A stretch of 64,000 bases of DNA from assembly GCF_003634015.1 (NCBI RefSeq), contig NZ_RBII01000001.1, positions 1,488,001 through 1,552,000 on the forward strand, in the 5' to 3' direction. The translations under genes were made by a program, and so were the position numbers. Of this stretch, positions 1 through 64,000 are shown piece by piece (within the stretch, counting starts at the first letter, position 1; the number at the start of each line of letters is the position of its first letter). The notes below the pieces were generated by a model that made no database searches, was not told the DNA's origin, and saw nothing but the letters and a program-made list of their open reading frames with translations. The stretch comes from Litorimonas taeanensis (GTDB lineage Bacteria; Pseudomonadota; Alphaproteobacteria; Caulobacterales; Maricaulaceae).

Positions 1-1843
1 CACCCGCAAATAAATCGAGACCTTTCACAGGGGTCCAGCTTACATCAGCTTCAACGCCATATGATGTCGCTTCATCTAAGTTGGACAGGGAGTTTGATGT
101 AAAAGAGCCACCATTTTGCGTCGTGAATGGGACGAAAATTCGGGCCTGTGGATTATCATAAAGTTGATAAAAAGCGGCCATATTGAAAGCGATTTCTGAG
201 CCCGCAAATTTAACGCCAGTTTCAAACGCATTAACAGTCTCCGCTCCAAAGAGGCCCTCATCTGTGAAGTGCGTTGCATTATTGATAACTTCACCATTAA
301 AGCCACCGCTCTTAAAGCCATTGGAATAAGAGGCATAAAGCAAAGTTTCATCTGAGACGGAATAATTCAGACCAATATTCCCTGAGAGGCGTGTGTCCGA
401 AATTTCATTTTGACCAATAGCCAGACCCAGACCATTTTGATTATTCAGGGCCGTAATACCATCATCGAAATAATGACGGCCTTCCCCACTACCTTCTATC
501 ACTTCATGCGTTAATCGCGCGCCCAAAACGACATCAAGTTTCGGTAATATTTCGACCGTATTATAAGTAAACAAAGCGGCTGTTTTGCGGGATTGCTCTA
601 TTGTTGAGAGCAATGTTGTCGCTGTCCCGTCCGAAGCAGGGTTCGGCCCTACGCGACCCGGAGCGCCAACATAACGACAGGTTCCCAATAATGTTTCAGG
701 GTTTAAGTCACCGCACCATATAAGATAGTCTTGGTCAAACTCTTCCGCCTCTAAATAAGCACCAGCCATCAATTCCAGTTTATCAGATACATAACTGAGC
801 CTTAGCTCTTGACTGACTTGTTCAAAATTCCTGTCGTAAGCCAAGTTCGCATTTAATGAGGTTACGTCAAACGGGGCGGGTGTTCCGTCAAAGTCAAAAC
901 CATATTGCTGGTTATAGCTTTCGAAAGCCGTCAATGAGACCACCGTCAAATTGTCAAACGCATGCGTGACATTTACAGAGGCCCCAAAAAATTCATTGTC
1001 AGTATCCTGAATCCCATCAGGGCCAATAGAAATTTGATGCGCCTCTACATTACGGCTGTCATTTAAGGGGGCTTGATTAATACCGTTATCTTCTGCGTAA
1101 TGAATATTCATCAGAACATCAGTTGCAGGGGAAGCCTTTAGCCAAGCTATGGCTCTAAGACCAAATTCATCACGTTCCCCTCCGCCTTGTTTTGGGGCCT
1201 CAATCGCATCATTCGTAGCAACATTTTCAAGAACAGGGCCTTGATTGAGATACCGACCAGATAGGCGTAATGAAAAAACATCGCTAACTGGCAAAGTCGC
1301 CGCCGCATTTAGGTTAAAGCGGTCAAAATTCCCATACTCACCAGCGACATATCCTGTTTTCACATCACCGGGCAAAACCGAATTAAAGTTTATAGCACCA
1401 CTAGAAGCATTTCGACCATATAAGGCCCCTTGTGGGCCTTTTAATACTTCGGCTTGCTCCACATCAAATAAGAGCGGCCCCGTTTGAACATTGGTCGCTT
1501 GATACACACCATCCACATATACTGCAGCGGCTGTAGGTGTCAGCGCTTGGTGATCTACCGCGCCAATACCGCGAATTTGAAAGGCAATTTGATTACCATT
1601 CGCGACCGCCGCCTGAAGGCCAGAAACGCGCTGTGTGAGCTCCTCCGCGCTGTCAAATTGCGATAATGTATCCCCATCAATCACAGAGACACTCATCCCT
1701 AAATCTTGAGTATTCTTTGCAATTTTGGTCGCAGTGACAATGACTTCATCTGATATGGCTTGAGCAATAGCGGCCTGTGATGCCGACATCAAAAAAGCAA
1801 AAGAAAGAAAGAAAGGGGTTTTCAAAGAGCTAAATTTCGTCAT
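1..1843 (-). CDS. TonB-dependent receptor, N-terminal part (runs off window start)
   Basis: Outer-membrane active transporter for an unidentified ligand, energised through TonB-ExbB-ExbD. The reading frame is open from the ATG at 1843 to the window edge, about 614 codons. It begins with a signal peptide (hydrophobic core, cleavage near AIAQA), then a plug domain with the typical EVIVTATK segment, RGIGAVDHQ and GPQGALYGRNASSG, followed by alternating barrel strands (for example YASYSNGFKSGGFNGE). GAAGG lies just upstream of the ATG. The C-terminal barrel and terminal Phe are outside the window. The plug/barrel arrangement matches the large receptor family of marine alphaproteobacteria. No Fur box is obvious upstream, so the substrate (iron complex, vitamin, or glycan/other nutrient) stays open. 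Confidence 0.93.
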   Translation of the reverse strand, partial: MTKFSSLKTPFFLSFAFLMSASQAAIAQAISDEVIVTATKIAKNTQDLGMSVSVIDGDTLSQFDSAEELTQRVSGLQAAVANGNQIAFQIRGIGAVDHQALTPTAAAVYVDGVYQATNVQTGPLLFDVEQAEVLKGPQGALYGRNASSGAINFNSVLPGDVKTGYVAGEYGNFDRFNLNAAATLPVSDVFSLRLSGRYLNQGPVLENVATNDAIEAPKQGGGERDEFGLRAIAWLKASPATDVLMNIHYAEDNGINQAPLNDSRNVEAHQISIGPDGIQDTDNEFFGASVNVTHAFDNLTVVSLTAFESYNQQYGFDFDGTPAPFDVTSLNANLAYDRNFEQVSQELRLSYVSDKLELMAGAYLEAEEFDQDYLIWCGDLNPETLLGTCRYVGAPGRVGPNPASDGTATTLLSTIEQSRKTAALFTYNTVEILPKLDVVLGARLTHEVIEGSGEGRHYFDDGITALNNQNGLGLAIGQNEISDTRLSGNIGLNYSVSDETLLYASYSNGFKSGGFNGEVINNATHFTDEGLFGAETVNAFETGVKFAGSEIAFNMAAFYQLYDNPQARIFVPFTTQNGGSFTSNSLSNLDEATSYGVEADVSWTPVKGLDLFAG

Positions 1844-1987
1844 GAACCTTCAATTCGCAGTGACTGACCAGCAAAGAAGGGCATGTCTGTATAGAACCGT
1901 TGGGTCTTTGCAACCCCTTACATAACTATACGATTTAAATTGTTTTGGCTCATAATTAGGCGATAAGATAAAACCTACGAGCCTATC

Positions 1988-3190
1988 TCAGGCGGAAAGT
2001 TCAAGCCTTTCATCCGTATAGACTTTTTCAAAGAGAGATAGAAAGGTTCGATTCCAACTGTAGTTTTTCAAAACATGTTCTCGGGCATTCTTTCCGATGT
2101 CACTGATTTGTTCAGAACGCCAAAGTCTTTCAATGGCCAAGGCCATGGCTTTTGCGTCCCCTACAGGCCCTAAATGACCAAGGGTACTCGGAACGCGCTC
2201 AATCATAGCCCCTGCCTTAACACCTATGACAGGCAATCCAGAGGCTTGCGCCTCTATAATTGAAATCCCAAAGGTTTCATGCGCCATAGCGGAAACATAA
2301 ATATCACTAGACGCCAGAAGTTTAGCGAGTGTTTCCCGCTCTCGCACAAAGCCTGTGAAGGTCACGGACTTACCTTGAGACCGCTTCATAAGGGCCTCTT
2401 TTAAATTACCGTCTCCAATCATAACAAGGTGTGCATTCATCGTGCATGGAAGCGACATAAATGCTTCTAGCACGACATTGGCTTGCTTTTCCTTATCTAA
2501 TCGGCCCGCATAGACCAGAATGGGAGACCCTTTTAATTCACGGCGCCAAGCCTCATCTGCCTTATCAGGTGAAAAGACCTGCGTATCCGTCCCCAAGGAT
2601 AGCCTATGAACATAGCCTACACCTAAACCTGACAGCCGTTCGGCCATATCGTCGTTTAACGCAAAAACTCTGTCGAACTGACCATATAATTTTGACGCAT
2701 AATTATAGGCCTTCGCTTTTAAATGGCTCGCTTGTTTAGCGCCAATAAATTTACGGCTCAGAGTTTCAACATAGACAGTTGGAAAATCTGTATGATAGGC
2801 CGCGACGAGAAGTGTCTGCGGATGGTCGCGGCGATAGGCGATTGCTGCCCACGGTAAGTTATAAGCATCATGACATTCTATTACATCAGGGCATTGTGAC
2901 CTTAAGGCGCGTATGACTGATTTTGACCGTATCAAGAGTCTGTAATTCGGGCTTCCCGGCACTCGCGGCGATGCAATCTCAATTGTAACATGTCGCCCCT
3001 GCCTTGTAACGCGATCAATAGGGCCAGGAATAATGAGAACATGTTTATGATGACTATTAGCCTCAATATATTTGCGTTTTTCTGTTAAATAGGTACGCAC
3101 GCCGCCGCCCATTTCAGAGTAAGACTGCGTTAAATCACAAAAGGTCATGACATTTTTTTGCGCGCGAATTTTGCTATAGAGCCTCTCCAT
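1988..3190 (-). CDS. GT4-type glycosyltransferase
   Basis: 400-residue retaining glycosyltransferase with the GT-B fold. Visible motifs: the N-terminal glycine-rich nucleotide-sugar loop MGGGVRTYL (about 27-35), LVYAGRLDKEKQ (about 225-236) opening the C-terminal Rossmann domain, IGDGNLKEAL, and the E-x7-E signature HETFGISIIEAQASG with Glu305 and Glu313. It is cytoplasmic or membrane-peripheral with no transmembrane segment. It is transcribed divergently from the second glycosyltransferase at 3366, with a palindrome between them, so it probably belongs to the same envelope lipid or glycan pathway. Acceptor and sugar donor cannot be read from sequence. A downstream Met15 is an alternative start; the longer form keeps the protein near the usual family length. 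Confidence 0.88.
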   Translation of the reverse strand: MERLYSKIRAQKNVMTFCDLTQSYSEMGGGVRTYLTEKRKYIEANSHHKHVLIIPGPIDRVTRQGRHVTIEIASPRVPGSPNYRLLIRSKSVIRALRSQCPDVIECHDAYNLPWAAIAYRRDHPQTLLVAAYHTDFPTVYVETLSRKFIGAKQASHLKAKAYNYASKLYGQFDRVFALNDDMAERLSGLGVGYVHRLSLGTDTQVFSPDKADEAWRRELKGSPILVYAGRLDKEKQANVVLEAFMSLPCTMNAHLVMIGDGNLKEALMKRSQGKSVTFTGFVRERETLAKLLASSDIYVSAMAHETFGISIIEAQASGLPVIGVKAGAMIERVPSTLGHLGPVGDAKAMALAIERLWRSEQISDIGKNAREHVLKNYSWNRTFLSLFEKVYTDERLELSA

Positions 3191-3268
3191 ACGCAGCAGA
3201 ACTAAGTGAGTTTCTTGATGCTTTTATGTCCGTTACATCAAAAAAATGTCGTCAAATAAAAATGCAAA

Positions 3269-3295
3269 TGTCATATTTTATCAAAAAATATGACA
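3269..3295. promoter_or_regulatory. Perfect 11+11 bp palindrome between divergent glycosyltransferase genes
   Basis: Arms TGTCATATTTT (3269-3279) and AAAATATGACA (3285-3295) are exact reverse complements around a 5-nt spacer. The site lies 79 nt from the minus-strand GT start (3190) and 71 nt from the plus-strand GT start (3366), which suits an operator serving both promoters. The TGTCAT ends resemble one half of a Pho box, but the second half does not match the direct-repeat form, so assignment to PhoB is only a guess. The regulator is unknown. Confidence 0.55.
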
Positions 3296-3365
3296 CCGAA
3301 TCCCGCCAGAGAGACGCCGATATGCAGTAGTGTTGCATGCGTCACGGATTAGGGAATATTAAGAG

Positions 3366-4571
3366 ATGTCATCAAATCTAAGGATAGCCCTTTTCTCAGG
3401 TAATTATAATTATCAAGCTGATGGCGCCAATAAAGCACTAAATAAATTAGTGGCCTTTCTTGAAAGCCGAGCCGTTGAAGTCCGGGTCTTTTCTCCTACC
3501 TCACCGCATGCAGCCTTTGAGGCAGCTGGTCAGATTACGTCCGTGCCCTCTATTCCTTTACCAGGACGCGGCGAATATCGCGTTGGTTTTTCACTAAACA
3601 AAAACCTACGTCAGCAGATTAAATCCTTTAACCCTCAACTGTTTCACCTTTCAGCCCCCGATATTTTAGGGCATTCTGCTCTCAACTTTTCCAAAGCCTT
3701 AGGTATTCCCGCCATTGCCTCATTTCACACTCGTTTTGATACTTATTTTAAATATTATAAATTAGGCTGGGTGGAGCCATATTGCCGCAAAAAAATGGCG
3801 CAATTTTATGAACGATGCGCCCAAGTTTATGTCCCAAGTCATTCAATCGGGCGGGTATTACAGGATGACGGTATATTAGGCTCTAATATGCGAATTTGGA
3901 GTCGCGGGATTGAACGTCATAAATTCAGCCCAAAATTTCGTGACATGGACTGGCGACGCAAAAATGGGATTGAAGATAGCGATGTGGTTCTAAGCTTTGT
4001 CGGACGGCTCGTGCGTGAAAAGGGATTGGACGTCTATGCCGATTTAATTGACTCCCTCACCGCCCGTGGCCTGCCTGTCAAACCTTTGATTGTTGGCGAC
4101 GGCCCTGAATTTGAAAAAATGAAAACCCGTTTACCTCACGCTGTAATGACTGGTCACGTTTCGGGTGAAGACCTTTCTCGTGCTTATGCAAGCTCTGACA
4201 TTTTCATTAATCCAAGCCTGACAGAAACTTTTGGCAATGTAACATTAGAAGCGATGGCTTCAGGCGTTCCCACAATATGTTTGAACGCAACGGGCAGTGT
4301 AGATCTAGTAGATCACGGCATAACAGGTTGGCTTGCTAATTCAGATAAAGAGCCGGCTTGGATCGAAAAAACAATAGGACTTGTGAAGGATAAAGACGCC
4401 CGCATTCAGATGGGCCGTATGGGCCGTTTGAAAAGTGCGGATTATGACTGGAACACTATCATGCAAGGCCTATTAGATGATTATAGGCAGGTTATTTCTC
4501 AGTCTCGTGCCTATCAGTTTGAAGAAAACACGCCCCTCAATAACCGTACACTTTCGGCCCATGCTTCCTAA
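3366..4571 (+). CDS. GT4-type glycosyltransferase, likely glycolipid-forming
   Basis: 401-residue GT-B glycosyltransferase. Motifs: LFSGNYNYQADGANKAL at the N-terminus, ASFHTRFDTYFKYY (about 118-131) as in lipid-linked hexosyl/mannosyltransferases of the MgtA/SqdX type, FVGRLVREKG (211-220), IVGDGPEFE, and the E-x7-E motif TETFGNVTLEAMASG with Glu287 and Glu295. The ATG at 3366 follows AAGAG closely. It is the first gene of an operon whose next members overlap it and each other (membrane protein, MMPL exporter, DUF2141, glycerophosphodiesterase). That context favours making a glycosylated lipid at the inner membrane. The sugar is not determinable. Confidence 0.88.
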   Translation: MSSNLRIALFSGNYNYQADGANKALNKLVAFLESRAVEVRVFSPTSPHAAFEAAGQITSVPSIPLPGRGEYRVGFSLNKNLRQQIKSFNPQLFHLSAPDILGHSALNFSKALGIPAIASFHTRFDTYFKYYKLGWVEPYCRKKMAQFYERCAQVYVPSHSIGRVLQDDGILGSNMRIWSRGIERHKFSPKFRDMDWRRKNGIEDSDVVLSFVGRLVREKGLDVYADLIDSLTARGLPVKPLIVGDGPEFEKMKTRLPHAVMTGHVSGEDLSRAYASSDIFINPSLTETFGNVTLEAMASGVPTICLNATGSVDLVDHGITGWLANSDKEPAWIEKTIGLVKDKDARIQMGRMGRLKSADYDWNTIMQGLLDDYRQVISQSRAYQFEENTPLNNRTLSAHAS

Positions 4572-5562
4572 TTCTGTGAACACCCCTCTACAGGGTTTCA
4601 GAGCTTTTTTTACGCGCCTTATTGATAAGCAAAAGATGGGCGATAAGCGCCTTAAACAAGCCTTATCAATAATACGCTGGCTTGCACTCGCCGCCATTTT
4701 GACATTTCTAATCTATAGGCTGAGTAAAATTGGTTGGAACAGCCTATATGAATCGCGCCCCACATCGGTTTTATTTTACTTGATATCGGTTCTGATGTTC
4801 ATGGTCATGCCAATCGTAGATAAAATTAATTATTTCATCATGACTGGCCACAATATCCCCGAAGGGATAAAGGTTTTTTCCCGCAAGCAAGTTTTTAATG
4901 AAGCCATTGTGAGCTATGCGGGCGAAACCTATCTATGCCCTAAATTGGCGGCCCTACCTGGCCATGATACGCGTAAGGCCCTAATTGCCATAAAAGATAA
5001 CACGCTTATCTCGGCCTTAGTTTCTAACACATGGACTCTTGTTCTTATTCTTTGTGTGTGGTGGGTCGGAAGAAGCGATATCCTGAATGAAATTTGGAAT
5101 CTCTCGCCAATACTCAATGGTGTTTTTGGTGCTTTTTGCTGCTTGCTCTATTTAGTATCTATCGTCTTTTTCAGAAAATTTATGAAACGGGCATTTCGCG
5201 AAATCTGGCGCGTTGCGGCCATACATGGCGTGCGCATCATTATATTAGCCGCTCTGCAGATTGCGCAATGGAAGAGTGCTTTGCCATCTGAAGAGATATC
5301 ATTTTGGGTTATGTTTTTAGCCGTTCAAACCTTGGTTAAACGCGTCCCTATAAATGGTGACCTTATGTTCCTCAGCGTCGCCTTGCTCCTTTCAGGGTTT
5401 TTGAATGGTGATGGCAACACTGTAACGGCTATGTTAGTTGCCGCGGCAGCCATGAATCAGATAGTTCAATTTGCGGCTTTTCTTTTAACCTCTGATGTTA
5501 AATCTAAATCGCGTGAATCTCGGCCGCACTATCCATTGGCAGAGCACGCTGCAGCCGAATGA
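4561..5562 (+). CDS. Polytopic inner-membrane protein in the lipid operon
   Basis: About 333 residues with roughly seven to eight hydrophobic segments (for example LALAAILTFLIYRL, VLFYLISVLMFMVMPIV, LVLILCVWWVG, MLVAAAAMNQIVQFAAFLL). I do not recognise a defined family with certainty. It loosely recalls the HpnL/UPF0104 type of membrane protein that accompanies HpnN-like exporters in hopanoid operons. I chose the ATG at 4561, which overlaps the glycosyltransferase stop by 11 nt; an upstream in-frame ATG at 4477 would overlap by 95 nt, and one at 4636 would shorten the protein. Its stop overlaps the next start in an ATGA, implying translational coupling with the MMPL gene. Confidence 0.75.
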   Translation: MLPNSVNTPLQGFRAFFTRLIDKQKMGDKRLKQALSIIRWLALAAILTFLIYRLSKIGWNSLYESRPTSVLFYLISVLMFMVMPIVDKINYFIMTGHNIPEGIKVFSRKQVFNEAIVSYAGETYLCPKLAALPGHDTRKALIAIKDNTLISALVSNTWTLVLILCVWWVGRSDILNEIWNLSPILNGVFGAFCCLLYLVSIVFFRKFMKRAFREIWRVAAIHGVRIIILAALQIAQWKSALPSEEISFWVMFLAVQTLVKRVPINGDLMFLSVALLLSGFLNGDGNTVTAMLVAAAAMNQIVQFAAFLLTSDVKSKSRESRPHYPLAEHAAAE

Positions 5563-8057
5563 AATGGACGGTACTAAATAAGGCCGCCACCCGTTGGGCT
5601 GGCTGTATTTCTCGCCGTGCAGGTCTTATTTGTATGGCGAGCCTAATAATAACAATGCTGGCTTTTCAGCATATGAAAACCCTCAATGTTTCCACCCAAA
5701 TCAACGCCCTCATGCCTGAAGGTGCAAGGAGCGTTCGGACCTTGAATAAGGCGCTTGAAAAAACTGGGAGCTTTGCTGCCATTCAAATTGTCGCCAATGC
5801 AAACAGCCCTGACGCAGTTTTGGCGCAATTAGGTGCCATTAAAAAGCAAATCGATACCTATGATTGGGTCGGCTCCAGTCAATATTATGAGGACATTGAG
5901 GTCCTTGAAAATCATAAATTACTCTATCTCAGCCTTGAAGAATTGCTAGAGTTAGAGGCCGAAATCAATCAGGCCTACCCCACACTTATTGCGAAAAACA
6001 TTGGTGCTTTTTTCGGAGCCTCAGTCCGTTACACAGAACGCGGAGCCGGCCTAACGGGAGAGTCTACATCTCAGATAGACCCTGACATGCTAGAGGCCTT
6101 TAAGAGCATAACAGATACATCTAAATCTAATAGCAAACGATATTTTACGTCTGACGATGGGTTAACGGGCGTCCTTATCGTTTGGCCCAAAGCAGGGCAA
6201 GATTCGCTATTGGATGCAAAGCGTATGGTCGATGATAGCTACCGTTTAATTGACAGGCTTAATACAACCCCAGAGGATAAAGTTGCGCTAGGGGTTGGCG
6301 GACGTATTGCAAGCCAAGTCGCTCAATTTGAATCGATCACCCGTGATTTAAAATACGGACTTATAAGCGCTATTGGCCTCATCATTTTGATGCTCTTATT
6401 TGCCTATCGAAGCTTCATGGCCATTCCCATTATATTGATACCGCTTGGCTGCGGAATCATTATCACTTTGGGATTAACGGCCATCATTATTGGAAATTTA
6501 AACCTTATTACGGTTTTTCTTACGCTTATCCTTTTTGGTTTAGGCATTGATTTTGCCATACACAACTTCAGCCGGTACCAAGAAGAACGACGTAAAGGTC
6601 ACTCCCAAGAGAGAGCGGTCCAAATCATTATTCATGATACAGGTGCGGCGTCATTGCTTGCGGCTACGACCACAGCGCTCGCATTTTTTGCCCTAATCTT
6701 CACAGAGTTTAGAGCCTTTTCAGAATTTGGAATTATTGCCGGCATAGGCATACTTATAATCTGCCTATCCATGTACACGCTTCAACCTGCCCTTATTGTT
6801 CTCGCGGATAGGATAGGTTGGACAATTAATCCTAGATCAAAAAAACAAAAGTTATTTCGGTATCGATGGGGCTTTAATCCATTACGTTACCGCCTGCCAA
6901 TTTTAACCGCTGTCATAATCACGGCTGTTTCAGCGGCCTATTTCGCCCCCAAAATCAAGTTTGAAACAGATACAAAAAAGCTCGAAGCACAAATGCCAGC
7001 ACGACATGTCACCGCTACCGAACAAATACAAAAAGTGATAAGAACAGGCAATTCACGGGCCATTATAGTGGCAGAAAACTACGACGACCTCGTAAAAATT
7101 GATGAATATTTCAAACATAAGATAAAAGAAGATGACGCAAGCCCGACGATAAAATCTGTTTCTAGCTTAATTGATTTCATCCCTAACAAAGCCAGCCAAT
7201 TAGAACGGCTTGCGATAATTAAACGTCTTGCCAAAAGCGCCTATAATTTACGCGTTTTCGATCCGGAAACATATGAATCTAGTTTGAAATTTTTAACAAT
7301 AGAAGCCTTAAACATTGCTGACTTACCGCCGGGGCTACGACGTACCTATTTAGGGCAGTCTACGGGATCTCAACAAAATGATTTTGAAGATAGAGATACA
7401 GACTATCTTGTTTATGTTGATAATGCCGTAAATCTTGACGACGCGCGAAATGCCAAAGCTTTCTCGGATGATGTCGCGCAATTCACGATAGATGGTCAAA
7501 ATCATTATGCCGCTTCCGAGAGTTTCATTTTAGTGGAAATGCTTGGCCTCATGAAAGCCGATGCCATAAAAGCTATTTTACTCGTGAGTGTAACAACGAG
7601 TTTTGTGGTTTTTATCTTTCTAAGAAATTTTTGGGCGACTCTTATCGTCTTGGCCCCAACCTTGATTGGCCTTGCTGCAACTGTGGCGATAATGGGGGCA
7701 TTCGGCCCCGCTTTGTCCATTATGAATATGGTAATTTTACCATCGCTCATCGGTATATCCGTTGATAACGGTATTCACATTTTCCACCGCTTTGAGAGTG
7801 AAGGCCCTGACGCAGATATTTTAGGCATTATGTCGACTACGGGAAGAGCCTCAGTCTTAACGACGCTAACCACCCTTATCGGGTTTGGGGGTATGATTAC
7901 CGCGTCAATGGCGGGACTGCGTTCCCTCGCCTTATTGGCTATTATCGGCTTCCTTGCCTGCTTGATTACTACAGGGTTTGTTTTACCAATCCTGTTAGAA
8001 TTCTACCAAAAACACTTTCAAAGAAAACGCCTTCAACCTCTGGGGTCGGCCTTATGA
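5559..8057 (+). CDS. RND/MMPL-family lipid exporter (HpnN-like)
   Basis: 832-residue RND-superfamily transporter of the MMPL/HpnN class. One N-terminal membrane helix is followed by a periplasmic loop, a cluster of about five helices (around residues 265-430), a second helix near the domain boundary, a second periplasmic loop and a second cluster at the C-terminus. FGLGIDFAIHNFSRYQEE and IGISVDNGIHIFHRFE are the paired G-x-D membrane motifs of proton-driven members. The family moves hydrophobic substrates such as hopanoids, glycolipids or fatty acids toward the outer membrane. The ATGA overlap with the preceding gene and the overlap with the next gene place it in one operon, and its likely cargo is the product of the upstream glycosyltransferase (inference). 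Confidence 0.87.
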   Translation: MKWTVLNKAATRWAGCISRRAGLICMASLIITMLAFQHMKTLNVSTQINALMPEGARSVRTLNKALEKTGSFAAIQIVANANSPDAVLAQLGAIKKQIDTYDWVGSSQYYEDIEVLENHKLLYLSLEELLELEAEINQAYPTLIAKNIGAFFGASVRYTERGAGLTGESTSQIDPDMLEAFKSITDTSKSNSKRYFTSDDGLTGVLIVWPKAGQDSLLDAKRMVDDSYRLIDRLNTTPEDKVALGVGGRIASQVAQFESITRDLKYGLISAIGLIILMLLFAYRSFMAIPIILIPLGCGIIITLGLTAIIIGNLNLITVFLTLILFGLGIDFAIHNFSRYQEERRKGHSQERAVQIIIHDTGAASLLAATTTALAFFALIFTEFRAFSEFGIIAGIGILIICLSMYTLQPALIVLADRIGWTINPRSKKQKLFRYRWGFNPLRYRLPILTAVIITAVSAAYFAPKIKFETDTKKLEAQMPARHVTATEQIQKVIRTGNSRAIIVAENYDDLVKIDEYFKHKIKEDDASPTIKSVSSLIDFIPNKASQLERLAIIKRLAKSAYNLRVFDPETYESSLKFLTIEALNIADLPPGLRRTYLGQSTGSQQNDFEDRDTDYLVYVDNAVNLDDARNAKAFSDDVAQFTIDGQNHYAASESFILVEMLGLMKADAIKAILLVSVTTSFVVFIFLRNFWATLIVLAPTLIGLAATVAIMGAFGPALSIMNMVILPSLIGISVDNGIHIFHRFESEGPDADILGIMSTTGRASVLTTLTTLIGFGGMITASMAGLRSLALLAIIGFLACLITTGFVLPILLEFYQKHFQRKRLQPLGSAL

Positions 8058-8776
8058 AACGGATTCTTACCGCCATTATTGTCTGCTTAGCAATTGCGAC
8101 TGGATCGAGGACGGCATTTGCTCAATTTAACGGGAAAGCTTACTCAGAACTCGAAGTCATTTTGTATGACGCAGAAACAATTGAACGCATAAATAAACCA
8201 AAAACGCCGCCGCTCCCAATTACGCCTTCCCCAGTTGCGCCTTCCGTTACAGCACCAAGCGTCCTTAATATTCAGCCACCACCTCCTCCAATTTACCCGC
8301 GTGATCTTAGCCCGCGATACACAATGATAGAAAAAGGGGTTCCCATTATAATCGACCCGCAACCCTGCGAGCCGAGCAAACCTGACCTTGCAATTACCAT
8401 AGAAAATGTTGAAAATTCAAAAGGGTTTATTGTGGCCGACCTTCACGATGACAATGAAGAGAATTTTTTGAATTCAGACAAGGTTGTCCTCAGAATACGC
8501 GCCACAGCCCAAGCAGGTCGTACATATTTCTGCCTCCCCTTACCATCGCCCGGCGAATATGCCGTAGGTATATACCATGATGAAAACGACAATCATAAAT
8601 TCGATAAAGGGCTTTTGAAAATTCCCAAAGAACGCTTTGGCATGTCAAATAATCCACCCTTCGGCCTTAAAGCACCGGATTACTCCGAAAGTGCTTTCAC
8701 GGTTCCTGAAACCGGCACTGAAATCACCATACAGCTATTTTCATCTGGTGACATTTTGAAAGGATCTAAACGATGA
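8054..8776 (+). CDS. DUF2141 exported protein
   Basis: 240 residues. An N-terminal signal peptide (AIIVCLAIATGSRTAFAQ) precedes a proline-rich stretch (PPLPITPSP, QPPPPPIYP) and a C-terminal DUF2141 domain from about residue 110. The domain carries the family hallmarks GEYAVGIYHDENDNHKFD and IPKERFGMSNNPP. DUF2141 proteins are small periplasmic beta-proteins of unknown function. The proline-rich linker may span part of the periplasm. It starts inside the 3' end of the MMPL gene and its own end overlaps the GDPD start, so it is cotranslated with a lipid exporter and a lipid-head-group hydrolase. That suggests an accessory role in lipid handling, not shown by sequence alone. Confidence 0.85.
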   Translation: MKRILTAIIVCLAIATGSRTAFAQFNGKAYSELEVILYDAETIERINKPKTPPLPITPSPVAPSVTAPSVLNIQPPPPPIYPRDLSPRYTMIEKGVPIIIDPQPCEPSKPDLAITIENVENSKGFIVADLHDDNEENFLNSDKVVLRIRATAQAGRTYFCLPLPSPGEYAVGIYHDENDNHKFDKGLLKIPKERFGMSNNPPFGLKAPDYSESAFTVPETGTEITIQLFSSGDILKGSKR

Positions 8777-9762
8777 GTTTATCCCGCAGCACGACATCGT
8801 TTATAATGTTAATGGAAGCCGCAGGGTGGAATATAAATGCCGCCCCCAATCTTCACAGATTTTCCGAGGAAGACTGGCAAGACGCCTCTAAACGTCTGGG
8901 GCCAAAGGGTGCATGGCAAGTGTTTCACCCTCAAAAAATAGTGGCTGTCGGTCATCGCGGAGCAAAACATTTCGCACCTGAAAATACGATTTCAGCGCAT
9001 GAAACCGCCTATCATATGGGCGCGCGGGCGATTGAATTTGATGTCCGCTGCACAAAGGACGGTCATTTCATTATCATTCATGACAAAAAGGTCGAACGCA
9101 CCACTAATGGTACCGGCCGAGTCAAAGATCTTACCCTTGCAGAGATTAAAGCCCTGAAAATTACCTCAATAAAGGGCTCACAATTTGAAGGTGAGACCAT
9201 TCCGACCCTTCGCGAGGCCCTCAGAAATGTCAAAGGTCGCTTTGCTGTCGATATAGATTTTAAGGGCGGCCCTAAAAACTCTGCGGCTATATTAGAGGAT
9301 ATCCTTATTTCCGAAGGATTTATGCAAGACGATGCGCCGCTTGTAACCATATTCTCTCGTCGTCAGCATTTCGATATGCTCAAATCACTGAGTAAAAATT
9401 TCGCTTTTCGTCCGCATTACCTGTCAGAGCAAAGGACTGTAGAATGGACCCAACATCACCCTATCAATATTATGGGTCTGCGACGCTTATCTTTTTCTCC
9501 CAAAGCGGCGGCTGTCATCCGCCGTCAAGGCGTACGGCTTTTTTCAAATGTGATGGGCCCATATGACAACATAATGGGCTTTGACGATGCAATTCGGGCG
9601 GGTTCTCAGTTCATTCAAACAGATTATCTCGACCAACTCGTGCCATACTTAGAAAAGCGCGGCTTACTTGAAACACGGGTTCTGGGCCGAGACTTTATGC
9701 CGCTGCCATCCAATGTACCTGAAAGCGTTTCACCGGCCCTGACATCATCTAGCGTGAATTAA
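8773..9762 (+). CDS. Glycerophosphodiester phosphodiesterase family protein
   Basis: 329 residues with a GDPD TIM-barrel domain beginning about residue 57. Catalytic and metal motifs visible: His61-Arg62-Gly, PENT at 69-72, Glu88 and Asp90 in IEFDVRCTKDG, and His103-Asp104. The family hydrolyses glycerophosphodiesters to glycerol-3-phosphate and an alcohol. No signal peptide is evident, so it is probably cytoplasmic; the first 55 residues are an extension of unknown role. It is the last gene of the overlapping operon started at 3366 (4-nt overlap with DUF2141). Such enzymes recycle head groups during phospholipid turnover, which fits a lipid-remodelling locus. Confidence 0.92.
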   Translation: MSLSRSTTSFIMLMEAAGWNINAAPNLHRFSEEDWQDASKRLGPKGAWQVFHPQKIVAVGHRGAKHFAPENTISAHETAYHMGARAIEFDVRCTKDGHFIIIHDKKVERTTNGTGRVKDLTLAEIKALKITSIKGSQFEGETIPTLREALRNVKGRFAVDIDFKGGPKNSAAILEDILISEGFMQDDAPLVTIFSRRQHFDMLKSLSKNFAFRPHYLSEQRTVEWTQHHPINIMGLRRLSFSPKAAAVIRRQGVRLFSNVMGPYDNIMGFDDAIRAGSQFIQTDYLDQLVPYLEKRGLLETRVLGRDFMPLPSNVPESVSPALTSSSVN

Positions 9763-9826
9763 AACGAGCTGATGCGTTTGTCAGTCCTCTCTTGGTTTTT
9801 GGGCTTAAATACGATAGTTCGAGCCT

Positions 9827-10846
9827 ATGACAGACCTCCCCTCCCTCATTCGCGCCTTACCTAAAGCCGAGCTTCATTTACACATTGAGGGTAGTCTTGA
9901 ACCCGAACAGATGTTTGAATTGGCGGCAAGAAACAATGTAGCCCTGCCTTATGACAGCGTTGAAGATATTCGGGCCGCCTATCGTTTTAATAATCTGCAA
10001 GAATTTTTAGATATTTATTATCAAGGCATGTCTGTTTTGCTGACGAAGCAAGACTTTCATGATTTGACTTATGCCTACCTAAAACGAGTTCATGCAGATA
10101 ATTGCCGCCATGTTGAGATTTTTTTCGATCCGCAAGGTCATACAGAACGCGGCGTTGCATTTTCAGATGCCATTGAAGGTATTTTTGATGGGCTCGAACA
10201 AGGCAAGAAAGACTTTGGCATTTCTTCTCACCTCATTCTTTCATTCCTTCGTCATCTTTCAGAAGAAGAGGCTTTTGAAACTCTGGAGCAGGCAGAGCCT
10301 TATATTGATAGAATTTTAGCTGTGGGACTGGACTCATCTGAACTCGGCCACCCACCCTCAAAGTTTGAACGTGTCTACGCTAAGGCCCGCGAAAAAGGCC
10401 TTAAGAGTTTTGCTCACGCAGGAGAAGAAGGCCCGCCAGAATATGTCTATGAAGCCCTTGACCTTTTGAAGGTTGACCGCATTGACCATGGGAACCGCGC
10501 CCTAGAGGACGATGCCTTAGTTGAACGCCTTGTGGCTGAAAATAAATATTTAACTGTCTGTCCGCTTTCTAATCTAAAACTATGTGTGGTTGATGACCTT
10601 AAAAATCATCCCTTGAAAACCATGCTCAATAAAGGACTAAAAGCAACTGTGAATTCAGACGACCCATCCTATTTTGGAGGGTATTTAAATGATAATTACT
10701 TGCGAACAGCAGAGGCACTACACTTAACAAAAGACGATATAGTAACGCTCGTAAAAAATGGATTTGACGGCGCTTATTTAACAGCTGAACGCAAGGCTGA
10801 ATTAATGCATGAATTCAACCAAGTCATTGCCAGTCACAACACATAA
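9827..10846 (+). CDS. Adenine deaminase (adenosine-deaminase-like amidohydrolase)
   Basis: 339-residue amidohydrolase of the ADA-like COG1816 family. Zinc and catalytic residues are in place: His17-x-His19, His197 and Glu200 in FAHAGEEGPP, His221 in RIDHGNRA, and Asp278-Asp279 in VNSDDPSYFGGY. The segment GLDSSELGHPPSKF, in place of the GLDLAGDE of true adenosine deaminases, is characteristic of the subgroup converting adenine to hypoxanthine plus ammonia. I therefore prefer adenine deaminase; the generic annotation would be add. It is cytosolic purine salvage. A phytase-like gene follows after 20 nt and may share its transcript. Confidence 0.87.
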   Translation: MTDLPSLIRALPKAELHLHIEGSLEPEQMFELAARNNVALPYDSVEDIRAAYRFNNLQEFLDIYYQGMSVLLTKQDFHDLTYAYLKRVHADNCRHVEIFFDPQGHTERGVAFSDAIEGIFDGLEQGKKDFGISSHLILSFLRHLSEEEAFETLEQAEPYIDRILAVGLDSSELGHPPSKFERVYAKAREKGLKSFAHAGEEGPPEYVYEALDLLKVDRIDHGNRALEDDALVERLVAENKYLTVCPLSNLKLCVVDDLKNHPLKTMLNKGLKATVNSDDPSYFGGYLNDNYLRTAEALHLTKDDIVTLVKNGFDGAYLTAERKAELMHEFNQVIASHNT

Positions 10847-10866
10847 TTTTCTGCCTAGAGGACAAT

Positions 10867-11889
10867 ATGCCACTCCGCATTTTGAAAATGCTTTCAATAT
10901 CTATGACGGCGCTCATAATCAGCACGCACCCCGTGGTCGCAGATGACACGGCTGAATACCTTGACCAAATAAAGCAAAAATCTTGCGCTAAAAAGTCAGA
11001 CTCTTTTCCGTTCGCATCCCTAGACATAACGGCAACACCTGTAGCCTTGGGCGATGAAGCCGAGATAAAAGCTACATTACCGCATAATGTGAAATTTCTT
11101 AATGGATGGCATTTAACGGCGCCAGACTCTCGTTTTGGCGGGCTGTCTGGCATAGATCGTCTCCCCAATGGAGACTTAATGGCTGTTTCTGACCAAGGAA
11201 CGATTTTTGTTATTGGGCTAACAGATAACGCCCCAAATGGCCGCGGGGCTATGACGCCTCTCTTAGATCATCGCGGTCAGCAAGTTGGGCGAAAGATGGA
11301 TTCGGATTCTGAAGGCCTTGTCTATCATGACGGACTTGTTTTTATTAGTTTCGAACGCGACCACCGCGTCCTAGCCTATGACTTTTTTGGCTGTAAATCT
11401 GCCGCGCGGGGTATTAAAATCCTAGACTTTCCCCGCAAGATTTCTGGCAAAAAAATACCAAATAATAGCGGCGCAGAAGCATTGGATATAAGTACGGATG
11501 GCCATTTGATTTCTGGTTTCGAATTTGAATTAGAGGGCAAAGCGCCCATTGTGACAATAGCTTTGTCAGCCTTGGCGAATACGGACAAACTCCCAAAAAA
11601 TTCGATTAGCTTCAAACCCGTCGACGAACCCTACTCTCTGGTTGGCTTGTCTAAATCAGCGGCTCTTCTTCGGACATATGACCCTAAAACGGGCAATCGA
11701 AACATTATCCAAGTCGACAAAGGTCAAACGGAATTTACGTTACAACCCCCACTGGCCGTGGATAATTTTGAAGGCATTACGGAAGTAACAACCCCAGAGG
11801 GGCAACGTCTTATATATATTATTTCCGATGATAATTTTTCTGGCCGGCAACGCACATTATTACATGTGTTTGAGATAACTGACGAATAG
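10867..11889 (+). CDS. Exported esterase-like activity of phytase family protein
   Basis: 340 residues. A signal peptide (MSMTALIISTHPVVAD region) precedes a beta-propeller-like domain of the 'esterase-like activity of phytase' type. Supporting segments are FGGLSGIDRLPNGDLMAVSDQG, DSDSEGLVYHDG, NNSGAEALDIS and DNFEGITEV, the repeated G/EGI-D/E blade signatures of that family (PF13449). The substrate is uncertain; members hydrolyse phosphate esters or are uncharacterised. A good GAGGA ribosome site sits before the ATG. It lies 20 nt after adenine deaminase and converges with the DUF2155 gene, the two stops being 3 nt apart. Confidence 0.8.
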   Translation: MPLRILKMLSISMTALIISTHPVVADDTAEYLDQIKQKSCAKKSDSFPFASLDITATPVALGDEAEIKATLPHNVKFLNGWHLTAPDSRFGGLSGIDRLPNGDLMAVSDQGTIFVIGLTDNAPNGRGAMTPLLDHRGQQVGRKMDSDSEGLVYHDGLVFISFERDHRVLAYDFFGCKSAARGIKILDFPRKISGKKIPNNSGAEALDISTDGHLISGFEFELEGKAPIVTIALSALANTDKLPKNSISFKPVDEPYSLVGLSKSAALLRTYDPKTGNRNIIQVDKGQTEFTLQPPLAVDNFEGITEVTTPEGQRLIYIISDDNFSGRQRTLLHVFEITDE

Positions 11890-11892
11890 AGA

Positions 11893-12345
11893 TTATCGAC
11901 GTAACTCTGATGTTTCCGTTCTGGCTTTGGGCACTCTGCAATCAATAACCCAGACATCATAAACACGATGGTCGAGAGCGCTTATAGCGGGTTTTGACGC
12001 GAACATCCAACCTGAAAAAACGGTTTGATCTATATCGGCCGTCTCGCCCTTACCATTAAGGCGCGCATCTTTAATTTGCAAAAAGGCATAGGTTTCAGGA
12101 ATTTCTTCTGGTGGTTTCTTTTCGCAATGCTGCGCTGTAATCGTCAGACTACCGTAGGTAAGAGTTTCTCCTATTTTCACAGTATAATCCTGAGTGGTAG
12201 CCGTCACCTTATCCAAAGTCCGCAAAACGACAGAGGTCCCGACGAGATTACGGCGGGTTTGAGTGGATTGGCTATCCCCAATCTGTGCCGAGACGGGCAC
12301 AGAAAATGTGAAAGCTAAGAGTGAAAGCGAAAACGCTTTAAGCAT
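11893..12345 (-). CDS. DUF2155 exported protein
   Basis: About 150 residues from the ATG at 12345. This start gives a clean signal peptide (MLKAFSLSLLAFTFSVPVSAQ) and overlaps the upstream stop by 8 nt. An earlier in-frame start at 12396 would lie wholly inside the neighbouring gene and bury the signal peptide. The mature part contains the DUF2155 core: VGTSVVLRTLDKVTA, LTITAQHCEKKPPEE, FSGWMFASKPAISALDHRVYDVWV and a second Cys near the end, likely pairing with the first. Its function is unknown; it is a conserved alphaproteobacterial periplasmic protein usually encoded beside the NDUFA12-type complex I subunit, as here. Confidence 0.88.
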   Translation of the reverse strand: MLKAFSLSLLAFTFSVPVSAQIGDSQSTQTRRNLVGTSVVLRTLDKVTATTQDYTVKIGETLTYGSLTITAQHCEKKPPEEIPETYAFLQIKDARLNGKGETADIDQTVFSGWMFASKPAISALDHRVYDVWVIDCRVPKARTETSELRR

Positions 12346-12736
12346 CAGGTGTCCACGCTTCGTAATCGGCTGCCACTTTATCGCGAACGCCGCCACGATC
12401 TAAGCTACCCTTGGGTTTATAGGCATGAACCGTACCCGTTAGATTAGGCACATGGTCCTTTTCCCAAGCATGGGGAACATAACCGTCTTCTGTCGGAGGT
12501 AATTCACTCGTGTGATTAAGCCAACCCTGCCACCCTGGAGGAATGCGAGAAGCATCAGCATAACCGTCATAAGTCACCCAGCGGCGCTTACGCCCTTCAT
12601 AGGTTGCTTTTTTCTCTTCATAATAGGTATTGCCATAAGCATCTTCAGCAATTTTTGTGCCTCGGCGACCGATTTCTAGATTCGTGCCGAATGTGGAGCC
12701 GTTCCACCATGTAAAAATGCGCTTAATAAAAGACAT
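12338..12736 (-). CDS. NADH:ubiquinone oxidoreductase NDUFA12-family subunit
   Basis: 132-residue soluble accessory subunit of respiratory complex I, homologous to mitochondrial NDUFA12/B17.2. Recognisable segments: GTNLEIGRRGTKIAEDAYGNTYYE, RRWVTYDGYADASRIPPGWQGWLNH and a C-terminal YKPKGSLDRGG. The family is nearly confined to alphaproteobacteria and mitochondria and stabilises the peripheral arm. The nuo operon itself is not in this window; the gene stands apart, coupled only to DUF2155 downstream. This separation from nuo is usual in the class. Confidence 0.92.
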   Translation of the reverse strand: MSFIKRIFTWWNGSTFGTNLEIGRRGTKIAEDAYGNTYYEEKKATYEGRKRRWVTYDGYADASRIPPGWQGWLNHTSELPPTEDGYVPHAWEKDHVPNLTGTVHAYKPKGSLDRGGVRDKVAADYEAWTPDA

Positions 12737-12957
12737 AAACCGCCCATATATTGTTGTGTCGAGGTCACAAATGACCCGAACATTTTAAAGGCTTATGCCC
12801 CTGACACGGCCAGAGGTAAAGCCGAGATGTGACCGAAATATGTTCTAGATATTCTTCGGGTCAAAATTGTGCTTTCTATACCACAAAATGAATGATTCTA
12901 CAGAACCTTACAAAATTTTTACTCTACCTTGCCCATGACCAAGCCTATAACAGAGAC

Positions 12958-13866
12958 ATGAAACATATTCCGATGACATCTTTGGCGGCTTTTGCCGCCT
13001 TTGCGCTCTTTGCGCCAACATCACAGGCTCAAATTCGGGTTGAATCCCGAATCCACGCTTCATCTGGAGAATGCGCACAATGTGACCTGTCCAATAAGCG
13101 TATGAACGGTGTAAAACTGAAAGATTCAAATTTTGCAGGGGCTTTGTTTAATAATTCTAACCTGTCCGGCGGACAAATTGATGGTTCAAACTTAACTGGC
13201 GCTCACTTTCGAAAAGCGCTGCTTTACCGAGTTCATGGCGACAAGGTGATGATGGAGTCTGCAGTCCTAGAAGATGCGACCATGACCGAAGCAAAGGTCA
13301 CAAATTCTATTCTGCGTTCAGCAAATTTACTCCGCGCAGACCTTTCTCGCGCCCATTTCGAGGGGAATGATTTCACGGCCTCTAATTTGACGTCAGTAAA
13401 AGCCCCGTCTGTCAATTTTACAGGATCAAATTTCAGCGACGCGCAGCTCTATCATGTGAACCTTCGCGAAGCTGTTCTTGATGAGGCCTCATTCAAAGAT
13501 GTTAGCTTTGGTTTTGCCACGCTTACGGATGCGAGCTTGAAAGGCACAGATTTTTCCGATGCAAAAATGTCAAATGTTCAAGGCTTGAAACAATCGCAAC
13601 TTGACCTAGCCTGCGGTAATGCGATGACAGAATTACCCGATGGCCTATCTATCCCTTATTGCGTGACGGCGGCACATAGCCAAATCGATCATAATCACGA
13701 TGATATGACACCAAAAATGGCGCATATTGCGCGTAGACTTGATCGCGCCATTCGGGATGTAGAACTTCTCCTTGATGCAACGCCGCCAAACAATCGACCT
13801 ATGAAGCGTAAACTCCAAAGCATTCACTCTGATTTGGTGCAGTCCAAGGATGCATTAGAAAAATAA
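12958..13866 (+). CDS. Exported pentapeptide-repeat protein
   Basis: About 302 residues from the ATG at 12958, which gives a signal peptide (PMTSLAAFAAFALFAPTSQAQ). An upstream in-frame start at 12892 would add 22 residues and mask it. After a Cys pair (GECAQCDLSNKRM) come about 15 A(N/D)LxX-type pentapeptides (SNLSGG, SNLTGA, ANLLRADLSRAHF, TDFSDA), predicted to form a right-handed quadrilateral beta-helix. ACGN and SIPYC supply further Cys residues, and a helical C-terminal tail follows (HIARRLDRAIRDVELLLDA). The role is unknown: a periplasmic scaffold with likely disulfides. It ends just before a bidirectional terminator facing aspS. Confidence 0.85.
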   Translation: MKHIPMTSLAAFAAFALFAPTSQAQIRVESRIHASSGECAQCDLSNKRMNGVKLKDSNFAGALFNNSNLSGGQIDGSNLTGAHFRKALLYRVHGDKVMMESAVLEDATMTEAKVTNSILRSANLLRADLSRAHFEGNDFTASNLTSVKAPSVNFTGSNFSDAQLYHVNLREAVLDEASFKDVSFGFATLTDASLKGTDFSDAKMSNVQGLKQSQLDLACGNAMTELPDGLSIPYCVTAAHSQIDHNHDDMTPKMAHIARRLDRAIRDVELLLDATPPNNRPMKRKLQSIHSDLVQSKDALEK

Positions 13867-13883
13867 ACCGAAAATCATATATA

Positions 13884-13915
13884 AAAAAAGCCGCTCTTTA
13901 GCGGCTTTTTTATTA
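13884..13915. terminator. Bidirectional rho-independent terminator
   Basis: Stem AGCCGC/GCGGCT around loop TCTTTA, flanked by an A-run on the left and a T-run on the right. It can therefore stop both the pentapeptide-repeat gene (+) and aspS (-), which converge here. Confidence 0.9.
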
Positions 13916-13932
13916 TCGAGTGACGGGTCGCT

Positions 13933-15756
13933 CTATTTTTGATCAACAACAGGAACAAGCTTCAAGTTTAATTCCTTCAGCTGCGCGTTATCGGCTTCAC
14001 CTGGGGCGTTCATCATTAGGTCCTGAGCTTGACCGTTCATGGGGAACAAGATGACGTCGCGAATAGTGTTTACGCCAGCAAGCAACATTACAATGCGGTC
14101 GACACCGGGCGCGATACCACCATGAGGCGGCGCGCCATATTTAAACGCGTTAATCATGCCGGCGAATTTGTCCTCGACCACTTCTGGACCATAGCCTGCC
14201 ATCTCAAAGGCTTTATACATGATATCAGGTTTATGGTTACGAATAGCCCCGGATGAGAGCTCTACGCCGTTACAGACGATATCATATTGATAGGCCAGAA
14301 TATCGAGCTGTTTTTCGACCGTATCCGCAGCTTCAAGCACTTCCATCCCGCCTTGCGGCATAGAGAATGGATTATGCGAGAAATCGACCTTCTTATTATC
14401 TTCGTCCCATTCATACATTGGGAAGTCGACAATCCAGCAAAATTTAAAGCCTTCAGATTCATCAATCAGGTCGAGGTCAGCAGCAACTTTGTTACGGGCC
14501 GCGCCAGCCAATTTATAGGCCGCGTCTTTTTTACCCGCAGAGAAGAAAATACCGTCGCCAGCACCAAGTCCCATTTTTTCTAGCAAGGCAGAAAGATGTG
14601 CAGGTTCGAAATTCTTCAAGACGGGGTCTTGAGAATCAACACCCCCGCCCTCTGCTTCTTTTAATCGAGCATAGCCGAGACCTGGCATCTGCATTTCTTT
14701 CTTCGCCCATTTATCCATATTATCAAAGAATTTACGCGACTGGTTCGCAGCGGCCTGCGGCGCAGGGATCGCGATAACTTTCCCGCCGCCCTTAGTGATT
14801 TTCGCAAAAATGCCAAAGCCCGTCTTGGACTCGTCAGTAAAGAATTCTGAAACATCCGTCAGTTCAAAAGGAATACGAAGATCTGGTTTGTCAGAACCAT
14901 ATTTTTCCATTGATTCCTTATAAGGAATACGTGGGAATGGTGTTTGTACTTTGCGGCCATCGGCAAATTCTTCGAACACGCCAGCCATAACAGGCTCGAT
15001 AGCTTGGAAAACGTCCTCTTGAGTGACAAAACTCATTTCAACATCAAGCTGATAAAACTCACCCGGTGAACGGTCTGCGCGTGCATCCTCGTCGCGGAAA
15101 CAAGGCGCGATTTGGAAATAACGGTCAAAGCCCGCCACCATGATAAGCTGCTTAAACTGCTGCGGGGCTTGTGGAAGCGCGTAAAACTTACCCGGATTCA
15201 GACGAGATGGAACAAGGAAGTCACGCGCGCCCTCTGGTGAAGACGCCGTCAAAATTGGCGTTTGAAACTCTGTGAAACCTTGCTCAATCATACGGCGACG
15301 TAGCGAATTAATCACCTGTCCACGCATGATGATATTTTTATGCAGAGTCTCGCGGCGAAGGTCTAAATAACGGTGCTTGAGACGAATATCCTCAGGATAA
15401 TCTTGCTCACCGAAAACAGGCAAAGGCAAGCTATCAGCTTGGCTTTCTATATTGAACGTATCAACGCGAATTTCGACTTCGCCAGTTGGAATTTCTTTGT
15501 TTACCGCTTCGCTGTCGCGCGCCAAAACTTCGCCTGTAATCGTGATGACAGATTCAGATGGGCAGCGTTTAGCCGCTTCGTAAAATTCGGCGATAGGATA
15601 AACCACGACTTGGGTGATACCATAATGATCACGAAGGTCGATGAATAGCGCATTGGCATGTTCACGTTTGCGGTGAACCCAGCCTGAGAGTTTTACGGTT
15701 TCGCCGACATGGCTTCCGCGAAGTTCGCCGCATGTGTGGCTACGATAAGCGTGCAT
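13933..15756 (-). CDS. aspS: Aspartyl-tRNA synthetase
   Basis: 607-residue class II aminoacyl-tRNA synthetase of the long bacterial type. It has an N-terminal OB-fold anticodon domain ([26 protein letters not shown]), motif 2 ([20 protein letters not shown]), the bacterial GAD insertion, and motif 3 near the end ([14 protein letters not shown]). It charges tRNA-Asp with aspartate in the cytosol; whether it is discriminating or also charges tRNA-Asn cannot be settled here. The ATG at 15756 is preceded by GGAG. A TTGACA promoter candidate lies about 100 nt upstream. Confidence 0.97.
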
Positions 15757-15837
15757 TTTATACTCCTTAGCCTGTTATCTAGGCCCTTAGGACGCGAAGC
15801 AGATAAACGGTCTACAGCGTCTGGTTAATGTCCGCGC

Positions 15838-15865
15838 GGCATAGCCCAGATAGGCTTTATGTCAA
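15838..15865 (-). promoter_or_regulatory. Sigma70-type promoter candidate for aspS
   Basis: Reading the minus strand, a perfect -35 TTGACA (15865-15860) is followed after 16 nt by TATGCC (15843-15838) as a weak -10. It lies 80-110 nt upstream of the aspS start. Judged by eye only. Confidence 0.4.
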
Positions 15866-15971
15866 GTCTTGCCCTGTGGCTGTGTGGTGAGAACCTCTAA
15901 AAAAGCACATGATTTACAAGGCCTGTAAAAAAGGATATCGACTCACCATGACAGCTCATTCCATAGCATTA

Positions 15972-15987
15972 GCAGAACATGTTCTGC
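15972..15987. promoter_or_regulatory. 16-bp perfect palindrome upstream of the tryptophan-catabolism pair
   Basis: GCAGAACA followed directly by its reverse complement TGTTCTGC, about 85 nt before the start at 16072. It contains GAAC-AT-GTTC, but the spacing matches neither the alphaproteobacterial GTTC-N7-GTTC LexA site nor the Gram-positive GAAC-N4-GTTC site. It more likely binds a dimeric local regulator of unknown family. Confidence 0.45.
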
Positions 15988-16071
15988 GAGATTGGCTCAC
16001 TGGCCATAACTAACGCGCGTCTTCACCTTAATTAATCCCAAATAAAGTGACTAAGACAAGGACGTTAGACA

Positions 16072-16818
16072 ATGGATAGACAAAAATACCAAAAAATGAT
16101 GCGCGGCGCAGGCCAGCTAGATTATGAAATTTATCTGAATACAGAGAGCTTACTCTCTTGTCAGAAAGAACCTGAAGAGCTCTGTAATCCAGATGAGCTC
16201 CAATTCATGATTGTTCATCAAGTCGAAGAGCTTTGGATGAAGCTCATGGCAACAACCCTGCTTGATATTGATGATGAAATGCAGGCACGTAATAGTTTCA
16301 AAGCACTAACCTTGTTTCGTCGGGTGCAGCTCTGCCAAGAAATGATGACGCAACAATTAGTCTTACTCGAAACAATGTCGCCTAAAGACTATCAAGAGAT
16401 TCGACTTTTACTAGGTAATGGGAGCGGCCAAGAAAGCCCAGGGTTTCGTGTCTTACTCGATATGCCAACGGATCTTTGGCAGACATTCAAAGCCATTTAT
16501 TTAGAGGGCGGACAGCGGACGTTAGAGCAAATATATGATAGCGAATACAGCCATGATGATGCCTATATGATTGCCGAAGCCTTGGCTGAATTTGACGAAC
16601 AATTTCAAAAGTTCCGACATTCTCATATGCAATTGATTTATCGTTCGATAGGGGTTGCCGCAAACTCCCTTAAGGGGCGTCCCGTTGAAATTCTCAACAC
16701 GGGATTACGCCAAAAATTCTTCCCTGAACTATGGCAAGTACGCGCTGATATGACAGACCGTTGGGGCGGAACCTATGGCAAGGTACGCACAAAGCTCGAC
16801 CCCAAAGCAAAGCCTTAA
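16072..16818 (+). CDS. Tryptophan 2,3-dioxygenase family protein (divergent)
   Basis: 248 residues of the heme-dependent TDO fold. Conserved features: LDYEIYLNTESLLSCQ (16-31), DELQFMIVHQVEELWMKL (41-58) with the distal-pocket His49, RRVQLCQEMMTQQLVLLETMSP (83-104), GFR at 124-126, His185 as the expected proximal heme ligand in RHSHMQLIYRSIG, and KFFPELWQVR (215-224). The canonical GTGGS loop that follows the heme His and contacts the tryptophan ammonium is absent; VAANSLKGRPVEIL stands there instead. Classical TDO opens the indole ring to N-formylkynurenine. The substituted loop leaves substrate choice uncertain. The next gene, a kynureninase-like enzyme, starts 4 nt after this stop. Confidence 0.8.
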   Translation: MDRQKYQKMMRGAGQLDYEIYLNTESLLSCQKEPEELCNPDELQFMIVHQVEELWMKLMATTLLDIDDEMQARNSFKALTLFRRVQLCQEMMTQQLVLLETMSPKDYQEIRLLLGNGSGQESPGFRVLLDMPTDLWQTFKAIYLEGGQRTLEQIYDSEYSHDDAYMIAEALAEFDEQFQKFRHSHMQLIYRSIGVAANSLKGRPVEILNTGLRQKFFPELWQVRADMTDRWGGTYGKVRTKLDPKAKP

Positions 16819-16822
16819 GACT

Positions 16823-17923
16823 ATGGATATTCAATCCTATTTCCACGTACCGAATAATTACTTTCTATCTCACAGCGTTGGCTGCTTGCCAAAGACAACA
16901 CAAAGCCGAGTGACTGACGCTTTTTTCTCTCCTTGGCAAAGCGGGGAAAGCTGGACAGAATGGATGCCTTTATTGGAAAACTTCCGAAACAAGCTTGGTT
17001 ATCTACTCGGCACAAAAGCGGCGAATATTTGCCCTCAAACAAATATATCCAGCGCTTTAACGAAAATCCTATACAGCTTACCGTCTGCTTATAAAAAGGG
17101 TACAATCGTCCTCTCAAAGCAGGATTTCCCAACAATTGGTTTTGTTTTAAAACAGGCGGAGCGGAGCGGGTTTACGCTGAAATTCGTTGAAGGAGACCCC
17201 ACTGATATCTCTGGGTGGGCTGATGCAATAGACAGCGACACGTCAATTGTTCACATTACTCATGCCCTATCGAACACTTCTCACCTTCTGCCTGTCAAAT
17301 CCATTTGTACCTTGGCCAAAAAAGTGAATGCCATTTCCATTGTCGACATTGCGCAATCCATTGGCGCAGTGGCCACTCCCCTTGCAGAATGGAATTGTGA
17401 TTTCGCTATGGGGTCTGGCGTGAAATTCCTTTGTGCAGGGCCTGGCGCCTGCTTCCTCTATGCATCAGAGACGATGATAACGCAGTGCGAACCAATTGAT
17501 GTGGGTTGGTTTTCTCATGAAAATCCGTTCGAAATGAATATAGAGAGCTTCCGTTATGCCAATGACGCAATGCGATTTTTCGGCGGTACGCCCTCCCCAT
17601 TACCCATAGTCGCGGCGAATGCAGCGCTGACACTCTGGCAGGAAATTGGGCAAAAAACTGTATATGAGACTATACAAAACCACCTAAATCATCTCACGCG
17701 CTCTTTACCAAATGCGGTAATGATTTCTCCAACAGACCCGGAAAAACGCGGGGCCACCTTAGTTATTAACCCGCAAGACCGCCCCCCCCTTCGCAAAGCG
17801 CTAGAATTAAACGCTATACGCTATGATGAAAGACAGGACGGTTTCCGGTTCTCAGTTCATGGTTATACCCCAGACACGGATGTAAGAACCTTAGCCGACC
17901 TCTTAAACGATGCGCTTGTCTGA
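16823..17923 (+). CDS. Kynureninase-like PLP enzyme (aminotransferase class V fold)
   Basis: 366 residues from the ATG at 16823; an upstream in-frame start at 16775 would overlap the dioxygenase gene. PLP features: Asp175 in SIVDIAQSIGAV and the Schiff-base Lys201 in GSGVKFLCAGPGACFLYA, corresponding to the K-Y-L-N-G-G-P-G region of kynureninases. FFGGTPSPLPIVAANAAL aligns with the R-F-x-x-G-T-P stretch of the family. True kynureninase cleaves (3-hydroxy)kynurenine to (3-hydroxy)anthranilate and alanine; this protein is shorter than the usual 400-plus residues and diverges around the lysine. Its pairing with a TDO-like gene supports a kynurenine-type pathway, yet no formamidase gene is visible nearby. 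Confidence 0.78.
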   Translation: MDIQSYFHVPNNYFLSHSVGCLPKTTQSRVTDAFFSPWQSGESWTEWMPLLENFRNKLGYLLGTKAANICPQTNISSALTKILYSLPSAYKKGTIVLSKQDFPTIGFVLKQAERSGFTLKFVEGDPTDISGWADAIDSDTSIVHITHALSNTSHLLPVKSICTLAKKVNAISIVDIAQSIGAVATPLAEWNCDFAMGSGVKFLCAGPGACFLYASETMITQCEPIDVGWFSHENPFEMNIESFRYANDAMRFFGGTPSPLPIVAANAALTLWQEIGQKTVYETIQNHLNHLTRSLPNAVMISPTDPEKRGATLVINPQDRPPLRKALELNAIRYDERQDGFRFSVHGYTPDTDVRTLADLLNDALV

Positions 17924-18098
17924 TATTCCAAATGGGGCGGCCTTAGCATCGCCTCATTCAGAGATTTGGGCTTAAAAAATCAAACTGACGACCAGACGGA
18001 ATTCAAAGCGGTATAAAGCCATTTCAATTTCAACCCTATACACTGACCCCTATATTTCTTAGGTTTAGTGCAAGACCTAAATCGGTTGGGGTAAGTTT

Positions 18099-19976
18099 AT
18101 GTCGATTGAAATTAAAGCAACAGCCTCTTTGCGTGCGTTGCTTGATGCGTGTCTTTCTCGGCATTTTGGCGTAGATGATCCTGAATTTCACAGCTTCATA
18201 GAAAAAAACGCAGAATATACCGAACTCAGCACGGGGGAATACCTCGTGAAAGAAGGCGATCAAACAAGCGAGGTTTACTTCCTTCTGACGGGTCATTTAC
18301 GCGCTTTAAAAAACACGCCGACAGGCACAGTGATATTGGGAGAAATTGGGCGGGGCGAAACAATTGGCGAATTAGCCCTCTTCACTGGAAAACCTCGTAG
18401 CGCTGATGTGATTGCCATTCGTGATAGCGTAGCGGTCAAAATCACTCGCGAAGTTTTAGAAAAAGCCATTAAGAAAAAACCACATGTGGCCATAAAGGTT
18501 ACACGCCAGATTATTGAGCGCTTCGAAGAAACTAATAACCTTCAGAACCCCCCAACCATTCCCGTTAACATCACTTTTTTACCCATTACGGACGGCGTGG
18601 ATGTAGATAGTCTAACAGAATTACTCGCGGAAATACGTGGACAAAAAGGTGATGATGTTTGCCTGATTGATAATGGCTTTATCACTGAAACCTTCGGGCC
18701 ATTAGATAAGCCAGATATCGCCTTCCCGCGCGGTACAGTCTCGCTGGGCATTAGTGATTTAGAGCTGAAATTTGATAGTCTTTATATGATAGCGGATTCG
18801 AATGACAGCGCTTGGCCACAAACGGCCATTCACCATTCCGATGAAGTTGTATTAATAGCAGACGCGACAGCCAATCCGAACATCACAGAACTTGAGAAAG
18901 AGCTTCTAGCAGCCCATAAAAACCTCCGCGTCCAAACCACCTTGGTCTTAATACACCCCGAAGGCACGAAATCCCCCAAAGACACGGCCAAATGGCTTGA
19001 TGACCGAAGTGTTTCGCGTCACATTCATATTCGCCGCAATCATCGCCCAGATTATGAACGCCTTAGCCGCATTCTCTCAGGCCGCGCGATTGGCCTCGTA
19101 TTAGCTGGCGGCGGTGCCAGAGGTTTGACACATTTAGGCACGCTGGCCGCTCTTGATGAAGCCGGGTTAGTGTTTGATTTTGTCGGCGGCACAAGTGCTG
19201 GCGCTATTATGGGGTCCTTCGCCGCAATGGATGTTCACGGCGCAAAAATTGAAGAGCGCACACGCGACATTTTCTTAAACTCTCCTTTTGGCGATATCAC
19301 TTCTGACTATAATAAAATCCCCTATCTTTCCTTGATTAAAGGCCAACGCGCCCATGCCGCTATGGAACAAAATATCAAAGATAACGGCTATGAAAATATG
19401 GATATGGAAGATAGCTGGAAAACATTCTTTGTTATCGCTTCCAATTTCACAACGCATAAAGAACAGGTTCTGACGCGCGGAAAAATGTCGACCAATGTTG
19501 TTGCCAGTGCCTCAATCCCCGGCGTCATGCCGCCGACCCTGATTGACGGCGAATTAATTTATGATGGCGGCAGTTTTAATAACTTCCCTATCGACCATAT
19601 GCGCCAATTGGGGGCACGCTATATTATTGGCGTCGACCTTTTATCCGATAAAATTTTCAAACATGAAATGGAGCAAGCGCCGAGTTCGTTAGCCGCGCTT
19701 CGAGACCGTTTCCGACCGAAAAAGAAACGGCGTTATCGTTTGCCGCCATTGCCTGCCACCTTGCTCGCAGCGACAGTTGTGACATCCATTGCTCGACAAA
19801 AAGAATTACGCGAACATGTTGATATCTTATTTCAACCCCCGACCAGCGGTATTACTCTATTAGATTGGAGTAAGTATGATGAGGCCTTCCAAGCGGGTAA
19901 GGATCATGCCTTAGAGGTGCTTGCTAATCTTGACGCGCTCACACTTAAAAACTTCAAAAACACAAAACCAAATTGA
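18099..19976 (+). CDS. Cyclic-nucleotide-binding patatin-like phospholipase (NTE type)
   Basis: 625 residues. The N-terminal cNMP-binding domain (about 20-145) has the phosphate-binding cassette ending GELALFTGKPRSADV. A middle linker (150-325) follows, then a patatin hydrolase domain from about 330. The oxyanion loop GGGARGLTH (337-345), nucleophile elbow GTSAG with Ser366, and catalytic dyad partner Asp489-Gly-Gly are all intact. Neuropathy-target-esterase-like enzymes deacylate (lyso)phospholipids at the cytoplasmic membrane face; the sensor domain suggests allosteric or structural control. ASIPGVMPP and the C-terminal basic segment RPKKKRRYR are notable. It stands alone, 175 nt after the kynureninase-like gene; the next gene starts 19 nt downstream. 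Confidence 0.9.
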   Translation: MSIEIKATASLRALLDACLSRHFGVDDPEFHSFIEKNAEYTELSTGEYLVKEGDQTSEVYFLLTGHLRALKNTPTGTVILGEIGRGETIGELALFTGKPRSADVIAIRDSVAVKITREVLEKAIKKKPHVAIKVTRQIIERFEETNNLQNPPTIPVNITFLPITDGVDVDSLTELLAEIRGQKGDDVCLIDNGFITETFGPLDKPDIAFPRGTVSLGISDLELKFDSLYMIADSNDSAWPQTAIHHSDEVVLIADATANPNITELEKELLAAHKNLRVQTTLVLIHPEGTKSPKDTAKWLDDRSVSRHIHIRRNHRPDYERLSRILSGRAIGLVLAGGGARGLTHLGTLAALDEAGLVFDFVGGTSAGAIMGSFAAMDVHGAKIEERTRDIFLNSPFGDITSDYNKIPYLSLIKGQRAHAAMEQNIKDNGYENMDMEDSWKTFFVIASNFTTHKEQVLTRGKMSTNVVASASIPGVMPPTLIDGELIYDGGSFNNFPIDHMRQLGARYIIGVDLLSDKIFKHEMEQAPSSLAALRDRFRPKKKRRYRLPPLPATLLAATVVTSIARQKELREHVDILFQPPTSGITLLDWSKYDEAFQAGKDHALEVLANLDALTLKNFKNTKPN

Positions 19977-19995
19977 AACGAGGATTTTGGGCACA

Positions 19996-21354
19996 ATGTT
20001 CAACAAACCAAAAATAATGATGCGTTGCCAATATATCAGTGGATTTACTGTGGCCGCCTTTATGGCGACTATGACCATGCCCACAACAGCGCATGCCGGT
20101 AGTTTTCAAATTAATGAGAACTCCGCCATTGACCTAGGGCGAGCGAATTCTGGCCGCGTCACACAAACGCAGGACGCCTCTATCGCCTATGGAAACCCTG
20201 CGCTCATGACGCAATTTAAACGCCTGACAATTACGAGTACGCTGAGCTATATTGATGGGAAAGGTGAGTTTGTCGACCTGGGCTCTACGGATGTGTTAGG
20301 GCAGCCATTGGGCAATGAACCCGGTGATTTTTTCGACAATGCCCCTGTCCCTGCCTTTGCCCTTGTTTATCCCTATAATGAAAAGCTCGCTTTTGGATTG
20401 TCAGTCAACGCGCCTTATGGCCTTTCGTCAACCTATGAGGCGGGTGATATTCAGCGTTACCAAGCCCTAGGCTCGGCTCTCACAACCATCAATGTGAACC
20501 CTTCTTTTGGTTATGCCCTAAGCGATACGCTCTCTATTGGCGGCGGCATCAGCCTACAATATGCCCATGCAGATTTATCCAGCGCTATTGATTTCGGCGC
20601 TGTCTGCTTTGCACAGCTTAACCCAACCAGCTGCGGCGCCTTGGGCCTTACGCCGCAATCAGCGGATGGAGAATTAGAGATAATCGGAGACGATATTAGC
20701 TTTGGATATAATATTGGGCTCGCTTTCACACCAACGGACAACTTAACACTCGGCGCGCATTACCGCTCTGGCATAGAGCACCGTTTAGAAGGGGACGCAG
20801 AAATTACTGTGCCTGCACAGGCTCAGCCTTTAACCGCCACAGGTGCTTTTATAGACACGCAATGGGGCGCGGGTCTCCCTTTGCCCGGCGTCTTAGAATT
20901 TGGCCTTCAATGGAAGGCAACAGAGGCTCTTATGCTCTCGGCGAATTTCAACCGTACTGAGTGGTCAGATCTCCAATCACTAGATGTTGATTTTGATAAT
21001 CCCGCCCAGCCCCCGACAGGTGAAGAATTATTTTATGATAATTCCAATCGTTACGCAGTAGGAGTTGATTACGCCGTCAGCAACAATTGGACTCTCCGCG
21101 CGGGTTATGCCTTTGATGAAAGTCCGTCCCAGATTGATGCCCCCACGGCCCGCATTCCAGATAGTGATCGAAACATTTTTGCGGTTGGCGCGAGCTATTC
21201 CGGGTGGGATTTTGCTGAACTTTCAGTGGGATATAATCACTTTAATTTCAAAGACACGGCCTTTGACAAGCTTGGCCCTACGAATGACCGCGTTTTGGGT
21301 ACATCCAAAGTCAGTGTGAATGTTTTCGCCATGGGGCTGACGAAATCATTCTAG
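19996..21354 (+). CDS. OmpP1/FadL-family outer-membrane transporter
   Basis: About 452 residues from the ATG at 19996, the first giving a proper signal peptide (FTVAAFMATMTMPTTAHAG); an earlier in-frame TTG at 19921 would overlap the patatin gene. The mature N-terminus GSFQINENSAIDLGRANSGRV resembles the FadL hatch (A-F-Q-x-x-E-x-S-A-x-x-x-G-x-A). Many amphipathic strands follow, with the terminal residues AMGLTKSF. Family members pass hydrophobic substrates such as fatty acids or hydrocarbons across the outer membrane. Nineteen nt separate it from the patatin lipase, so the pair may couple uptake and lipid turnover (inference). Confidence 0.9.
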   Translation: MFNKPKIMMRCQYISGFTVAAFMATMTMPTTAHAGSFQINENSAIDLGRANSGRVTQTQDASIAYGNPALMTQFKRLTITSTLSYIDGKGEFVDLGSTDVLGQPLGNEPGDFFDNAPVPAFALVYPYNEKLAFGLSVNAPYGLSSTYEAGDIQRYQALGSALTTINVNPSFGYALSDTLSIGGGISLQYAHADLSSAIDFGAVCFAQLNPTSCGALGLTPQSADGELEIIGDDISFGYNIGLAFTPTDNLTLGAHYRSGIEHRLEGDAEITVPAQAQPLTATGAFIDTQWGAGLPLPGVLEFGLQWKATEALMLSANFNRTEWSDLQSLDVDFDNPAQPPTGEELFYDNSNRYAVGVDYAVSNNWTLRAGYAFDESPSQIDAPTARIPDSDRNIFAVGASYSGWDFAELSVGYNHFNFKDTAFDKLGPTNDRVLGTSKVSVNVFAMGLTKSF

Positions 21355-21362
21355 CCGTCCCT

Positions 21363-21387
21363 GATTAAGTGCGCGGATTAAGTGCGC
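21363..21387. repeat. Tandem 12-bp direct repeat after the fadL-type gene
   Basis: GATTAAGTGCGC occurs at 21363-21374 and again at 21376-21387 with one intervening base. It is noncoding; no function is evident. Confidence 0.6.
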
Positions 21388-21460
21388 TTTAATTACAGAA
21401 TGCAGTAAGCTACGCTGTCATACGGCTATTGGTTTTTAAATATATTGCCCCTTTAATTAA

Positions 21461-21492
21461 AATGACCCGAGGCGTCTCCGCCCCGGGTCATT
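21461..21492 (-). terminator. Rho-independent terminator of clpA
   Basis: Fourteen-base arms AATGACCCGAGGCG / CGCCCCGGGTCATT with one mismatch and a 4-nt loop. On the minus strand the stem is followed by TTTTAATT, 35 nt beyond the clpA stop. Confidence 0.8.
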
Positions 21493-21526
21493 CTTTAGGT
21501 ATATATCGGCGCTAAACCTTATCAGT

Positions 21527-23863
21527 CTAAGCGTCTTCTTTTGGGTTACCCTCAGGGGACGGCAACCCCTTTGACTTTCCCGGCCCCTCGATATTTTGCT
21601 TGGCAGGTGGAACAATTTTGAAAGTAAGATTTTCTTTCTTTCTGTCCACACCGACTTTGACGAGGCCGCCTGTTTTTAGCTTGCCAAATAAAATCTCATC
21701 CGCGAGCGGCTTTTTGATATATTCTTGGATCGTTCGGCCCAAAGGACGCGCGCCATAACGCTTGTCATAGCCTTTTGTCGCAAGCCATAGGTTAGCGCCT
21801 TTTGTCAGTTCAAATTCGATCTTCCGATCCGCCAGTTGTGCTTCAAGCTGAATAACGAATTTGTCTACAACCTTGCCAATATCTTCTGGCGAGAGCGGTG
21901 CAAATGAGACGACAGCATCTAAACGGTTTCGGAACTCTGGTGTGAAACGACGTTTAATAGCTGCGTCTTGCTCGTCACTTTTTGTTCCACGTCCAAAACC
22001 GATCTCAGCTTTCGCTGCATCAGCCGCGCCCGCATTCGTTGTCATAATGATGATGACATTGCGGAAATCGACTTTGCGGCCATTCGCGTCGGTGAGGAAA
22101 CCATTATCCATGACTTGCAGCAAAATGTTGTAAATATCGGGATGCGCTTTCTCAATTTCGTCCAATAATAAGACTGAATGCGGATTTTGATTCACAGCAT
22201 CTGTCAGCAATCCGCCTTGATCATACCCGACATAGCCAGGAGGCGCGCCGATTAGGCGCGACACGGTATGGCGCTCCATATATTCAGACATATCAAAGCG
22301 GAGTAATTCCAAACCTTGTGTCATAGCCAGCTGCTTGGCGACTTCAGTTTTACCCACACCAGTAGGCCCCGCGAAAAGGTATGAGCCAATTGGCTTATTG
22401 GGTTCACGAAGTCCTGCACGGGCAAGTTTGACCGCAGAGGCGACTTGCTCAATGGCTTTGTCTTGGCCAAAGACCATGCGCTTTAAATCCATAGGCAGAG
22501 ATTTAAGCGCTTTCTCATCATCCCGTGAAATGGATTTCGGTGGGATGCGGGCAATCTTTGCTATGACGGCCTCAATCTCTTTGATATCGATTTTCTTACG
22601 GCGTTTTTTCTCTTCAACCAGCTTTGTACGCGCGCCGGCTTCATCGATTATATCAATCGCTTTATCAGGAAGCTTTCGATCCGTGATATGACGCACAGAG
22701 AGGTCAACCGCGCCTTGTATAGCCGCTGCCGTATATTTCACGCCATGAAACTCTTCAAAATAGGTCTTTAACCCTTGCAGGATTTTCACCGCATCTTCGG
22801 CTGTGGGTTCGCTGACATCAATTTTCAAGAAGCGTCTTGAAAGCGCGCGATCCTTTTCAAAATGCTGGCGATATTCCTTATAGGTAGTCGACCCCATACA
22901 GCGCAGCTTCCCACTCTGAAGGGCTGGCTTTAATAGATTAGAGGCATCCATAGCACCGCCAGATGTGGCACCTGCACCAATTATCGTATGAATTTCATCG
23001 ATAAATAGAACCGCGCCAGGCGTGTCTTGTAATTTCGTGACAACAGCTTTTAACCGTTCCTCGAAATCACCGCGATATCGCGTACCTGCCAATAAAGCGC
23101 CCATATCCAATGAATAGATCGTTGCATCCAAAAGGACGTCAGGCACTTTCTCGTTTACGATACGCCGAGCAATACCTTCGGCAATTGCCGTTTTACCGAC
23201 GCCTGGATCCCCCACAAGAAGCGGGTTATTTTTGCGACGACGCGAGAGCACCATAATACAACGCTCGACTTCTTCGTCTCGGCCAATAAGCGGGTCAATA
23301 TCACCCTCTTTGGCTTTTTGATTCAGGTTGACGGTATATTCTTGCAATGGATCTTTTTGCTTAGCCTCATCGCCATCAAGCTCTTGGCCCGTGCCTAATA
23401 TTGGCTTGGTGACATTCGCTTCGCCGTTCTTTGAAATACCATGACTAATATAGTTTACGGCGTCATAGCGCGTCATGTCCCGCTCTTGCAGGAAGTACAC
23501 GGCATGTGACTCGCGCTCAGCGAATAAAGCGACGAGCGCATTCGCGCCGGTGACCTCTTCGCGGCCAGATGATTGTACATGAATAACGGCGCGCTGAATG
23601 ACGCGGTGAAAACCAGCGGTCGGACGCGCTTCTTCGAAATCCTCAACCGTCAAAGTTGATAAATCTTCGTCTAAATAACGGGTTACATCGGCCCGAAGGG
23701 AATCAATATCGACATCGCACGCCGTAACGACGGCAGCTGCGTCTTTATCATCCAATAAAGCGAGTAATAAATGCTCTAATGTGGCCAGCTCGTGTTTACG
23801 ATCAGTTGCCAACGTCAGAGCACGGTGGATGGTGTCCTCTAATACAGGGGAAAATGAAGCCAT
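21527..23863 (-). CDS. clpA: ATP-dependent Clp protease ATP-binding subunit ClpA
   Basis: 778-residue AAA+ unfoldase that feeds substrates to ClpP. In order: Clp N-domain repeats (about 1-150, binding ClpS), AAA module D1 with Walker A GDPGVGKT (218-225) and Walker B VLFIDE (285-290), no long ClpB-type coiled-coil M domain, and module D2 with Walker A GPTGVGKT (499-506). The EIGFG segment after the D2 sensor region corresponds to the IGL/IGF loop that docks on ClpP, which identifies ClpA rather than ClpB. The last 25 residues are a Pro/Gly/Lys-rich tail. clpS lies directly upstream in the same direction, 108 nt away. Confidence 0.96.
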
Positions 23864-23971
23864 TTAATTATCCTTCTTTCTGACTACCAGATTTGGGAAG
23901 GAATTGCCCAAAATCAAGGCGTATATATGTCGGTACTGCAAAATATAGGCAGGTGATTAATCTTTCGACAA

Positions 23972-24391
23972 TTACTCTTTTTCCAAAGTACACTGTAACG
24001 GATGTTGATTACGCTTAGCAGCATCCATGACCTGTGTGACTTTTGTCTCTGCAATTTCATATGTGTACACACCGCAGGTACCGATACCTGTCTGATGGAC
24101 ATTAAGCATGATTTGAGTGGCCTCTTCTGAGGACTTTTTAAAAATTCCCATCAGAATAGAGATAACAAATTCCATTGGTGTGTAATCGTCATTCATCAAA
24201 AGAACACGATACATAGACGGTTTTTTCGTCTTGGGCCGCGCTTTGGTGGCAACACCGCGTTCAGGCGTGTCGTCGCCTGTGTCTCCTTCCTCATTATCGC
24301 CTGCAAGGCGCGGAGAAAGGTCAATATTATATGGAATCAGCGTTTTCATTGGGGTCAATGTAAGGGCTGAGCCAAGATTTAAAAGAGGCAT
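23972..24391 (-). CDS. clpS: ClpS, N-end-rule adaptor of ClpAP
   Basis: Up to 139 residues; the ClpS core occupies the C-terminal 85. [20 protein letters not shown] holds the N-degron pocket Asn-Asp-Asp, and [21 protein letters not shown] the second pocket wall; [10 protein letters not shown] is the usual C-terminus. It delivers proteins with Phe, Tyr, Trp or Leu N-termini to ClpA. Start is uncertain: ATG 24391 or ATG 24349 (MKTLIPYN), neither with a convincing ribosome site. The acidic N-terminal extension ([10 protein letters not shown]) is the segment known to control ClpA engagement. It precedes clpA in a likely operon. Confidence 0.93.
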
Positions 24392-24420
24392 AAATCGTAC
24401 AATTGGGGATGATAACGCTC

Positions 24421-25626
24421 TTAATCCTCCTCAACGACCACGGTTCCGTCTATGACAGTCTTATAATCATATTGAAGCACGGCGGAGACAGTAATGGTTT
24501 GCGGACCTGACAGGAGCGAGAGGTTGAGCGCGTTATTCGACGAAACTGGGTTAAAATTTTCCACAGACACCGCATCTACCTGACTTTGATAGGCGTCTAG
24601 CTTAACGGGTATTCTTGTTGCTGTGACAATAATTTCGTCCTCTGGCCCGCCATAGGCGCCTCCGCCGGAATAGTCTTGAACCCTTTTAGCGGCCATTGGA
24701 ACGGGCGAAATTGCAGGTGCCATGACAGCCGCGTCTCTATCCATGACATAGGGTTCAGCCCCTGTATTGCGCCCCGCCCTATTCACAATCGCAGGCTGAG
24801 GGCCGAAACGGCCTGTGCGTGCGGGACGGCCAATATTAAACCCGACAATTTCGCCCAGCTCTGCCTTAGTAATCCGCGCGATCATCTCGGCTTTTTTACG
24901 CGCCTGCGCCGCCGCTTGGCTTGCCGCTTCTTGGTAAAGGGCGTCATAATTAGAAAAATCATATCCATAGAGCGTGGCCGTCTCTACACCCGCTTGTGAC
25001 AAAGCCTGTAATACCGCACCTGTATCATCTGGCGGACTGAGGCGGATAACCATATCTGTACTCACCTCTATCGTCTGAGTCGCGCAAACGGCCTGCTTTA
25101 TACGGGGTTTGGGCGCACGGCGTTTCGTTTTTGTATCGCCCCTATCATCAAGCCGCTTGTTGAAATAAAAGTCATTCACAATTTCTCTATGTCGCTGCCA
25201 AGCTATTTGATTTTCATTTCGGCAAGTTTCGTCATATTCTGGGGAAGAAGAAAGCGCCGTAAAACCCGTTTCCGCAGATCGTCCATCCAGCGTGTTTTGA
25301 ACGGCATTGACGACTTCAGACACTGCGCCAAAAGCCACTGACTCATTTTTATTTTTTGACGATATGCGCGCCGTAATCACCGCTATATCGGGTATCGCCT
25401 TTACTTTGCCTTGGCCAGTGACGACAAGCGGGTCTGCCTTAAAAGGCTTGGGTTGTTCATCGCCATGCTCATATTCTAGCCAATCCGCGTAATCTTCCGC
25501 ATCACCAAGGTCGATGAATATACGTTTATCTTGGACAGGCTGACACGCCGCCAATAGTCCCAAGCCAATGATAGTGCCAATGAAAGCGCCAAAGATATGG
25601 CCCTTATTCACGCGCCCGCTACTCAT
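24421..25626 (-). CDS. SIMPL-domain (DUF541) lipoprotein, copy 1
   Basis: About 401 residues from the ATG at 25626, which overlaps the stop of the upstream SIMPL gene by 8 nt. A longer in-frame start (25782) would run deep into that gene and spoil the lipoprotein signal [13 protein letters not shown]. The mature protein contains a SIMPL/DUF541 domain ([50 protein letters not shown]), with an insertion carrying three Cys and a basic segment ([13 protein letters not shown]). Near the C-terminus [16 protein letters not shown] mimics the TonB-box/plug start of TonB-dependent receptors. Known SIMPL proteins are periplasmic stress-related oligomers; the exact role is unknown. Confidence 0.82.
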
Positions 25627-26452
25627 AGGTAAAGTCCAGAGCAATGGCCGCAGACACAACCTGCATACCCGCTTTGAGGTTGATATCAGTAACAGCGACG
25701 GGGTCTCCGCCTTCAACCAGTTGAGAGCTTTCCCCCGCCCCTGACGTACTAATAACAGGCGGCGCAACACTGCGTTGGTCATAGGTCGCGCGGTAATTGT
25801 TCAAATCAAGCACACCGGTAATATTAGCCCCTGCTGCCGCCGCAAGACGGTCGGCCTTCTGCCGAGCATTTTTAACGGCTAACTCACCAGCCTGTAATTC
25901 AATCTCATCGATATTCTTGATTCGATATCCTTCGAGTTTCAACCGAATAGCACCAGCTTCGGAAAAACGCGCCAAGGCAATCCCCGCGGCATCGGGCGGG
26001 CCACCTGTGAAAGTGAAAGAGAGCGAAGCCTGCTGTGCAATATCCTCGCAAACACGCTTTTTCACACGGGCTTCCCCTTGGCGAAGCGTAGAATTTGTGC
26101 GGTCAGCCTCTTGGTTAAACAATAGACATTCTGGGTCTTTCACCCCAATTGTGTTGACCGAAGCAAAATTAAACTCTGACGTCGACAGCGCCTCGATGTT
26201 TTTCACACCCTCTTGCATTGCATTGACAATATCTGCGAGGGCATTCATCGCAATTTGTGCATCATCATCTTTTTGAATGATGGCGCCAGAAAGAATAAAT
26301 GTGTCAGGCATGACTTCGACTTCGCCAACGCCCGTTACTGACAGTGTTTTAACCGTGTCTTCATTCAATTCGATTTCATTTTGGACTTGGCAGGCAGCGC
26401 TCAATAAAGCCGTCATAGAAATCGCGAAAATCGCCATTTTTTTATGCATCAT
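25619..26452 (-). CDS. SIMPL-domain (DUF541) lipoprotein, copy 2
   Basis: 277 residues starting with a lipoprotein signal (AIFAISMTALLSAACQ, lipidated Cys about 21). The SIMPL fold follows: LSVTGVGEVEVMPDTFILSGAI, then repeated N/A-rich helices (QAGELAVKNARQKADRLAAAAGANITGVLDL) and a final strand pair. It is clearly paralogous to the gene downstream (same domain order, cysteine-containing insert, same lipidation). The two overlap by 8 nt, so they are coexpressed and may form a mixed complex in the periplasm. The second Met (residue 2) is an equally good start. The gene diverges from dacA. Confidence 0.83.
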   Translation of the reverse strand: MMHKKMAIFAISMTALLSAACQVQNEIELNEDTVKTLSVTGVGEVEVMPDTFILSGAIIQKDDDAQIAMNALADIVNAMQEGVKNIEALSTSEFNFASVNTIGVKDPECLLFNQEADRTNSTLRQGEARVKKRVCEDIAQQASLSFTFTGGPPDAAGIALARFSEAGAIRLKLEGYRIKNIDEIELQAGELAVKNARQKADRLAAAAGANITGVLDLNNYRATYDQRSVAPPVISTSGAGESSQLVEGGDPVAVTDINLKAGMQVVSAAIALDFTYE

Positions 26453-26532
26453 TCTTAACTCCCCCTTGGCCTCAACATCTTAAAGTTATGCCTGCATCTA
26501 AATACAGGTCAAGGCGAAAAAGTAACCTTGCG

Positions 26533-26547
26533 TTAACCCTGTTGTAA
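26533..26547 (+). promoter_or_regulatory. CtrA-like box upstream of the D,D-carboxypeptidase
   Basis: TTAA-N7-GTAA (seven of eight consensus bases of TTAA-N7-TTAA), beginning with TTAACC, 24 nt before the ATG at 26571. It is a weak, by-eye match; function unproven. Confidence 0.25.
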
Positions 26548-26570
26548 GGCTTGGTGCCTATCCCGCTATT

Positions 26571-27512
26571 ATGCGCCCTCTGATTTTTTCAGTCTTAATT
26601 TCATTCGTCTTAATTCTAAGCGCGCCCCTTGGGCATGCGCAAAATACTGCTTCATCGCCTACGGGGCGTTATGCCTCTATCATCGTCGATGCTGACAATT
26701 TGGATGTCGTACACGCCCGCCAAATCGATGCCTTGCGATACCCAGCTTCGCTGACCAAAGTGATGACGCTTTATCTTGCCTTTGATGCCCTCGCAGCCGG
26801 AGAGTTACATCTTAATGAGAAAGTCAAAGTCTCTGCCCTTGCGGCCCGTACGCCCCCGACCAAATTGGGGCTTCGCAGTGGACAAACCGTCAGTGTCGAC
26901 ACATTACTTCGTGCTATTGCTGTCCGTAGCGCAAATGATGCCGCTGTTGTCTTAGCCGAGCGCCTAGCCGGCAGTGAAGAACAATTTGCTGTCCATATGA
27001 CCGCTAAAGCCCGTAGTTTAGGGATGCAGAAAACGACTTTTAAAACAGCCAATGGCTTGCCGCATCCTGAACAAGTCACAACGGCGCGCGACATGGCTAA
27101 ATTGGCGAATGCCGTTTTAACGCATCATAAGCGCTATTATCATTACTTTGGTTTGCTGACTTTCGATTATGGCGGTCGCACCTATAAGAACACGAATAAA
27201 TTATTGCGTGAACGTGATGATGTTGACGGTTTCAAAACAGGTTACACACGAGCAAGCGGATATAACTTAATTGTTTCTGCACGGAGAGATGGTCGACGCC
27301 TTATTGCTGTCGTCTTGGGCGGCGCAAGCGGGGCCTCGCGTAATTCCCATATGGAAGATTTGATCGAGCGCGGCTTTGAGGTGATGGAGAACAGTCCAGC
27401 CTTTGTCACCGTTACAAGGCAACCCACAAACACCCGCATTGTGCATGAACCTGTCCCTGATATACGGGCGCAATTACGTTCGATTCCAGCCAATACGCCA
27501 ACACGCCCTTAA
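26571..27512 (+). CDS. D-alanyl-D-alanine carboxypeptidase (peptidase S11)
   Basis: 313-residue penicillin-binding protein of low molecular mass. The signal peptide ends near APLGHAQ. Catalytic motifs are complete: S60-L-T-K63, S120-A-N122 and K222-T-G. It trims the terminal D-Ala of peptidoglycan pentapeptides in the periplasm. The C-terminal third is short and lacks the clear amphipathic membrane anchor of E. coli PBP5, so it may be soluble. It is divergent from the SIMPL lipoproteins; panC follows 89 nt downstream. Confidence 0.93.
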   Translation: MRPLIFSVLISFVLILSAPLGHAQNTASSPTGRYASIIVDADNLDVVHARQIDALRYPASLTKVMTLYLAFDALAAGELHLNEKVKVSALAARTPPTKLGLRSGQTVSVDTLLRAIAVRSANDAAVVLAERLAGSEEQFAVHMTAKARSLGMQKTTFKTANGLPHPEQVTTARDMAKLANAVLTHHKRYYHYFGLLTFDYGGRTYKNTNKLLRERDDVDGFKTGYTRASGYNLIVSARRDGRRLIAVVLGGASGASRNSHMEDLIERGFEVMENSPAFVTVTRQPTNTRIVHEPVPDIRAQLRSIPANTPTRP

Positions 27513-27601
27513 CGTATTTTATTCCATTATAGCGTAATTATCTTGATAAAATCGCATTTGAGTGCTTGGAGTAGCTTTCTGTCTTTAATGCGGGATTCTT
27601 A

Positions 27602-28468
27602 ATGACAACCACGCCGATTATCAGCCGCACACAACGTGAATTACGCGGGCAACTTGCTGAATGGCGTGGCTCAGGAGACCGTATAGCTTTTGTCCCCACA
27701 ATGGGCGCTCTGCATGAAGGGCATTTATCATTAGTACGTCTGGCCCGCAAAAAAGCCGAACGAGTTATTGTCTCAATTTTTGTCAATCCCACACAATTTG
27801 CCCCAGGTGAAGATTTGGAAGCCTATCCCCGTACCGAGGCCGCTGATTCTGAAAAATTGGCCGCCGAAGGGGTCGACCTCATCTACATTCCCTTGCCTAA
27901 CTCAATGTATAATGCGCACCATGCTACAGCCATTAAAGTGGGCGGCGTCGCCACAGGGCTTGAAACCGATCACAGACCAACATTTTTTGATGGCGTAGCC
28001 TTGGTTGTGACTAAACTCTTTAACCGCGTTCAACCTGATGTGGCCATTTTCGGCGAAAAAGATTATCAGCAATTGGCCACTATTCGCCGTTTGGTCGAAG
28101 ATTTAGACATGCCCATTCACATTATAGGGGCCCCAATTGCCCGTGATGAATATGGCTTGGCCTTGTCCTCCCGAAATCAATATTTCAATGCGCAAAGCCT
28201 CGCAAAAGCAAGGCAACTCAATACCATTATGTTTGACTGCGCCGAGAGTATGGAACGCGGAGCCAATGTAGACCGCGCGGCAGAAGACGCAGCTCAGGCC
28301 TTACTAGACGCCGGGTTTAGCGGCGTGGATTATGTTCAGGTTCGCAGTAAAAACTCTCTTACAGTACTTGAAGGCGGAGTTTTGAATAAACCTGCAAGAC
28401 TTTTGATTGCTGCACATTGTGATGGGGTACGCCTCATCGATAACTGCGCCGTGAATGTCAAAAAATAG
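27602..28468 (+). CDS. panC: Pantothenate synthetase
   Basis: 288-residue cytosolic ligase joining pantoate and beta-alanine with ATP, the last step of vitamin B5 synthesis. Signature segments: PTMGALHEGHLSLVRLA (HxGH nucleotidyl-transfer motif), IFVNPTQFAPGEDLEAYPR, VVTKLFNRVQPDVAIFGEKDYQQL and a KMSKS-equivalent LALSSRNQY. Length is standard. panB is not next to it. The next gene, DUF1272, begins 5 nt after its stop and is probably cotranscribed. Confidence 0.96.
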   Translation: MTTTPIISRTQRELRGQLAEWRGSGDRIAFVPTMGALHEGHLSLVRLARKKAERVIVSIFVNPTQFAPGEDLEAYPRTEAADSEKLAAEGVDLIYIPLPNSMYNAHHATAIKVGGVATGLETDHRPTFFDGVALVVTKLFNRVQPDVAIFGEKDYQQLATIRRLVEDLDMPIHIIGAPIARDEYGLALSSRNQYFNAQSLAKARQLNTIMFDCAESMERGANVDRAAEDAAQALLDAGFSGVDYVQVRSKNSLTVLEGGVLNKPARLLIAAHCDGVRLIDNCAVNVKK

Positions 28469-28473
28469 ACATC

Positions 28474-28692
28474 ATGCTAGAGATGCGGCCAAATTGTGAA
28501 ATTTGCGACTGTGACTTGCCAGCCACGAGCCCAATTGCAAAGATTTGCTCTTTCGAATGCACATTTTGTCAGAGCTGCGTCTCAGATAATTGCCCAAATT
28601 GCGGCGGAGATTTACAGTTCCGCCCCACTCGAACGGGAAAATCGCTTGAGCGGCACCCAGCCTCAACAAAACGTGTTTTAAAACCCCGTTAG
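28474..28692 (+). CDS. DUF1272 zinc-ribbon-like small protein
   Basis: 72 residues rich in paired Cys: MRPNCEICDCDL, ICSFECTFCQSC and DNCPNCGGDL, the DUF1272 pattern. Nine cysteines fit two zinc sites of RING-like spacing. The basic C-terminal tail (KRVLKPR) might touch nucleic acid. Function unknown. It follows panC by 5 nt and meets the YHS gene tail to tail with one base between the stops. Confidence 0.88.
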   Translation: MLEMRPNCEICDCDLPATSPIAKICSFECTFCQSCVSDNCPNCGGDLQFRPTRTGKSLERHPASTKRVLKPR

Positions 28693-28693
28693 A

Positions 28694-29143
28694 TTATTCA
28701 AGAATATCAGGCCAGCGCTCATCCGCCATCTCAATAAAGCTCTCTTTATCGGCCAGCCATCTGTCACGAATACGATCATTAAAGTTCAAATACAGGCGGC
28801 CATTTTCAACATACCAATGTTTTGGACTCCCTTTTGCCAGCTTTCCGCGCGCTATGGCCCAAGCACAATATCCGCCATATTGCGGCGCAAAGGCCGTAGG
28901 ATTGGCAAGGAATAAATCCCGGTTTGCTTCGGTTTGAAAATGCCATGTGGCCCCTTTATATTGGGCTGAAAACTCAGACTTGCCGAGCTGGGGCGTACCG
29001 ACAAAGAAACTCACCGTGTCATAGCCGCCCACAGCGATATTATTGCGCCATGACGTATAAATCGGTTTTTCATCCGCCGCCGCATAGCTTGGCGTGAAAA
29101 GTGTAAGACCCAAGAGAGCCGTAATAAGGACATATAATTTCAT
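28694..29143 (-). CDS. Exported YHS-domain protein
   Basis: 149 residues. A signal peptide (LITALLGLTLFTPSYAA) precedes one YHS domain. Typical elements: VGGYDTVSFFVG, FQTEANRDLFLANPTAFAPQYGGYCAWA and GRLYLNFNDRIRDRWLAD. YHS domains are linked to metal binding; one Cys (GGYCAWA) is conserved. Such exported YHS proteins are often found near copper or heme proteins, and a cytochrome c gene is divergent from it across a 319-nt gap. Role unknown. Confidence 0.88.
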   Translation of the reverse strand: MKLYVLITALLGLTLFTPSYAAADEKPIYTSWRNNIAVGGYDTVSFFVGTPQLGKSEFSAQYKGATWHFQTEANRDLFLANPTAFAPQYGGYCAWAIARGKLAKGSPKHWYVENGRLYLNFNDRIRDRWLADKESFIEMADERWPDILE

Positions 29144-29462
29144 GTTTCCTATTTACCCTGAAAGCTATTCACCACCAAATCACATTCCTGCCAAATGGCG
29201 TGAAGTAACAAGACGTCATCAAAAATGTGCTTCGCTAATAATGAGCAAAACCGAGACTGATTCTCATTAATGAACCACAAGTTTTGCTGTTCACGGCTTG
29301 CCCCTGCAAAAAATGCTAAAAAATAGGCCTAAACCCTTTGCGACGGTGTGCCGCAAGAGGTTTTCCATTTGCTTTCGTGATATATGTTTATATTAAGACG
29401 ACAAAATAAATTCGGTCTTCCACTCGAAGGCCTAAAATCAGACCCCAGAAGGAAATCGTCCA
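29144..29462. other. 319-nt divergent intergenic region (YHS / cytochrome c)
   Basis: No open frame of merit. It contains a Fur-like half-palindrome (29252-29266) and AT-rich promoter sequence before the cytochrome c gene (around 29370-29420). Confidence 0.6.
29252..29266. promoter_or_regulatory. Fur-like 7-1-7 element
   Basis: On the minus strand TGAGAAT-C-AGTCTCG: the first half equals the Fur core TGAGAAT, the second matches ATTCTCA at five of seven bases. It lies about 110 nt upstream of the YHS start. Alphaproteobacteria often use Irr or RirA instead of Fur, so this is weak. Confidence 0.25.
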
Positions 29463-30089
29463 ATGGATGAACTTGGTTTTAATAAAATTGCCGCCGCTGT
29501 ACTAGCCACTGCGCTTGGCGTCATGTTTTTAAGAGAATTACCGCATCAACTGATGCACAGCAATGCACCTGAAGTGCCTGTCTATTCCGTTGGCCCAATT
29601 GAAGTGGCATCAAGCGAAGACGTGGTTGATCTGCCCTTCCCTCAACCAGAATGGGTTGCGGCAATGGATGCAGAACAAGGCGCTAAAGTCTTTAAAAAAT
29701 GCCAATCTTGTCACAAGGTCGAAGAAGGTGCCACAAATGGTACAGGCCCAGCTCTATGGGGCGTTGTCGGAAATCCGACGGGCACACATCCTGGTTTCTC
29801 TTATTCAACAGCTATGACCTCTACAGGCTATAACTGGACTTTCGAAGAACTAGACGCTTTCCTCAAAAAACCTGCAGCACACCTTAAAGGGACAAAAATG
29901 GCCTTTATCGGCTTAAAGAAAGCAGAAGACCGCGCGGCCGTTATCGAATATCTCCGCATTAATGATAGTACGCCAGAAGCGCGCCCTGTCGCTGTGGTTA
30001 TGGAAACAGCTGAACCCGTTGTGGAAGCCCCTGCCGAAACAATGGAAGACGTGATAGAAGACGTCACACCGGCACCAGAAGGTCACTAA
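29463..30089 (+). CDS. Membrane-anchored class I cytochrome c
   Basis: 208 residues. The N-terminal helix (KIAAAVLATALGVMF) is an uncleaved anchor, followed by a linker and a c-type domain with heme site C80-Q-S-C83-H84. Axial Met is probably Met146 in GTKMAFIGL; GPALWGVVGNPTGTHPGFSYS is the usual distal loop of the mitochondrial-like cytochrome c family (as in CycM/c552). The acidic tail PVVVEAPAE-type (after about 165) is low complexity. It carries electrons between the bc1 complex and a terminal oxidase. AAGGA precedes the ATG. Confidence 0.93.
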   Translation: MDELGFNKIAAAVLATALGVMFLRELPHQLMHSNAPEVPVYSVGPIEVASSEDVVDLPFPQPEWVAAMDAEQGAKVFKKCQSCHKVEEGATNGTGPALWGVVGNPTGTHPGFSYSTAMTSTGYNWTFEELDAFLKKPAAHLKGTKMAFIGLKKAEDRAAVIEYLRINDSTPEARPVAVVMETAEPVVEAPAETMEDVIEDVTPAPEGH

Positions 30090-30109
30090 GCTTATATTTT
30101 TAGTCTTAT

Positions 30110-30139
30110 AAAGGGTCTCAATTTGAGGCCCTTTTTTTA
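30110..30139 (+). terminator. Rho-independent terminator of the cytochrome c gene
   Basis: Stem AAGGGTCTCA / TGAGGCCCTT (one G-U pair) followed by a run of T. Confidence 0.88.
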
Positions 30140-30147
30140 TGGGGTAT

Positions 30148-30945
30148 TTACAGCCGCTTTATTGAACGCGGGGTCCCAATACGGGCCACGGCATCAGCAT
30201 ACGGTTCTTGTGCTGTCGCCATGTGAAAAGCATTGGCGTGCAATAAAGTTTCGCTATCTGTCATGATTCCGACATGCCCTGGCCAAAAAATTAGATCCCC
30301 GCGCTTTAGGGCCCCCGCCACCGTTTCACCCAAGGCAGCCTCTTGCATATCCGCATCTCGCGGAGCGTCTTTTCCCGCGGCGCAGAATGCCATTTGCACC
30401 AATCCCGAACAATCGACGCCCATCATGCCTGTGCCGCCCCAAACATAGGGCGCTCCAATAAACTTCAGAGCTACAGATACAAAGTCCTCTCCTATGGCCG
30501 CCGCCTGAGAGCGAACATGTTTCTTATGTATGAAGTGCTCTGTCGATAGTTTTATAAAATCATCTGTTTCTTCTATCGCATGAACAAGCGAATTCATGGG
30601 CAAAGCCATACGAATGCGGGATTTTATATTTGCCGCAGAAAAAACAGGGGCCCGCAAGGCTATCACTGTATGCGTCGCAGAGGTGAGTGCCTGAGAAATC
30701 GCCTTTCGCGATACATAGCCCACATAACCTGCTCTCTGGCTGTTTTTCACCAAAGGATAAGCTTGCCCCCAAACCCATAGACGACTTTGCGCATGAACGG
30801 AAAAACGTTGACCAAAAAGGAGTTCAGTTTGCTGCCCTGATCGCAAAGATTTATTGTCATAGAGTGTTGTTGAGGGCCTTATAATTTGCCCTTGAAACAT
30901 AGTTTTAGGATGGGGCGTAGGAAGCGTTATGCGCGGGTCAGACAT
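30148..30945 (-). CDS. NlpC/P60-family cell-wall endopeptidase
   Basis: 265 residues. The N-terminal half has SH3-like segments (about 20-150) and the C-terminal half an NlpC/P60 domain. Catalytic Cys179 (MGVDCSGLVQMAF), His224 (WPGHVGIM) and a polar third residue, His236 (LLHANAFH), are present. Family enzymes cut D-Glu-gamma-meso-DAP or similar peptide bonds in peptidoglycan stems or recycled muropeptides. There is no signal peptide, so cytoplasmic muropeptide recycling, as for the bacterial bacterial-SH3/NlpC proteins common beside M17 aminopeptidases, is likely. The M17 gene lies two genes upstream in the same direction. Confidence 0.9.
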   Translation of the reverse strand: MSDPRITLPTPHPKTMFQGQIIRPSTTLYDNKSLRSGQQTELLFGQRFSVHAQSRLWVWGQAYPLVKNSQRAGYVGYVSRKAISQALTSATHTVIALRAPVFSAANIKSRIRMALPMNSLVHAIEETDDFIKLSTEHFIHKKHVRSQAAAIGEDFVSVALKFIGAPYVWGGTGMMGVDCSGLVQMAFCAAGKDAPRDADMQEAALGETVAGALKRGDLIFWPGHVGIMTDSETLLHANAFHMATAQEPYADAVARIGTPRSIKRL

Positions 30946-30991
30946 AAACCCTGAATATCAGTCCTGAAGAAGAACTCAAACAGATAAGAAA

Positions 30992-31420
30992 CTAAGCAAA
31001 TTCAGTTTGAATAAGACGCGCAAAATCCCGTAGGTAATTAATACCCCCAGACGTGCGGCGCATAATCACCGAGCGCTTATCCCGAATATCAGGCGCGCGC
31101 TCTACATAACCATATTGGCTCAGACGGTCTATGGCACGGGAAATAACAGCTTTTGTGACGTTTAAATGCTTTGCCAATGACCGTACAGTGTGCGGCCCCT
31201 CTGAAAGATAAACCGTCATTAAGACGGCCATTTGACGAGACGTCAAATCCGGTGAGTCCCCCTGAACAGACTGCATCGTCACCCGGTGCCAAATATCTAA
31301 ACCTTCTGACAAATTGACTTTTGCGCGCCGAATAGGCTTGGGTGCAGTATGGGGACGAGGCCGCGAATTATTCTGTACTGGCGTTAAAAAAACGACCGTA
31401 TTATCCGTGGCATTTTCCAT
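30992..31420 (-). CDS. MarR-family transcriptional regulator
   Basis: 142 residues with a winged helix-turn-helix: LTSRQMAVLMTVYL, VRSLAKHLNVTKAVISRAIDRLSQYGYVERAPDIRDKRSV (helix-turn-helix plus wing). It is most like the MarR subgroup found upstream of NlpC/P60 genes in alphaproteobacteria. The basic N-terminal arm (KPIRRAKVN) is unstructured. The ligand and targets are unknown; it lies 46 nt upstream of the NlpC/P60 gene and may regulate that gene or itself. Confidence 0.86.
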   Translation of the reverse strand: MENATDNTVVFLTPVQNNSRPRPHTAPKPIRRAKVNLSEGLDIWHRVTMQSVQGDSPDLTSRQMAVLMTVYLSEGPHTVRSLAKHLNVTKAVISRAIDRLSQYGYVERAPDIRDKRSVIMRRTSGGINYLRDFARLIQTEFA

Positions 31421-31558
31421 TTACTGACCCCTAATCCCTGTTACGAATCAATGAATCGCACAGACGGGATTCTTCGGTCAAGGCGCAATCAATCGAAGAA
31501 AAGGCAAATGAGTCTAAGGCCTTAAAACGACTCTATTTTTTCTTAAGAAAAAATTAAC

Positions 31559-33010
31559 CTATTTTGACAAATCACCGTTCAGGCCGCCCGCTTTCAACCA
31601 AAAATAGAGCGCGCGCACCCCATACATGTCCCCACCCTTGGGGTGAGCCGGACGCGAAGATGGGTTCCAACCATAGGTATCAAGATGCATCCAAGGGGTG
31701 TTTTTGACAAATCTTTGCAAGAATAAAGCCGCCGTCACACACCCAGCAAAGCTCCCCCCAGAGTTCTTCATATCAGCGATTGGAGAGCTTAACATTGAAT
31801 AATATGGCGCCCAAAGCGGCATACGCCAAAGTGGGTCGATTTGTTTTTCACCCTGCGCCAAAATATCCGCTACAGGCTTTTCTCGGTTACAGAAGAACGG
31901 CGGCACTTGTGGACCAAGGGCAACACGGGCCGCCCCTGTTAGAGTCGCAAAGTCGATTATTAATGCAGGGTCTGATTCCGTCGCCTTACATAAGGCATCA
32001 CCTAGAACCAATCGTCCTTCGGCATCCGTATTATCAATTTCAATCGTCAACCCGGCACGTGAAGATAAGATATCACCCGGACGGTACGCCCCCGCCGAAA
32101 TCGCATTTTCCGCAACGGCAATTAAACAATGCAAGCGGATTGGCAGATCATTTTCCATGACCAATTTTGCCAAAGCCAGCGCATGGGCTGCCCCGCCCAT
32201 ATCTTTTTTCATCAACCGCGCTCCAGATGCACCTTTGATATTCAGACCACCCGTATCAAATGTAATCCCCTTACCCACGACGGCCAGTCTTGGGTGAGAC
32301 GGGTCCCCCCATTCAAACTCTACCAATCGCGGGGCTTCATGTGCGGCGCGGCCAACCGCATGTATCATCGGGTAGTTTTTCTCTAATAATTCATCACCAA
32401 TGGTTGTTGTTAATTCTGCGCCAAATTCCGCGGCCAGATCCATTGCCGATTGTTGCAAAGCCACTGGCCCCATATCCCCGGCAGGCGTATTGATTAAATC
32501 GCGACACAGGGCCGTTGCGCCAGCGAGCGACAACACCTCTTTAAGCTTTGTCCCATCTTCGACCACCAAAGTCGGAAATTGTGTGGTTTCCTTTAAATAT
32601 GTTTCAAATCGATAGGCACCGAGCCCCCAAGCTGTCAGCGCAAGATTCATCGTCCAATCTTTGGGAATATAAGCCAGTTGATAAAACCCTTGCGGAAGTA
32701 CCGATGACAATCCGCCCATACGTATCGGGCCCATTGCATCGTCCTCTTGTGGGCCGGCTCCATAGAGCACTGCCGCGATTTGACCTTGTGCATTGGGCAG
32801 ACGCACTCTTTGACCTGCCTCCCCCGTAAAGTTCCGAGCCTTGGCAAAGTTTAAGGCCACTTCATCAAATTGTGATTTCAAAATCTCCCAGTCCTTTGGA
32901 CGGACAGCATATATCGGCGTGATAGAGGCGATTTCTATATCGCTAAGTTCAGTCTTTAGGACCAACACGGCATCATCCTGTGTTCCATTCGATTGTAGGG
33001 CATCTGACAT
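31559..33010 (-). CDS. Leucyl aminopeptidase family protein (M17)
   Basis: 483-residue di-metal aminopeptidase. The catalytic C-terminal domain shows VVGKGITFDTGGLNIKGASG, MKKDMGGAAHALALA and NTDAEGRLVLGDAL, supplying the metal-binding Lys, Asp and Glu residues of M17. It removes N-terminal residues from cytosolic peptides. The N-terminal domain is shorter than in E. coli PepA, as in the alphaproteobacterial PepA/B-like subgroup. A fully symmetric AT-rich element sits just beyond the stop (31535-31556). Confidence 0.93.
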   Translation of the reverse strand: MSDALQSNGTQDDAVLVLKTELSDIEIASITPIYAVRPKDWEILKSQFDEVALNFAKARNFTGEAGQRVRLPNAQGQIAAVLYGAGPQEDDAMGPIRMGGLSSVLPQGFYQLAYIPKDWTMNLALTAWGLGAYRFETYLKETTQFPTLVVEDGTKLKEVLSLAGATALCRDLINTPAGDMGPVALQQSAMDLAAEFGAELTTTIGDELLEKNYPMIHAVGRAAHEAPRLVEFEWGDPSHPRLAVVGKGITFDTGGLNIKGASGARLMKKDMGGAAHALALAKLVMENDLPIRLHCLIAVAENAISAGAYRPGDILSSRAGLTIEIDNTDAEGRLVLGDALCKATESDPALIIDFATLTGAARVALGPQVPPFFCNREKPVADILAQGEKQIDPLWRMPLWAPYYSMLSSPIADMKNSGGSFAGCVTAALFLQRFVKNTPWMHLDTYGWNPSSRPAHPKGGDMYGVRALYFWLKAGGLNGDLSK

Positions 33011-33180
33011 AGTGTTTCTCGTGTCTTTCTCGTGAGATCTCCGTCTGATTACAAATCTGCAAACTCAGCAGATACTAACGAAGCATTAACTGTCTCTGTT
33101 TACGTTTGTTAACGGAATCATAAATAGGTGCAAGCGTGGTCTGACAGACAATACGTTTTACCGCAGGTGAAAGAGCCAAC

Positions 33181-34566
33181 ATGCCTCGAACACAATTACG
33201 CGCCATCTTAGCCACAAGCGCTTTGGCCCTATTCTTAACGGCCTGCGCTGCCGCGCCGCAATATTCACCCGCAGAACAAGAAATGTCAGAGACGATGGGC
33301 AAAGAGAGCTTTCAACCCGCCCCTCGTTCACTTCGAGATAGTATCGAGACGCAAGAGCTTTTAGCGCAAGCGGCTTTTTGGATGCGTGAATATGAACTCA
33401 ACCCCGCCGACCTCGAAGCGGCGATAAAGCTGTCTGCAGCTGTTCGCAAAGTCGGCAATCCGCAGCGCGCTGTGGAAATCACACAAACGACGCGCGCGCT
33501 TTATCCCAGAGACCCGTATTTAACGGCAGAATATGCCGCGGCTCTTATTGCCTCGCAACGGGCGGGGGATGCTATCGAACCTCTAGACCAAGCCCTGACT
33601 TACGCCCCGGCATATGGGCGGCTTTGGTCATTAAAAGGCGCCGCGCTTGACCAACAAGAGCAATATGCTCTGGCTAGAAAACACTATGGCCAAGCGTTAA
33701 AGATTACGCCAAATGACCCCAGCGTCATGGCCAATTTAGGGCTGTCTTATGCTCTATCGGGCGATCCTCAAAACGCAGAAATGTGGCTACGCCGTGCGGC
33801 CTCTATTCCCGGCGCTTCCAAAAGCGTTCATCAAAATCTAGCCCTCGTATTGCAAATACAAGGTAAAACCGAAGAAGCCGAGAAAATGGCGCGCTTGGCC
33901 GCTCAGCAAAGCTCGGGCCAGATGCCAAAATTTAACAGCCAGCCAGCACATCAGTTACGCGGATCTGTACCCTTGGGCAACGCACCTCATACGGCCCTAT
34001 CAAGACCCAGTACATTTAACACGCCGCCGCCCAATGTGACGACAACAAATTCGCCCTCTATTACGAAGGCCACTCAAGGGCAATATGCGCCAATATCAGG
34101 TGGACAATCCATTCCGCCACAGCCTGATTATAAGGCCAGCGCAACCACCTATCCCAATGCTATGTCAGCGAGCGACGCTGCCCGCCAAGCCGCTCGGCAA
34201 TCCTCTCAGCGTTCCTCTGCCGCCGCCATAAGCCCCAATCAGCGTCAGCAACAAGATGATATTCTTGCTAAACTAGCGGGTAATGTCGGCGCGCGGCCTG
34301 CTAACCCTGCACTTCGCCAACAGGCCGTTCAACAGCAAGGTGTTATGGGGCAAGTGCAACAAGGCTCAACGCAAACCCCTTATTACCCAGGGCGTCAGCA
34401 ACAAATACAAAATGGCTATAATCCTTATACGCAGACACAAGATGGGCAGGCTTATCCGCCGCAGCCCTATGCGAATACGGAAAATTATCAGCCAGCACCC
34501 TCTACAACATACACGCCCTCTACAACATATACAGAGAGCCGCGGCGCGGCGCGCACACGCCGTTAA
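33181..34566 (+). CDS. TadD-like TPR lipoprotein of the pilus locus
   Basis: 461 residues. A lipoprotein signal (ATSALALFLTACAA) is followed by TPR units from about 75 to 250 (for example GRLWSLKGAALDQQEQYALARKHYGQALKI, PSVMANLGLSYALSGDPQNAEMWLRRAA). After these comes a low-complexity Gln/Ser/Pro/Tyr-rich tail of about 190 residues. TadD-type TPR lipoproteins help mount the secretin at the outer membrane. Its place at the edge of the tad cluster, pointing away from tadC, supports this. The Q-rich tail is unusual in length and probably disordered. Confidence 0.82.
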   Translation: MPRTQLRAILATSALALFLTACAAAPQYSPAEQEMSETMGKESFQPAPRSLRDSIETQELLAQAAFWMREYELNPADLEAAIKLSAAVRKVGNPQRAVEITQTTRALYPRDPYLTAEYAAALIASQRAGDAIEPLDQALTYAPAYGRLWSLKGAALDQQEQYALARKHYGQALKITPNDPSVMANLGLSYALSGDPQNAEMWLRRAASIPGASKSVHQNLALVLQIQGKTEEAEKMARLAAQQSSGQMPKFNSQPAHQLRGSVPLGNAPHTALSRPSTFNTPPPNVTTTNSPSITKATQGQYAPISGGQSIPPQPDYKASATTYPNAMSASDAARQAARQSSQRSSAAAISPNQRQQQDDILAKLAGNVGARPANPALRQQAVQQQGVMGQVQQGSTQTPYYPGRQQQIQNGYNPYTQTQDGQAYPPQPYANTENYQPAPSTTYTPSTTYTESRGAARTRR

Positions 34567-34710
34567 TTATGCGGCTTATCGCAGACTAAAATAATCCATG
34601 ACTTATGGCTGTGGCTTTCGCATGGCTTGAGCTTTTATCGCTCTAGCTTCAATAGGCTGACACGCATAGCCTAAGGTCAATTATGCGTGTTTGGTTGTTT
34701 TGATCTTGAA

Positions 34711-34735
34711 GCCTCAGCTATGAGGCATTCTTTTT
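34711..34735 (+). terminator. Terminator after the TPR lipoprotein gene
   Basis: Stem GCCTCA/TGAGGC with loop GCTA, then ATTCTTTTT on the plus strand; it lies between two convergent genes. Confidence 0.65.
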
Positions 34736-35696
34736 AACCTAGCGCACTTCCAAGGCGCATGGCGGCTGGCGTCAAGATAACGATAAAGAGAACTGGCAAG
34801 AAGAATAAAATCATTGGCACAGTCAGCTTCGCCGGCAGAGAGGCGGCTTTCTTTTCAGCTTGCATCACCCGCATTTGGCGGTTCTCATTGGCCATTGTGC
34901 GAAGTGTATCGCCCAAGGGCGTACCGTAACGCTCGGCCTGAATAAGGGCGGTCGATACGGCCTTGATACCCGGGTGATCATTACGTCTTGCAAAGTTTTC
35001 ATAGGCCACACGGCGGCTTGATAAATATGATAATTCCGCTGTTGTCAGAGAGAATTCCTCAGCCAATTCAACAGAACTTTCGGCCATTTCTTCTGCAACG
35101 CGGCCAAAGGCTAATTCAACAGACATACCCGATTCCACACAGATTAAGAGCAAATCAAGAGCATCGGGGAAAACAGGGGTAATCGCCGCCAAGCGTTTAC
35201 CCGCAACATTCTTTACATAAATCCCGGGCAAATACAGACCAGTCAGGGTCAAACAAAGCGTTACAAAGATATTCTGCGCCAGTGACCATTCGCGCACATT
35301 TAGCACGACAAAGAAAACAATACCCAAGACAGTCAGGACAATTGGCATAATCAGGCGGAACAAATAGAATGTATAAATAGGCTGTTGGCCACGCATACCC
35401 GCTTGGGCCAGCTTATCCTTAATGTCAGAAGCCTCTAATAGTTTTTCCAAAGAGAACCGATCAACGAAATTCTTTGAAAATCCTTTTTGATTACTGCGTA
35501 AGCCAGTATTTTTATTCAGCTCTTCTTTCCGTGATTGCTTTAGGCTTTCACGCGCGTTCGCCACGGAATTCATCCGTTTTTTAAGCTTATCCCCTTCGAG
35601 GAGCGGCGAAACAATCATATAGAGAGTGGCCACCGTCAGCACGGAAATCAACAGAAACGCCGCGTTCTGGAAAAGGGTCATTGATTCAGCTGTCAT
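34734..35696 (-). CDS. tadC: Tad pilus inner-membrane platform protein TadC
   Basis: 320 residues with a T2SS-F domain (LLLICVESGMSVELAFGRVAEEM; ALIQAERYGTPLGDTLRTMANENRQMR) and three to four membrane helices at both ends. With TadB it forms the inner-membrane base on which the CpaF ATPase acts. It is the last gene of the cpa/tad run; tadB ends 13 nt before its start. Confidence 0.93.
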   Translation of the reverse strand: MTAESMTLFQNAAFLLISVLTVATLYMIVSPLLEGDKLKKRMNSVANARESLKQSRKEELNKNTGLRSNQKGFSKNFVDRFSLEKLLEASDIKDKLAQAGMRGQQPIYTFYLFRLIMPIVLTVLGIVFFVVLNVREWSLAQNIFVTLCLTLTGLYLPGIYVKNVAGKRLAAITPVFPDALDLLLICVESGMSVELAFGRVAEEMAESSVELAEEFSLTTAELSYLSSRRVAYENFARRNDHPGIKAVSTALIQAERYGTPLGDTLRTMANENRQMRVMQAEKKAASLPAKLTVPMILFFLPVLFIVILTPAAMRLGSALG

Positions 35697-35709
35697 AGCG
35701 AGCCCTTCC

Positions 35710-36690
35710 TTAGAACTTAAAGTTAATCATTTTGCGCATCATATATGTTCCCATGAACATCATGACGGCGCCAATCATTAAATTACGTTGGCCAGTTGGC
35801 GTGAAATAGAGCTCTTTCATATAATCTGGCGACATAATCGTCACCAAGACCATAACCACAATCGGAAGCGCCGCGATAATCATCGCAGAAGCTTTGGCTT
35901 CAGAAGATAAGGCTTTAATTTTTTCCCGTAGAATTTTACGCCCCCGTAAAACAGTAGACAAATTCGAGAGACTTTCCCCCAAATTACCACCTGTCGTTTT
36001 TTGAATATTCAATACTGTGGCAAAGAAGTTCACTTCTGAGATAGGCATGCGTTCATACATTTGTTCTAGGCAGACCTCGATTGGAATACCGAGGCTTTCG
36101 CCTTCCACAACGCGGCGAAATTCAGCGCCTAAGGGGTCTGGACTTTCATGGGCAATGATTTTCAAACAATCACCCAAAGGCAAACCTGTCCGTACGCCGC
36201 GCACAATAATATCCATCGCATCAGCAAAATGCGCCGTGAATTTCTTCTGACGTTTATTGATAGCTGCATTTAAAATAAAGCGCGGCAGACCAAATCCAAC
36301 GACAAATGCCAAGCCCGCACAAACAAGAGGTTTAGCCCCTAATACAAAAGCCGGCCCCCCCGCAATAACGGCGAGAATAGCTGACATTATCATGAAGTTT
36401 TCTTTCTTCATTTTCCAATCGGCTTGAACCAAACGCATTTCCAATGACTTGGCTTTTTTCTTTTTACGTTTTTGACGTTCTTCAATCTTAGACAGAGACT
36501 CTTCGATTTGTTTCCGACGTGAGCCTGAATCCTCAACCTTAAGGCGGCTTAACAGCCCATTTTTGGTGTCTTTTTTGCCACTCAGAGCCGATACGCGTTC
36601 ATCGCGCTTACCGCCTCCATCCATAAGGATATAGGCAGCGACTAAAATAAACACGCCGCCCAGAACCGCTATAAGGGTTGTTTGATCCAT
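35710..36690 (-). CDS. tadB: Tad pilus inner-membrane platform protein TadB
   Basis: 326 residues: an N-terminal helix, a basic cytoplasmic stretch (IEERQKRKKKKAKS), two helices, and the T2SS-F core (FADAMDIIVRGVRTGLPLGDCLKII; FFATVLNIQKTTGGNLGESLSNLSTVLRGR), then two C-terminal helices. It is partner of TadC. It begins 3 nt after the cpaF stop, indicating one transcript. Confidence 0.94.
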   Translation of the reverse strand: MDQTTLIAVLGGVFILVAAYILMDGGGKRDERVSALSGKKDTKNGLLSRLKVEDSGSRRKQIEESLSKIEERQKRKKKKAKSLEMRLVQADWKMKKENFMIMSAILAVIAGGPAFVLGAKPLVCAGLAFVVGFGLPRFILNAAINKRQKKFTAHFADAMDIIVRGVRTGLPLGDCLKIIAHESPDPLGAEFRRVVEGESLGIPIEVCLEQMYERMPISEVNFFATVLNIQKTTGGNLGESLSNLSTVLRGRKILREKIKALSSEAKASAMIIAALPIVVMVLVTIMSPDYMKELYFTPTGQRNLMIGAVMMFMGTYMMRKMINFKF

Positions 36691-36693
36691 GGG

Positions 36694-38094
36694 TTAGCTA
36701 CCCGCCTCGTCCAAGGCCTGCGCCAGTTCTTTTTCAAGGTTAAAGTAACGCGCGCGATCCCAGAATGCGGGCCGAGCAATACCTGTAGATTTATGCTCAC
36801 CAATAATTTTGCCATTCGCATCTTCACCGTCCATTTCATAAACGATAAGATCTTGGGTAACGATAACGTCGCCTTCCATACCGATGACTTCGGTGATTTT
36901 TGTAATACGACGAGAACCATCGCGAAGACGTGTCGCCTGAACAATAATATCCACGGAGCCCACAATCATTTCGCGAATAGTTTTCGCAGGCAGTGAGAAA
37001 CCGCCCATTGTAATCATAGATTCCAAACGCGAAAGGGCTTCACGTGGGGAGTTAGCATGGAGCGTTCCCATTGAACCATCATGGCCTGTGTTCATCGCCT
37101 GTAAGAGGTCAAAAGCTTCGGGGCCACGCACCTCACCCACGATAATACGTTCTGGACGCATACGCAGACAGTTTTTCACCAAATCTGACATGGTGATTTT
37201 ACCCTTGCCTTCAAGGTTCGGAGGACGTGTTTCAAGGCGCACAACATGAGGCTGTTGAAGCTGTAATTCCGCCGCATCTTCACAAGTAATAATCCGCTCA
37301 TCAGGATGGATAAATCCAGTTAAACAGTTCAACAAAGTTGTCTTACCAGAGCCCGTACCGCCAGAAATAACAATATTACACTGACAGGCCCCAATAATTT
37401 CCAAAACCCGCGCGCCGGCTGGAGAAATAGATTTAAATCCAACCAAGTCGGCCAGACGTAATTTATCTTTCTTAAATTTCCGAATAGTGAGCGCCGGCCC
37501 ATCAATTGAAAGCGGCGGCGCAATCACGTTAACCCGTGAACCGTCCAGCAAACGCGCATCACAAATTGGCGAGGCTTCATCAACGCGCCGGCCCACTTGA
37601 GACACGATACGCTGACAGATATTCATAAGCTGCGTATTATCGCGGAAACGAATATTCGTTTTAATCATTTTACCATTGGTTTCGATGAAGACGTGCTTCG
37701 CGCCATTCACCATGATATCGGCGATGTCATCCCGCATTAAGAGCGGTTCCAGCGGGCCATAACCCAGAATATCATCACAAATCTCAGTGATGAGTTGGTT
37801 TTGTTCAGCCACTGACAGACGGACATTCCGAATGGCAATAATTTCATCAACAATCGTCCGAATTTCTTCGCGCGCTTTATCTGATTGCATCCCAGCCAAG
37901 GCCGAGACGTCAATCGTTTCAAAAAGCGCATTAAAGATCGTCGCTTTTGTGTCGTAATATTCGCTTGAAGGCTCTGCGCGAGCCGCTTGGTTTTCCTTAG
38001 CCGGTGACGGCGCAGCAGAAGGCGCTGGCGTCACAACCTTCTTTTCGGTCGCGGGTTTGGCTAAAGCCGCAGATTCTGAGCGTTTACCGAACAT
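36694..38094 (-). CDS. cpaF: Tad pilus assembly ATPase CpaF/TadA
   Basis: 466-residue secretion ATPase of the T2SS-E superfamily. Walker A GGTGSGKT (245-252), the Asp box/Walker B region RPERIIVGEVRGPEAFDLL, and the His box MGTLHANSP are present. The Ala/Pro/Lys-rich first 45 residues are a typical CpaF N-tail. It powers pilus extension (and, in relatives, retraction) at the cytoplasmic face of TadB/C. Lies 6 nt after cpaE. Confidence 0.96.
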   Translation of the reverse strand: MFGKRSESAALAKPATEKKVVTPAPSAAPSPAKENQAARAEPSSEYYDTKATIFNALFETIDVSALAGMQSDKAREEIRTIVDEIIAIRNVRLSVAEQNQLITEICDDILGYGPLEPLLMRDDIADIMVNGAKHVFIETNGKMIKTNIRFRDNTQLMNICQRIVSQVGRRVDEASPICDARLLDGSRVNVIAPPLSIDGPALTIRKFKKDKLRLADLVGFKSISPAGARVLEIIGACQCNIVISGGTGSGKTTLLNCLTGFIHPDERIITCEDAAELQLQQPHVVRLETRPPNLEGKGKITMSDLVKNCLRMRPERIIVGEVRGPEAFDLLQAMNTGHDGSMGTLHANSPREALSRLESMITMGGFSLPAKTIREMIVGSVDIIVQATRLRDGSRRITKITEVIGMEGDVIVTQDLIVYEMDGEDANGKIIGEHKSTGIARPAFWDRARYFNLEKELAQALDEAGS

Positions 38095-38100
38095 GGACGA

Positions 38101-39852
38101 TTACTTTCCTTTTTTCAAAAATGAAAAGAGAGAGGATTTCGCGCCGCCAGCACCAGCGTCAACAGCGCCCTCTTTTTTAGCTTTCTTAGAGCGGCCTTTC
38201 CGTCCTTTTTGTAGGTCCATCTCTGAGGCGAAGCGGCCTGTTCTGAGGCGCTCACCCAAATATTGTAGCCCTTTGACAGTGCCTTCAGCAGACTTCACTT
38301 GGTCAAGCATTTTGCCTTCATTGGCCGCTTCAAAAAAGCTGTCTGGGTCAAAGCTAATGACAAGGTTAGGTTCTAAGCCAACTGCAGACGCAAATTCCCG
38401 CATGGGAATTTCTGCATTTTTTGACATGCCCGTTTTATTTAAAATTAGAATTGGATCAGGGTCATTGGGACGCTCTGCCCGTAAAAAATCTACGAGGTTC
38501 TTCGTATTGCGTAAATTCGCAAGGTCAGGCGTCGCTGTGATGACGACATCATCAACACCTGTCAGAATATTCGTTGTCCAATCTGACCAGAAATGCGGCA
38601 TATCCAAAATTGTAACAGGACTGATAGAGCGCACACCATTCACAACAGCTTCGTAAGCCACTTCGTCCAAAATAGGTTTTGAATTTAAAGAGCTTGCTGC
38701 GGGAAGAATTGAGAGCTTTTCTGTATGACGGATCATGATGCGATCGAGCAAAGTTTCGTCAAGGCGGTCTGGTTCTGAAAGGGCTTCTTCTAACCCTTGT
38801 GCATTATCATATGCGAAATCGAGACCCGTTGTGCCAAAAGAGCTATCCAAATCGACCAAGGCCGTTTCTTGTTTCATATGTTCAGACAAGCACCATGCAA
38901 TATTATGAGCCAGAGTAGACGAACCCACGCCGCCTTTCGCACCAAAGAATGCCGCCACACGTCCCACAAATGGCGCCTCTGGATCAGAGTATAAATCACC
39001 AATTGAACGAATGAGCGTAAGAGGCAAAAGCGGCGGTACGATATAATCGGAAACACCTTTATCAATTAATTGGCGATACAGCCGAATGTCATTGGCGGCG
39101 CCAATGATAATAACTTTGGTGCCTTCATCACAAACTGACGCCAAAGATTCGAGCTGCGCAAACAATTCCGCGCCGCGCATACCCGTCTCAACCAAAATGA
39201 GGTTTGGTGTGTTTTCTTTGTGATAAAACTCAGTCGCGGCCGGTAATCCGCCCATGTAAATCTTTGTATTGACCCGTTTCATACGCCAATCACGGGTCAT
39301 GTCATTGATAACGGACGCTGTTTCTTGGCGATCACAAAAAGCCTGAATAGAAATTTGCGGCAAAGCTTTTTCACCGCCTTCACGGGCTGATTCTTCTTCG
39401 TCGCCCATCATCGGCGGCATGCCCATTTGCGGCATGCCCATCGGAGGCATACCTTGAGGCGGCATACCTTGAGGCGGCATACCTTGAGGCGGCATACCTT
39501 GAGGCGGCATACCTTGAGGCGGCATACCTTGTGATGCGGGCTGCATTTGGCCTTGGGGCATAAATCCTGGCTGCGGAGCCTGAGGCATATGCGGGTTTTG
39601 GCCGGGCATAGGGGGACGCGGCGCCATATGTTGCGGTTGTGGCTGCGGAGCCGGATAGCCTGCAGGTTGTCCACCTTGTTGCGGATAAGCAGGCGGCATA
39701 GCCTGCGGCGCAGCTTGTTGCGGGGCCTGAGGCGGAAAACTTGGTACGGCTTGCGGCATGATTTGCGGCGGCGTCATCGGACGCGGAGACGGGACGGGCA
39801 ATGGAGAAGCCGTTTGCGTAGGTTGTGGCGTAGGTATTGGACTTTGTGTCAT
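38101..39852 (-). CDS. cpaE: Pilus-localising protein CpaE/TadZ with repeat-rich N-terminus
   Basis: 583 residues. Residues 1-160 are Pro/Gln/Met-rich with five identical MPPQG units (around 110-134). A receiver-like domain (165-290) lacks obvious phosphorylation residues, and a MinD/ParA-type ATPase domain starts at about 297 with deviant Walker A Lys306 in KGGVGSST, the CpaE form lacking the second Lys. CpaE/TadZ positions the pilus machine at a pole or patch. The low-complexity extension is much longer than in textbook CpaE; its DNA is a VNTR. Confidence 0.93.
   Translation of the reverse strand: MTQSPIPTPQPTQTASPLPVPSPRPMTPPQIMPQAVPSFPPQAPQQAAPQAMPPAYPQQGGQPAGYPAPQPQPQHMAPRPPMPGQNPHMPQAPQPGFMPQGQMQPASQGMPPQGMPPQGMPPQGMPPQGMPPQGMPPMGMPQMGMPPMMGDEEESAREGGEKALPQISIQAFCDRQETASVINDMTRDWRMKRVNTKIYMGGLPAATEFYHKENTPNLILVETGMRGAELFAQLESLASVCDEGTKVIIIGAANDIRLYRQLIDKGVSDYIVPPLLPLTLIRSIGDLYSDPEAPFVGRVAAFFGAKGGVGSSTLAHNIAWCLSEHMKQETALVDLDSSFGTTGLDFAYDNAQGLEEALSEPDRLDETLLDRIMIRHTEKLSILPAASSLNSKPILDEVAYEAVVNGVRSISPVTILDMPHFWSDWTTNILTGVDDVVITATPDLANLRNTKNLVDFLRAERPNDPDPILILNKTGMSKNAEIPMREFASAVGLEPNLVISFDPDSFFEAANEGKMLDQVKSAEGTVKGLQYLGERLRTGRFASEMDLQKGRKGRSKKAKKEGAVDAGAGGAKSSLFSFLKKGK
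39446..39520. repeat. 15-bp minisatellite in cpaE (five identical units)
   Basis: The unit GGCATACCTTGAGGC repeats exactly five times from 39446 to 39520, with a partial sixth at 39521-39535. On the minus strand each unit encodes Met-Pro-Pro-Gln-Gly, so gain or loss of units keeps frame. Base-perfect identity implies recent slippage. Confidence 0.95.
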
Positions 39853-39939
39853 GGGCGTTATCCGGTCATTTCCGTCTTAAGGCCAAGACGTGTTTGCGCA
39901 GACTGGCTGACGTTCATATGTCTTGGAAAAAAGTTCACT

Positions 39940-40617
39940 CTATTCACTCTCAAATGTCGTGACTTGCAAAGGCGGCCGTTCAGAAGCCGTTGATTCACCT
40001 TGGATATATTTGTCATAGACAACAGTCCGGCGCTGTGAATTTGGAGAGGTCGTCGCATAAGGTTCTAGCAATTGCCGCGGATCAGAAATCATCGCCGCAA
40101 GATTGGCCGATTGTGAACATCCAAATGAGGCATAAGGCTCATTATTATGCGTAAAGCTCAGATCATCCATAAACCGACAATCGGCTGGGATAGCTTTCAA
40201 TGTCCGATATGACACAACAACAGGCGCTGGGGCATTCGGTGTAGATTGGTATTCCCCGACCTGTAGAGCCGCAGGATTAATCCCAGATTGCGCCATCATC
40301 GTGCGCAGCAATGTATCTGTTTGCTGGGCCCCCATAGTGGATTTAGAGGCAGAAGGCATATTCATATAAAGGGGGCCATCGCCGCTTTGTCCATAAGCCT
40401 GTAAAAACTGAGCCACGGCATAGCTATCTCGCGCCGATAGCTCCAAACCCGTCGAGCGTGTATAAAGCTCAAGACGCTCAACGCTTTCAGCCACTTTTAT
40501 CGGGCTGCGCATAACAGTTTGCGGCAGGTTAGAAGATGGCGACGCACAGGCCGATAAAACGGCCGTACCCGTTGCCGCCAGAACCAAATTCAGGAGTAAT
40601 TTATGAGCATGTTTCAT
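39940..40617 (-). CDS. cpaD: Pilus assembly lipoprotein CpaD
   Basis: 225 residues with lipoprotein signal ATGTAVLSACASP. The CpaD domain includes ARDSYAVAQFLQAYGQSGDGPLYM, PVVVSYRTLKAIPADC and ASFGCSQSANLAAMISDPRQLL. CpaD stabilises the CpaC secretin. It ends 87 nt before the cpaE start, where part of the transcript leader may lie, and begins 9 nt after the cpaC stop. Confidence 0.92.
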   Translation of the reverse strand: MKHAHKLLLNLVLAATGTAVLSACASPSSNLPQTVMRSPIKVAESVERLELYTRSTGLELSARDSYAVAQFLQAYGQSGDGPLYMNMPSASKSTMGAQQTDTLLRTMMAQSGINPAALQVGEYQSTPNAPAPVVVSYRTLKAIPADCRFMDDLSFTHNNEPYASFGCSQSANLAAMISDPRQLLEPYATTSPNSQRRTVVYDKYIQGESTASERPPLQVTTFESE

Positions 40618-40626
40618 TGATTTCTC

Positions 40627-42123
40627 CTAATCCACCACATGACCAAAGGGGCCGCCCAAGGTTGGCTCTTTCAGCGGTGGCTTACCATTTGCGGCATAGA
40701 CTTCGTTTAAACGGCCCATCAAAAATGAGTTCGTATCATTTGTAGCTTTAAACCCGTCGAGCGGCGTCTGTAATTTGTCAGGGTGAGTAGCATCCACCAA
40801 ATATGGCGTGACCATCACAACTAATTCTGTTTGTGTGTTGGTTGTATCACTATTGCGGAACAAAGCGCCCAATCCAGGGATGTCTTTCACGCCCGGCGTG
40901 CCATCACTAGCGCTGCGGCTTTCTTCGCGGATAAGACCCGCAATCACGAGGCTCCCCCCTGCTGGCATTTCAACAACGGTATTGGCCCGGCGTACTCGCA
41001 AACCTAAAATATCCGAAGACAACCCGCCCGTTTCAAATGACCCTTCGGTCGTCGGCTCTGAAACTTCTGTGGAAATATTAAGTGAAATCAGCCCTTCGCT
41101 CAGCACAACAGGCGTAAAGCCGAGTGAAACACCATAAGGCTTAAACTCAAACTCGCGTTGGGTTTGGCCAAATTCATCAATAAAGACATTTGTAAGGAGT
41201 GGGAATTCACCCCCGATAAGCGTATTGGCCGTCTCGCCCGAAATAGCCGTCAAGCTGGGCTCTGCGAGCGTGCGAATAAGACCGACACGCTCTAAGGCTT
41301 GCATAGCGCCTGTGATATTCTGAATATCCCCGCCCGCAGGTACAAATGTACCATTTGCGGTTAACCCAGTCGCCGACTCAATGGCGTTATTGCTGACAAG
41401 TGAGACTGTTGATTCGCCTAATTGCGCCACGGCGCCTAGGTTAAAGCCAAGCTGTTTTGTGACAGAGCGCTGCATTTCTACAATGCGGACTTTCAACATG
41501 ACCTGATCGCGGCCTTGAATGGACATAAGGTTGACAATTTCGCCCGGAGCATAAGTGCCTGCCGCAACCTCGTTCAGCCATAACTTCGCAAGTTTTTCAA
41601 CTTTATCGGCGCTCGCTGCATTTTGCACAGACCCTGTCAGCAAAATATTATTGTGAACCGCCTGTACTTCTACATCAGCATCGCCAGCATGTTTTGCAAT
41701 CAAACTTGCCAGCTCTGAAATATCGCGTTCAACACGAATATTTAAGTTCAAGAGCTGCTGGTCATTTTGGCCATAGAAATACACATTTGTCTGACCGGCC
41801 TGTTTGCCAATCAACACGGTTCTTTGGGTTGTATGAGCCACAGCTTCTACGACATCAGGGTTTGAAACAATAACCTGTTGAATCCCTTGGGGGAGTTCGA
41901 CGACTGAAGACTTACCATAAGGTAAAACTATTGACCGTTCATTGGCGCTTTGGTTTGGGCCTTGAATGTTAATCGAAGAGGCCGTCACCTTATTCATATC
42001 AGCATAAGACCGCGTACCCGCTTCTGCACTAAAGACCGCCATTGATAAAAGACAGAATGATGATCCTGCCAAAAGAGCGCCCTTTCGGGCGGGCTTTATG
42101 AATTTGTTCGGAAGATACGTCAT
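40627..42123 (-). CDS. cpaC: Tad pilus outer-membrane secretin CpaC
   Basis: 498 residues. After a signal peptide (LSMAVFSAEAGTRS) come a pilus-formation N-domain (IVLPYGKSSVVELPQGIQQVIVSNPDVVEA), a BON-like domain (ADVEVQAVHNNILLTGSV) and the secretin barrel with the gate region VGLIRTLAEPSLTAISGE, GGEFPLLTNV and PGLGALFRNSDTTNTQTELVVMVTPYLV. It is the outer-membrane exit pore for the pilus. It abuts cpaB (stop and start adjacent). Confidence 0.95.
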   Translation of the reverse strand: MTYLPNKFIKPARKGALLAGSSFCLLSMAVFSAEAGTRSYADMNKVTASSINIQGPNQSANERSIVLPYGKSSVVELPQGIQQVIVSNPDVVEAVAHTTQRTVLIGKQAGQTNVYFYGQNDQQLLNLNIRVERDISELASLIAKHAGDADVEVQAVHNNILLTGSVQNAASADKVEKLAKLWLNEVAAGTYAPGEIVNLMSIQGRDQVMLKVRIVEMQRSVTKQLGFNLGAVAQLGESTVSLVSNNAIESATGLTANGTFVPAGGDIQNITGAMQALERVGLIRTLAEPSLTAISGETANTLIGGEFPLLTNVFIDEFGQTQREFEFKPYGVSLGFTPVVLSEGLISLNISTEVSEPTTEGSFETGGLSSDILGLRVRRANTVVEMPAGGSLVIAGLIREESRSASDGTPGVKDIPGLGALFRNSDTTNTQTELVVMVTPYLVDATHPDKLQTPLDGFKATNDTNSFLMGRLNEVYAANGKPPLKEPTLGGPFGHVVD

Positions 42124-42993
42124 TTATTGACCTCTTATCGCAACACGCTGAGGCTGACCGGAACGGTAAACAACCAAGTCTGGCGGCGTAACTTCTTGTT
42201 TGTAAACAGATTTCTTTGCCTTACTTGCCACGATAGAGCGTGAACTATTAATTCCTCTTAGGGTCAGGCTAAGCTCTCCTGATGATTGAGCCTCTTGTAA
42301 AAGAACAGTATCAGCCGGGCTAAGTTCAAAAGTTGCGGAGGAACCAATGACATATGGCTCTCCCTCTGGATCTGTCGCATAGGTTTGATCAATGGCGAGG
42401 ACTTGGACATTCTCAAATAATATATTTGAGATATGCACTTCGTCTCGGACGATGCCGCTAGATTGATTAGAGGATTGCGTATTTCTCTGAAGATCAAATT
42501 GTTCTGTTAAAATTACATCCACACGGTCACCGGGCTGAATAAAACCACCCGCCGCAGTTTCAACAGAAATGCGCGTTGTGACAGCTCTCATGCCTGGGCT
42601 GATAAGCGACGCCAAAACACCTTTATCACCAGCCAGAACCACTTTTGCATCAATAATAGGTTCACCTTCGAAAATTGCATAACGCGCCCGTGCATTTGCA
42701 TTTTCAAACTCTTCCATAGCTTGAGGACGGTCCTCTTCGGCATTTGTAATCAATGTCGGTAAGAGGCTTTCTTTTGGCCATGGCACCCAAGACACAAGAT
42801 CGGAATTCAACTGGGCGCCCATTGGTATATCGGCGCTTGCCATAAGGACTTCTACATATTCCACTTGCTCAACAACGGGTTCCACAGACGTCGCCACAAC
42901 AGGTTCAGGCGTCAAAAACGTCTTATAGCCCACAAATGTCACGACAAGCAGGCCGCCTAAAAGCGCGAGTTTCTTGATTTTTCCGCTATCCAT
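42124..42993 (-). CDS. cpaB: Pilus assembly protein CpaB/RcpC
   Basis: 289 residues: an N-terminal helix (LALLGGLLVVTFVGY) and a SAF domain (YVEVLMASADIPMGAQLNSDLVSWVPWP), then the RcpC region (LISPGMRAVTTRISVETAAGGFIQPGDRVDVIL). It is a periplasmic anchor-linked partner of the secretin. It heads the cpaB-to-tadC transcript if the promoter candidate 58 nt upstream (43051-43065) is real. Confidence 0.93.
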   Translation of the reverse strand: MDSGKIKKLALLGGLLVVTFVGYKTFLTPEPVVATSVEPVVEQVEYVEVLMASADIPMGAQLNSDLVSWVPWPKESLLPTLITNAEEDRPQAMEEFENANARARYAIFEGEPIIDAKVVLAGDKGVLASLISPGMRAVTTRISVETAAGGFIQPGDRVDVILTEQFDLQRNTQSSNQSSGIVRDEVHISNILFENVQVLAIDQTYATDPEGEPYVIGSSATFELSPADTVLLQEAQSSGELSLTLRGINSSRSIVASKAKKSVYKQEVTPPDLVVYRSGQPQRVAIRGQ

Positions 42994-43025
42994 AAAACCT
43001 CACAAGACCAAAAACGGTCGTCACC

Positions 43026-43053
43026 TATGGAATCTATAGGTCGAGATTCCATA
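43026..43053. repeat. Perfect 10-bp inverted repeat upstream of cpaB
   Basis: Arms TATGGAATCT (43026-43035) and AGATTCCATA (43044-43053), 8-nt spacer. It partly overlaps the CtrA-like box and lies 33 nt before the cpaB start; operator or leader hairpin. Confidence 0.6.
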
Positions 43054-43065
43054 AATTATGGTTAA
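43051..43065 (-). promoter_or_regulatory. CtrA-like box upstream of cpaB
   Basis: Minus strand TTAA-CCATAAT-TTAT: seven of eight consensus bases of TTAA-N7-TTAA, and it begins with the frequent half-site TTAACCAT. In Caulobacter pilus genes are CtrA-controlled, so the place is apt. Identified by eye. Confidence 0.45.
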
Positions 43066-43250
43066 GACGTAGGAAATTACGGCAAAGAATTCGTTAACAA
43101 AACTGGGATTTGCGAAGTTTTCATGAGGTTCAACAGTGAATAAATCACAATTAGCAGTAACAGACCTTAGAAATGAAGCCTTTGGAACCACACCAACACA
43201 AGCTCGTCCCGCTTAGAGGCTGCCCAAAGGCTTATAGAGGATTTAAGGGG

Positions 43251-43835
43251 TTAAAGCCCGACGACAGCTTTAAATATGGCGCTATCCGGCAAGGTAATAA
43301 GCGCCGCTGCCGCCAGTGCCAATCCATAAGGCATCTGCTTTTCTTCTTTGAAAAGCCCATACCCCCAAGACGAGGTTGCAATACTAACAGGCGCATATTT
43401 ACGGCCGACGAGTAAAAGAGCCGCCAAAACACCGCCAATTATGCCGACCCATAGAATATAGGTAAAGACATCGGCCCAAGTCCACCAAAGCGATGTTGCG
43501 GCCAAAAGCTTTGCATCGCCCCCGCCGAGCCAGCCCAGTGCAAACATAATAAACCCTGCCGCAAAGACAGTTAATCCAACGAGTAAATGCTCCCCTAGAT
43601 CGGGCAAGCCTGTCCATGAAAATGGGATTGCGATAATAAAAAGCGCAACAACTGCTAGGCTGTTACGGTTAGATATTTTCATATTGGACGCATCCGTAAT
43701 GGCCGCCCAAAGCATGCAGAGTGAAAAACTGAAAAAAATTACAAAAGGCATTATCACTTTGGCAACCCACGGTTTATCAGCATACGGGTAAGGACGCCTT
43801 ACTTCATCATGCTGCATTATTACTTCGTTGGTCAC
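43251..43835 (-). CDS. cpaA: Prepilin peptidase CpaA/TadV
   Basis: 194-residue membrane aspartyl protease of the type IV leader-peptidase family. Catalytic Asp residues: ITDASNMKISN and GWLGGGDAKLLAA (G-x-G-D type). There are about five to six membrane helices. It cleaves and may process the Flp pilins and TadE/F pseudopilins after the Gly in their G-ATAIEY-like sites. An alternative start at 43817 would lose six residues. It follows the two pilin genes in the same direction. Confidence 0.9.
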   Translation of the reverse strand: MTNEVIMQHDEVRRPYPYADKPWVAKVIMPFVIFFSFSLCMLWAAITDASNMKISNRNSLAVVALFIIAIPFSWTGLPDLGEHLLVGLTVFAAGFIMFALGWLGGGDAKLLAATSLWWTWADVFTYILWVGIIGGVLAALLLVGRKYAPVSIATSSWGYGLFKEEKQMPYGLALAAAALITLPDSAIFKAVVGL

Positions 43836-43914
43836 AGCCTAACAAAATAGTCTTAATATCGGGTTTCTCTTCCCGGTCAGACTTTAAAAACTAAAGATAG
43901 GCCTTAGAGCCTCA

Positions 43915-44103
43915 CTAAGGATCAGCCGCGGCTTCGCCAGTCGATTCGGCTGCTGTTTCAAATTTTCCGCTAATGGCGACCCCAAGTGACCCGGCCGCGG
44001 ATATAATACCCCCTGCAATCAGAGCTATTATAACAGCGTATTCAATTGCCGTTGCGCCCGTTTCATCAATGAGGAAACGATAGAAAATATTGTGATACTT
44101 CAT
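43915..44103 (-). CDS. Flp-family pilin, copy 2
   Basis: 62 residues from the ATG at 44103, preceded by a textbook AGGAGG at the right distance; an in-frame ATG at 44121 would translate through that ribosome site and is unlikely. IDETGATAIEYAVIIALI contains the prepilin cleavage Gly, the +5 Glu and the Tyr hallmark of Flp pilins. Its hydrophobic stretch is longer and its tail more acidic (TAAESTGEAAADP) than that of copy 1. It sits downstream of a hairpin, so is probably expressed less than copy 1. Confidence 0.9.
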   Translation of the reverse strand: MKYHNIFYRFLIDETGATAIEYAVIIALIAGGIISAAGSLGVAISGKFETAAESTGEAAADP

Positions 44104-44138
44104 ACTTCCTCCTAAAATCATCTTATAGTCTTACAAAA

Positions 44139-44162
44139 AAAGCCACCCTGCTGGGTGGCTTT
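44139..44162 (-). terminator. Hairpin with T-run between the two pilin genes
   Basis: AAGCCACCC-TGCT-GGGTGGCTT forms a 9-bp stem. On the minus strand it is followed by TTTTTTT. It lies 56 nt after pilin copy 1, so it probably attenuates read-through into copy 2 and cpaA. Confidence 0.85.
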
Positions 44163-44217
44163 GACAAGGGGCACCATCCCAATATTTAGGATGATGCCTA
44201 TCCTGTCCAAGGTAGGA

Positions 44218-44406
44218 TTAGCTACCTGTGTTTTCTGAAGCAGCGCCAACTGTTGAAGCGGCTGTAGAGAATTTGGATGCAATGTTTGTACCCAAAGTTG
44301 TCGCGCCGCCGATAAGGGCAACTGAGATTAGAGCGGCAATCAAACCATATTCAATAGCTGTTGCACCTGATTCGTCATTAATAAAACGAGTAACTAGATT
44401 TTGCAT
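44218..44406 (-). CDS. Flp-family major pilin, copy 1
   Basis: 62 residues: positively charged leader, INDESGATAIEYGLIAALISVALIGGA with Gly cleavage site, +5 Glu and Tyr, and a small Ser/Thr/Ala-rich tail. GGGAG precedes the ATG. Being first in the operon and bounded by a terminator, it is the likely major subunit. It shares the core motif with copy 2 but differs in tail. Confidence 0.93.
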   Translation of the reverse strand: MQNLVTRFINDESGATAIEYGLIAALISVALIGGATTLGTNIASKFSTAASTVGAASENTGS

Positions 44407-44768
44407 AACTTACTCCCACGTATGCTATAGATTAGAGAGGGAAATCCCAATAACAGGGTAATCCCTGATGAAGCTATCTATACAGAGCCAGTCTTACCTC
44501 CGCGTTTAGGGATGTGGTAAAGTTTTGATTAATTTGCTTTTTTGTCAGATTATTTCACGCGAAAATTCGCGTTGTCATTATATAGGTTATTATAGTTCAG
44601 AGTTTTTTTGCGTATTTTCCGTCTTAATAAACCCACGAATCTTTCTTAATAAACCCACGAATTTTTTCGGGACTTATGAAAAAACGAAGAGAACATATCT
44701 GGAAAATTAATTTGTAAACGCTTCATTCACCACATTCCGTTAAAGCCTAACCGATGTCGGAGACCCTT
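44407..44768. other. 362-nt divergent promoter region of the pilus locus
   Basis: It separates the minus-strand pilin genes and the plus-strand CpaC-N-like gene, with no credible frame. It contains a 22-bp tandem repeat (44622-44665) and long AT-rich tracts near 44520-44620. Confidence 0.7.
44622..44665. repeat. 22-bp tandem direct repeat in the pilin promoter region
   Basis: TCTTAATAAACCCACGAATC-TT occurs twice in a row (44622-44643, 44644-44665), differing at one base near the end. The period of 22 equals two helical turns, so both copies face the same side of the DNA. Confidence 0.9.
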
Positions 44769-45314
44769 ATGCGTAAATTTTCTTCTTTTTTGATTGCTTT
44801 TGCGGCGTCTAGCCTAGCCGCTACAGCGGCATTTGCCGGCCCTGCTATGACAGGACAAAATTATTCCATTGAACTGAATAAAACTCAGATTGTTCGCTTA
44901 CCCATGGCGGCCAGCGCCGTTGTTATCGGCAACCCTGCCATTGCGGATGTTTCTGTTCATGCTGCGGACACGCTTTTTGTCGTCGGCCGCGGCTTTGGTG
45001 AAACCAATCTGATAGTCTTGGCACCTGACGGCTCGACTATGATGAATGCCGACATTCGGGTTTCACAAAATAATACAGGTAATGGAGTTCACGTTTTCAA
45101 TCGCTCCGCGCGGCAATCCTATAATTGTTCGCCGCAATGCCAGCCTTCACCGATTTTGGGCGACGATCCGGCCTTTATCAATAGCAATGTAGCCAATTCG
45201 CCTTCTATTCAATCATCTGAAGCTTTTGCCGCTACAAGCTCACAAAATTTTGCGGGCGGGCTATCCTCGCAACCCAATTCCGCCTCTAGTCCTCAAAGAC
45301 AATTCACGAATTAA
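44769..45314 (+). CDS. Stand-alone pilus-formation N-domain protein
   Basis: About 181 residues from the ATG at 44769 with GGAGA six bases upstream; an ATG 15 nt earlier is in frame but lacks a ribosome site. A signal peptide (FLIAFAASSLAATAAFA) precedes one CpaC-type N-domain: QNYSIELNKTQIVRLPMAASAVVIGNPAIADVSVHAADTLFVVGRGFGETNLIVLA. A Cys pair (NCSPQC) and a Ser/Gln-rich tail follow. It resembles the first domain of the secretin CpaC without the barrel. It may act as a periplasmic secretin partner. Start of the plus-strand tad unit. Confidence 0.85.
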   Translation: MRKFSSFLIAFAASSLAATAAFAGPAMTGQNYSIELNKTQIVRLPMAASAVVIGNPAIADVSVHAADTLFVVGRGFGETNLIVLAPDGSTMMNADIRVSQNNTGNGVHVFNRSARQSYNCSPQCQPSPILGDDPAFINSNVANSPSIQSSEAFAATSSQNFAGGLSSQPNSASSPQRQFTN

Positions 45315-45375
45315 TATCGTATAAAAATAAGGGCTTAACGCCTATGGACAGGCCATCATATCCTGTTTCTTTTTA

Positions 45376-45408
45376 CGCGCTTAACATATTGTTAGGCGCG
45401 TTTTTTTT
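45376..45408 (+). terminator. Rho-independent terminator
   Basis: CGCGCTTAAC / GTTAGGCGCG (one G-U pair), 5-nt loop, then eight T. It separates the N-domain gene from the TadE gene. Confidence 0.9.
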
Positions 45409-45481
45409 ACGGTCCTTAATCATTTCCTGATAGGCTTCACACTATAATTATTTCAGGCAAGCAGAAAGGTTGGGGTCAGTT

Positions 45482-46063
45482 ATGTCTTTTATAACCAAAA
45501 CAACTTTCAATAGACTTTATCGACGCGCCAGACGTATTCGCTCCAGCGATGACGGATCTGCGGCCATTGAATTTGCTATTCTCGCTATCCCCTTCCTCAT
45601 GTTGATTTTTGGCATTGTGGAACTTGCCATTATTCTCTTTATCAACTCATCAATGAGCTATGCTGTAAGTGAAGCTGGGCGGCAAATTCGTGTGGGTAAT
45701 TTTCAGGCTTGCGGTGGTAATTCTGCCGAAAAATTCAAAGAATTAGTCTGTGAGAACATGTCTAGCCTCGGTAATTGCAAAGGTAATGTTCGAGTGGACG
45801 TTTTAACAGGGTCTAATTTCGCGCGTATTATATTGCCTGAAGCCCCGGATATTGATGCAGATGAAGATGCGCCAAATGGATCTGTAGACAATACATTAGG
45901 CGGGAACCCTGTCGTCGCGCGGGCCACTTACTACTATAAATTGGCCATGCCAGCGGCATTAACGCGCTTGGAAACACGGGAAGGCAGCGGCATTCGCATG
46001 CTATATTCCTCAACAGCTTTCCGAAATGAACCTTTTTCGACCCCCGGCGATTGCCCCATTTAG
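45482..46063 (+). CDS. TadE/TadG-family pseudopilin
   Basis: About 193 residues from the ATG at 45482, preceded by AGAAAGG; an in-frame TTG at 45470 is less likely. After a basic leader, SAAIEFAILAIPFLMLIFGIVELAIILF carries the TadE signature (Ala-Ala-Ile-Glu-Phe-Ala, +5 Glu) and single membrane helix. The remainder is periplasmic with four Cys. TadE-like pseudopilins are processed by the CpaA-type peptidase and needed for Flp pilus assembly. Confidence 0.88.
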   Translation: MSFITKTTFNRLYRRARRIRSSDDGSAAIEFAILAIPFLMLIFGIVELAIILFINSSMSYAVSEAGRQIRVGNFQACGGNSAEKFKELVCENMSSLGNCKGNVRVDVLTGSNFARIILPEAPDIDADEDAPNGSVDNTLGGNPVVARATYYYKLAMPAALTRLETREGSGIRMLYSSTAFRNEPFSTPGDCPI

Positions 46064-46105
46064 CCGCGTTTTATTCAAAAGCCTCGCTTTTAAAGGATTA
46101 CAGAA

Positions 46106-46759
46106 ATGCTTCTGAAAGATAAAACTCTTGCTCCTCCCCTTCGCGCACTTAGCGGTGTAAAATCGCACTTAAAAGCGAAAACGATTGGCCTTAAAAAGTC
46201 AGAAGACGGATTAGCCGCAATTGAATTCGCCTTATTGGCCCCTCTTCTCATAACAATGTATTTTGGCCTTGCTGAAGTGGCCACCGCCGTTGCGGTCAAC
46301 CGTGCTGTCTCTCATGCGACCAATATTGCCGGAGATTTAACGACACAATCAACAGATATTGATGCGGCTGAATTAGAGGATGTTTTAACGGCCACATTAC
46401 GCGTCATGGCCGTTCCAGAGGCGAGTAAAGTTACCATTCAAATTGACAGTTGGACGCGCGATACCGATGGCAATGACACATTAGTGGGATCGGCCACCAT
46501 GAATCCTGGAGCGGCCTCGCTCCCTAGTTTCAATATTGCAAAAGTTGATTCAAGCTTGCTCAATGAGAATAGCGGCATTGTTGTGGCGCGAATTGGTTAT
46601 AAATACGCGCCTTTTAAAGCGATGTTCTTTGAGAATGATATTAATATGAAAGAGACTTTCATGTTAAAGCCCAGACGTTCCTCAAAAGTCACCTTTGGGA
46701 GTTCAGAAGGTAAAACATATAGCTGCACTTCGTCTGGCAATACGGCGAAATGCAATTAA
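46106..46759 (+). CDS. TadE/TadG-family pseudopilin, second copy
   Basis: 217 residues. A 34-residue basic leader precedes LAAIEFALLAPLLITMYFGLAEVAT with the TadE-type cleavage and +5 Glu. The periplasmic part ends in a Cys-containing tail (YSCTSSGNTAKC). AAAGGA precedes the ATG. Together with the previous gene it gives two minor pseudopilins, a common tadE/tadF-like pair. It converges with the phosphatase gene after 13 nt. Confidence 0.88.
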   Translation: MLLKDKTLAPPLRALSGVKSHLKAKTIGLKKSEDGLAAIEFALLAPLLITMYFGLAEVATAVAVNRAVSHATNIAGDLTTQSTDIDAAELEDVLTATLRVMAVPEASKVTIQIDSWTRDTDGNDTLVGSATMNPGAASLPSFNIAKVDSSLLNENSGIVVARIGYKYAPFKAMFFENDINMKETFMLKPRRSSKVTFGSSEGKTYSCTSSGNTAKCN

Positions 46760-46772
46760 GGCATGTCTGCCT

Positions 46773-47573
46773 CTAGGATGAAGTCCGGTAATGTTTTCGG
46801 ATTTTGTCTATATCCTCAGGCGTAATCCCCAAAACAGAAGTCGCATAGGTGGTATAATCTCCCATGCCGGTAGTCCCGGCTTCTAGGTATTCTGTGTTTA
46901 CACCAAACATGGGACGCAAGGCTTCGGGATCAATTTCGCGGCCATATCGCTTTGTAAACATTTTTGCCGCAGGCTCTAAAAACGAGTCGATATCCACGGC
47001 CTTATTGGTCAGCAAATAATCGTCTCCGATGTCCGCCCCGCCTACGCCCAGCAGGCCTTGGATTAATGACACAAGTGTTCCCGTACGGTCTTTCCCAGCG
47101 GCGCAATGCACCAATATGGGTTCTCCTGTTTCTGCCATATGTAGGAGGGTCTCTTTGAATATGGTTTTGAAACCCACATCTTGGGCGCGAGCCGAATAAG
47201 ACCGCATCATATAATCATGCGCGTCTTGTGCCGTATTAAGGCGTGTCTCCATAAAAGCTTCATGCGGAGCGACCTGCTTGCCTTTGGCTGAGATGGGATC
47301 AGGATAAGTCAGCACCCGCGCTTCGTCCTCGACAGGATAGCGGGACGGTTGACGTTCGCGTTCAGGTTTATGACGCAAATCGACGACTAAACCAATTTTC
47401 AACGCAGCAATGGCCGCCAGCTCTTCATCGGATAGAGTGTTCAAATGCGCGGAGCGGAAGAGTTTACCCGTCGCGACTTCGGCGCCGTCATTTGTCTTAT
47501 ACCCTCCAAAATCTCTGAAGTTTAAAATCGACGTGAAGGGCTTAAGACGATCTGAAAGCGGCAATAATGACAT
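46773..47573 (-). CDS. Tyrosine/serine protein phosphatase family protein
   Basis: 266 residues of the PF13350-like dual-specificity family. Features: NFRDFGGYKTNDG (18-30), LFRSAHLNTLSDEELA, the conserved VVDLRHKPERE and the P-loop HCAAGKDRTG with Cys157 and Arg163. Acts on phosphotyrosine or other phosphoesters in the cytosol. It is not linked to a partner kinase in the window. It lies between the pilus locus and nrdB, same strand as nrdB. Confidence 0.9.
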   Translation of the reverse strand: MSLLPLSDRLKPFTSILNFRDFGGYKTNDGAEVATGKLFRSAHLNTLSDEELAAIAALKIGLVVDLRHKPERERQPSRYPVEDEARVLTYPDPISAKGKQVAPHEAFMETRLNTAQDAHDYMMRSYSARAQDVGFKTIFKETLLHMAETGEPILVHCAAGKDRTGTLVSLIQGLLGVGGADIGDDYLLTNKAVDIDSFLEPAAKMFTKRYGREIDPEALRPMFGVNTEYLEAGTTGMGDYTTYATSVLGITPEDIDKIRKHYRTSS

Positions 47574-47613
47574 AGGGGTGGAGTATCATGTCATAACGGT
47601 CTGTCAAAACAAA

Positions 47614-47643
47614 AGGCTCACCCTAAAGTCATAGAATGAGCCT
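47614..47643 (-). terminator. Terminator of nrdB
   Basis: Arms AGGCTCA/TGAGCCT plus inner G-U-rich pairing; on the minus strand it is followed by TTTTGTTTT. It lies 37 nt beyond the nrdB stop. Confidence 0.75.
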
Positions 47644-47680
47644 GATTATAAATGCGGTTAATTTTTGTATTTATGGGCGC

Positions 47681-48727
47681 TTATCCGATGGTATCTTCAA
47701 GCGTCTTCTTGGTTCTCATTTTTTCAAATTTATCCCAAACACCATCATCACCATGCCAGATACCTTCTGTTGCACCTTTGGAATATTCCGTAGCGCGCGC
47801 TTCAAAGAAGTTAGCATGTTCAACACCATTGGTAATTTCCGTCAACCAAGGCAGTGGATGCTCTTTAATGCCATAAATTTTTGGCAGTCCTAATTGGCCC
47901 AAACGCCAATCCGCAATATAGCGAATATATTGTTTAATATCTTCTGCCGTCATGCCTTCAACGGGGCCAAGCTCAAAGGCGAGTTCAATGAATTTGTCCT
48001 CAAGCTTCACCACTGTTTTACAGCAATCAATAATGTCATCAGCCACAGCTGGAGTGAGCGCGCCCGTCTCTCTGGCGAATGTGTGGAAGAGCTTAATCAT
48101 GCCTTCGCAATGCAGGCTTTCATCCCGAATAGACCACGTAACAATCTGGCCCATCCCCTTCATTTTATTCATACGAGGAAAGTTCATCAACATGGCGAAA
48201 GACGCAAATAATTGCAGCCCTTCGGTAAAGCCGCCAAAGACAGCCATAGAGGTCAGGATATCGCGTTCTGAATCCACGCCGAACTGCCCAAGATAATCAT
48301 GTTTGGCAGACATTTCCTCATATTCCATAAAGGCCGAAAATTCGGAATCGGGCATACCAATTGTTTCAAGCAAGAGCGCATAAGCCGCAATATGAATAGT
48401 CTCCATATTAGAAAAAGACGCGAGCATCATGCGCACCTCAACAGGCTTAAACAAGGGCATGTAATTTTCCATGTAATTCGCCCCAACCTCGACATCGGAC
48501 TGGGTGAAGAAACGGAAAATTTGAGTCAGCAGATTTCGTTCATTCTCTGTAATATTGGTGGCCCAATCTTTACAGTCTTCGCCGAGCGGCACTTCTTCGG
48601 GCATCCAATGAACTTGTTGTTGTTTCTGCCAAAAGTCATAGGCCCAAGGGTAACGAAACGGTTTATAGCTTAGACTCGGGAGTAAAAGCCCAGACTTTGA
48701 ATCTGCTAAAAAATCAACTTTACCCAT
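47681..48727 (-). CDS. nrdB: Ribonucleotide reductase class Ia small subunit
   Basis: 348-residue ferritin-like beta subunit carrying the diiron/tyrosyl radical cofactor. Metal ligands appear in SDVEV, SNMETIHIAAY (Glu, His and the radical Tyr four residues after the His) and RDESLHCEGM. It works with NrdA to make dNTPs. nrdA is not adjacent, which is common where the alpha gene lies elsewhere. Two NrdR-like boxes lie 73 to 119 nt upstream. Confidence 0.95.
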   Translation of the reverse strand: MGKVDFLADSKSGLLLPSLSYKPFRYPWAYDFWQKQQQVHWMPEEVPLGEDCKDWATNITENERNLLTQIFRFFTQSDVEVGANYMENYMPLFKPVEVRMMLASFSNMETIHIAAYALLLETIGMPDSEFSAFMEYEEMSAKHDYLGQFGVDSERDILTSMAVFGGFTEGLQLFASFAMLMNFPRMNKMKGMGQIVTWSIRDESLHCEGMIKLFHTFARETGALTPAVADDIIDCCKTVVKLEDKFIELAFELGPVEGMTAEDIKQYIRYIADWRLGQLGLPKIYGIKEHPLPWLTEITNGVEHANFFEARATEYSKGATEGIWHGDDGVWDKFEKMRTKKTLEDTIG

Positions 48728-48799
48728 GTCTTCTATCCCTTAAATCGTCTGACTATTTTGTGGGAGTATCAAGCCCGCAACCCGAATCTCTTTCCATAA

Positions 48800-48815
48800 A
48801 AGCCATATCATGTGC
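48800..48815. promoter_or_regulatory. NrdR-like box 2
   Basis: Ten of sixteen matches to the NrdR consensus ACACWATATATWGTGT. Its start is 31 bp from that of box 1, the canonical three-turn spacing of paired NrdR boxes. Confidence 0.5.
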
Positions 48816-48830
48816 CCGGCACATTCTCTA

Positions 48831-48846
48831 CCACTATATCTAGATT
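48831..48846. promoter_or_regulatory. NrdR-like box 1
   Basis: CCACTATATCTAGATT matches the NrdR consensus at twelve of sixteen positions, including the CACWATAT core. Upstream of nrdB, in the place expected for repression by NrdR. Confidence 0.6.
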
Positions 48847-48966
48847 ATAAGTGTAAAACCTTAGTCTGAGAGACAAGAGAAGCAATCCGAAAACCCAGCT
48901 CTATACGTAAAGCCAGAATAAGCGCCTGTTAAAGCACAGATTTTTTTCATCTGCTCAATTCGGGTG

Positions 48967-49049
48967 CGCCGCCCCCTATGCGCTCCCAAGAACTTGCCGC
49001 CGCAAAGCCTCCATACGGGGACTAAAGGGTCAATGTATAGGGGGCGGCG
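48967..49049. repeat. Perfect 13-bp GC-rich inverted repeat with 57-nt loop
   Basis: CGCCGCCCCCTAT (48967-48979) and ATAGGGGGCGGCG (49037-49049) are exact reverse complements. The right arm covers the G-rich sequence (AGGGGG) that would serve as ribosome site for the ubiB start at 49053. Confidence 0.75.
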
Positions 49050-49052
49050 AAT

Positions 49053-50690
49053 ATGATGCGGCGTTTTCTCCAAAACGGTCTGAAACCAGAAGAAAAGATA
49101 TACCTCGGAAACACACTCACCTATAAGCGCCTTATGTTGAAAATGATTGCGACATTTTTCCGCCTCTTACGGACAGCTTGGGTGCTTATTCGCCATGACT
49201 CGCTTGTGCCTGTTGAATATGCGCCGCTCGTGCCCCTGCCCTTGCGCATAATTGGATTTATTTCGCGGATATTTTCTATCGGCAATCGTAAAGGAAATGC
49301 GGGCGAACGCTTTGCAAATGCGCTCGAAGACCTTGGCCCGGCCTATATTAAATTTGGGCAGATCCTTTCAACGCGCGGCGATATGTTTGACGCCGAATTT
49401 GCAGAAGGCCTCTCTCGCCTTAAGGATAAAGTACCGCCCTTCTCTATGGATAAAGCCGAAAAAACGCTGGCCGTAGAATGGGGCGCGCCTTGGAGCAAGC
49501 ATCTTAAATCCTTGAGCCAACCCGTCGCGGCGGCCTCTGTCGCACAAGTGCATAAGGGCGAACTTCATAATGGCGAAATCGTCGCCGTCAAAGTGCTTCG
49601 TCCCAATATCGTTCAGCGCATGACCAAAGACATGGACGCCATCGCCCTCGTCGCCAGTCTTGCTCATACCGCCATACCGAAACTCCGCCGTCTACGCCCC
49701 AAAGCCTTCGTAGCAGAAGCGCGCCGTGCAGTTATGCTCGAACTCGATCTACGCCTCGAAGCGGCGGGACAATCCGAACTGGCCGAAATCGCCGAAGAAA
49801 CGGGTTTGTTTCGTGTCCCCAAAATTCATTGGGATTTAATTGGGAAGAATATTCTTGTCAGCGAATGGATAGACGGCATCGCCCTTTCCTCACCAGACAT
49901 TCTGGCGCAACCCGAAACCATTAAACAAAATCTCGCGCGGCAAGTTATTCAGAGCTTTCTGGCCTCGACCTTTGAATATGGTGTGTTTCACGCCGACATG
50001 CATGAAGGCAATTTGATTGTAGATAATGACGGAAAACTTGTCTTGATTGACTTCGGAATTTTAGGTCGTCTTGGCGATGCGGAAATCCGCTTTGAAATTG
50101 ATACGCTTTACGGATTTTTACAGCGCGATTACTATAAAATCGCCAAGGTGCATTTCGACATTGGTTATGTCCCCCCTCACCATAAAATAGAAGATTTCGC
50201 GAGCGCGCTTCGCGCTGTCGGAGAACCTATATTTGGCAAAAAAGCCGAAGATGTTTCTATGGCCAAAGTGCTTATGCAGCTTTTGGAAATTACGGAACTC
50301 TTTGATATGGAAATGCAGCCGCAATTAATTCTTTTACAAAAGACAATGATGCAAGCCGAAGGCGTCGCGCGGCGTCTCGACCCAAGTTTTGATATGTGGG
50401 AAGCCTCGCGCCCAATTGTCGAAAAAGCCGTCCGCCGAGAGCTTGGCCCAGAACGCTATATTAATGATTTCCTTGATGGCCTTGATCGTACCCGTAAGAC
50501 CCTACAAACATTACCCGATGCCACGGATAACATCGCCAAACTTGCTAAGGCATGGGCTGAGGGAGAGATTGACCTCAGCGGCGTCCAACAACCCGAAAAA
50601 CCAAAATCAAGCATTCTCCGCCCTGTCGCCTATCTCGGCGCAGGCGCTGTTATTGCGCTCGGTAGTGCGTGGGCGGCAGGGGCATTTTAA
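49053..50690 (+). CDS. ubiB: Ubiquinone biosynthesis kinase-like protein UbiB
   Basis: 545 residues of the ABC1/UbiB/ADCK family. KxGQ region (PAYIKFGQILSTRGD), VAAASVAQVHKGEL, VAVKVLRPN with the ATP-binding Lys, and FHADMHEGNLIVDNDGKLVLIDFGILGRL (catalytic and metal residues) are intact; a C-terminal hydrophobic segment (VAYLGAGAVIALGSAWAAG) anchors it. It is needed for aerobic coenzyme Q synthesis or lipid delivery at the inner membrane. Start uncertain: ATG 49053 follows AGGGGG; ATG 49134 (MLKMIATFFRLL) matches the usual UbiB N-terminus. The ubiE neighbour normal in the class is absent. Confidence 0.93.
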   Translation: MMRRFLQNGLKPEEKIYLGNTLTYKRLMLKMIATFFRLLRTAWVLIRHDSLVPVEYAPLVPLPLRIIGFISRIFSIGNRKGNAGERFANALEDLGPAYIKFGQILSTRGDMFDAEFAEGLSRLKDKVPPFSMDKAEKTLAVEWGAPWSKHLKSLSQPVAAASVAQVHKGELHNGEIVAVKVLRPNIVQRMTKDMDAIALVASLAHTAIPKLRRLRPKAFVAEARRAVMLELDLRLEAAGQSELAEIAEETGLFRVPKIHWDLIGKNILVSEWIDGIALSSPDILAQPETIKQNLARQVIQSFLASTFEYGVFHADMHEGNLIVDNDGKLVLIDFGILGRLGDAEIRFEIDTLYGFLQRDYYKIAKVHFDIGYVPPHHKIEDFASALRAVGEPIFGKKAEDVSMAKVLMQLLEITELFDMEMQPQLILLQKTMMQAEGVARRLDPSFDMWEASRPIVEKAVRRELGPERYINDFLDGLDRTRKTLQTLPDATDNIAKLAKAWAEGEIDLSGVQQPEKPKSSILRPVAYLGAGAVIALGSAWAAGAF

Positions 50691-50713
50691 ACGCCTCGCC
50701 ACTGCAAAATAAT

Positions 50714-50750
50714 ACAAAAAAATATGAGGCGGGTTAAGCCACCTCATATT
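50714..50750 (-). terminator. Terminator of the small exported protein gene
   Basis: Stem AATATGAGG / CCTCATATT (extended with one mismatch), followed on the minus strand by a run of seven T. It separates convergent ubiB and the minus-strand genes. Confidence 0.8.
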
Positions 50751-50773
50751 CATCAATTAGTCTTAGGCGTTCA

Positions 50774-51184
50774 CTAGCGAATAACGAGCGTAATAGGGCT
50801 TGATTGTTTTACAGGCGCCCGTTTGACAACCGGTTTAACTTTATACTGCCCGACACCATTTACGATGACTTGGCGCGGCCCTGTATAGGGCTGAGTATAA
50901 TGTGTGCGAACAGCACCGCGATTGAGAACAAATGACCACGCCGAAGCCGGGCAAGTCACAGTGCGGCTATCACGTCGGTCTTCACGGGCGTCTCTACGAG
51001 ACGTTGTAACCCGAGCATCGCGCCTATCTTCGACAAGGTCAGGGCAAGCCGCGGGGTTTAATTGCCAGCTACCGTGCTGATTAGCCGTCGATGTGATGAC
51101 AGTTTTTGTAGGGCCATTATAAGCCTGCGCTGACATTGGGGCAAAGAGTACAGCGCCGATGACGAATAAAGATTTGTAAAACAT
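50774..51184 (-). CDS. Small exported protein with RRD repeats
   Basis: About 136 residues from the ATG at 51184, which has AGGAGA upstream and gives a signal peptide (LFVIGAVLFAPMSAQA); an ATG at 51211 in frame would extend it without a ribosome site. The mature chain has a central highly charged EDRRDARVTTSRRDARE type repeat and two Cys (AACP, VTCP) likely forming a disulfide; the pI should be high. I do not recognise a family. It is third in the minus-strand group between ubiB and coaBC. Role unknown. Confidence 0.7.
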   Translation of the reverse strand: MFYKSLFVIGAVLFAPMSAQAYNGPTKTVITSTANQHGSWQLNPAACPDLVEDRRDARVTTSRRDAREDRRDSRTVTCPASAWSFVLNRGAVRTHYTQPYTGPRQVIVNGVGQYKVKPVVKRAPVKQSSPITLVIR

Positions 51185-51268
51185 TTTGGGTGTCTCCTGT
51201 GTTGCTTTCAAATAAACAAACGCAGAGAATCCCGTTTTCCTTCTTCTTCTGTCTAAATTGTAAGGTTT

Positions 51269-52537
51269 CTAAAACCCGTAACTTAGTCCAGCAATGACGC
51301 GCGTATCTTTGGTGTTTAAATAATCCACACCATTAATATTCACCTGTGCATCCTGATAATCAAGGGCCAGCGTAGAGGATAAGCCTCTGGCAATATCACG
51401 ACGAAGACCCAGCACAGCCGCAATTTCCTCTTGCCCTTCAATCTGGCCATAACGCCCTTCGGCAGAGAGACTCCACGGCCCGCTTTTTGTTGAAATCCCT
51501 GTAGACGTATACCAACGGTCAGCATCTTCTATGCGTTCATAGCCCACGCCGAGGTCAAAGCGCGTACTGCCATATACCAAGTCACCCACGGCGTTGACGC
51601 CCTGCGTCTCTAATTTTGTAAATCCATCAGCCGCGGTAAATTCACCTTTATTATGGCGCGCGGTAAAGCGGTAATCACGATGACCAAGCGGGCGCTGATA
51701 AGAGAGGCCGATATCGTAATTTGATTTCCCATCGACCAGTGCGCTGACTTGTGTGGGGCCATATCGACCTTGATAGCCGCCGCTCCACTCATCAACTTCA
51801 CCTAAAGGGCCATCCCCTGCTAATCGAACGGGAGTTACGCCGCGTCGACGGCGTGTATTTTCAAAAACTAGTTCAGAGACATTCCCGCCAAATACAGTCC
51901 CCCATGAACCGCCCGCATAAGCCGCGACATTGTCATCATAATCCCAATCAGAACCAAAATCACGTTCATAAGTACCGCCATACACCGCCCCTACGGTAAT
52001 ACGGTTTGGCAATTGTGTTTGCGCGCTCACTTGATAATTGCCTGCAAATCCAGATTGCGCATCTCCCTTGTCTTCAAGGCTATAGGCAATCGGCGCATCT
52101 ATACGCCCTCTTAGCTCAAAGGTGACATCACCCGCTTCAAAAGCGAGCGGTGATTCAAGCGCATTTAAGCTCTCATAATTGACATTAATGCCTCTCTGCG
52201 ACCTTACGGTTTGGGGGCGTGCATAAGCATAAGGAGAGCCGCCATATGGCGCGTTCGCAGCATAGGCATATTGCCCCTGAGGATAATATCCTTGTCCGGC
52301 GGGATATCCCCCTTGCGCGCTATAAAGCCCAGGCTGCGCCCCATATTGCGCCCCATATGACGCATAAGGCTGACCGCTATAGGTATGATAACCCACAGCT
52401 GAATAACCCGAAGCCCCATATGCCGCCCCATATGGGGTCTCAGGGAAAAATCCTGTTGGGTTTTGCGGGCTTTGACACGCCGTCAGGCTGAGCATTGCGA
52501 CAGATATGCTAATATATTTCATAGGCAAACGGGACAT
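51269..52537 (-). CDS. Lipobox-bearing outer-membrane beta-barrel protein
   Basis: About 422 residues from the ATG at 52537, which begins 1 nt after the preceding stop (translational coupling). The signal ISVAMLSLTACQ carries a lipobox, not a type I site. Next comes a Tyr/Gly/Ala/Gln/Pro-rich low-complexity stretch (about 30-110; YPAGQGYYPQGQYAYA), then repeated amphipathic strands (YQVSAQTQLPNRITVGAVYGG; RFDLGVGYERI) ending GLSYGF with a C-terminal Phe as in barrels. A lipid-anchored barrel is unusual. Function is unrecognised; it may be a porin or an outer-membrane anchor for the haloperoxidase. Confidence 0.7.
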   Translation of the reverse strand: MSRLPMKYISISVAMLSLTACQSPQNPTGFFPETPYGAAYGASGYSAVGYHTYSGQPYASYGAQYGAQPGLYSAQGGYPAGQGYYPQGQYAYAANAPYGGSPYAYARPQTVRSQRGINVNYESLNALESPLAFEAGDVTFELRGRIDAPIAYSLEDKGDAQSGFAGNYQVSAQTQLPNRITVGAVYGGTYERDFGSDWDYDDNVAAYAGGSWGTVFGGNVSELVFENTRRRRGVTPVRLAGDGPLGEVDEWSGGYQGRYGPTQVSALVDGKSNYDIGLSYQRPLGHRDYRFTARHNKGEFTAADGFTKLETQGVNAVGDLVYGSTRFDLGVGYERIEDADRWYTSTGISTKSGPWSLSAEGRYGQIEGQEEIAAVLGLRRDIARGLSSTLALDYQDAQVNINGVDYLNTKDTRVIAGLSYGF

Positions 52538-52538
52538 C

Positions 52539-53924
52539 TTAACAACACCTCGGAAATTGCGTCGCAAAGGCCTGTTGCGCAATCGCATTGCCTGCCTTCA
52601 TGGCTTGGACATGATCCGCCATCCAATGCACGCCGCCATAAATACGGCTCATGCCATTTTCTTCTGCTATTTGGGTTAGTGTACGCCAATGCCGCGTTAC
52701 GCCCCTTAATTGCGGCCATAAAACTTCGTCGGGCGAAATACCTGACAACGGGATATTATCGGTTCCTGCGATCAACGCCGTCATTGTTGCCCCTGCGGCG
52801 CCAAAGGTCGAATGTCCCGACGTATAGGATGGGAAGTTCGGCGTTGGTATGTAACTCGTCCAAGATGGATCGGCACTGACACGGGGGTCAGGATTGTTAA
52901 ATTGCGGCGCACGCACGCGAATAGCGCTTTCTGGGCGGATAATGTCATGCGCATATTTGCTATCCCATGCCGAAATAGACGCATCACATTGTGTCATACC
53001 CAAAAGTGCAAAAGCCCGCGATAAATCCGTCAGATTCATGGGTATGTGCTGTAAAACTTGCACAGCAATGTACAGGAAATGCCCCGGCGGGGTCAGGCCC
53101 CACGGCCCATCTTCCCAAAACATGGCAATTTCGCTTTCATCGCGTGTGCGTTCACGGCTCTTTCCTGCACCTATGCGGCGCAGAAGGTCATATTCTTGCG
53201 CAAATTCTGGGCTTGAAGGGTGATAAAAATCAGAGGCGCGGAACTGTGAGTTGGTCATCATAGTCCACGGCTTAATCTGGCCTTGTCCAGGGTAGAGAGC
53301 TCTATCGAATGTATCAAAAGCTGGTCCGGGCTTAGCGCTATAAAACGGCCCCGTCGGTTTCCACGCGAGCGAGTCTTTGCGTTGGTGATAACGGCCAAGA
53401 TAATAATCAACTTCGCTGGCTTCGGACCCATCATTGGTTCGCATTTTCACGACTTGCAGCCCGACCTTACGGCCCCATTCTATCCCGCGTTGCTTGGCCT
53501 CTCCGCCCGGGAAACGGTCAAAAAAGGCTTTACGCTCAAACAGAAACGGCGTTTGGAAAACCTCTGATGCCGCCGTTGTAAAAGCCGCCGCAAAGGCGAC
53601 ATCGGCATTTGCGCCCAATGGCCCATAACCGATACCATAGGGTTCTTGATAGACACGGGTCAGACCGTTCACCGCTAAAAAGCCCGCGACCAAAGGCATA
53701 GCAAAATTATAGGCCGCGCGCGGCGGCGCCACACGTTGGTCACGGGTTTGCTGCATAATAACATCAAGCCAATGAAAGACCGTATTATTGTTTTGAGGGG
53801 CCAGAACTTGGGTCAAGTAAGAGCTTTTACTTCCCATAGGGGCCACACAGCCCGCCAGAGGCAACATGGCTGCTGCCGCTATGCCCGCGGATCCCTTCAT
53901 CCACTCACGTCGTGAAATTCCCAT
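52539..53924 (-). CDS. Tat-exported vanadium-dependent haloperoxidase / PAP2-family protein
   Basis: About 461 residues from the ATG at 53924, which begins the twin-arginine signal SRREWMKG and is followed by AAAAMLPLAGCV (a Tat lipoprotein or plain cleavage site). An in-frame start at 53957 adds 11 residues. The C-terminal part has PSYTSGHSTFGAAGA and YGGVHWMADH, the histidine motifs of vanadium haloperoxidases and PAP2 acid phosphatases; a Lys/Arg upstream motif (PESAIRVRAP) precedes them. It would oxidise halides with peroxide or hydrolyse phosphate. It heads the three-gene minus-strand group and ends 1 nt before the barrel lipoprotein. Confidence 0.85.
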   Translation of the reverse strand: MGISRREWMKGSAGIAAAAMLPLAGCVAPMGSKSSYLTQVLAPQNNNTVFHWLDVIMQQTRDQRVAPPRAAYNFAMPLVAGFLAVNGLTRVYQEPYGIGYGPLGANADVAFAAAFTTAASEVFQTPFLFERKAFFDRFPGGEAKQRGIEWGRKVGLQVVKMRTNDGSEASEVDYYLGRYHQRKDSLAWKPTGPFYSAKPGPAFDTFDRALYPGQGQIKPWTMMTNSQFRASDFYHPSSPEFAQEYDLLRRIGAGKSRERTRDESEIAMFWEDGPWGLTPPGHFLYIAVQVLQHIPMNLTDLSRAFALLGMTQCDASISAWDSKYAHDIIRPESAIRVRAPQFNNPDPRVSADPSWTSYIPTPNFPSYTSGHSTFGAAGATMTALIAGTDNIPLSGISPDEVLWPQLRGVTRHWRTLTQIAEENGMSRIYGGVHWMADHVQAMKAGNAIAQQAFATQFPRCC

Positions 53925-54138
53925 AGCCCTCAATCGTCTTTCCCTTAAGTCTCTCAAAGATGAAGGAACATGGCTAATAAGTCGTTAAAACCCTCACAAG
54001 AATAAGCCCTTAAACCTATGAAGGCTTTCCCACAGCGCCGCCGTGAGATCCGACCGCGCTCAAGTCATTGTGATGCTCAGAACAGATACACCGCTATTAT
54101 TGCTTTGCCTCTACCGACCAAGGCTCTAAAACCCCCTT

Positions 54139-55359
54139 ATGACAAAACGGGTTCTCCTTATTATTGGCGGCGGTATTGCGGCCTATAAATCTCTTTTCCT
54201 GATACGGGTTCTGGCCAAGCGGGGGATTCAAAGCCGCGTTATCCTCACCCGCGGGGGCCGTGAATTTGTGACGCCCCTTTCTGCAGGGGGATTGTCGGGT
54301 GATAAAGTTTATACAGATCTTTGGGACCTTACCGACGAAGCCGAAATGGGTCACATTGAATTGTCCCGTTCTGCAGATTTAGTTGTTGTAGCCCCTGCGA
54401 CGGCGAATATGCTCGCCAAAGCGGCGCAAGGCTTGGCCAGCGATCTTGCCACAACAACTCTCTTGGCGACAGATAAGCGCGTCTTATTCGCCCCCGCTAT
54501 GAATGTGCGGATGTGGGAACATCCCGCGACACAACGCAATATCCAAACCCTTAGAAAAGATGGTTGTCTTTTTGTCGGGCCAGATAGCGGCGCTATGGCC
54601 TGTGGTGAATTTGGTGATGGCCGTATGGCCGAACCGGAAATGATTGCAGAGGCCATTGAAACAGCTCTGAAAGGCGTCACCCATATTGACGGTATAAAAC
54701 CTGATATGCCTCTGGCGGGTAAGCGCGTTTTGGTGACAGCAGGCCCCACACGCGAACCCCTCGACCCTGTGCGTTATCTCTCTAATCATTCTTCTGGCAA
54801 ACAAGGTTTCGCCATTGCAAAGTCTATGGCCGAATTAGGCGCCGATGTGACTTTGGTGGCTGGCCCAGTAAACCTCCCCTCGCCTTTGGGCGTGACCCGA
54901 ATTGATGTCGAAACAGCCGATGAAATGCTGCAAGCGACAGAAGCCGCCTTGCCATCTGATGTGTTTATTAGCGTCGCGGCTGTGGCCGATTGGCGCCCCG
55001 CTGCGAGGGCTGATAAAAAAGTCAAAAAAGCGAAATTGCAAGGCGGACTTCCGCCGTTAGAGCTCGTAGAAAATCCAGATATTTTAAAAACATTGTGTCA
55101 AAAAACCTCTGACCGCCCAACGCTTATCATTGGCTTTGCGGCTGAAACCAATGACGTCATTGAACACGCCAAAGCCAAACGACTGCGTAAAGGATGTGAC
55201 TGGATCGTTGCAAATGATGTATCAGGTGATGTGATGGGCGGCGATCATAACCGTATGATAATCGTCACGGAGACTGGCGAAACGGAATGGCCGCGCCTGA
55301 CAAAACAAGAATCCGCCGATAAATTGGCACAGAGCATCGCTGATTATTTTAAGGCGTAA
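54139..55359 (+). CDS. coaBC: Bifunctional phosphopantothenoylcysteine decarboxylase/synthetase
   Basis: 406 residues. The N-terminal flavin decarboxylase half (CoaC) has [22 protein letters not shown] and the catalytic-Cys segment [14 protein letters not shown]; the C-terminal synthetase half (CoaB) begins [32 protein letters not shown]. It makes 4'-phosphopantetheine from phosphopantothenate and cysteine in CoA synthesis. In many alphaproteobacteria it directly follows ubiB and precedes dut; here a block of minus-strand genes intervenes upstream, and one secreted protein gene lies between it and dut. Confidence 0.96.
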
Positions 55360-55373
55360 CAGAGGACACATAG

Positions 55374-56231
55374 ATGAATTTACGACATCTCGCCCTAGCC
55401 GTAGCGCCCCTTGCATTCTGGCTTTCCTCCCCGGTTTTTGCAGATAATATTGCAAATTGCGAAGCCGTTTTGCTTGAAACTATCAAAGATGAAAAGGGTA
55501 ATGGCGGCGCCAAAGTCGCGAGCTATCGCCCTGCCACCGAATTTATGGCGTCGGTTTACTCCGAAGACGAAGAGACGCTCTATGAAATTGATGGACTTAA
55601 GATTCAGGCCATAATGTGTAAGAGACTTGATGTCTTACCGACCTCTGCTGATTTTAAAATTCTGGCGTCGGGCATTCCCTTTTTTATATCGCAAAGCTTT
55701 GAAACGTCTGATTCTGATTTGCTGTCTATCTTCTTCAAAGACGGCGCTTTCCGTCACAGCTATAAAGGGCCCGGCCTTAGCGAAGAAACAGAAGCGCTTT
55801 TGGCAAAGCGTATGACCGAATTTAATGCCAAAGAGCATGACTTGGCAGAAAAAGAAACCGCCCTCAAAGCCTCTAAATCTACCAAAGAAAAAGAAGAAGA
55901 CACCGAACAAAAAGATACAAATAAGACAGACCCAAAAACAAAGACATCAGAAGACAGCGATACTGACGCAGAGGTTAAGACAGAGGTTACAACAGATGAC
56001 CCCGCTCTTGAGCCAGATAACGACCATTCGACAGAGGTGACGCCCAAAGAGAGCGCAGATAAAGAGGGCACAGATAAAGAGAACCCAGATAAAGCGAACA
56101 GTGATAAAGACGCTCTATCGCCTGAAGTGGTTTCCTCAGAGGTAGTTTCTTCTGAGGCAGTTTCTTCTGAGGCCGTTTCATCCACGGAAGAGACGCCCGC
56201 CCCCCTAGAAGAGACGCCCGAGTCAGAATAA
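55374..56231 (+). CDS. Secreted protein with acidic low-complexity tail
   Basis: 285 residues. A signal peptide (ALAVAPLAFWLSSPVFAD) precedes an N-terminal region of about 130 residues with two Cys (NCEAVLL, IMCKRL) and conserved-looking hydrophobic core. The C-terminal half is nearly all Glu, Lys, Asp, Thr and Ser, including DKE/DKA repeats and four VVSSE/AVSSE units. I do not recognise the family. GAGGAC precedes the ATG, 14 nt after coaBC, so it is cotranscribed with coaBC and probably dut. Confidence 0.72.
   Translation: MNLRHLALAVAPLAFWLSSPVFADNIANCEAVLLETIKDEKGNGGAKVASYRPATEFMASVYSEDEETLYEIDGLKIQAIMCKRLDVLPTSADFKILASGIPFFISQSFETSDSDLLSIFFKDGAFRHSYKGPGLSEETEALLAKRMTEFNAKEHDLAEKETALKASKSTKEKEEDTEQKDTNKTDPKTKTSEDSDTDAEVKTEVTTDDPALEPDNDHSTEVTPKESADKEGTDKENPDKANSDKDALSPEVVSSEVVSSEAVSSEAVSSTEETPAPLEETPESE
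56124..56183 (+). repeat. 15-bp tandem repeat in the secreted-protein gene
   Basis: Four units of GAGGYNGTTTCNTCN type (56124-56138, 56139-56153, 56154-56168, 56169-56183), each encoding Glu-Val/Ala-Val-Ser-Ser. The middle two differ at one base. In frame, so unit number can vary. Confidence 0.8.
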
Positions 56232-56300
56232 TGCTCTGCTTAGAGGGCATGAATGACCCTCGCGAAAGTCTGGTCAATCCGTTTCTGAAAGCAATGTGAT

Positions 56301-56753
56301 ATGGTGCGTGTTTTATTTAAAACCTTGGAACATTTCGAAGGTCTGCAATTACCGGCCTATGAAACAGCCCTTGCGGCGGGTGCGGATTTACGTGCAGCCT
56401 TACCTACAGAGGCACCGATGAGTTTGGCCCCGGGGGAACGCGCACTTGTTCCCACAGGTTTTTGCATGGCGCTTCCTGCGGGATATGAAGCGCAAATTCG
56501 GCCGCGCTCAGGTTTGGCCTATAAACACGGCCTCACCTGTTTAAACACACCCGGCACAATCGACGCTGATTATCGCGGGGAGGTCAAAGTTCTTCTCATT
56601 AATCATGGGCAAGAGAGCTTCACCATTATGCGCGGAGAACGTATTGCCCAAATGGTGATTGCCCCCATTACGCAGCCTGAATTTGAACAGGTTGATGATT
56701 TAGATGATACCGCCAGAGGTGCAGGCGGATTTGGATCAACGGGCGTTAACTAA
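56301..56753 (+). CDS. dut: dUTP diphosphatase
   Basis: 150-residue trimeric dUTPase. All five motifs are visible: [41 protein letters not shown] and GAGGFGSTG. It hydrolyses dUTP to dUMP, keeping uracil out of DNA. Its end overlaps the end of the convergent VanZ gene by 4 nt. Confidence 0.97.
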
Positions 56754-57166
56754 GCCGATATTTCACTGACAGAAGTCGAAGCCTTGTCGGGGCGGGCTTG
56801 AAATAATAACCAGATTGAAAACGCCAAAAAGGCGCCAGCGCTATTCGCGACCGCGTCCCAAAACGATATTGAGCGCCCTATATTCATAGTGCCTTGTAAA
56901 AACTCAATAATGACACCCATTAATATTACGGCAAAAACCGTGATAAGCGCACGTTTTGAAAAACGGGCCAGTAATGCCAAACCGCAGACGGTAAAATATG
57001 CCCCGAAATGCAAAACCTTATCCATATTATTAAAACTATTGGGCAGGTTGATTTGCGCTAATGATTTCCAAACAACCAGCCCCATTGTGAGCAAGCATAG
57101 TATTCTCGCTGTCCAAATTGTGAATTTGGACTCTTGCACAGCCGTCATAAAACCATTTTTCATCAT
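56750..57166 (-). CDS. VanZ-family membrane protein
   Basis: 138 residues with four hydrophobic helices. [19 protein letters not shown] and the conserved [17 protein letters not shown] identify the VanZ-like family. Function unknown outside glycopeptide resistance, where VanZ lowers teicoplanin binding; in Gram-negatives it is simply a small inner-membrane protein. Alternative starts exist at Met2 and Met7. Confidence 0.86.
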
Positions 57167-57347
57167 GCGCCCCCCTTAAAGAGGGATTGTGAATAAATCA
57201 CGTCAAAATTCTGTAATTCTTGTGTTGGCCTTTACCCGCCCATATTCACGAGTCATAGGGTGTGATAGTGGGATGTGATAGGGTACAAAATAAAACAAAC
57301 CGAATCTGATAAAGATACAAACCCCCAAGACCGCCTATTTGGCGAAA

Positions 57348-57644
57348 ATGACCTTAACAAATGAGATTACTATGGAAACCTTAAACCCAAAAGACGTTGC
57401 CCAAGACCTTGATGGATGGACGGGCGGAGACGACTTCATCACCAAAGTTTTCCGATTTGATGATTTTGCTCAAGCCTTTGGCTGGATGACACAGATAGCC
57501 ATTATCGCCGATAAAATGGATCATCACCCCGAATGGTTTAATGTCTATAACCGCGTCGATGTCACCCTTACCACCCATGATGCCGGCGGTGTGACAGAGA
57601 AAGATGTGACATTGGCAAAAGCCATGGAAAAGGCGGCTACATAA
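57348..57644 (+). CDS. phhB: Pterin-4-alpha-carbinolamine dehydratase
   Basis: About 98 residues from the ATG at 57348 (an in-frame TTG at 57339 and ATG at 57372 are alternatives). The family core is [24 protein letters not shown], with the two catalytic histidines, and [14 protein letters not shown]. It dehydrates 4a-hydroxytetrahydrobiopterin, recycling the cofactor of aromatic amino acid hydroxylases, or acts as a moonlighting molybdopterin-related enzyme. No phenylalanine hydroxylase is in the window. Confidence 0.93.
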
Positions 57645-57761
57645 GTCATTTGGTAAATCTAGGCGAAAAGGCTTCCCTTGTATTTCTTTTATAAGGGCGT
57701 AGGGATGCCATACGTTAATTACTCCTTATCCGCAGTCTCAATCGCATTTAGGATGAACATT

Positions 57762-59708
57762 ATGAATTTTATTTTCCGACTTCCTAGAAATATATCAATA
57801 AATCTACGCTCCACGACCGCGCTTATGGCCGTCCTTATCGGCAGCACGGCAGGGCCCGCACTGGCGCAAGTTACAGAAGCCGACCAAGGCGTGTTCACTA
57901 TCGCCCCGGGATTTTGTACCAATGGCCGCATCGTTATCATGGATGGGCAATCAGAATGCGTCATTGATGACAGTCTTGAATCTTTGATAGAGGATTTTCA
58001 AAACGCAGATTTAGCGTCTAATCCAATTGCCGCAGGCGAGAGAGGCGATAAGAAAGCTTTACGTCTTTTACCTGATGTCAGCTTAGAAGCGAGTAACGCC
58101 CAGAACGCCAAAACCGAAGATTTTCTATCTCGCCATGCTTTGCTCTCTGCACGTCCTTTTTCCGAGGAAGAGCGGTTAAATTATGACCTTCTGGGTTTTG
58201 TTCTGCGTCAACGGCAACGTCTTGTCCCTTTTGACGAAGCCCGCATTCCGTTTACGAATGATAGTGGTTTCTTCAATGAGATGGCCTATATTGCGCGCCA
58301 AACTCGATTTAACAAAGTCGCAGATTACGAAGCCTATGCTGCGCGATTGACACAGCTTCCCCGTTATTTCGAGCAACATCGGACGAATATGGAACGCGGC
58401 GTAGAGACAGGCATGACGGCCGCCGCAGAAATCATGCCAGGCATTTTAGACATTGTTAAAACCCTCTCTGAAGGGCCTGCCGAAACGCACAGCCTATACG
58501 CCCCATTTAAGACTTTGCCCGAGAACTTTTCGGCCGCAGATAAAAAACGATTAAAAGCTCTGGGCGAAGCGGCCATTAACAGCGCCGTCTTGCCGGCCTA
58601 TCGTGACCTCGCAAGGTTTTTAGAAAAAGATTACATCCCAAAAGCCAGAAAAGTTCCTGGCATTGGCGTAAATGATGAAAGCCGTAACTATTATCGCGCG
58701 CTTGTTCGCTATTTCACCACGCTCGATTTAACCCCGGATGAGATCCACGAAATTGGCCTCAGCGAAGTCACTCGTATTCGTGCTGAAATGGATGACATTA
58801 TCAAAGAGGTAGGATTTAAAGGGAGCTTTGCAGAGTTCGTACAAGACCTACGGACTAACCCCAAATTTTACGCGAAAACTGAGCGTGAATTGCTCATGAC
58901 CGCTTCTTATTTGGCCAAGAAAATTGATGGCAAAATGCCAGAATATTTTAAAACGCTGCCCCGTCTTTCTTATGGCGTCATTCCTGTCCCGAAAGAGATT
59001 GCGGCAAATTACACGACAGGCCGTTATTTTGGCGGTAATCCCGAACAGGGACGCGCCGGTAATTATGTCGTCAATACTTACGACCTTAAGTCCCGCCCGC
59101 TCTATAACCTCCCTGCTTTGACAGCCCATGAAGGTGTTCCGGGCCATCACCAGCAAATCGCAATTGCGCAAGAATTAGAAAATGTTCCGCCTTTTCGTCA
59201 GTCTCTCTATCCCAATGCTTTTGGCGAAGGATGGGGCCTCTATTCAGAAAAGCTCGCAGGCGAGATGGGGATTTATGAAACCCCTTATGAACGCTTTGGA
59301 CAGCTTACCTATGAAATGTGGAGAGCCTGCCGCCTTGTTGTCGATACAGGCATGCATTGGAAAGGGTGGAGCCGTGATAAAGCCGAAGCATGTTTCCTCG
59401 AAAATTCCGCTCTAGCCGCTCATAATATCAAAACCGAAGTTGACCGTTACATCTCTTGGCCGGGTCAAGCTTTGGCCTATAAAATAGGCGAGTTAAAAAT
59501 CCTAGAGCTTCGCAAGAAATCCGAAGAGAGTTTGGGCGAGGATTTTGACATTCGACGTTTTCACGATGCTGTCCTAGAAGATGGCGGCGTACCGCTTGAT
59601 ATGCTTGAGAAAAAAATAGAGCGCTGGATTGGTCAGGAAATTCAAAGAATAAGCGATGAAGCAACCAATTCGAATATGCGGGCGACAACCACAAGCGGCA
59701 ATCGATAG
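57762..59708 (+). CDS. Exported DUF885 family metallopeptidase-like protein
   Basis: About 648 residues from the ATG at 57762, which has AGGA eight bases upstream and gives a signal peptide ending GSTAGPALAQ. Further in-frame starts lie at 57705 and 57753. The DUF885 core includes LTAHEGVPGHHQQIAIAQEL, a gluzincin-like zinc site (H-E-G-x-P-G-H-H) and SFGEGWGLYSEKLAGEMG-type helix (FGEGWGLYSE). The family is related to M2/M3-like peptidases and is often found in gammaproteobacterial and alphaproteobacterial periplasms; the substrate is unknown. Confidence 0.88.
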   Translation: MNFIFRLPRNISINLRSTTALMAVLIGSTAGPALAQVTEADQGVFTIAPGFCTNGRIVIMDGQSECVIDDSLESLIEDFQNADLASNPIAAGERGDKKALRLLPDVSLEASNAQNAKTEDFLSRHALLSARPFSEEERLNYDLLGFVLRQRQRLVPFDEARIPFTNDSGFFNEMAYIARQTRFNKVADYEAYAARLTQLPRYFEQHRTNMERGVETGMTAAAEIMPGILDIVKTLSEGPAETHSLYAPFKTLPENFSAADKKRLKALGEAAINSAVLPAYRDLARFLEKDYIPKARKVPGIGVNDESRNYYRALVRYFTTLDLTPDEIHEIGLSEVTRIRAEMDDIIKEVGFKGSFAEFVQDLRTNPKFYAKTERELLMTASYLAKKIDGKMPEYFKTLPRLSYGVIPVPKEIAANYTTGRYFGGNPEQGRAGNYVVNTYDLKSRPLYNLPALTAHEGVPGHHQQIAIAQELENVPPFRQSLYPNAFGEGWGLYSEKLAGEMGIYETPYERFGQLTYEMWRACRLVVDTGMHWKGWSRDKAEACFLENSALAAHNIKTEVDRYISWPGQALAYKIGELKILELRKKSEESLGEDFDIRRFHDAVLEDGGVPLDMLEKKIERWIGQEIQRISDEATNSNMRATTTSGNR

Positions 59709-59849
59709 GGCCCCATATCAGGAGGCCCGACTGCCGCTCTGTATGGCGCGCTTTAATACGCGTCGCCGTCACCCAATTCAGACTTCGTTCATGCAAAATA
59801 ATGGAAAGATAACGGACTGAATACAAGACACCTCAAATTGGAGACTATT

Positions 59850-60185
59850 ATGAGCAAACGTGATGAGCTAATCGAAAAATATGCTGAGCAAATGAAAGAT
59901 AAATTGGGCCTTACCCCTGATATGGATCTTCTTCGCAAAGTCACAATCGGCTGTGGGCCATCAATCTATAATCGCGATTCTTCAACTGTTGCGGCGTCTG
60001 ATAAGAGCGAAGTCGAAACCGTCAAAAAGAACTTCTTAATGAAAAAGCTAGGCTTGGCTGATAGCGCTGATTTAGACCTTGGATTAACAACCGTCCTTGA
60101 AAGCTATACAGAGCGCACGAAATATCGCGCTGTTGTATATTATCTTCTGACAAAGCATTTCGGCAAAGAAAGCGTTTACAACTAA
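59850..60185 (+). CDS. DUF2853 small protein
   Basis: About 111 residues from the ATG at 59850, with GGAG nearby (an in-frame TTG at 59838 is unlikely). Pattern: SKRDELIEKYAEQMKDKLG, GCGPSIYNRDSSTVAASDKSE, KNFLMKKLGL, KYRAVVYYLLTKHF, all typical of DUF2853. Cytosolic, helical, function unknown; a structural genomics structure of a family member exists from established knowledge. It ends before a bidirectional terminator facing gyrB. Confidence 0.88.
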   Translation: MSKRDELIEKYAEQMKDKLGLTPDMDLLRKVTIGCGPSIYNRDSSTVAASDKSEVETVKKNFLMKKLGLADSADLDLGLTTVLESYTERTKYRAVVYYLLTKHFGKESVYN

Positions 60186-60222
60186 ATTCTTAGCTTTGGC
60201 GATATATGTCGAACAAAAACAC

Positions 60223-60250
60223 AAAAGAGCGGCCTAGGCCGCTCTTTTTA
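60223..60250. terminator. Bidirectional rho-independent terminator
   Basis: Perfect stem AAAAGAGCGGCC / GGCCGCTCTTTT with a TA loop and flanking A and T runs. Serves DUF2853 (+) and gyrB (-). Confidence 0.9.
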
Positions 60251-60284
60251 TATTGGGACGTATTATTTATTATTTATCGCTTGG

Positions 60285-62741
<2,457 letters not shown>

Positions 62742-62974
62742 TCACCCGCCATGAAGTCTACGAATCGGCGGGGATAAAGGATGTTTTATAGGGGATTTAT
62801 GGCGGGAATGGTAGGGTTGAGTGGTGTTTTTAAAATTAGTCGCCCAATCGCATAAGGTACTCATGCCCTCGGCGCCATCTCACTATTTAGTGATTCAATA
62901 TAGGCGGGATTATCAAAATTAATTCTGGTGTTTTCGAAAAAATAACAACACTCTCCTTAAAACGGGGCACTTTA

Positions 62975-64000
62975 ATGAATCGCATAAAAAACTTAGCCAT
63001 ATTTTGTTCAACGCTGTGCCCAATGGCCTCTACGCTAGCCTATGCGCAGACAGGGGAATTACGGACAGGGGATAGTTTGGATGAAATTATTACCACGGCG
63101 CAACGCCGCGTCGAAAATCAACAATCAGTGCCAATTGCGTTAACGGTCTTGGATGACAATTTTATTCTCGACAATGAAATTCAAACCTTAGAAGATTTAA
63201 ATGGGAGTATTCCTAATTTCTACGCCACTCGCTCGGTGTCTTATGGCGCCGCACCGCTGAGCATTCGCGGTATAGGCGGCGCGAATGGCGGCGGTAATTT
63301 TTACAATGATGAACCCGTCGGGGTTTATATTGACGGCGTTTATGTGGCGCGCTTAAGTGTCTCCACATCTGACTTAGCGGACATTGAATCGATACAAGTC
63401 CTGCGCGGACCGCAAGGTACTTTATATGGCCGAAACAGTACAGCCGGCGCGATTTTAATCACCACCAAAGAAAGCCAAATACAACATGAAGGCTCGCTTC
63501 GCCTAAGCGCGACGGACTTAGGTGACTTTAGCGTCCAAGGCGCAATGACGGGGGCCTTGTCAGATCACATCACGGGCCGCCTCGCCTTAGCTTATAGCGA
63601 TAGAGAGGGGTTTGGCACGAACACCGTGGATGATACAACGCCCGGCGGCTCACAAAGTTTTACAGCGCGCGGGCGAGTATCCTTTGAGCCCCAAGATAAT
63701 TTGCAAGTGCATATAATTGCAGAACATCAAAATCGAGAGTCTAATCCAGTCTTGATTGCCGTCACTGATGTTGGATTAACGGGGACGGCGTCGCCTTTTA
63801 TCCAACGTTCTGACCTTAATGAAATTTTGCAATCCAATCGATTTGCTACCAATGATGATAATTACAGTCATTCGACCACGAATAGCCTGACCGTAAATGG
63901 AAGCTATGATTTGGGCGCGCTAAATATAACCACAATTTCTGGCTATCGGGATTGGTCATTAAACGGCAAACAAGATTCAGACAGCACCGCATTACAGCTT
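62975..64000 (+). CDS. TonB-dependent receptor, N-terminal part (runs off window end)
   Basis: Open from the ATG at 62975 to the window end, 342 codons. A signal peptide (LAIFCSTLCPMASTLAYAQ) is followed by the plug: DEIITTAQRRVENQQSVPIALTV, LSIRGIGGANGG, EPVGVYIDGVYVAR, ESIQVLRGPQGTLYGRNSTAGAILITT, then barrel strands. The sequence GVYIDGVY and TTAQRR are typical of the alphaproteobacterial/sphingomonad TonB-dependent receptors for diverse nutrients. Only weak GGGG is seen as ribosome site. Ligand unknown. Confidence 0.92.
   Translation, partial: MNRIKNLAIFCSTLCPMASTLAYAQTGELRTGDSLDEIITTAQRRVENQQSVPIALTVLDDNFILDNEIQTLEDLNGSIPNFYATRSVSYGAAPLSIRGIGGANGGGNFYNDEPVGVYIDGVYVARLSVSTSDLADIESIQVLRGPQGTLYGRNSTAGAILITTKESQIQHEGSLRLSATDLGDFSVQGAMTGALSDHITGRLALAYSDREGFGTNTVDDTTPGGSQSFTARGRVSFEPQDNLQVHIIAEHQNRESNPVLIAVTDVGLTGTASPFIQRSDLNEILQSNRFATNDDNYSHSTTNSLTVNGSYDLGALNITTISGYRDWSLNGKQDSDSTALQL

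Follow-up and report, generated by a model that had tools for sequence, protein, structure and literature searches.

Two adjoining genes in a 64,000-nucleotide stretch of Litorimonas taeanensis DNA (the window) encode relatives of tryptophan 2,3-dioxygenase (TDO) and kynureninase. Both products, P0001 and P0002, depart from the signatures of the enzymes that they resemble. This locus raises the question of whether such a pair still degrades tryptophan or has turned to another reaction. An earlier note on this DNA had proposed that a different indole or aryl substrate could be used. In the reading preferred here, which we regard as somewhat probable, the two genes form a substitute kynurenine-pathway module, used in place of classical TDO (KynA) and, in the window genome, also of kynureninase (KynU).

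Two intact genes with altered signatures

The genes for P0001 and P0002 are both intact, and the pair is kept in tens of genomes (Table 1). The likely start of P0002 is an ATG four bases past the P0001 stop, which matches the starts in many relatives; the first-ATG reading frame, from 16775, would encode 382 residues. Purifying selection acts on the pair, with dN values of 0.10–0.16 for P0001 and 0.34–0.43 for P0002 and saturated dS for both. Sequencing error, chance and gene decay were ruled out by the intact genes, the 56–87% identity of P0001 across loci and the dN values. The window neighbours lie outside tryptophan metabolism: an upstream reading frame on the opposite strand was read by eye as aspartyl-tRNA synthetase, and a patatin/NTE-like protein is encoded downstream. 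A PAP2/vanadium chloroperoxidase-like protein is also found in the window (52539-53957, minus strand). Nearest gene relatives place the window genome close to Hirschia and Robiginitomaculum.

Table 1. Positions of the gene pair and its key residues in the window, and of two Robiginitomaculum islands
Feature	Position	Strand	Basis or content
TDO-superfamily heme oxygenase, SLKGR subfamily (P0001), 248 aa	16072..16818	+	PF03301, 89 bits
Distal heme-pocket His49 codon (XcTDO His55)	16216..16218	+	Invariant 81/81; alignment to 2nw7
P0001 codons 107-111, Tyr107/Arg111 (XcTDO carboxylate-binding Tyr113/Arg117)	16390..16404	+	Both invariant 81/81
P0001 codons 116-122, NGSGQES, counterpart of the TDO PSSG/PASG and MarE DATG loop	16417..16437	+	Invariant 81/81; PMC11904535 for loop roles
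Proximal heme ligand His185 codon (XcTDO His240)	16624..16626	+	Invariant 81/81
P0001 codons 199-203, SLKGR loop at the GTGGS place (MarE SLGGR)	16666..16680	+	Alignment; PMC11904535
Kynureninase-like PLP enzyme (P0002), 366 aa	16823..17923	+	PF00266, 93 bits; TIGR01814, 77.7 bits
P0002 codons 197-208, GSGVKFLCAGPG, PLP-lysine site (Lys201); Val200 at the kynureninase Tyr place	17411..17446	+	Clade alignment
P0002 Arg342 codon, counterpart of the kynureninase substrate-carboxylate Arg	17846..17848	+	Clade alignment
Robiginitomaculum MAG island (L146)	1395-14461		Kynureninase, HGGYW hydrolase, salicylyl-CoA 5-hydroxylase-like enzyme
Second Robiginitomaculum island (L145)	6107-15403		Kynureninase, HGGYW hydrolase

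P0001 matches the Pfam TDO family PF03301 above its gathering cut-off (89.1 bits; cut-off 34.9) and falls below the curated cut-off of the NCBIfam TDO equivalog TIGR03036 (123.3 bits; cut-off 390.7). When 84,980 species, each represented by a single genome, were scanned, 136 stretches with a P0001 relative were returned, 80 of which were kept; members of this subfamily were found in Alpha-, Gamma- and Betaproteobacteria and in Acidobacteria. Eight residues that match heme- and tryptophan-binding positions of Xanthomonas campestris TDO (XcTDO) do not vary in the subfamily alignment of 81 sequences: Tyr18, Tyr21, Phe45, His49, Tyr107, Arg111, His185 and Arg191. The key residues of the XcTDO reference used in the alignment and tree agree with the PDB 2nw7 alignment. 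The retention of both the distal and the proximal His, as claimed earlier, is borne out across the subfamily. The GTGGS loop had been described as lacking: the GTGGS motif is indeed absent, but the loop itself is present, unchanged in length, with the sequence SLKGR and Ser199 aligned to Thr254. This loop is conserved in 81/81 sequences, one with Ile for Leu, and Ser199, Lys201, Gly202 and Arg203 are invariant. NGSGQES, Trp136 and His161 are further invariant residues specific to the family. A quick tree with midpoint root resolved the SLKGR group, a sister group of short TDOs that carry a GTxGxP loop and come from Actinomycetota and Vibrio, and the classical TDOs as three single branches; P0001 lies outside the classical branch (SH-aLRT 99). 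Judged by its sequence, P0001 belongs to a distinct, strongly conserved subfamily of the TDO superfamily, for which searches of open-access papers turned up no established name or described function.

The partner protein shows a comparable mixture of kept and replaced residues. P0002 falls below the curated cut-off of the kynureninase equivalog TIGR01814 (246.4), and its best NCBIfam E-value is to SufS. Its sequence profile gives 176 bits to kynureninase 1qz9 versus 115 to a C-S lyase, and the best PDB match of its model (pLDDT 95.4) is the Pseudomonas fluorescens kynureninase (Z 43.4), with the best desulfurase close (Z 41.4). Lys201, the PLP lysine, is kept in 55/55 sequences of the P0002 clade. 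The residue before it is Val, Leu or Ile in all 55, whereas all ten canonical kynureninases, taken from relatives of the window genome, have Tyr there. In kynureninase, this Tyr (Tyr226 of the P. fluorescens enzyme) has an important catalytic role. Arg342 is Arg in each of the 54 clade rows that have a letter there, as it is in the ten canonical enzymes, and Asp175 and Trp229 are likewise kept. Other replacements extend across the clade: Gln178 for the His after the PLP Asp, Ile, Met or Leu at position 105 for the Asp of NFPTD, and Cys for the Asn that follows Lys-x-Leu. The changed Lys-site neighbourhood noticed earlier in P0002 (GSGVKFLCAGPG) is thus real, and the missing Tyr is a trait of the whole clade. 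P0002 lies outside the strongly supported classical kynureninase branch (quick tree, midpoint root), and the phylogenetic comparison that the earlier note had called for places each of the two proteins outside its classical branch, with both below the corresponding equivalog cut-offs.

Tryptophan-pathway genes in the host genomes

None of the 45 subfamily genomes checked had canonical TDO. These comprise 36 searched with TIGR03036 (the window genome and 35 reached through loci), none of which had a match over the cut-off, and nine additional relatives. In a set of 60 relatives, 10 carry an SLKGR gene, 21 carry canonical TDO and none carries both (hypergeometric P = 0.008, kinship ignored). Likewise, the absence of canonical TDO in 35 genomes compares with a class-wide rate of 17% (P = 0.001, kinship ignored). 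Shared ancestry could account for part of this exclusion. A relative of the same genus (G003) has a canonical-type TDO instead, located beside a divergent class-V PLP gene. IDO occurs in only 2/36 subfamily genomes, and the KynB model TIGR03035 exceeds its cut-off in 0/36, versus 6/16 genomes with canonical TDO; on these counts, IDO or KynB encoded elsewhere in the genome was rejected as an explanation.

Orthodox kynureninase scores over the cut-off in 16/36 subfamily genomes, and two more fall just under it. At least 11 hosts carry both this enzyme and a P0002-type partner, which indicates that the partner is not simply redundant. In six of the loci read, orthodox kynureninase immediately adjoins an HGGCW hydrolase of secreted type; in one it lies beside an HGG[FY]W hydrolase and in two near one. 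The best kynurenine-pathway relative of the HGG[FY]W hydrolase among solved structures is the Drosophila kynurenine formamidase (4e11), with a lipase scoring higher, and formamidase activity appears likely from this relationship. Kynureninase adjoins such a hydrolase in two relatives of the window genome (G014, G034). These hosts of orthodox kynureninase would lack a first enzyme for the route if the SLKGR protein did not supply it, assuming that no kynurenine is imported; the orthodox kynureninase could instead be fed by imported kynurenine. In Acidobacteria gp2 and relatives (G468-G472), the SLKGR gene has no adjoining partner and the kynureninase-like proteins reach 130–147 bits, against the cut-off of 246.

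In two Robiginitomaculum genomes, kynureninase and an HGGYW hydrolase share an island with one or more sodium symporters, a TonB receptor and a second class-V PLP enzyme, and no TDO lies within either island (L145, L146). The salicylyl-CoA 5-hydroxylase-like enzyme of L146 scores 1024 bits, just under the cut-off of 1078, and this island is consistent with anthranilate breakdown. Since 3-HAO is absent in 19/20 genomes, the end point of the route is probably anthranilate and not NAD, and NAD synthesis from tryptophan was ruled against on the same count.

It had been remarked earlier that no formamidase adjoins the pair, which is correct, and a search for a distant kynB had been proposed. This search, run across the window genome (99.95% complete), found no PF04199/KynB and no kynureninase besides P0002. 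The sole formamidase candidate is one weak alpha/beta hydrolase with 25% identity, which is not convincing. At the thresholds used, neither type of hydrolase turned up in Hirschia maritima (G440). In these two genomes, either a formamidase escapes recognition or P0002 acts straight on the product of the oxygenase.

Candidate reactions and comparison with known enzymes

In the proposed module, P0001 would bind heme via His185 and L-tryptophan via Tyr107, Arg111 and the SLKGR loop, and would use O2 to open the indole ring, with N-formylkynurenine as the main product. P0002 would act as a kynureninase-type PLP hydrolase; cleaving the C-beta/C-gamma bond of the P0001 product, either as formed or once formate has been lost, it would release L-alanine and (N-formyl)anthranilate. 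That the substrate of P0001 is tryptophan or something closely related is highly probable, and N-formylkynurenine is a reasonably probable main product. In human TDO, the change of GTGGS to SLGGS leaves an enzyme that makes about 95% N-formylkynurenine from L-Trp and about 5% of a monooxygenated product (PMC12312684). This outcome, together with canonical TDO in 0/45 genomes, IDO in 2/36 and orthodox kynureninase in 16/36, often with a formamidase-type hydrolase, makes tryptophan the likeliest substrate and N-formylkynurenine the likeliest main product. It also means that an altered loop alone is no argument for another substrate. On this evidence and the kept pocket residues, the different indole or aryl substrate first proposed is possible and is not favoured. 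Loop swaps do divert some of the product towards monooxygenation (PMC12312684), and the product partition of P0001 may be affected likewise.

The two top PDB matches of the P0001 AlphaFold model (pLDDT 86.9) are MarE and XcTDO. XcTDO (KynA; 2NW7-9; Z 19.6, 31% identity over 209 residues) has the heme His, distal His, carboxylate Tyr/Arg and aromatic pocket residues in common with P0001, which differs in its shorter middle, in SLKGR for GTGGS and NGSGQES for PSSGFQS, and in forming a separate clade. MarE (9CA3, 8VYY; Z 20.8 over 231 residues) is a heme-dependent aromatic oxygenase that forms a 2-oxindole from beta-methyl-tryptophan and carries SLGGR and DATG at the two loop places (PMC11904535). 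Like P0001, it lacks the extra mid-protein TDO helices, and its SLGGR has four of five letters in common with SLKGR, whether by homology or by convergence. However, identity is only 20%, DATG stands against NGSG, and MarE functions in a diketopiperazine pathway; to our knowledge, it has no kynureninase-like partner. The residue comparison with MarE was made via papers and the fold search. On the partner side, P0002 resembles P. fluorescens kynureninase (KynU, 1QZ9) in fold, PLP Lys, Asp175, Trp229 and Arg342, but identity is 23% and the Tyr, His, Asp and Asn site residues are replaced.

The invariant heme, indole and carboxylate pocket residues and the conservation of the pair across bacterial groups favor the kynurenine-pathway module. 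A loop closer to MarE than to TDO, the loss of three kynureninase site residues from P0002 and the lack of a convincing formamidase in the window genome count against it. These same features are accommodated by a MarE-like scheme, in which P0001 would add one oxygen to tryptophan, giving a 2-oxindole or a C3-hydroxy/pyrroloindoline product, and P0002 would perform a retro-aldol cleavage of kynureninase type to alanine and an oxidised indole, for example an isatin-type ketone, with no need of a formamidase. The scheme draws on the nearness of SLKGR to SLGGR, on MarE being the top fold match (tied with XcTDO within about Z 1), on the helices missing from both proteins and on the influence of the loop on mono- versus dioxygenation (PMC12312684), and it fits a catalytic site altered across the P0002 clade and the want of a convincing formamidase in the window genome or Hirschia. 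We nevertheless consider it unlikely, given that the P0001 profile is nearer XcTDO (140 bits) than MarE (70 bits), that many hosts possess an orthodox kynureninase and a formamidase-type hydrolase, and that MarE without ascorbate is itself mainly a dioxygenase, as is the SLGGS variant of TDO (PMC12312684).

The separate clade and the invariant NGSGQES, SLKGR, Trp136 and His161 would also suit a pair with a different substrate, such as some other aryl amino acid or a substituted tryptophan, and the sister short-TDO/PLP pair of Micromonospora has a nitric oxide synthase gene next to it, an arrangement seen in nitro-amino-acid pathways. Yet the tryptophan-pocket residues Tyr18, Tyr21, Phe45, Tyr107 and Arg111 are invariant, and the fact that the gene and canonical TDO exclude each other suggests that both serve one function, which renders such a substrate quite unlikely. 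It would be more improbable still for P0002 to be another class-V PLP enzyme, such as a C-S lyase or transaminase, with the pairing serving a different pathway. This would agree with the Gln after the PLP Asp, the lost kynureninase Tyr and the SufS E-value, but kynureninase ranks first in both profile and fold comparisons, closely so over the desulfurase in fold, and Trp229 and Arg342 are kept.

A formamidase-free route is a tentative possibility: P0001 would form N-formylkynurenine or a monooxygenated tryptophan, from which P0002 would directly release alanine and N-formylanthranilate or an oxidised indole. If true, two genes would replace kynA, kynB and kynU, a new shortcut in the textbook pathway. 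The subfamily also offers a natural experiment on a loop described in recent work as a determinant of one- versus two-oxygen addition in heme-dependent aromatic oxygenases, with an invariant SLKGR in a seemingly catabolic enzyme. In addition, pair genomes are labelled with a 'tryptophan 2,3-dioxygenase family protein' yet fail the curated TDO and kynureninase models, and pathway predictions thus miss tryptophan breakdown in these genomes or assign it without warrant.

Distribution and neighbourhood of the pair

A P0002-type gene lies directly downstream of the P0001-type gene in about 50/81 loci (~60%), and Acidobacteria gp2 and several Robiginitomaculum genomes carry the SLKGR gene with no adjoining partner. 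No further subfamily member was found in an even sample of 385 Alphaproteobacteria, which indicates that the subfamily is patchy and not general. An Lrp/AsnC-type gene occurs in 44 loci, mostly divergent and upstream of the TDO-like gene in the loci read, and is absent from the window. KynR, found in classical kyn operons, is of this type. Past the Lrp/AsnC gene, the neighbours are mostly housekeeping and taxon-specific, and operon extension was set aside as a clue to the pathway. Single-linkage clustering showed that, in Alteromonadaceae and a small number of Alphaproteobacteria, an ATP-grasp gene and RND pump genes recur around the pair; this was not taken as a functional link.

Another short TDO paired with a class-V PLP enzyme is found in Actinomycetota (Micromonospora zamorensis, Nonomuraea), where the PLP gene likewise lies directly downstream. 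This TDO is 37% identical to P0001 and belongs to the sister clade of its group, but its loop reads GTKGTPV or GTQGTPV, Phe occupies the Tyr107 position, and the PLP partner falls in another part of the PLP tree than P0002. On the M. zamorensis plasmid NZ_CP107937.1 (L115, 6352-11925), a nitric oxide synthase oxygenase gene and a globin-domain gene precede the short TDO (GTKGTPV) and the class-V PLP gene, an arrangement that possibly represents a nitro-tryptophan pathway. On a plasmid of Streptomyces sp. NBC_01006 (L116, 10001-11988), a nonribosomal peptide synthetase cluster contains two TDO-family genes next to each other; about 200 residues of the second gene's product precede its TDO match. 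In Parvularculaceae (L067, L068, L073, L076), the pair lies on the same strand as, and downstream of, trpA-accD-folC (read by eye), which suggests a tie to the tryptophan region.
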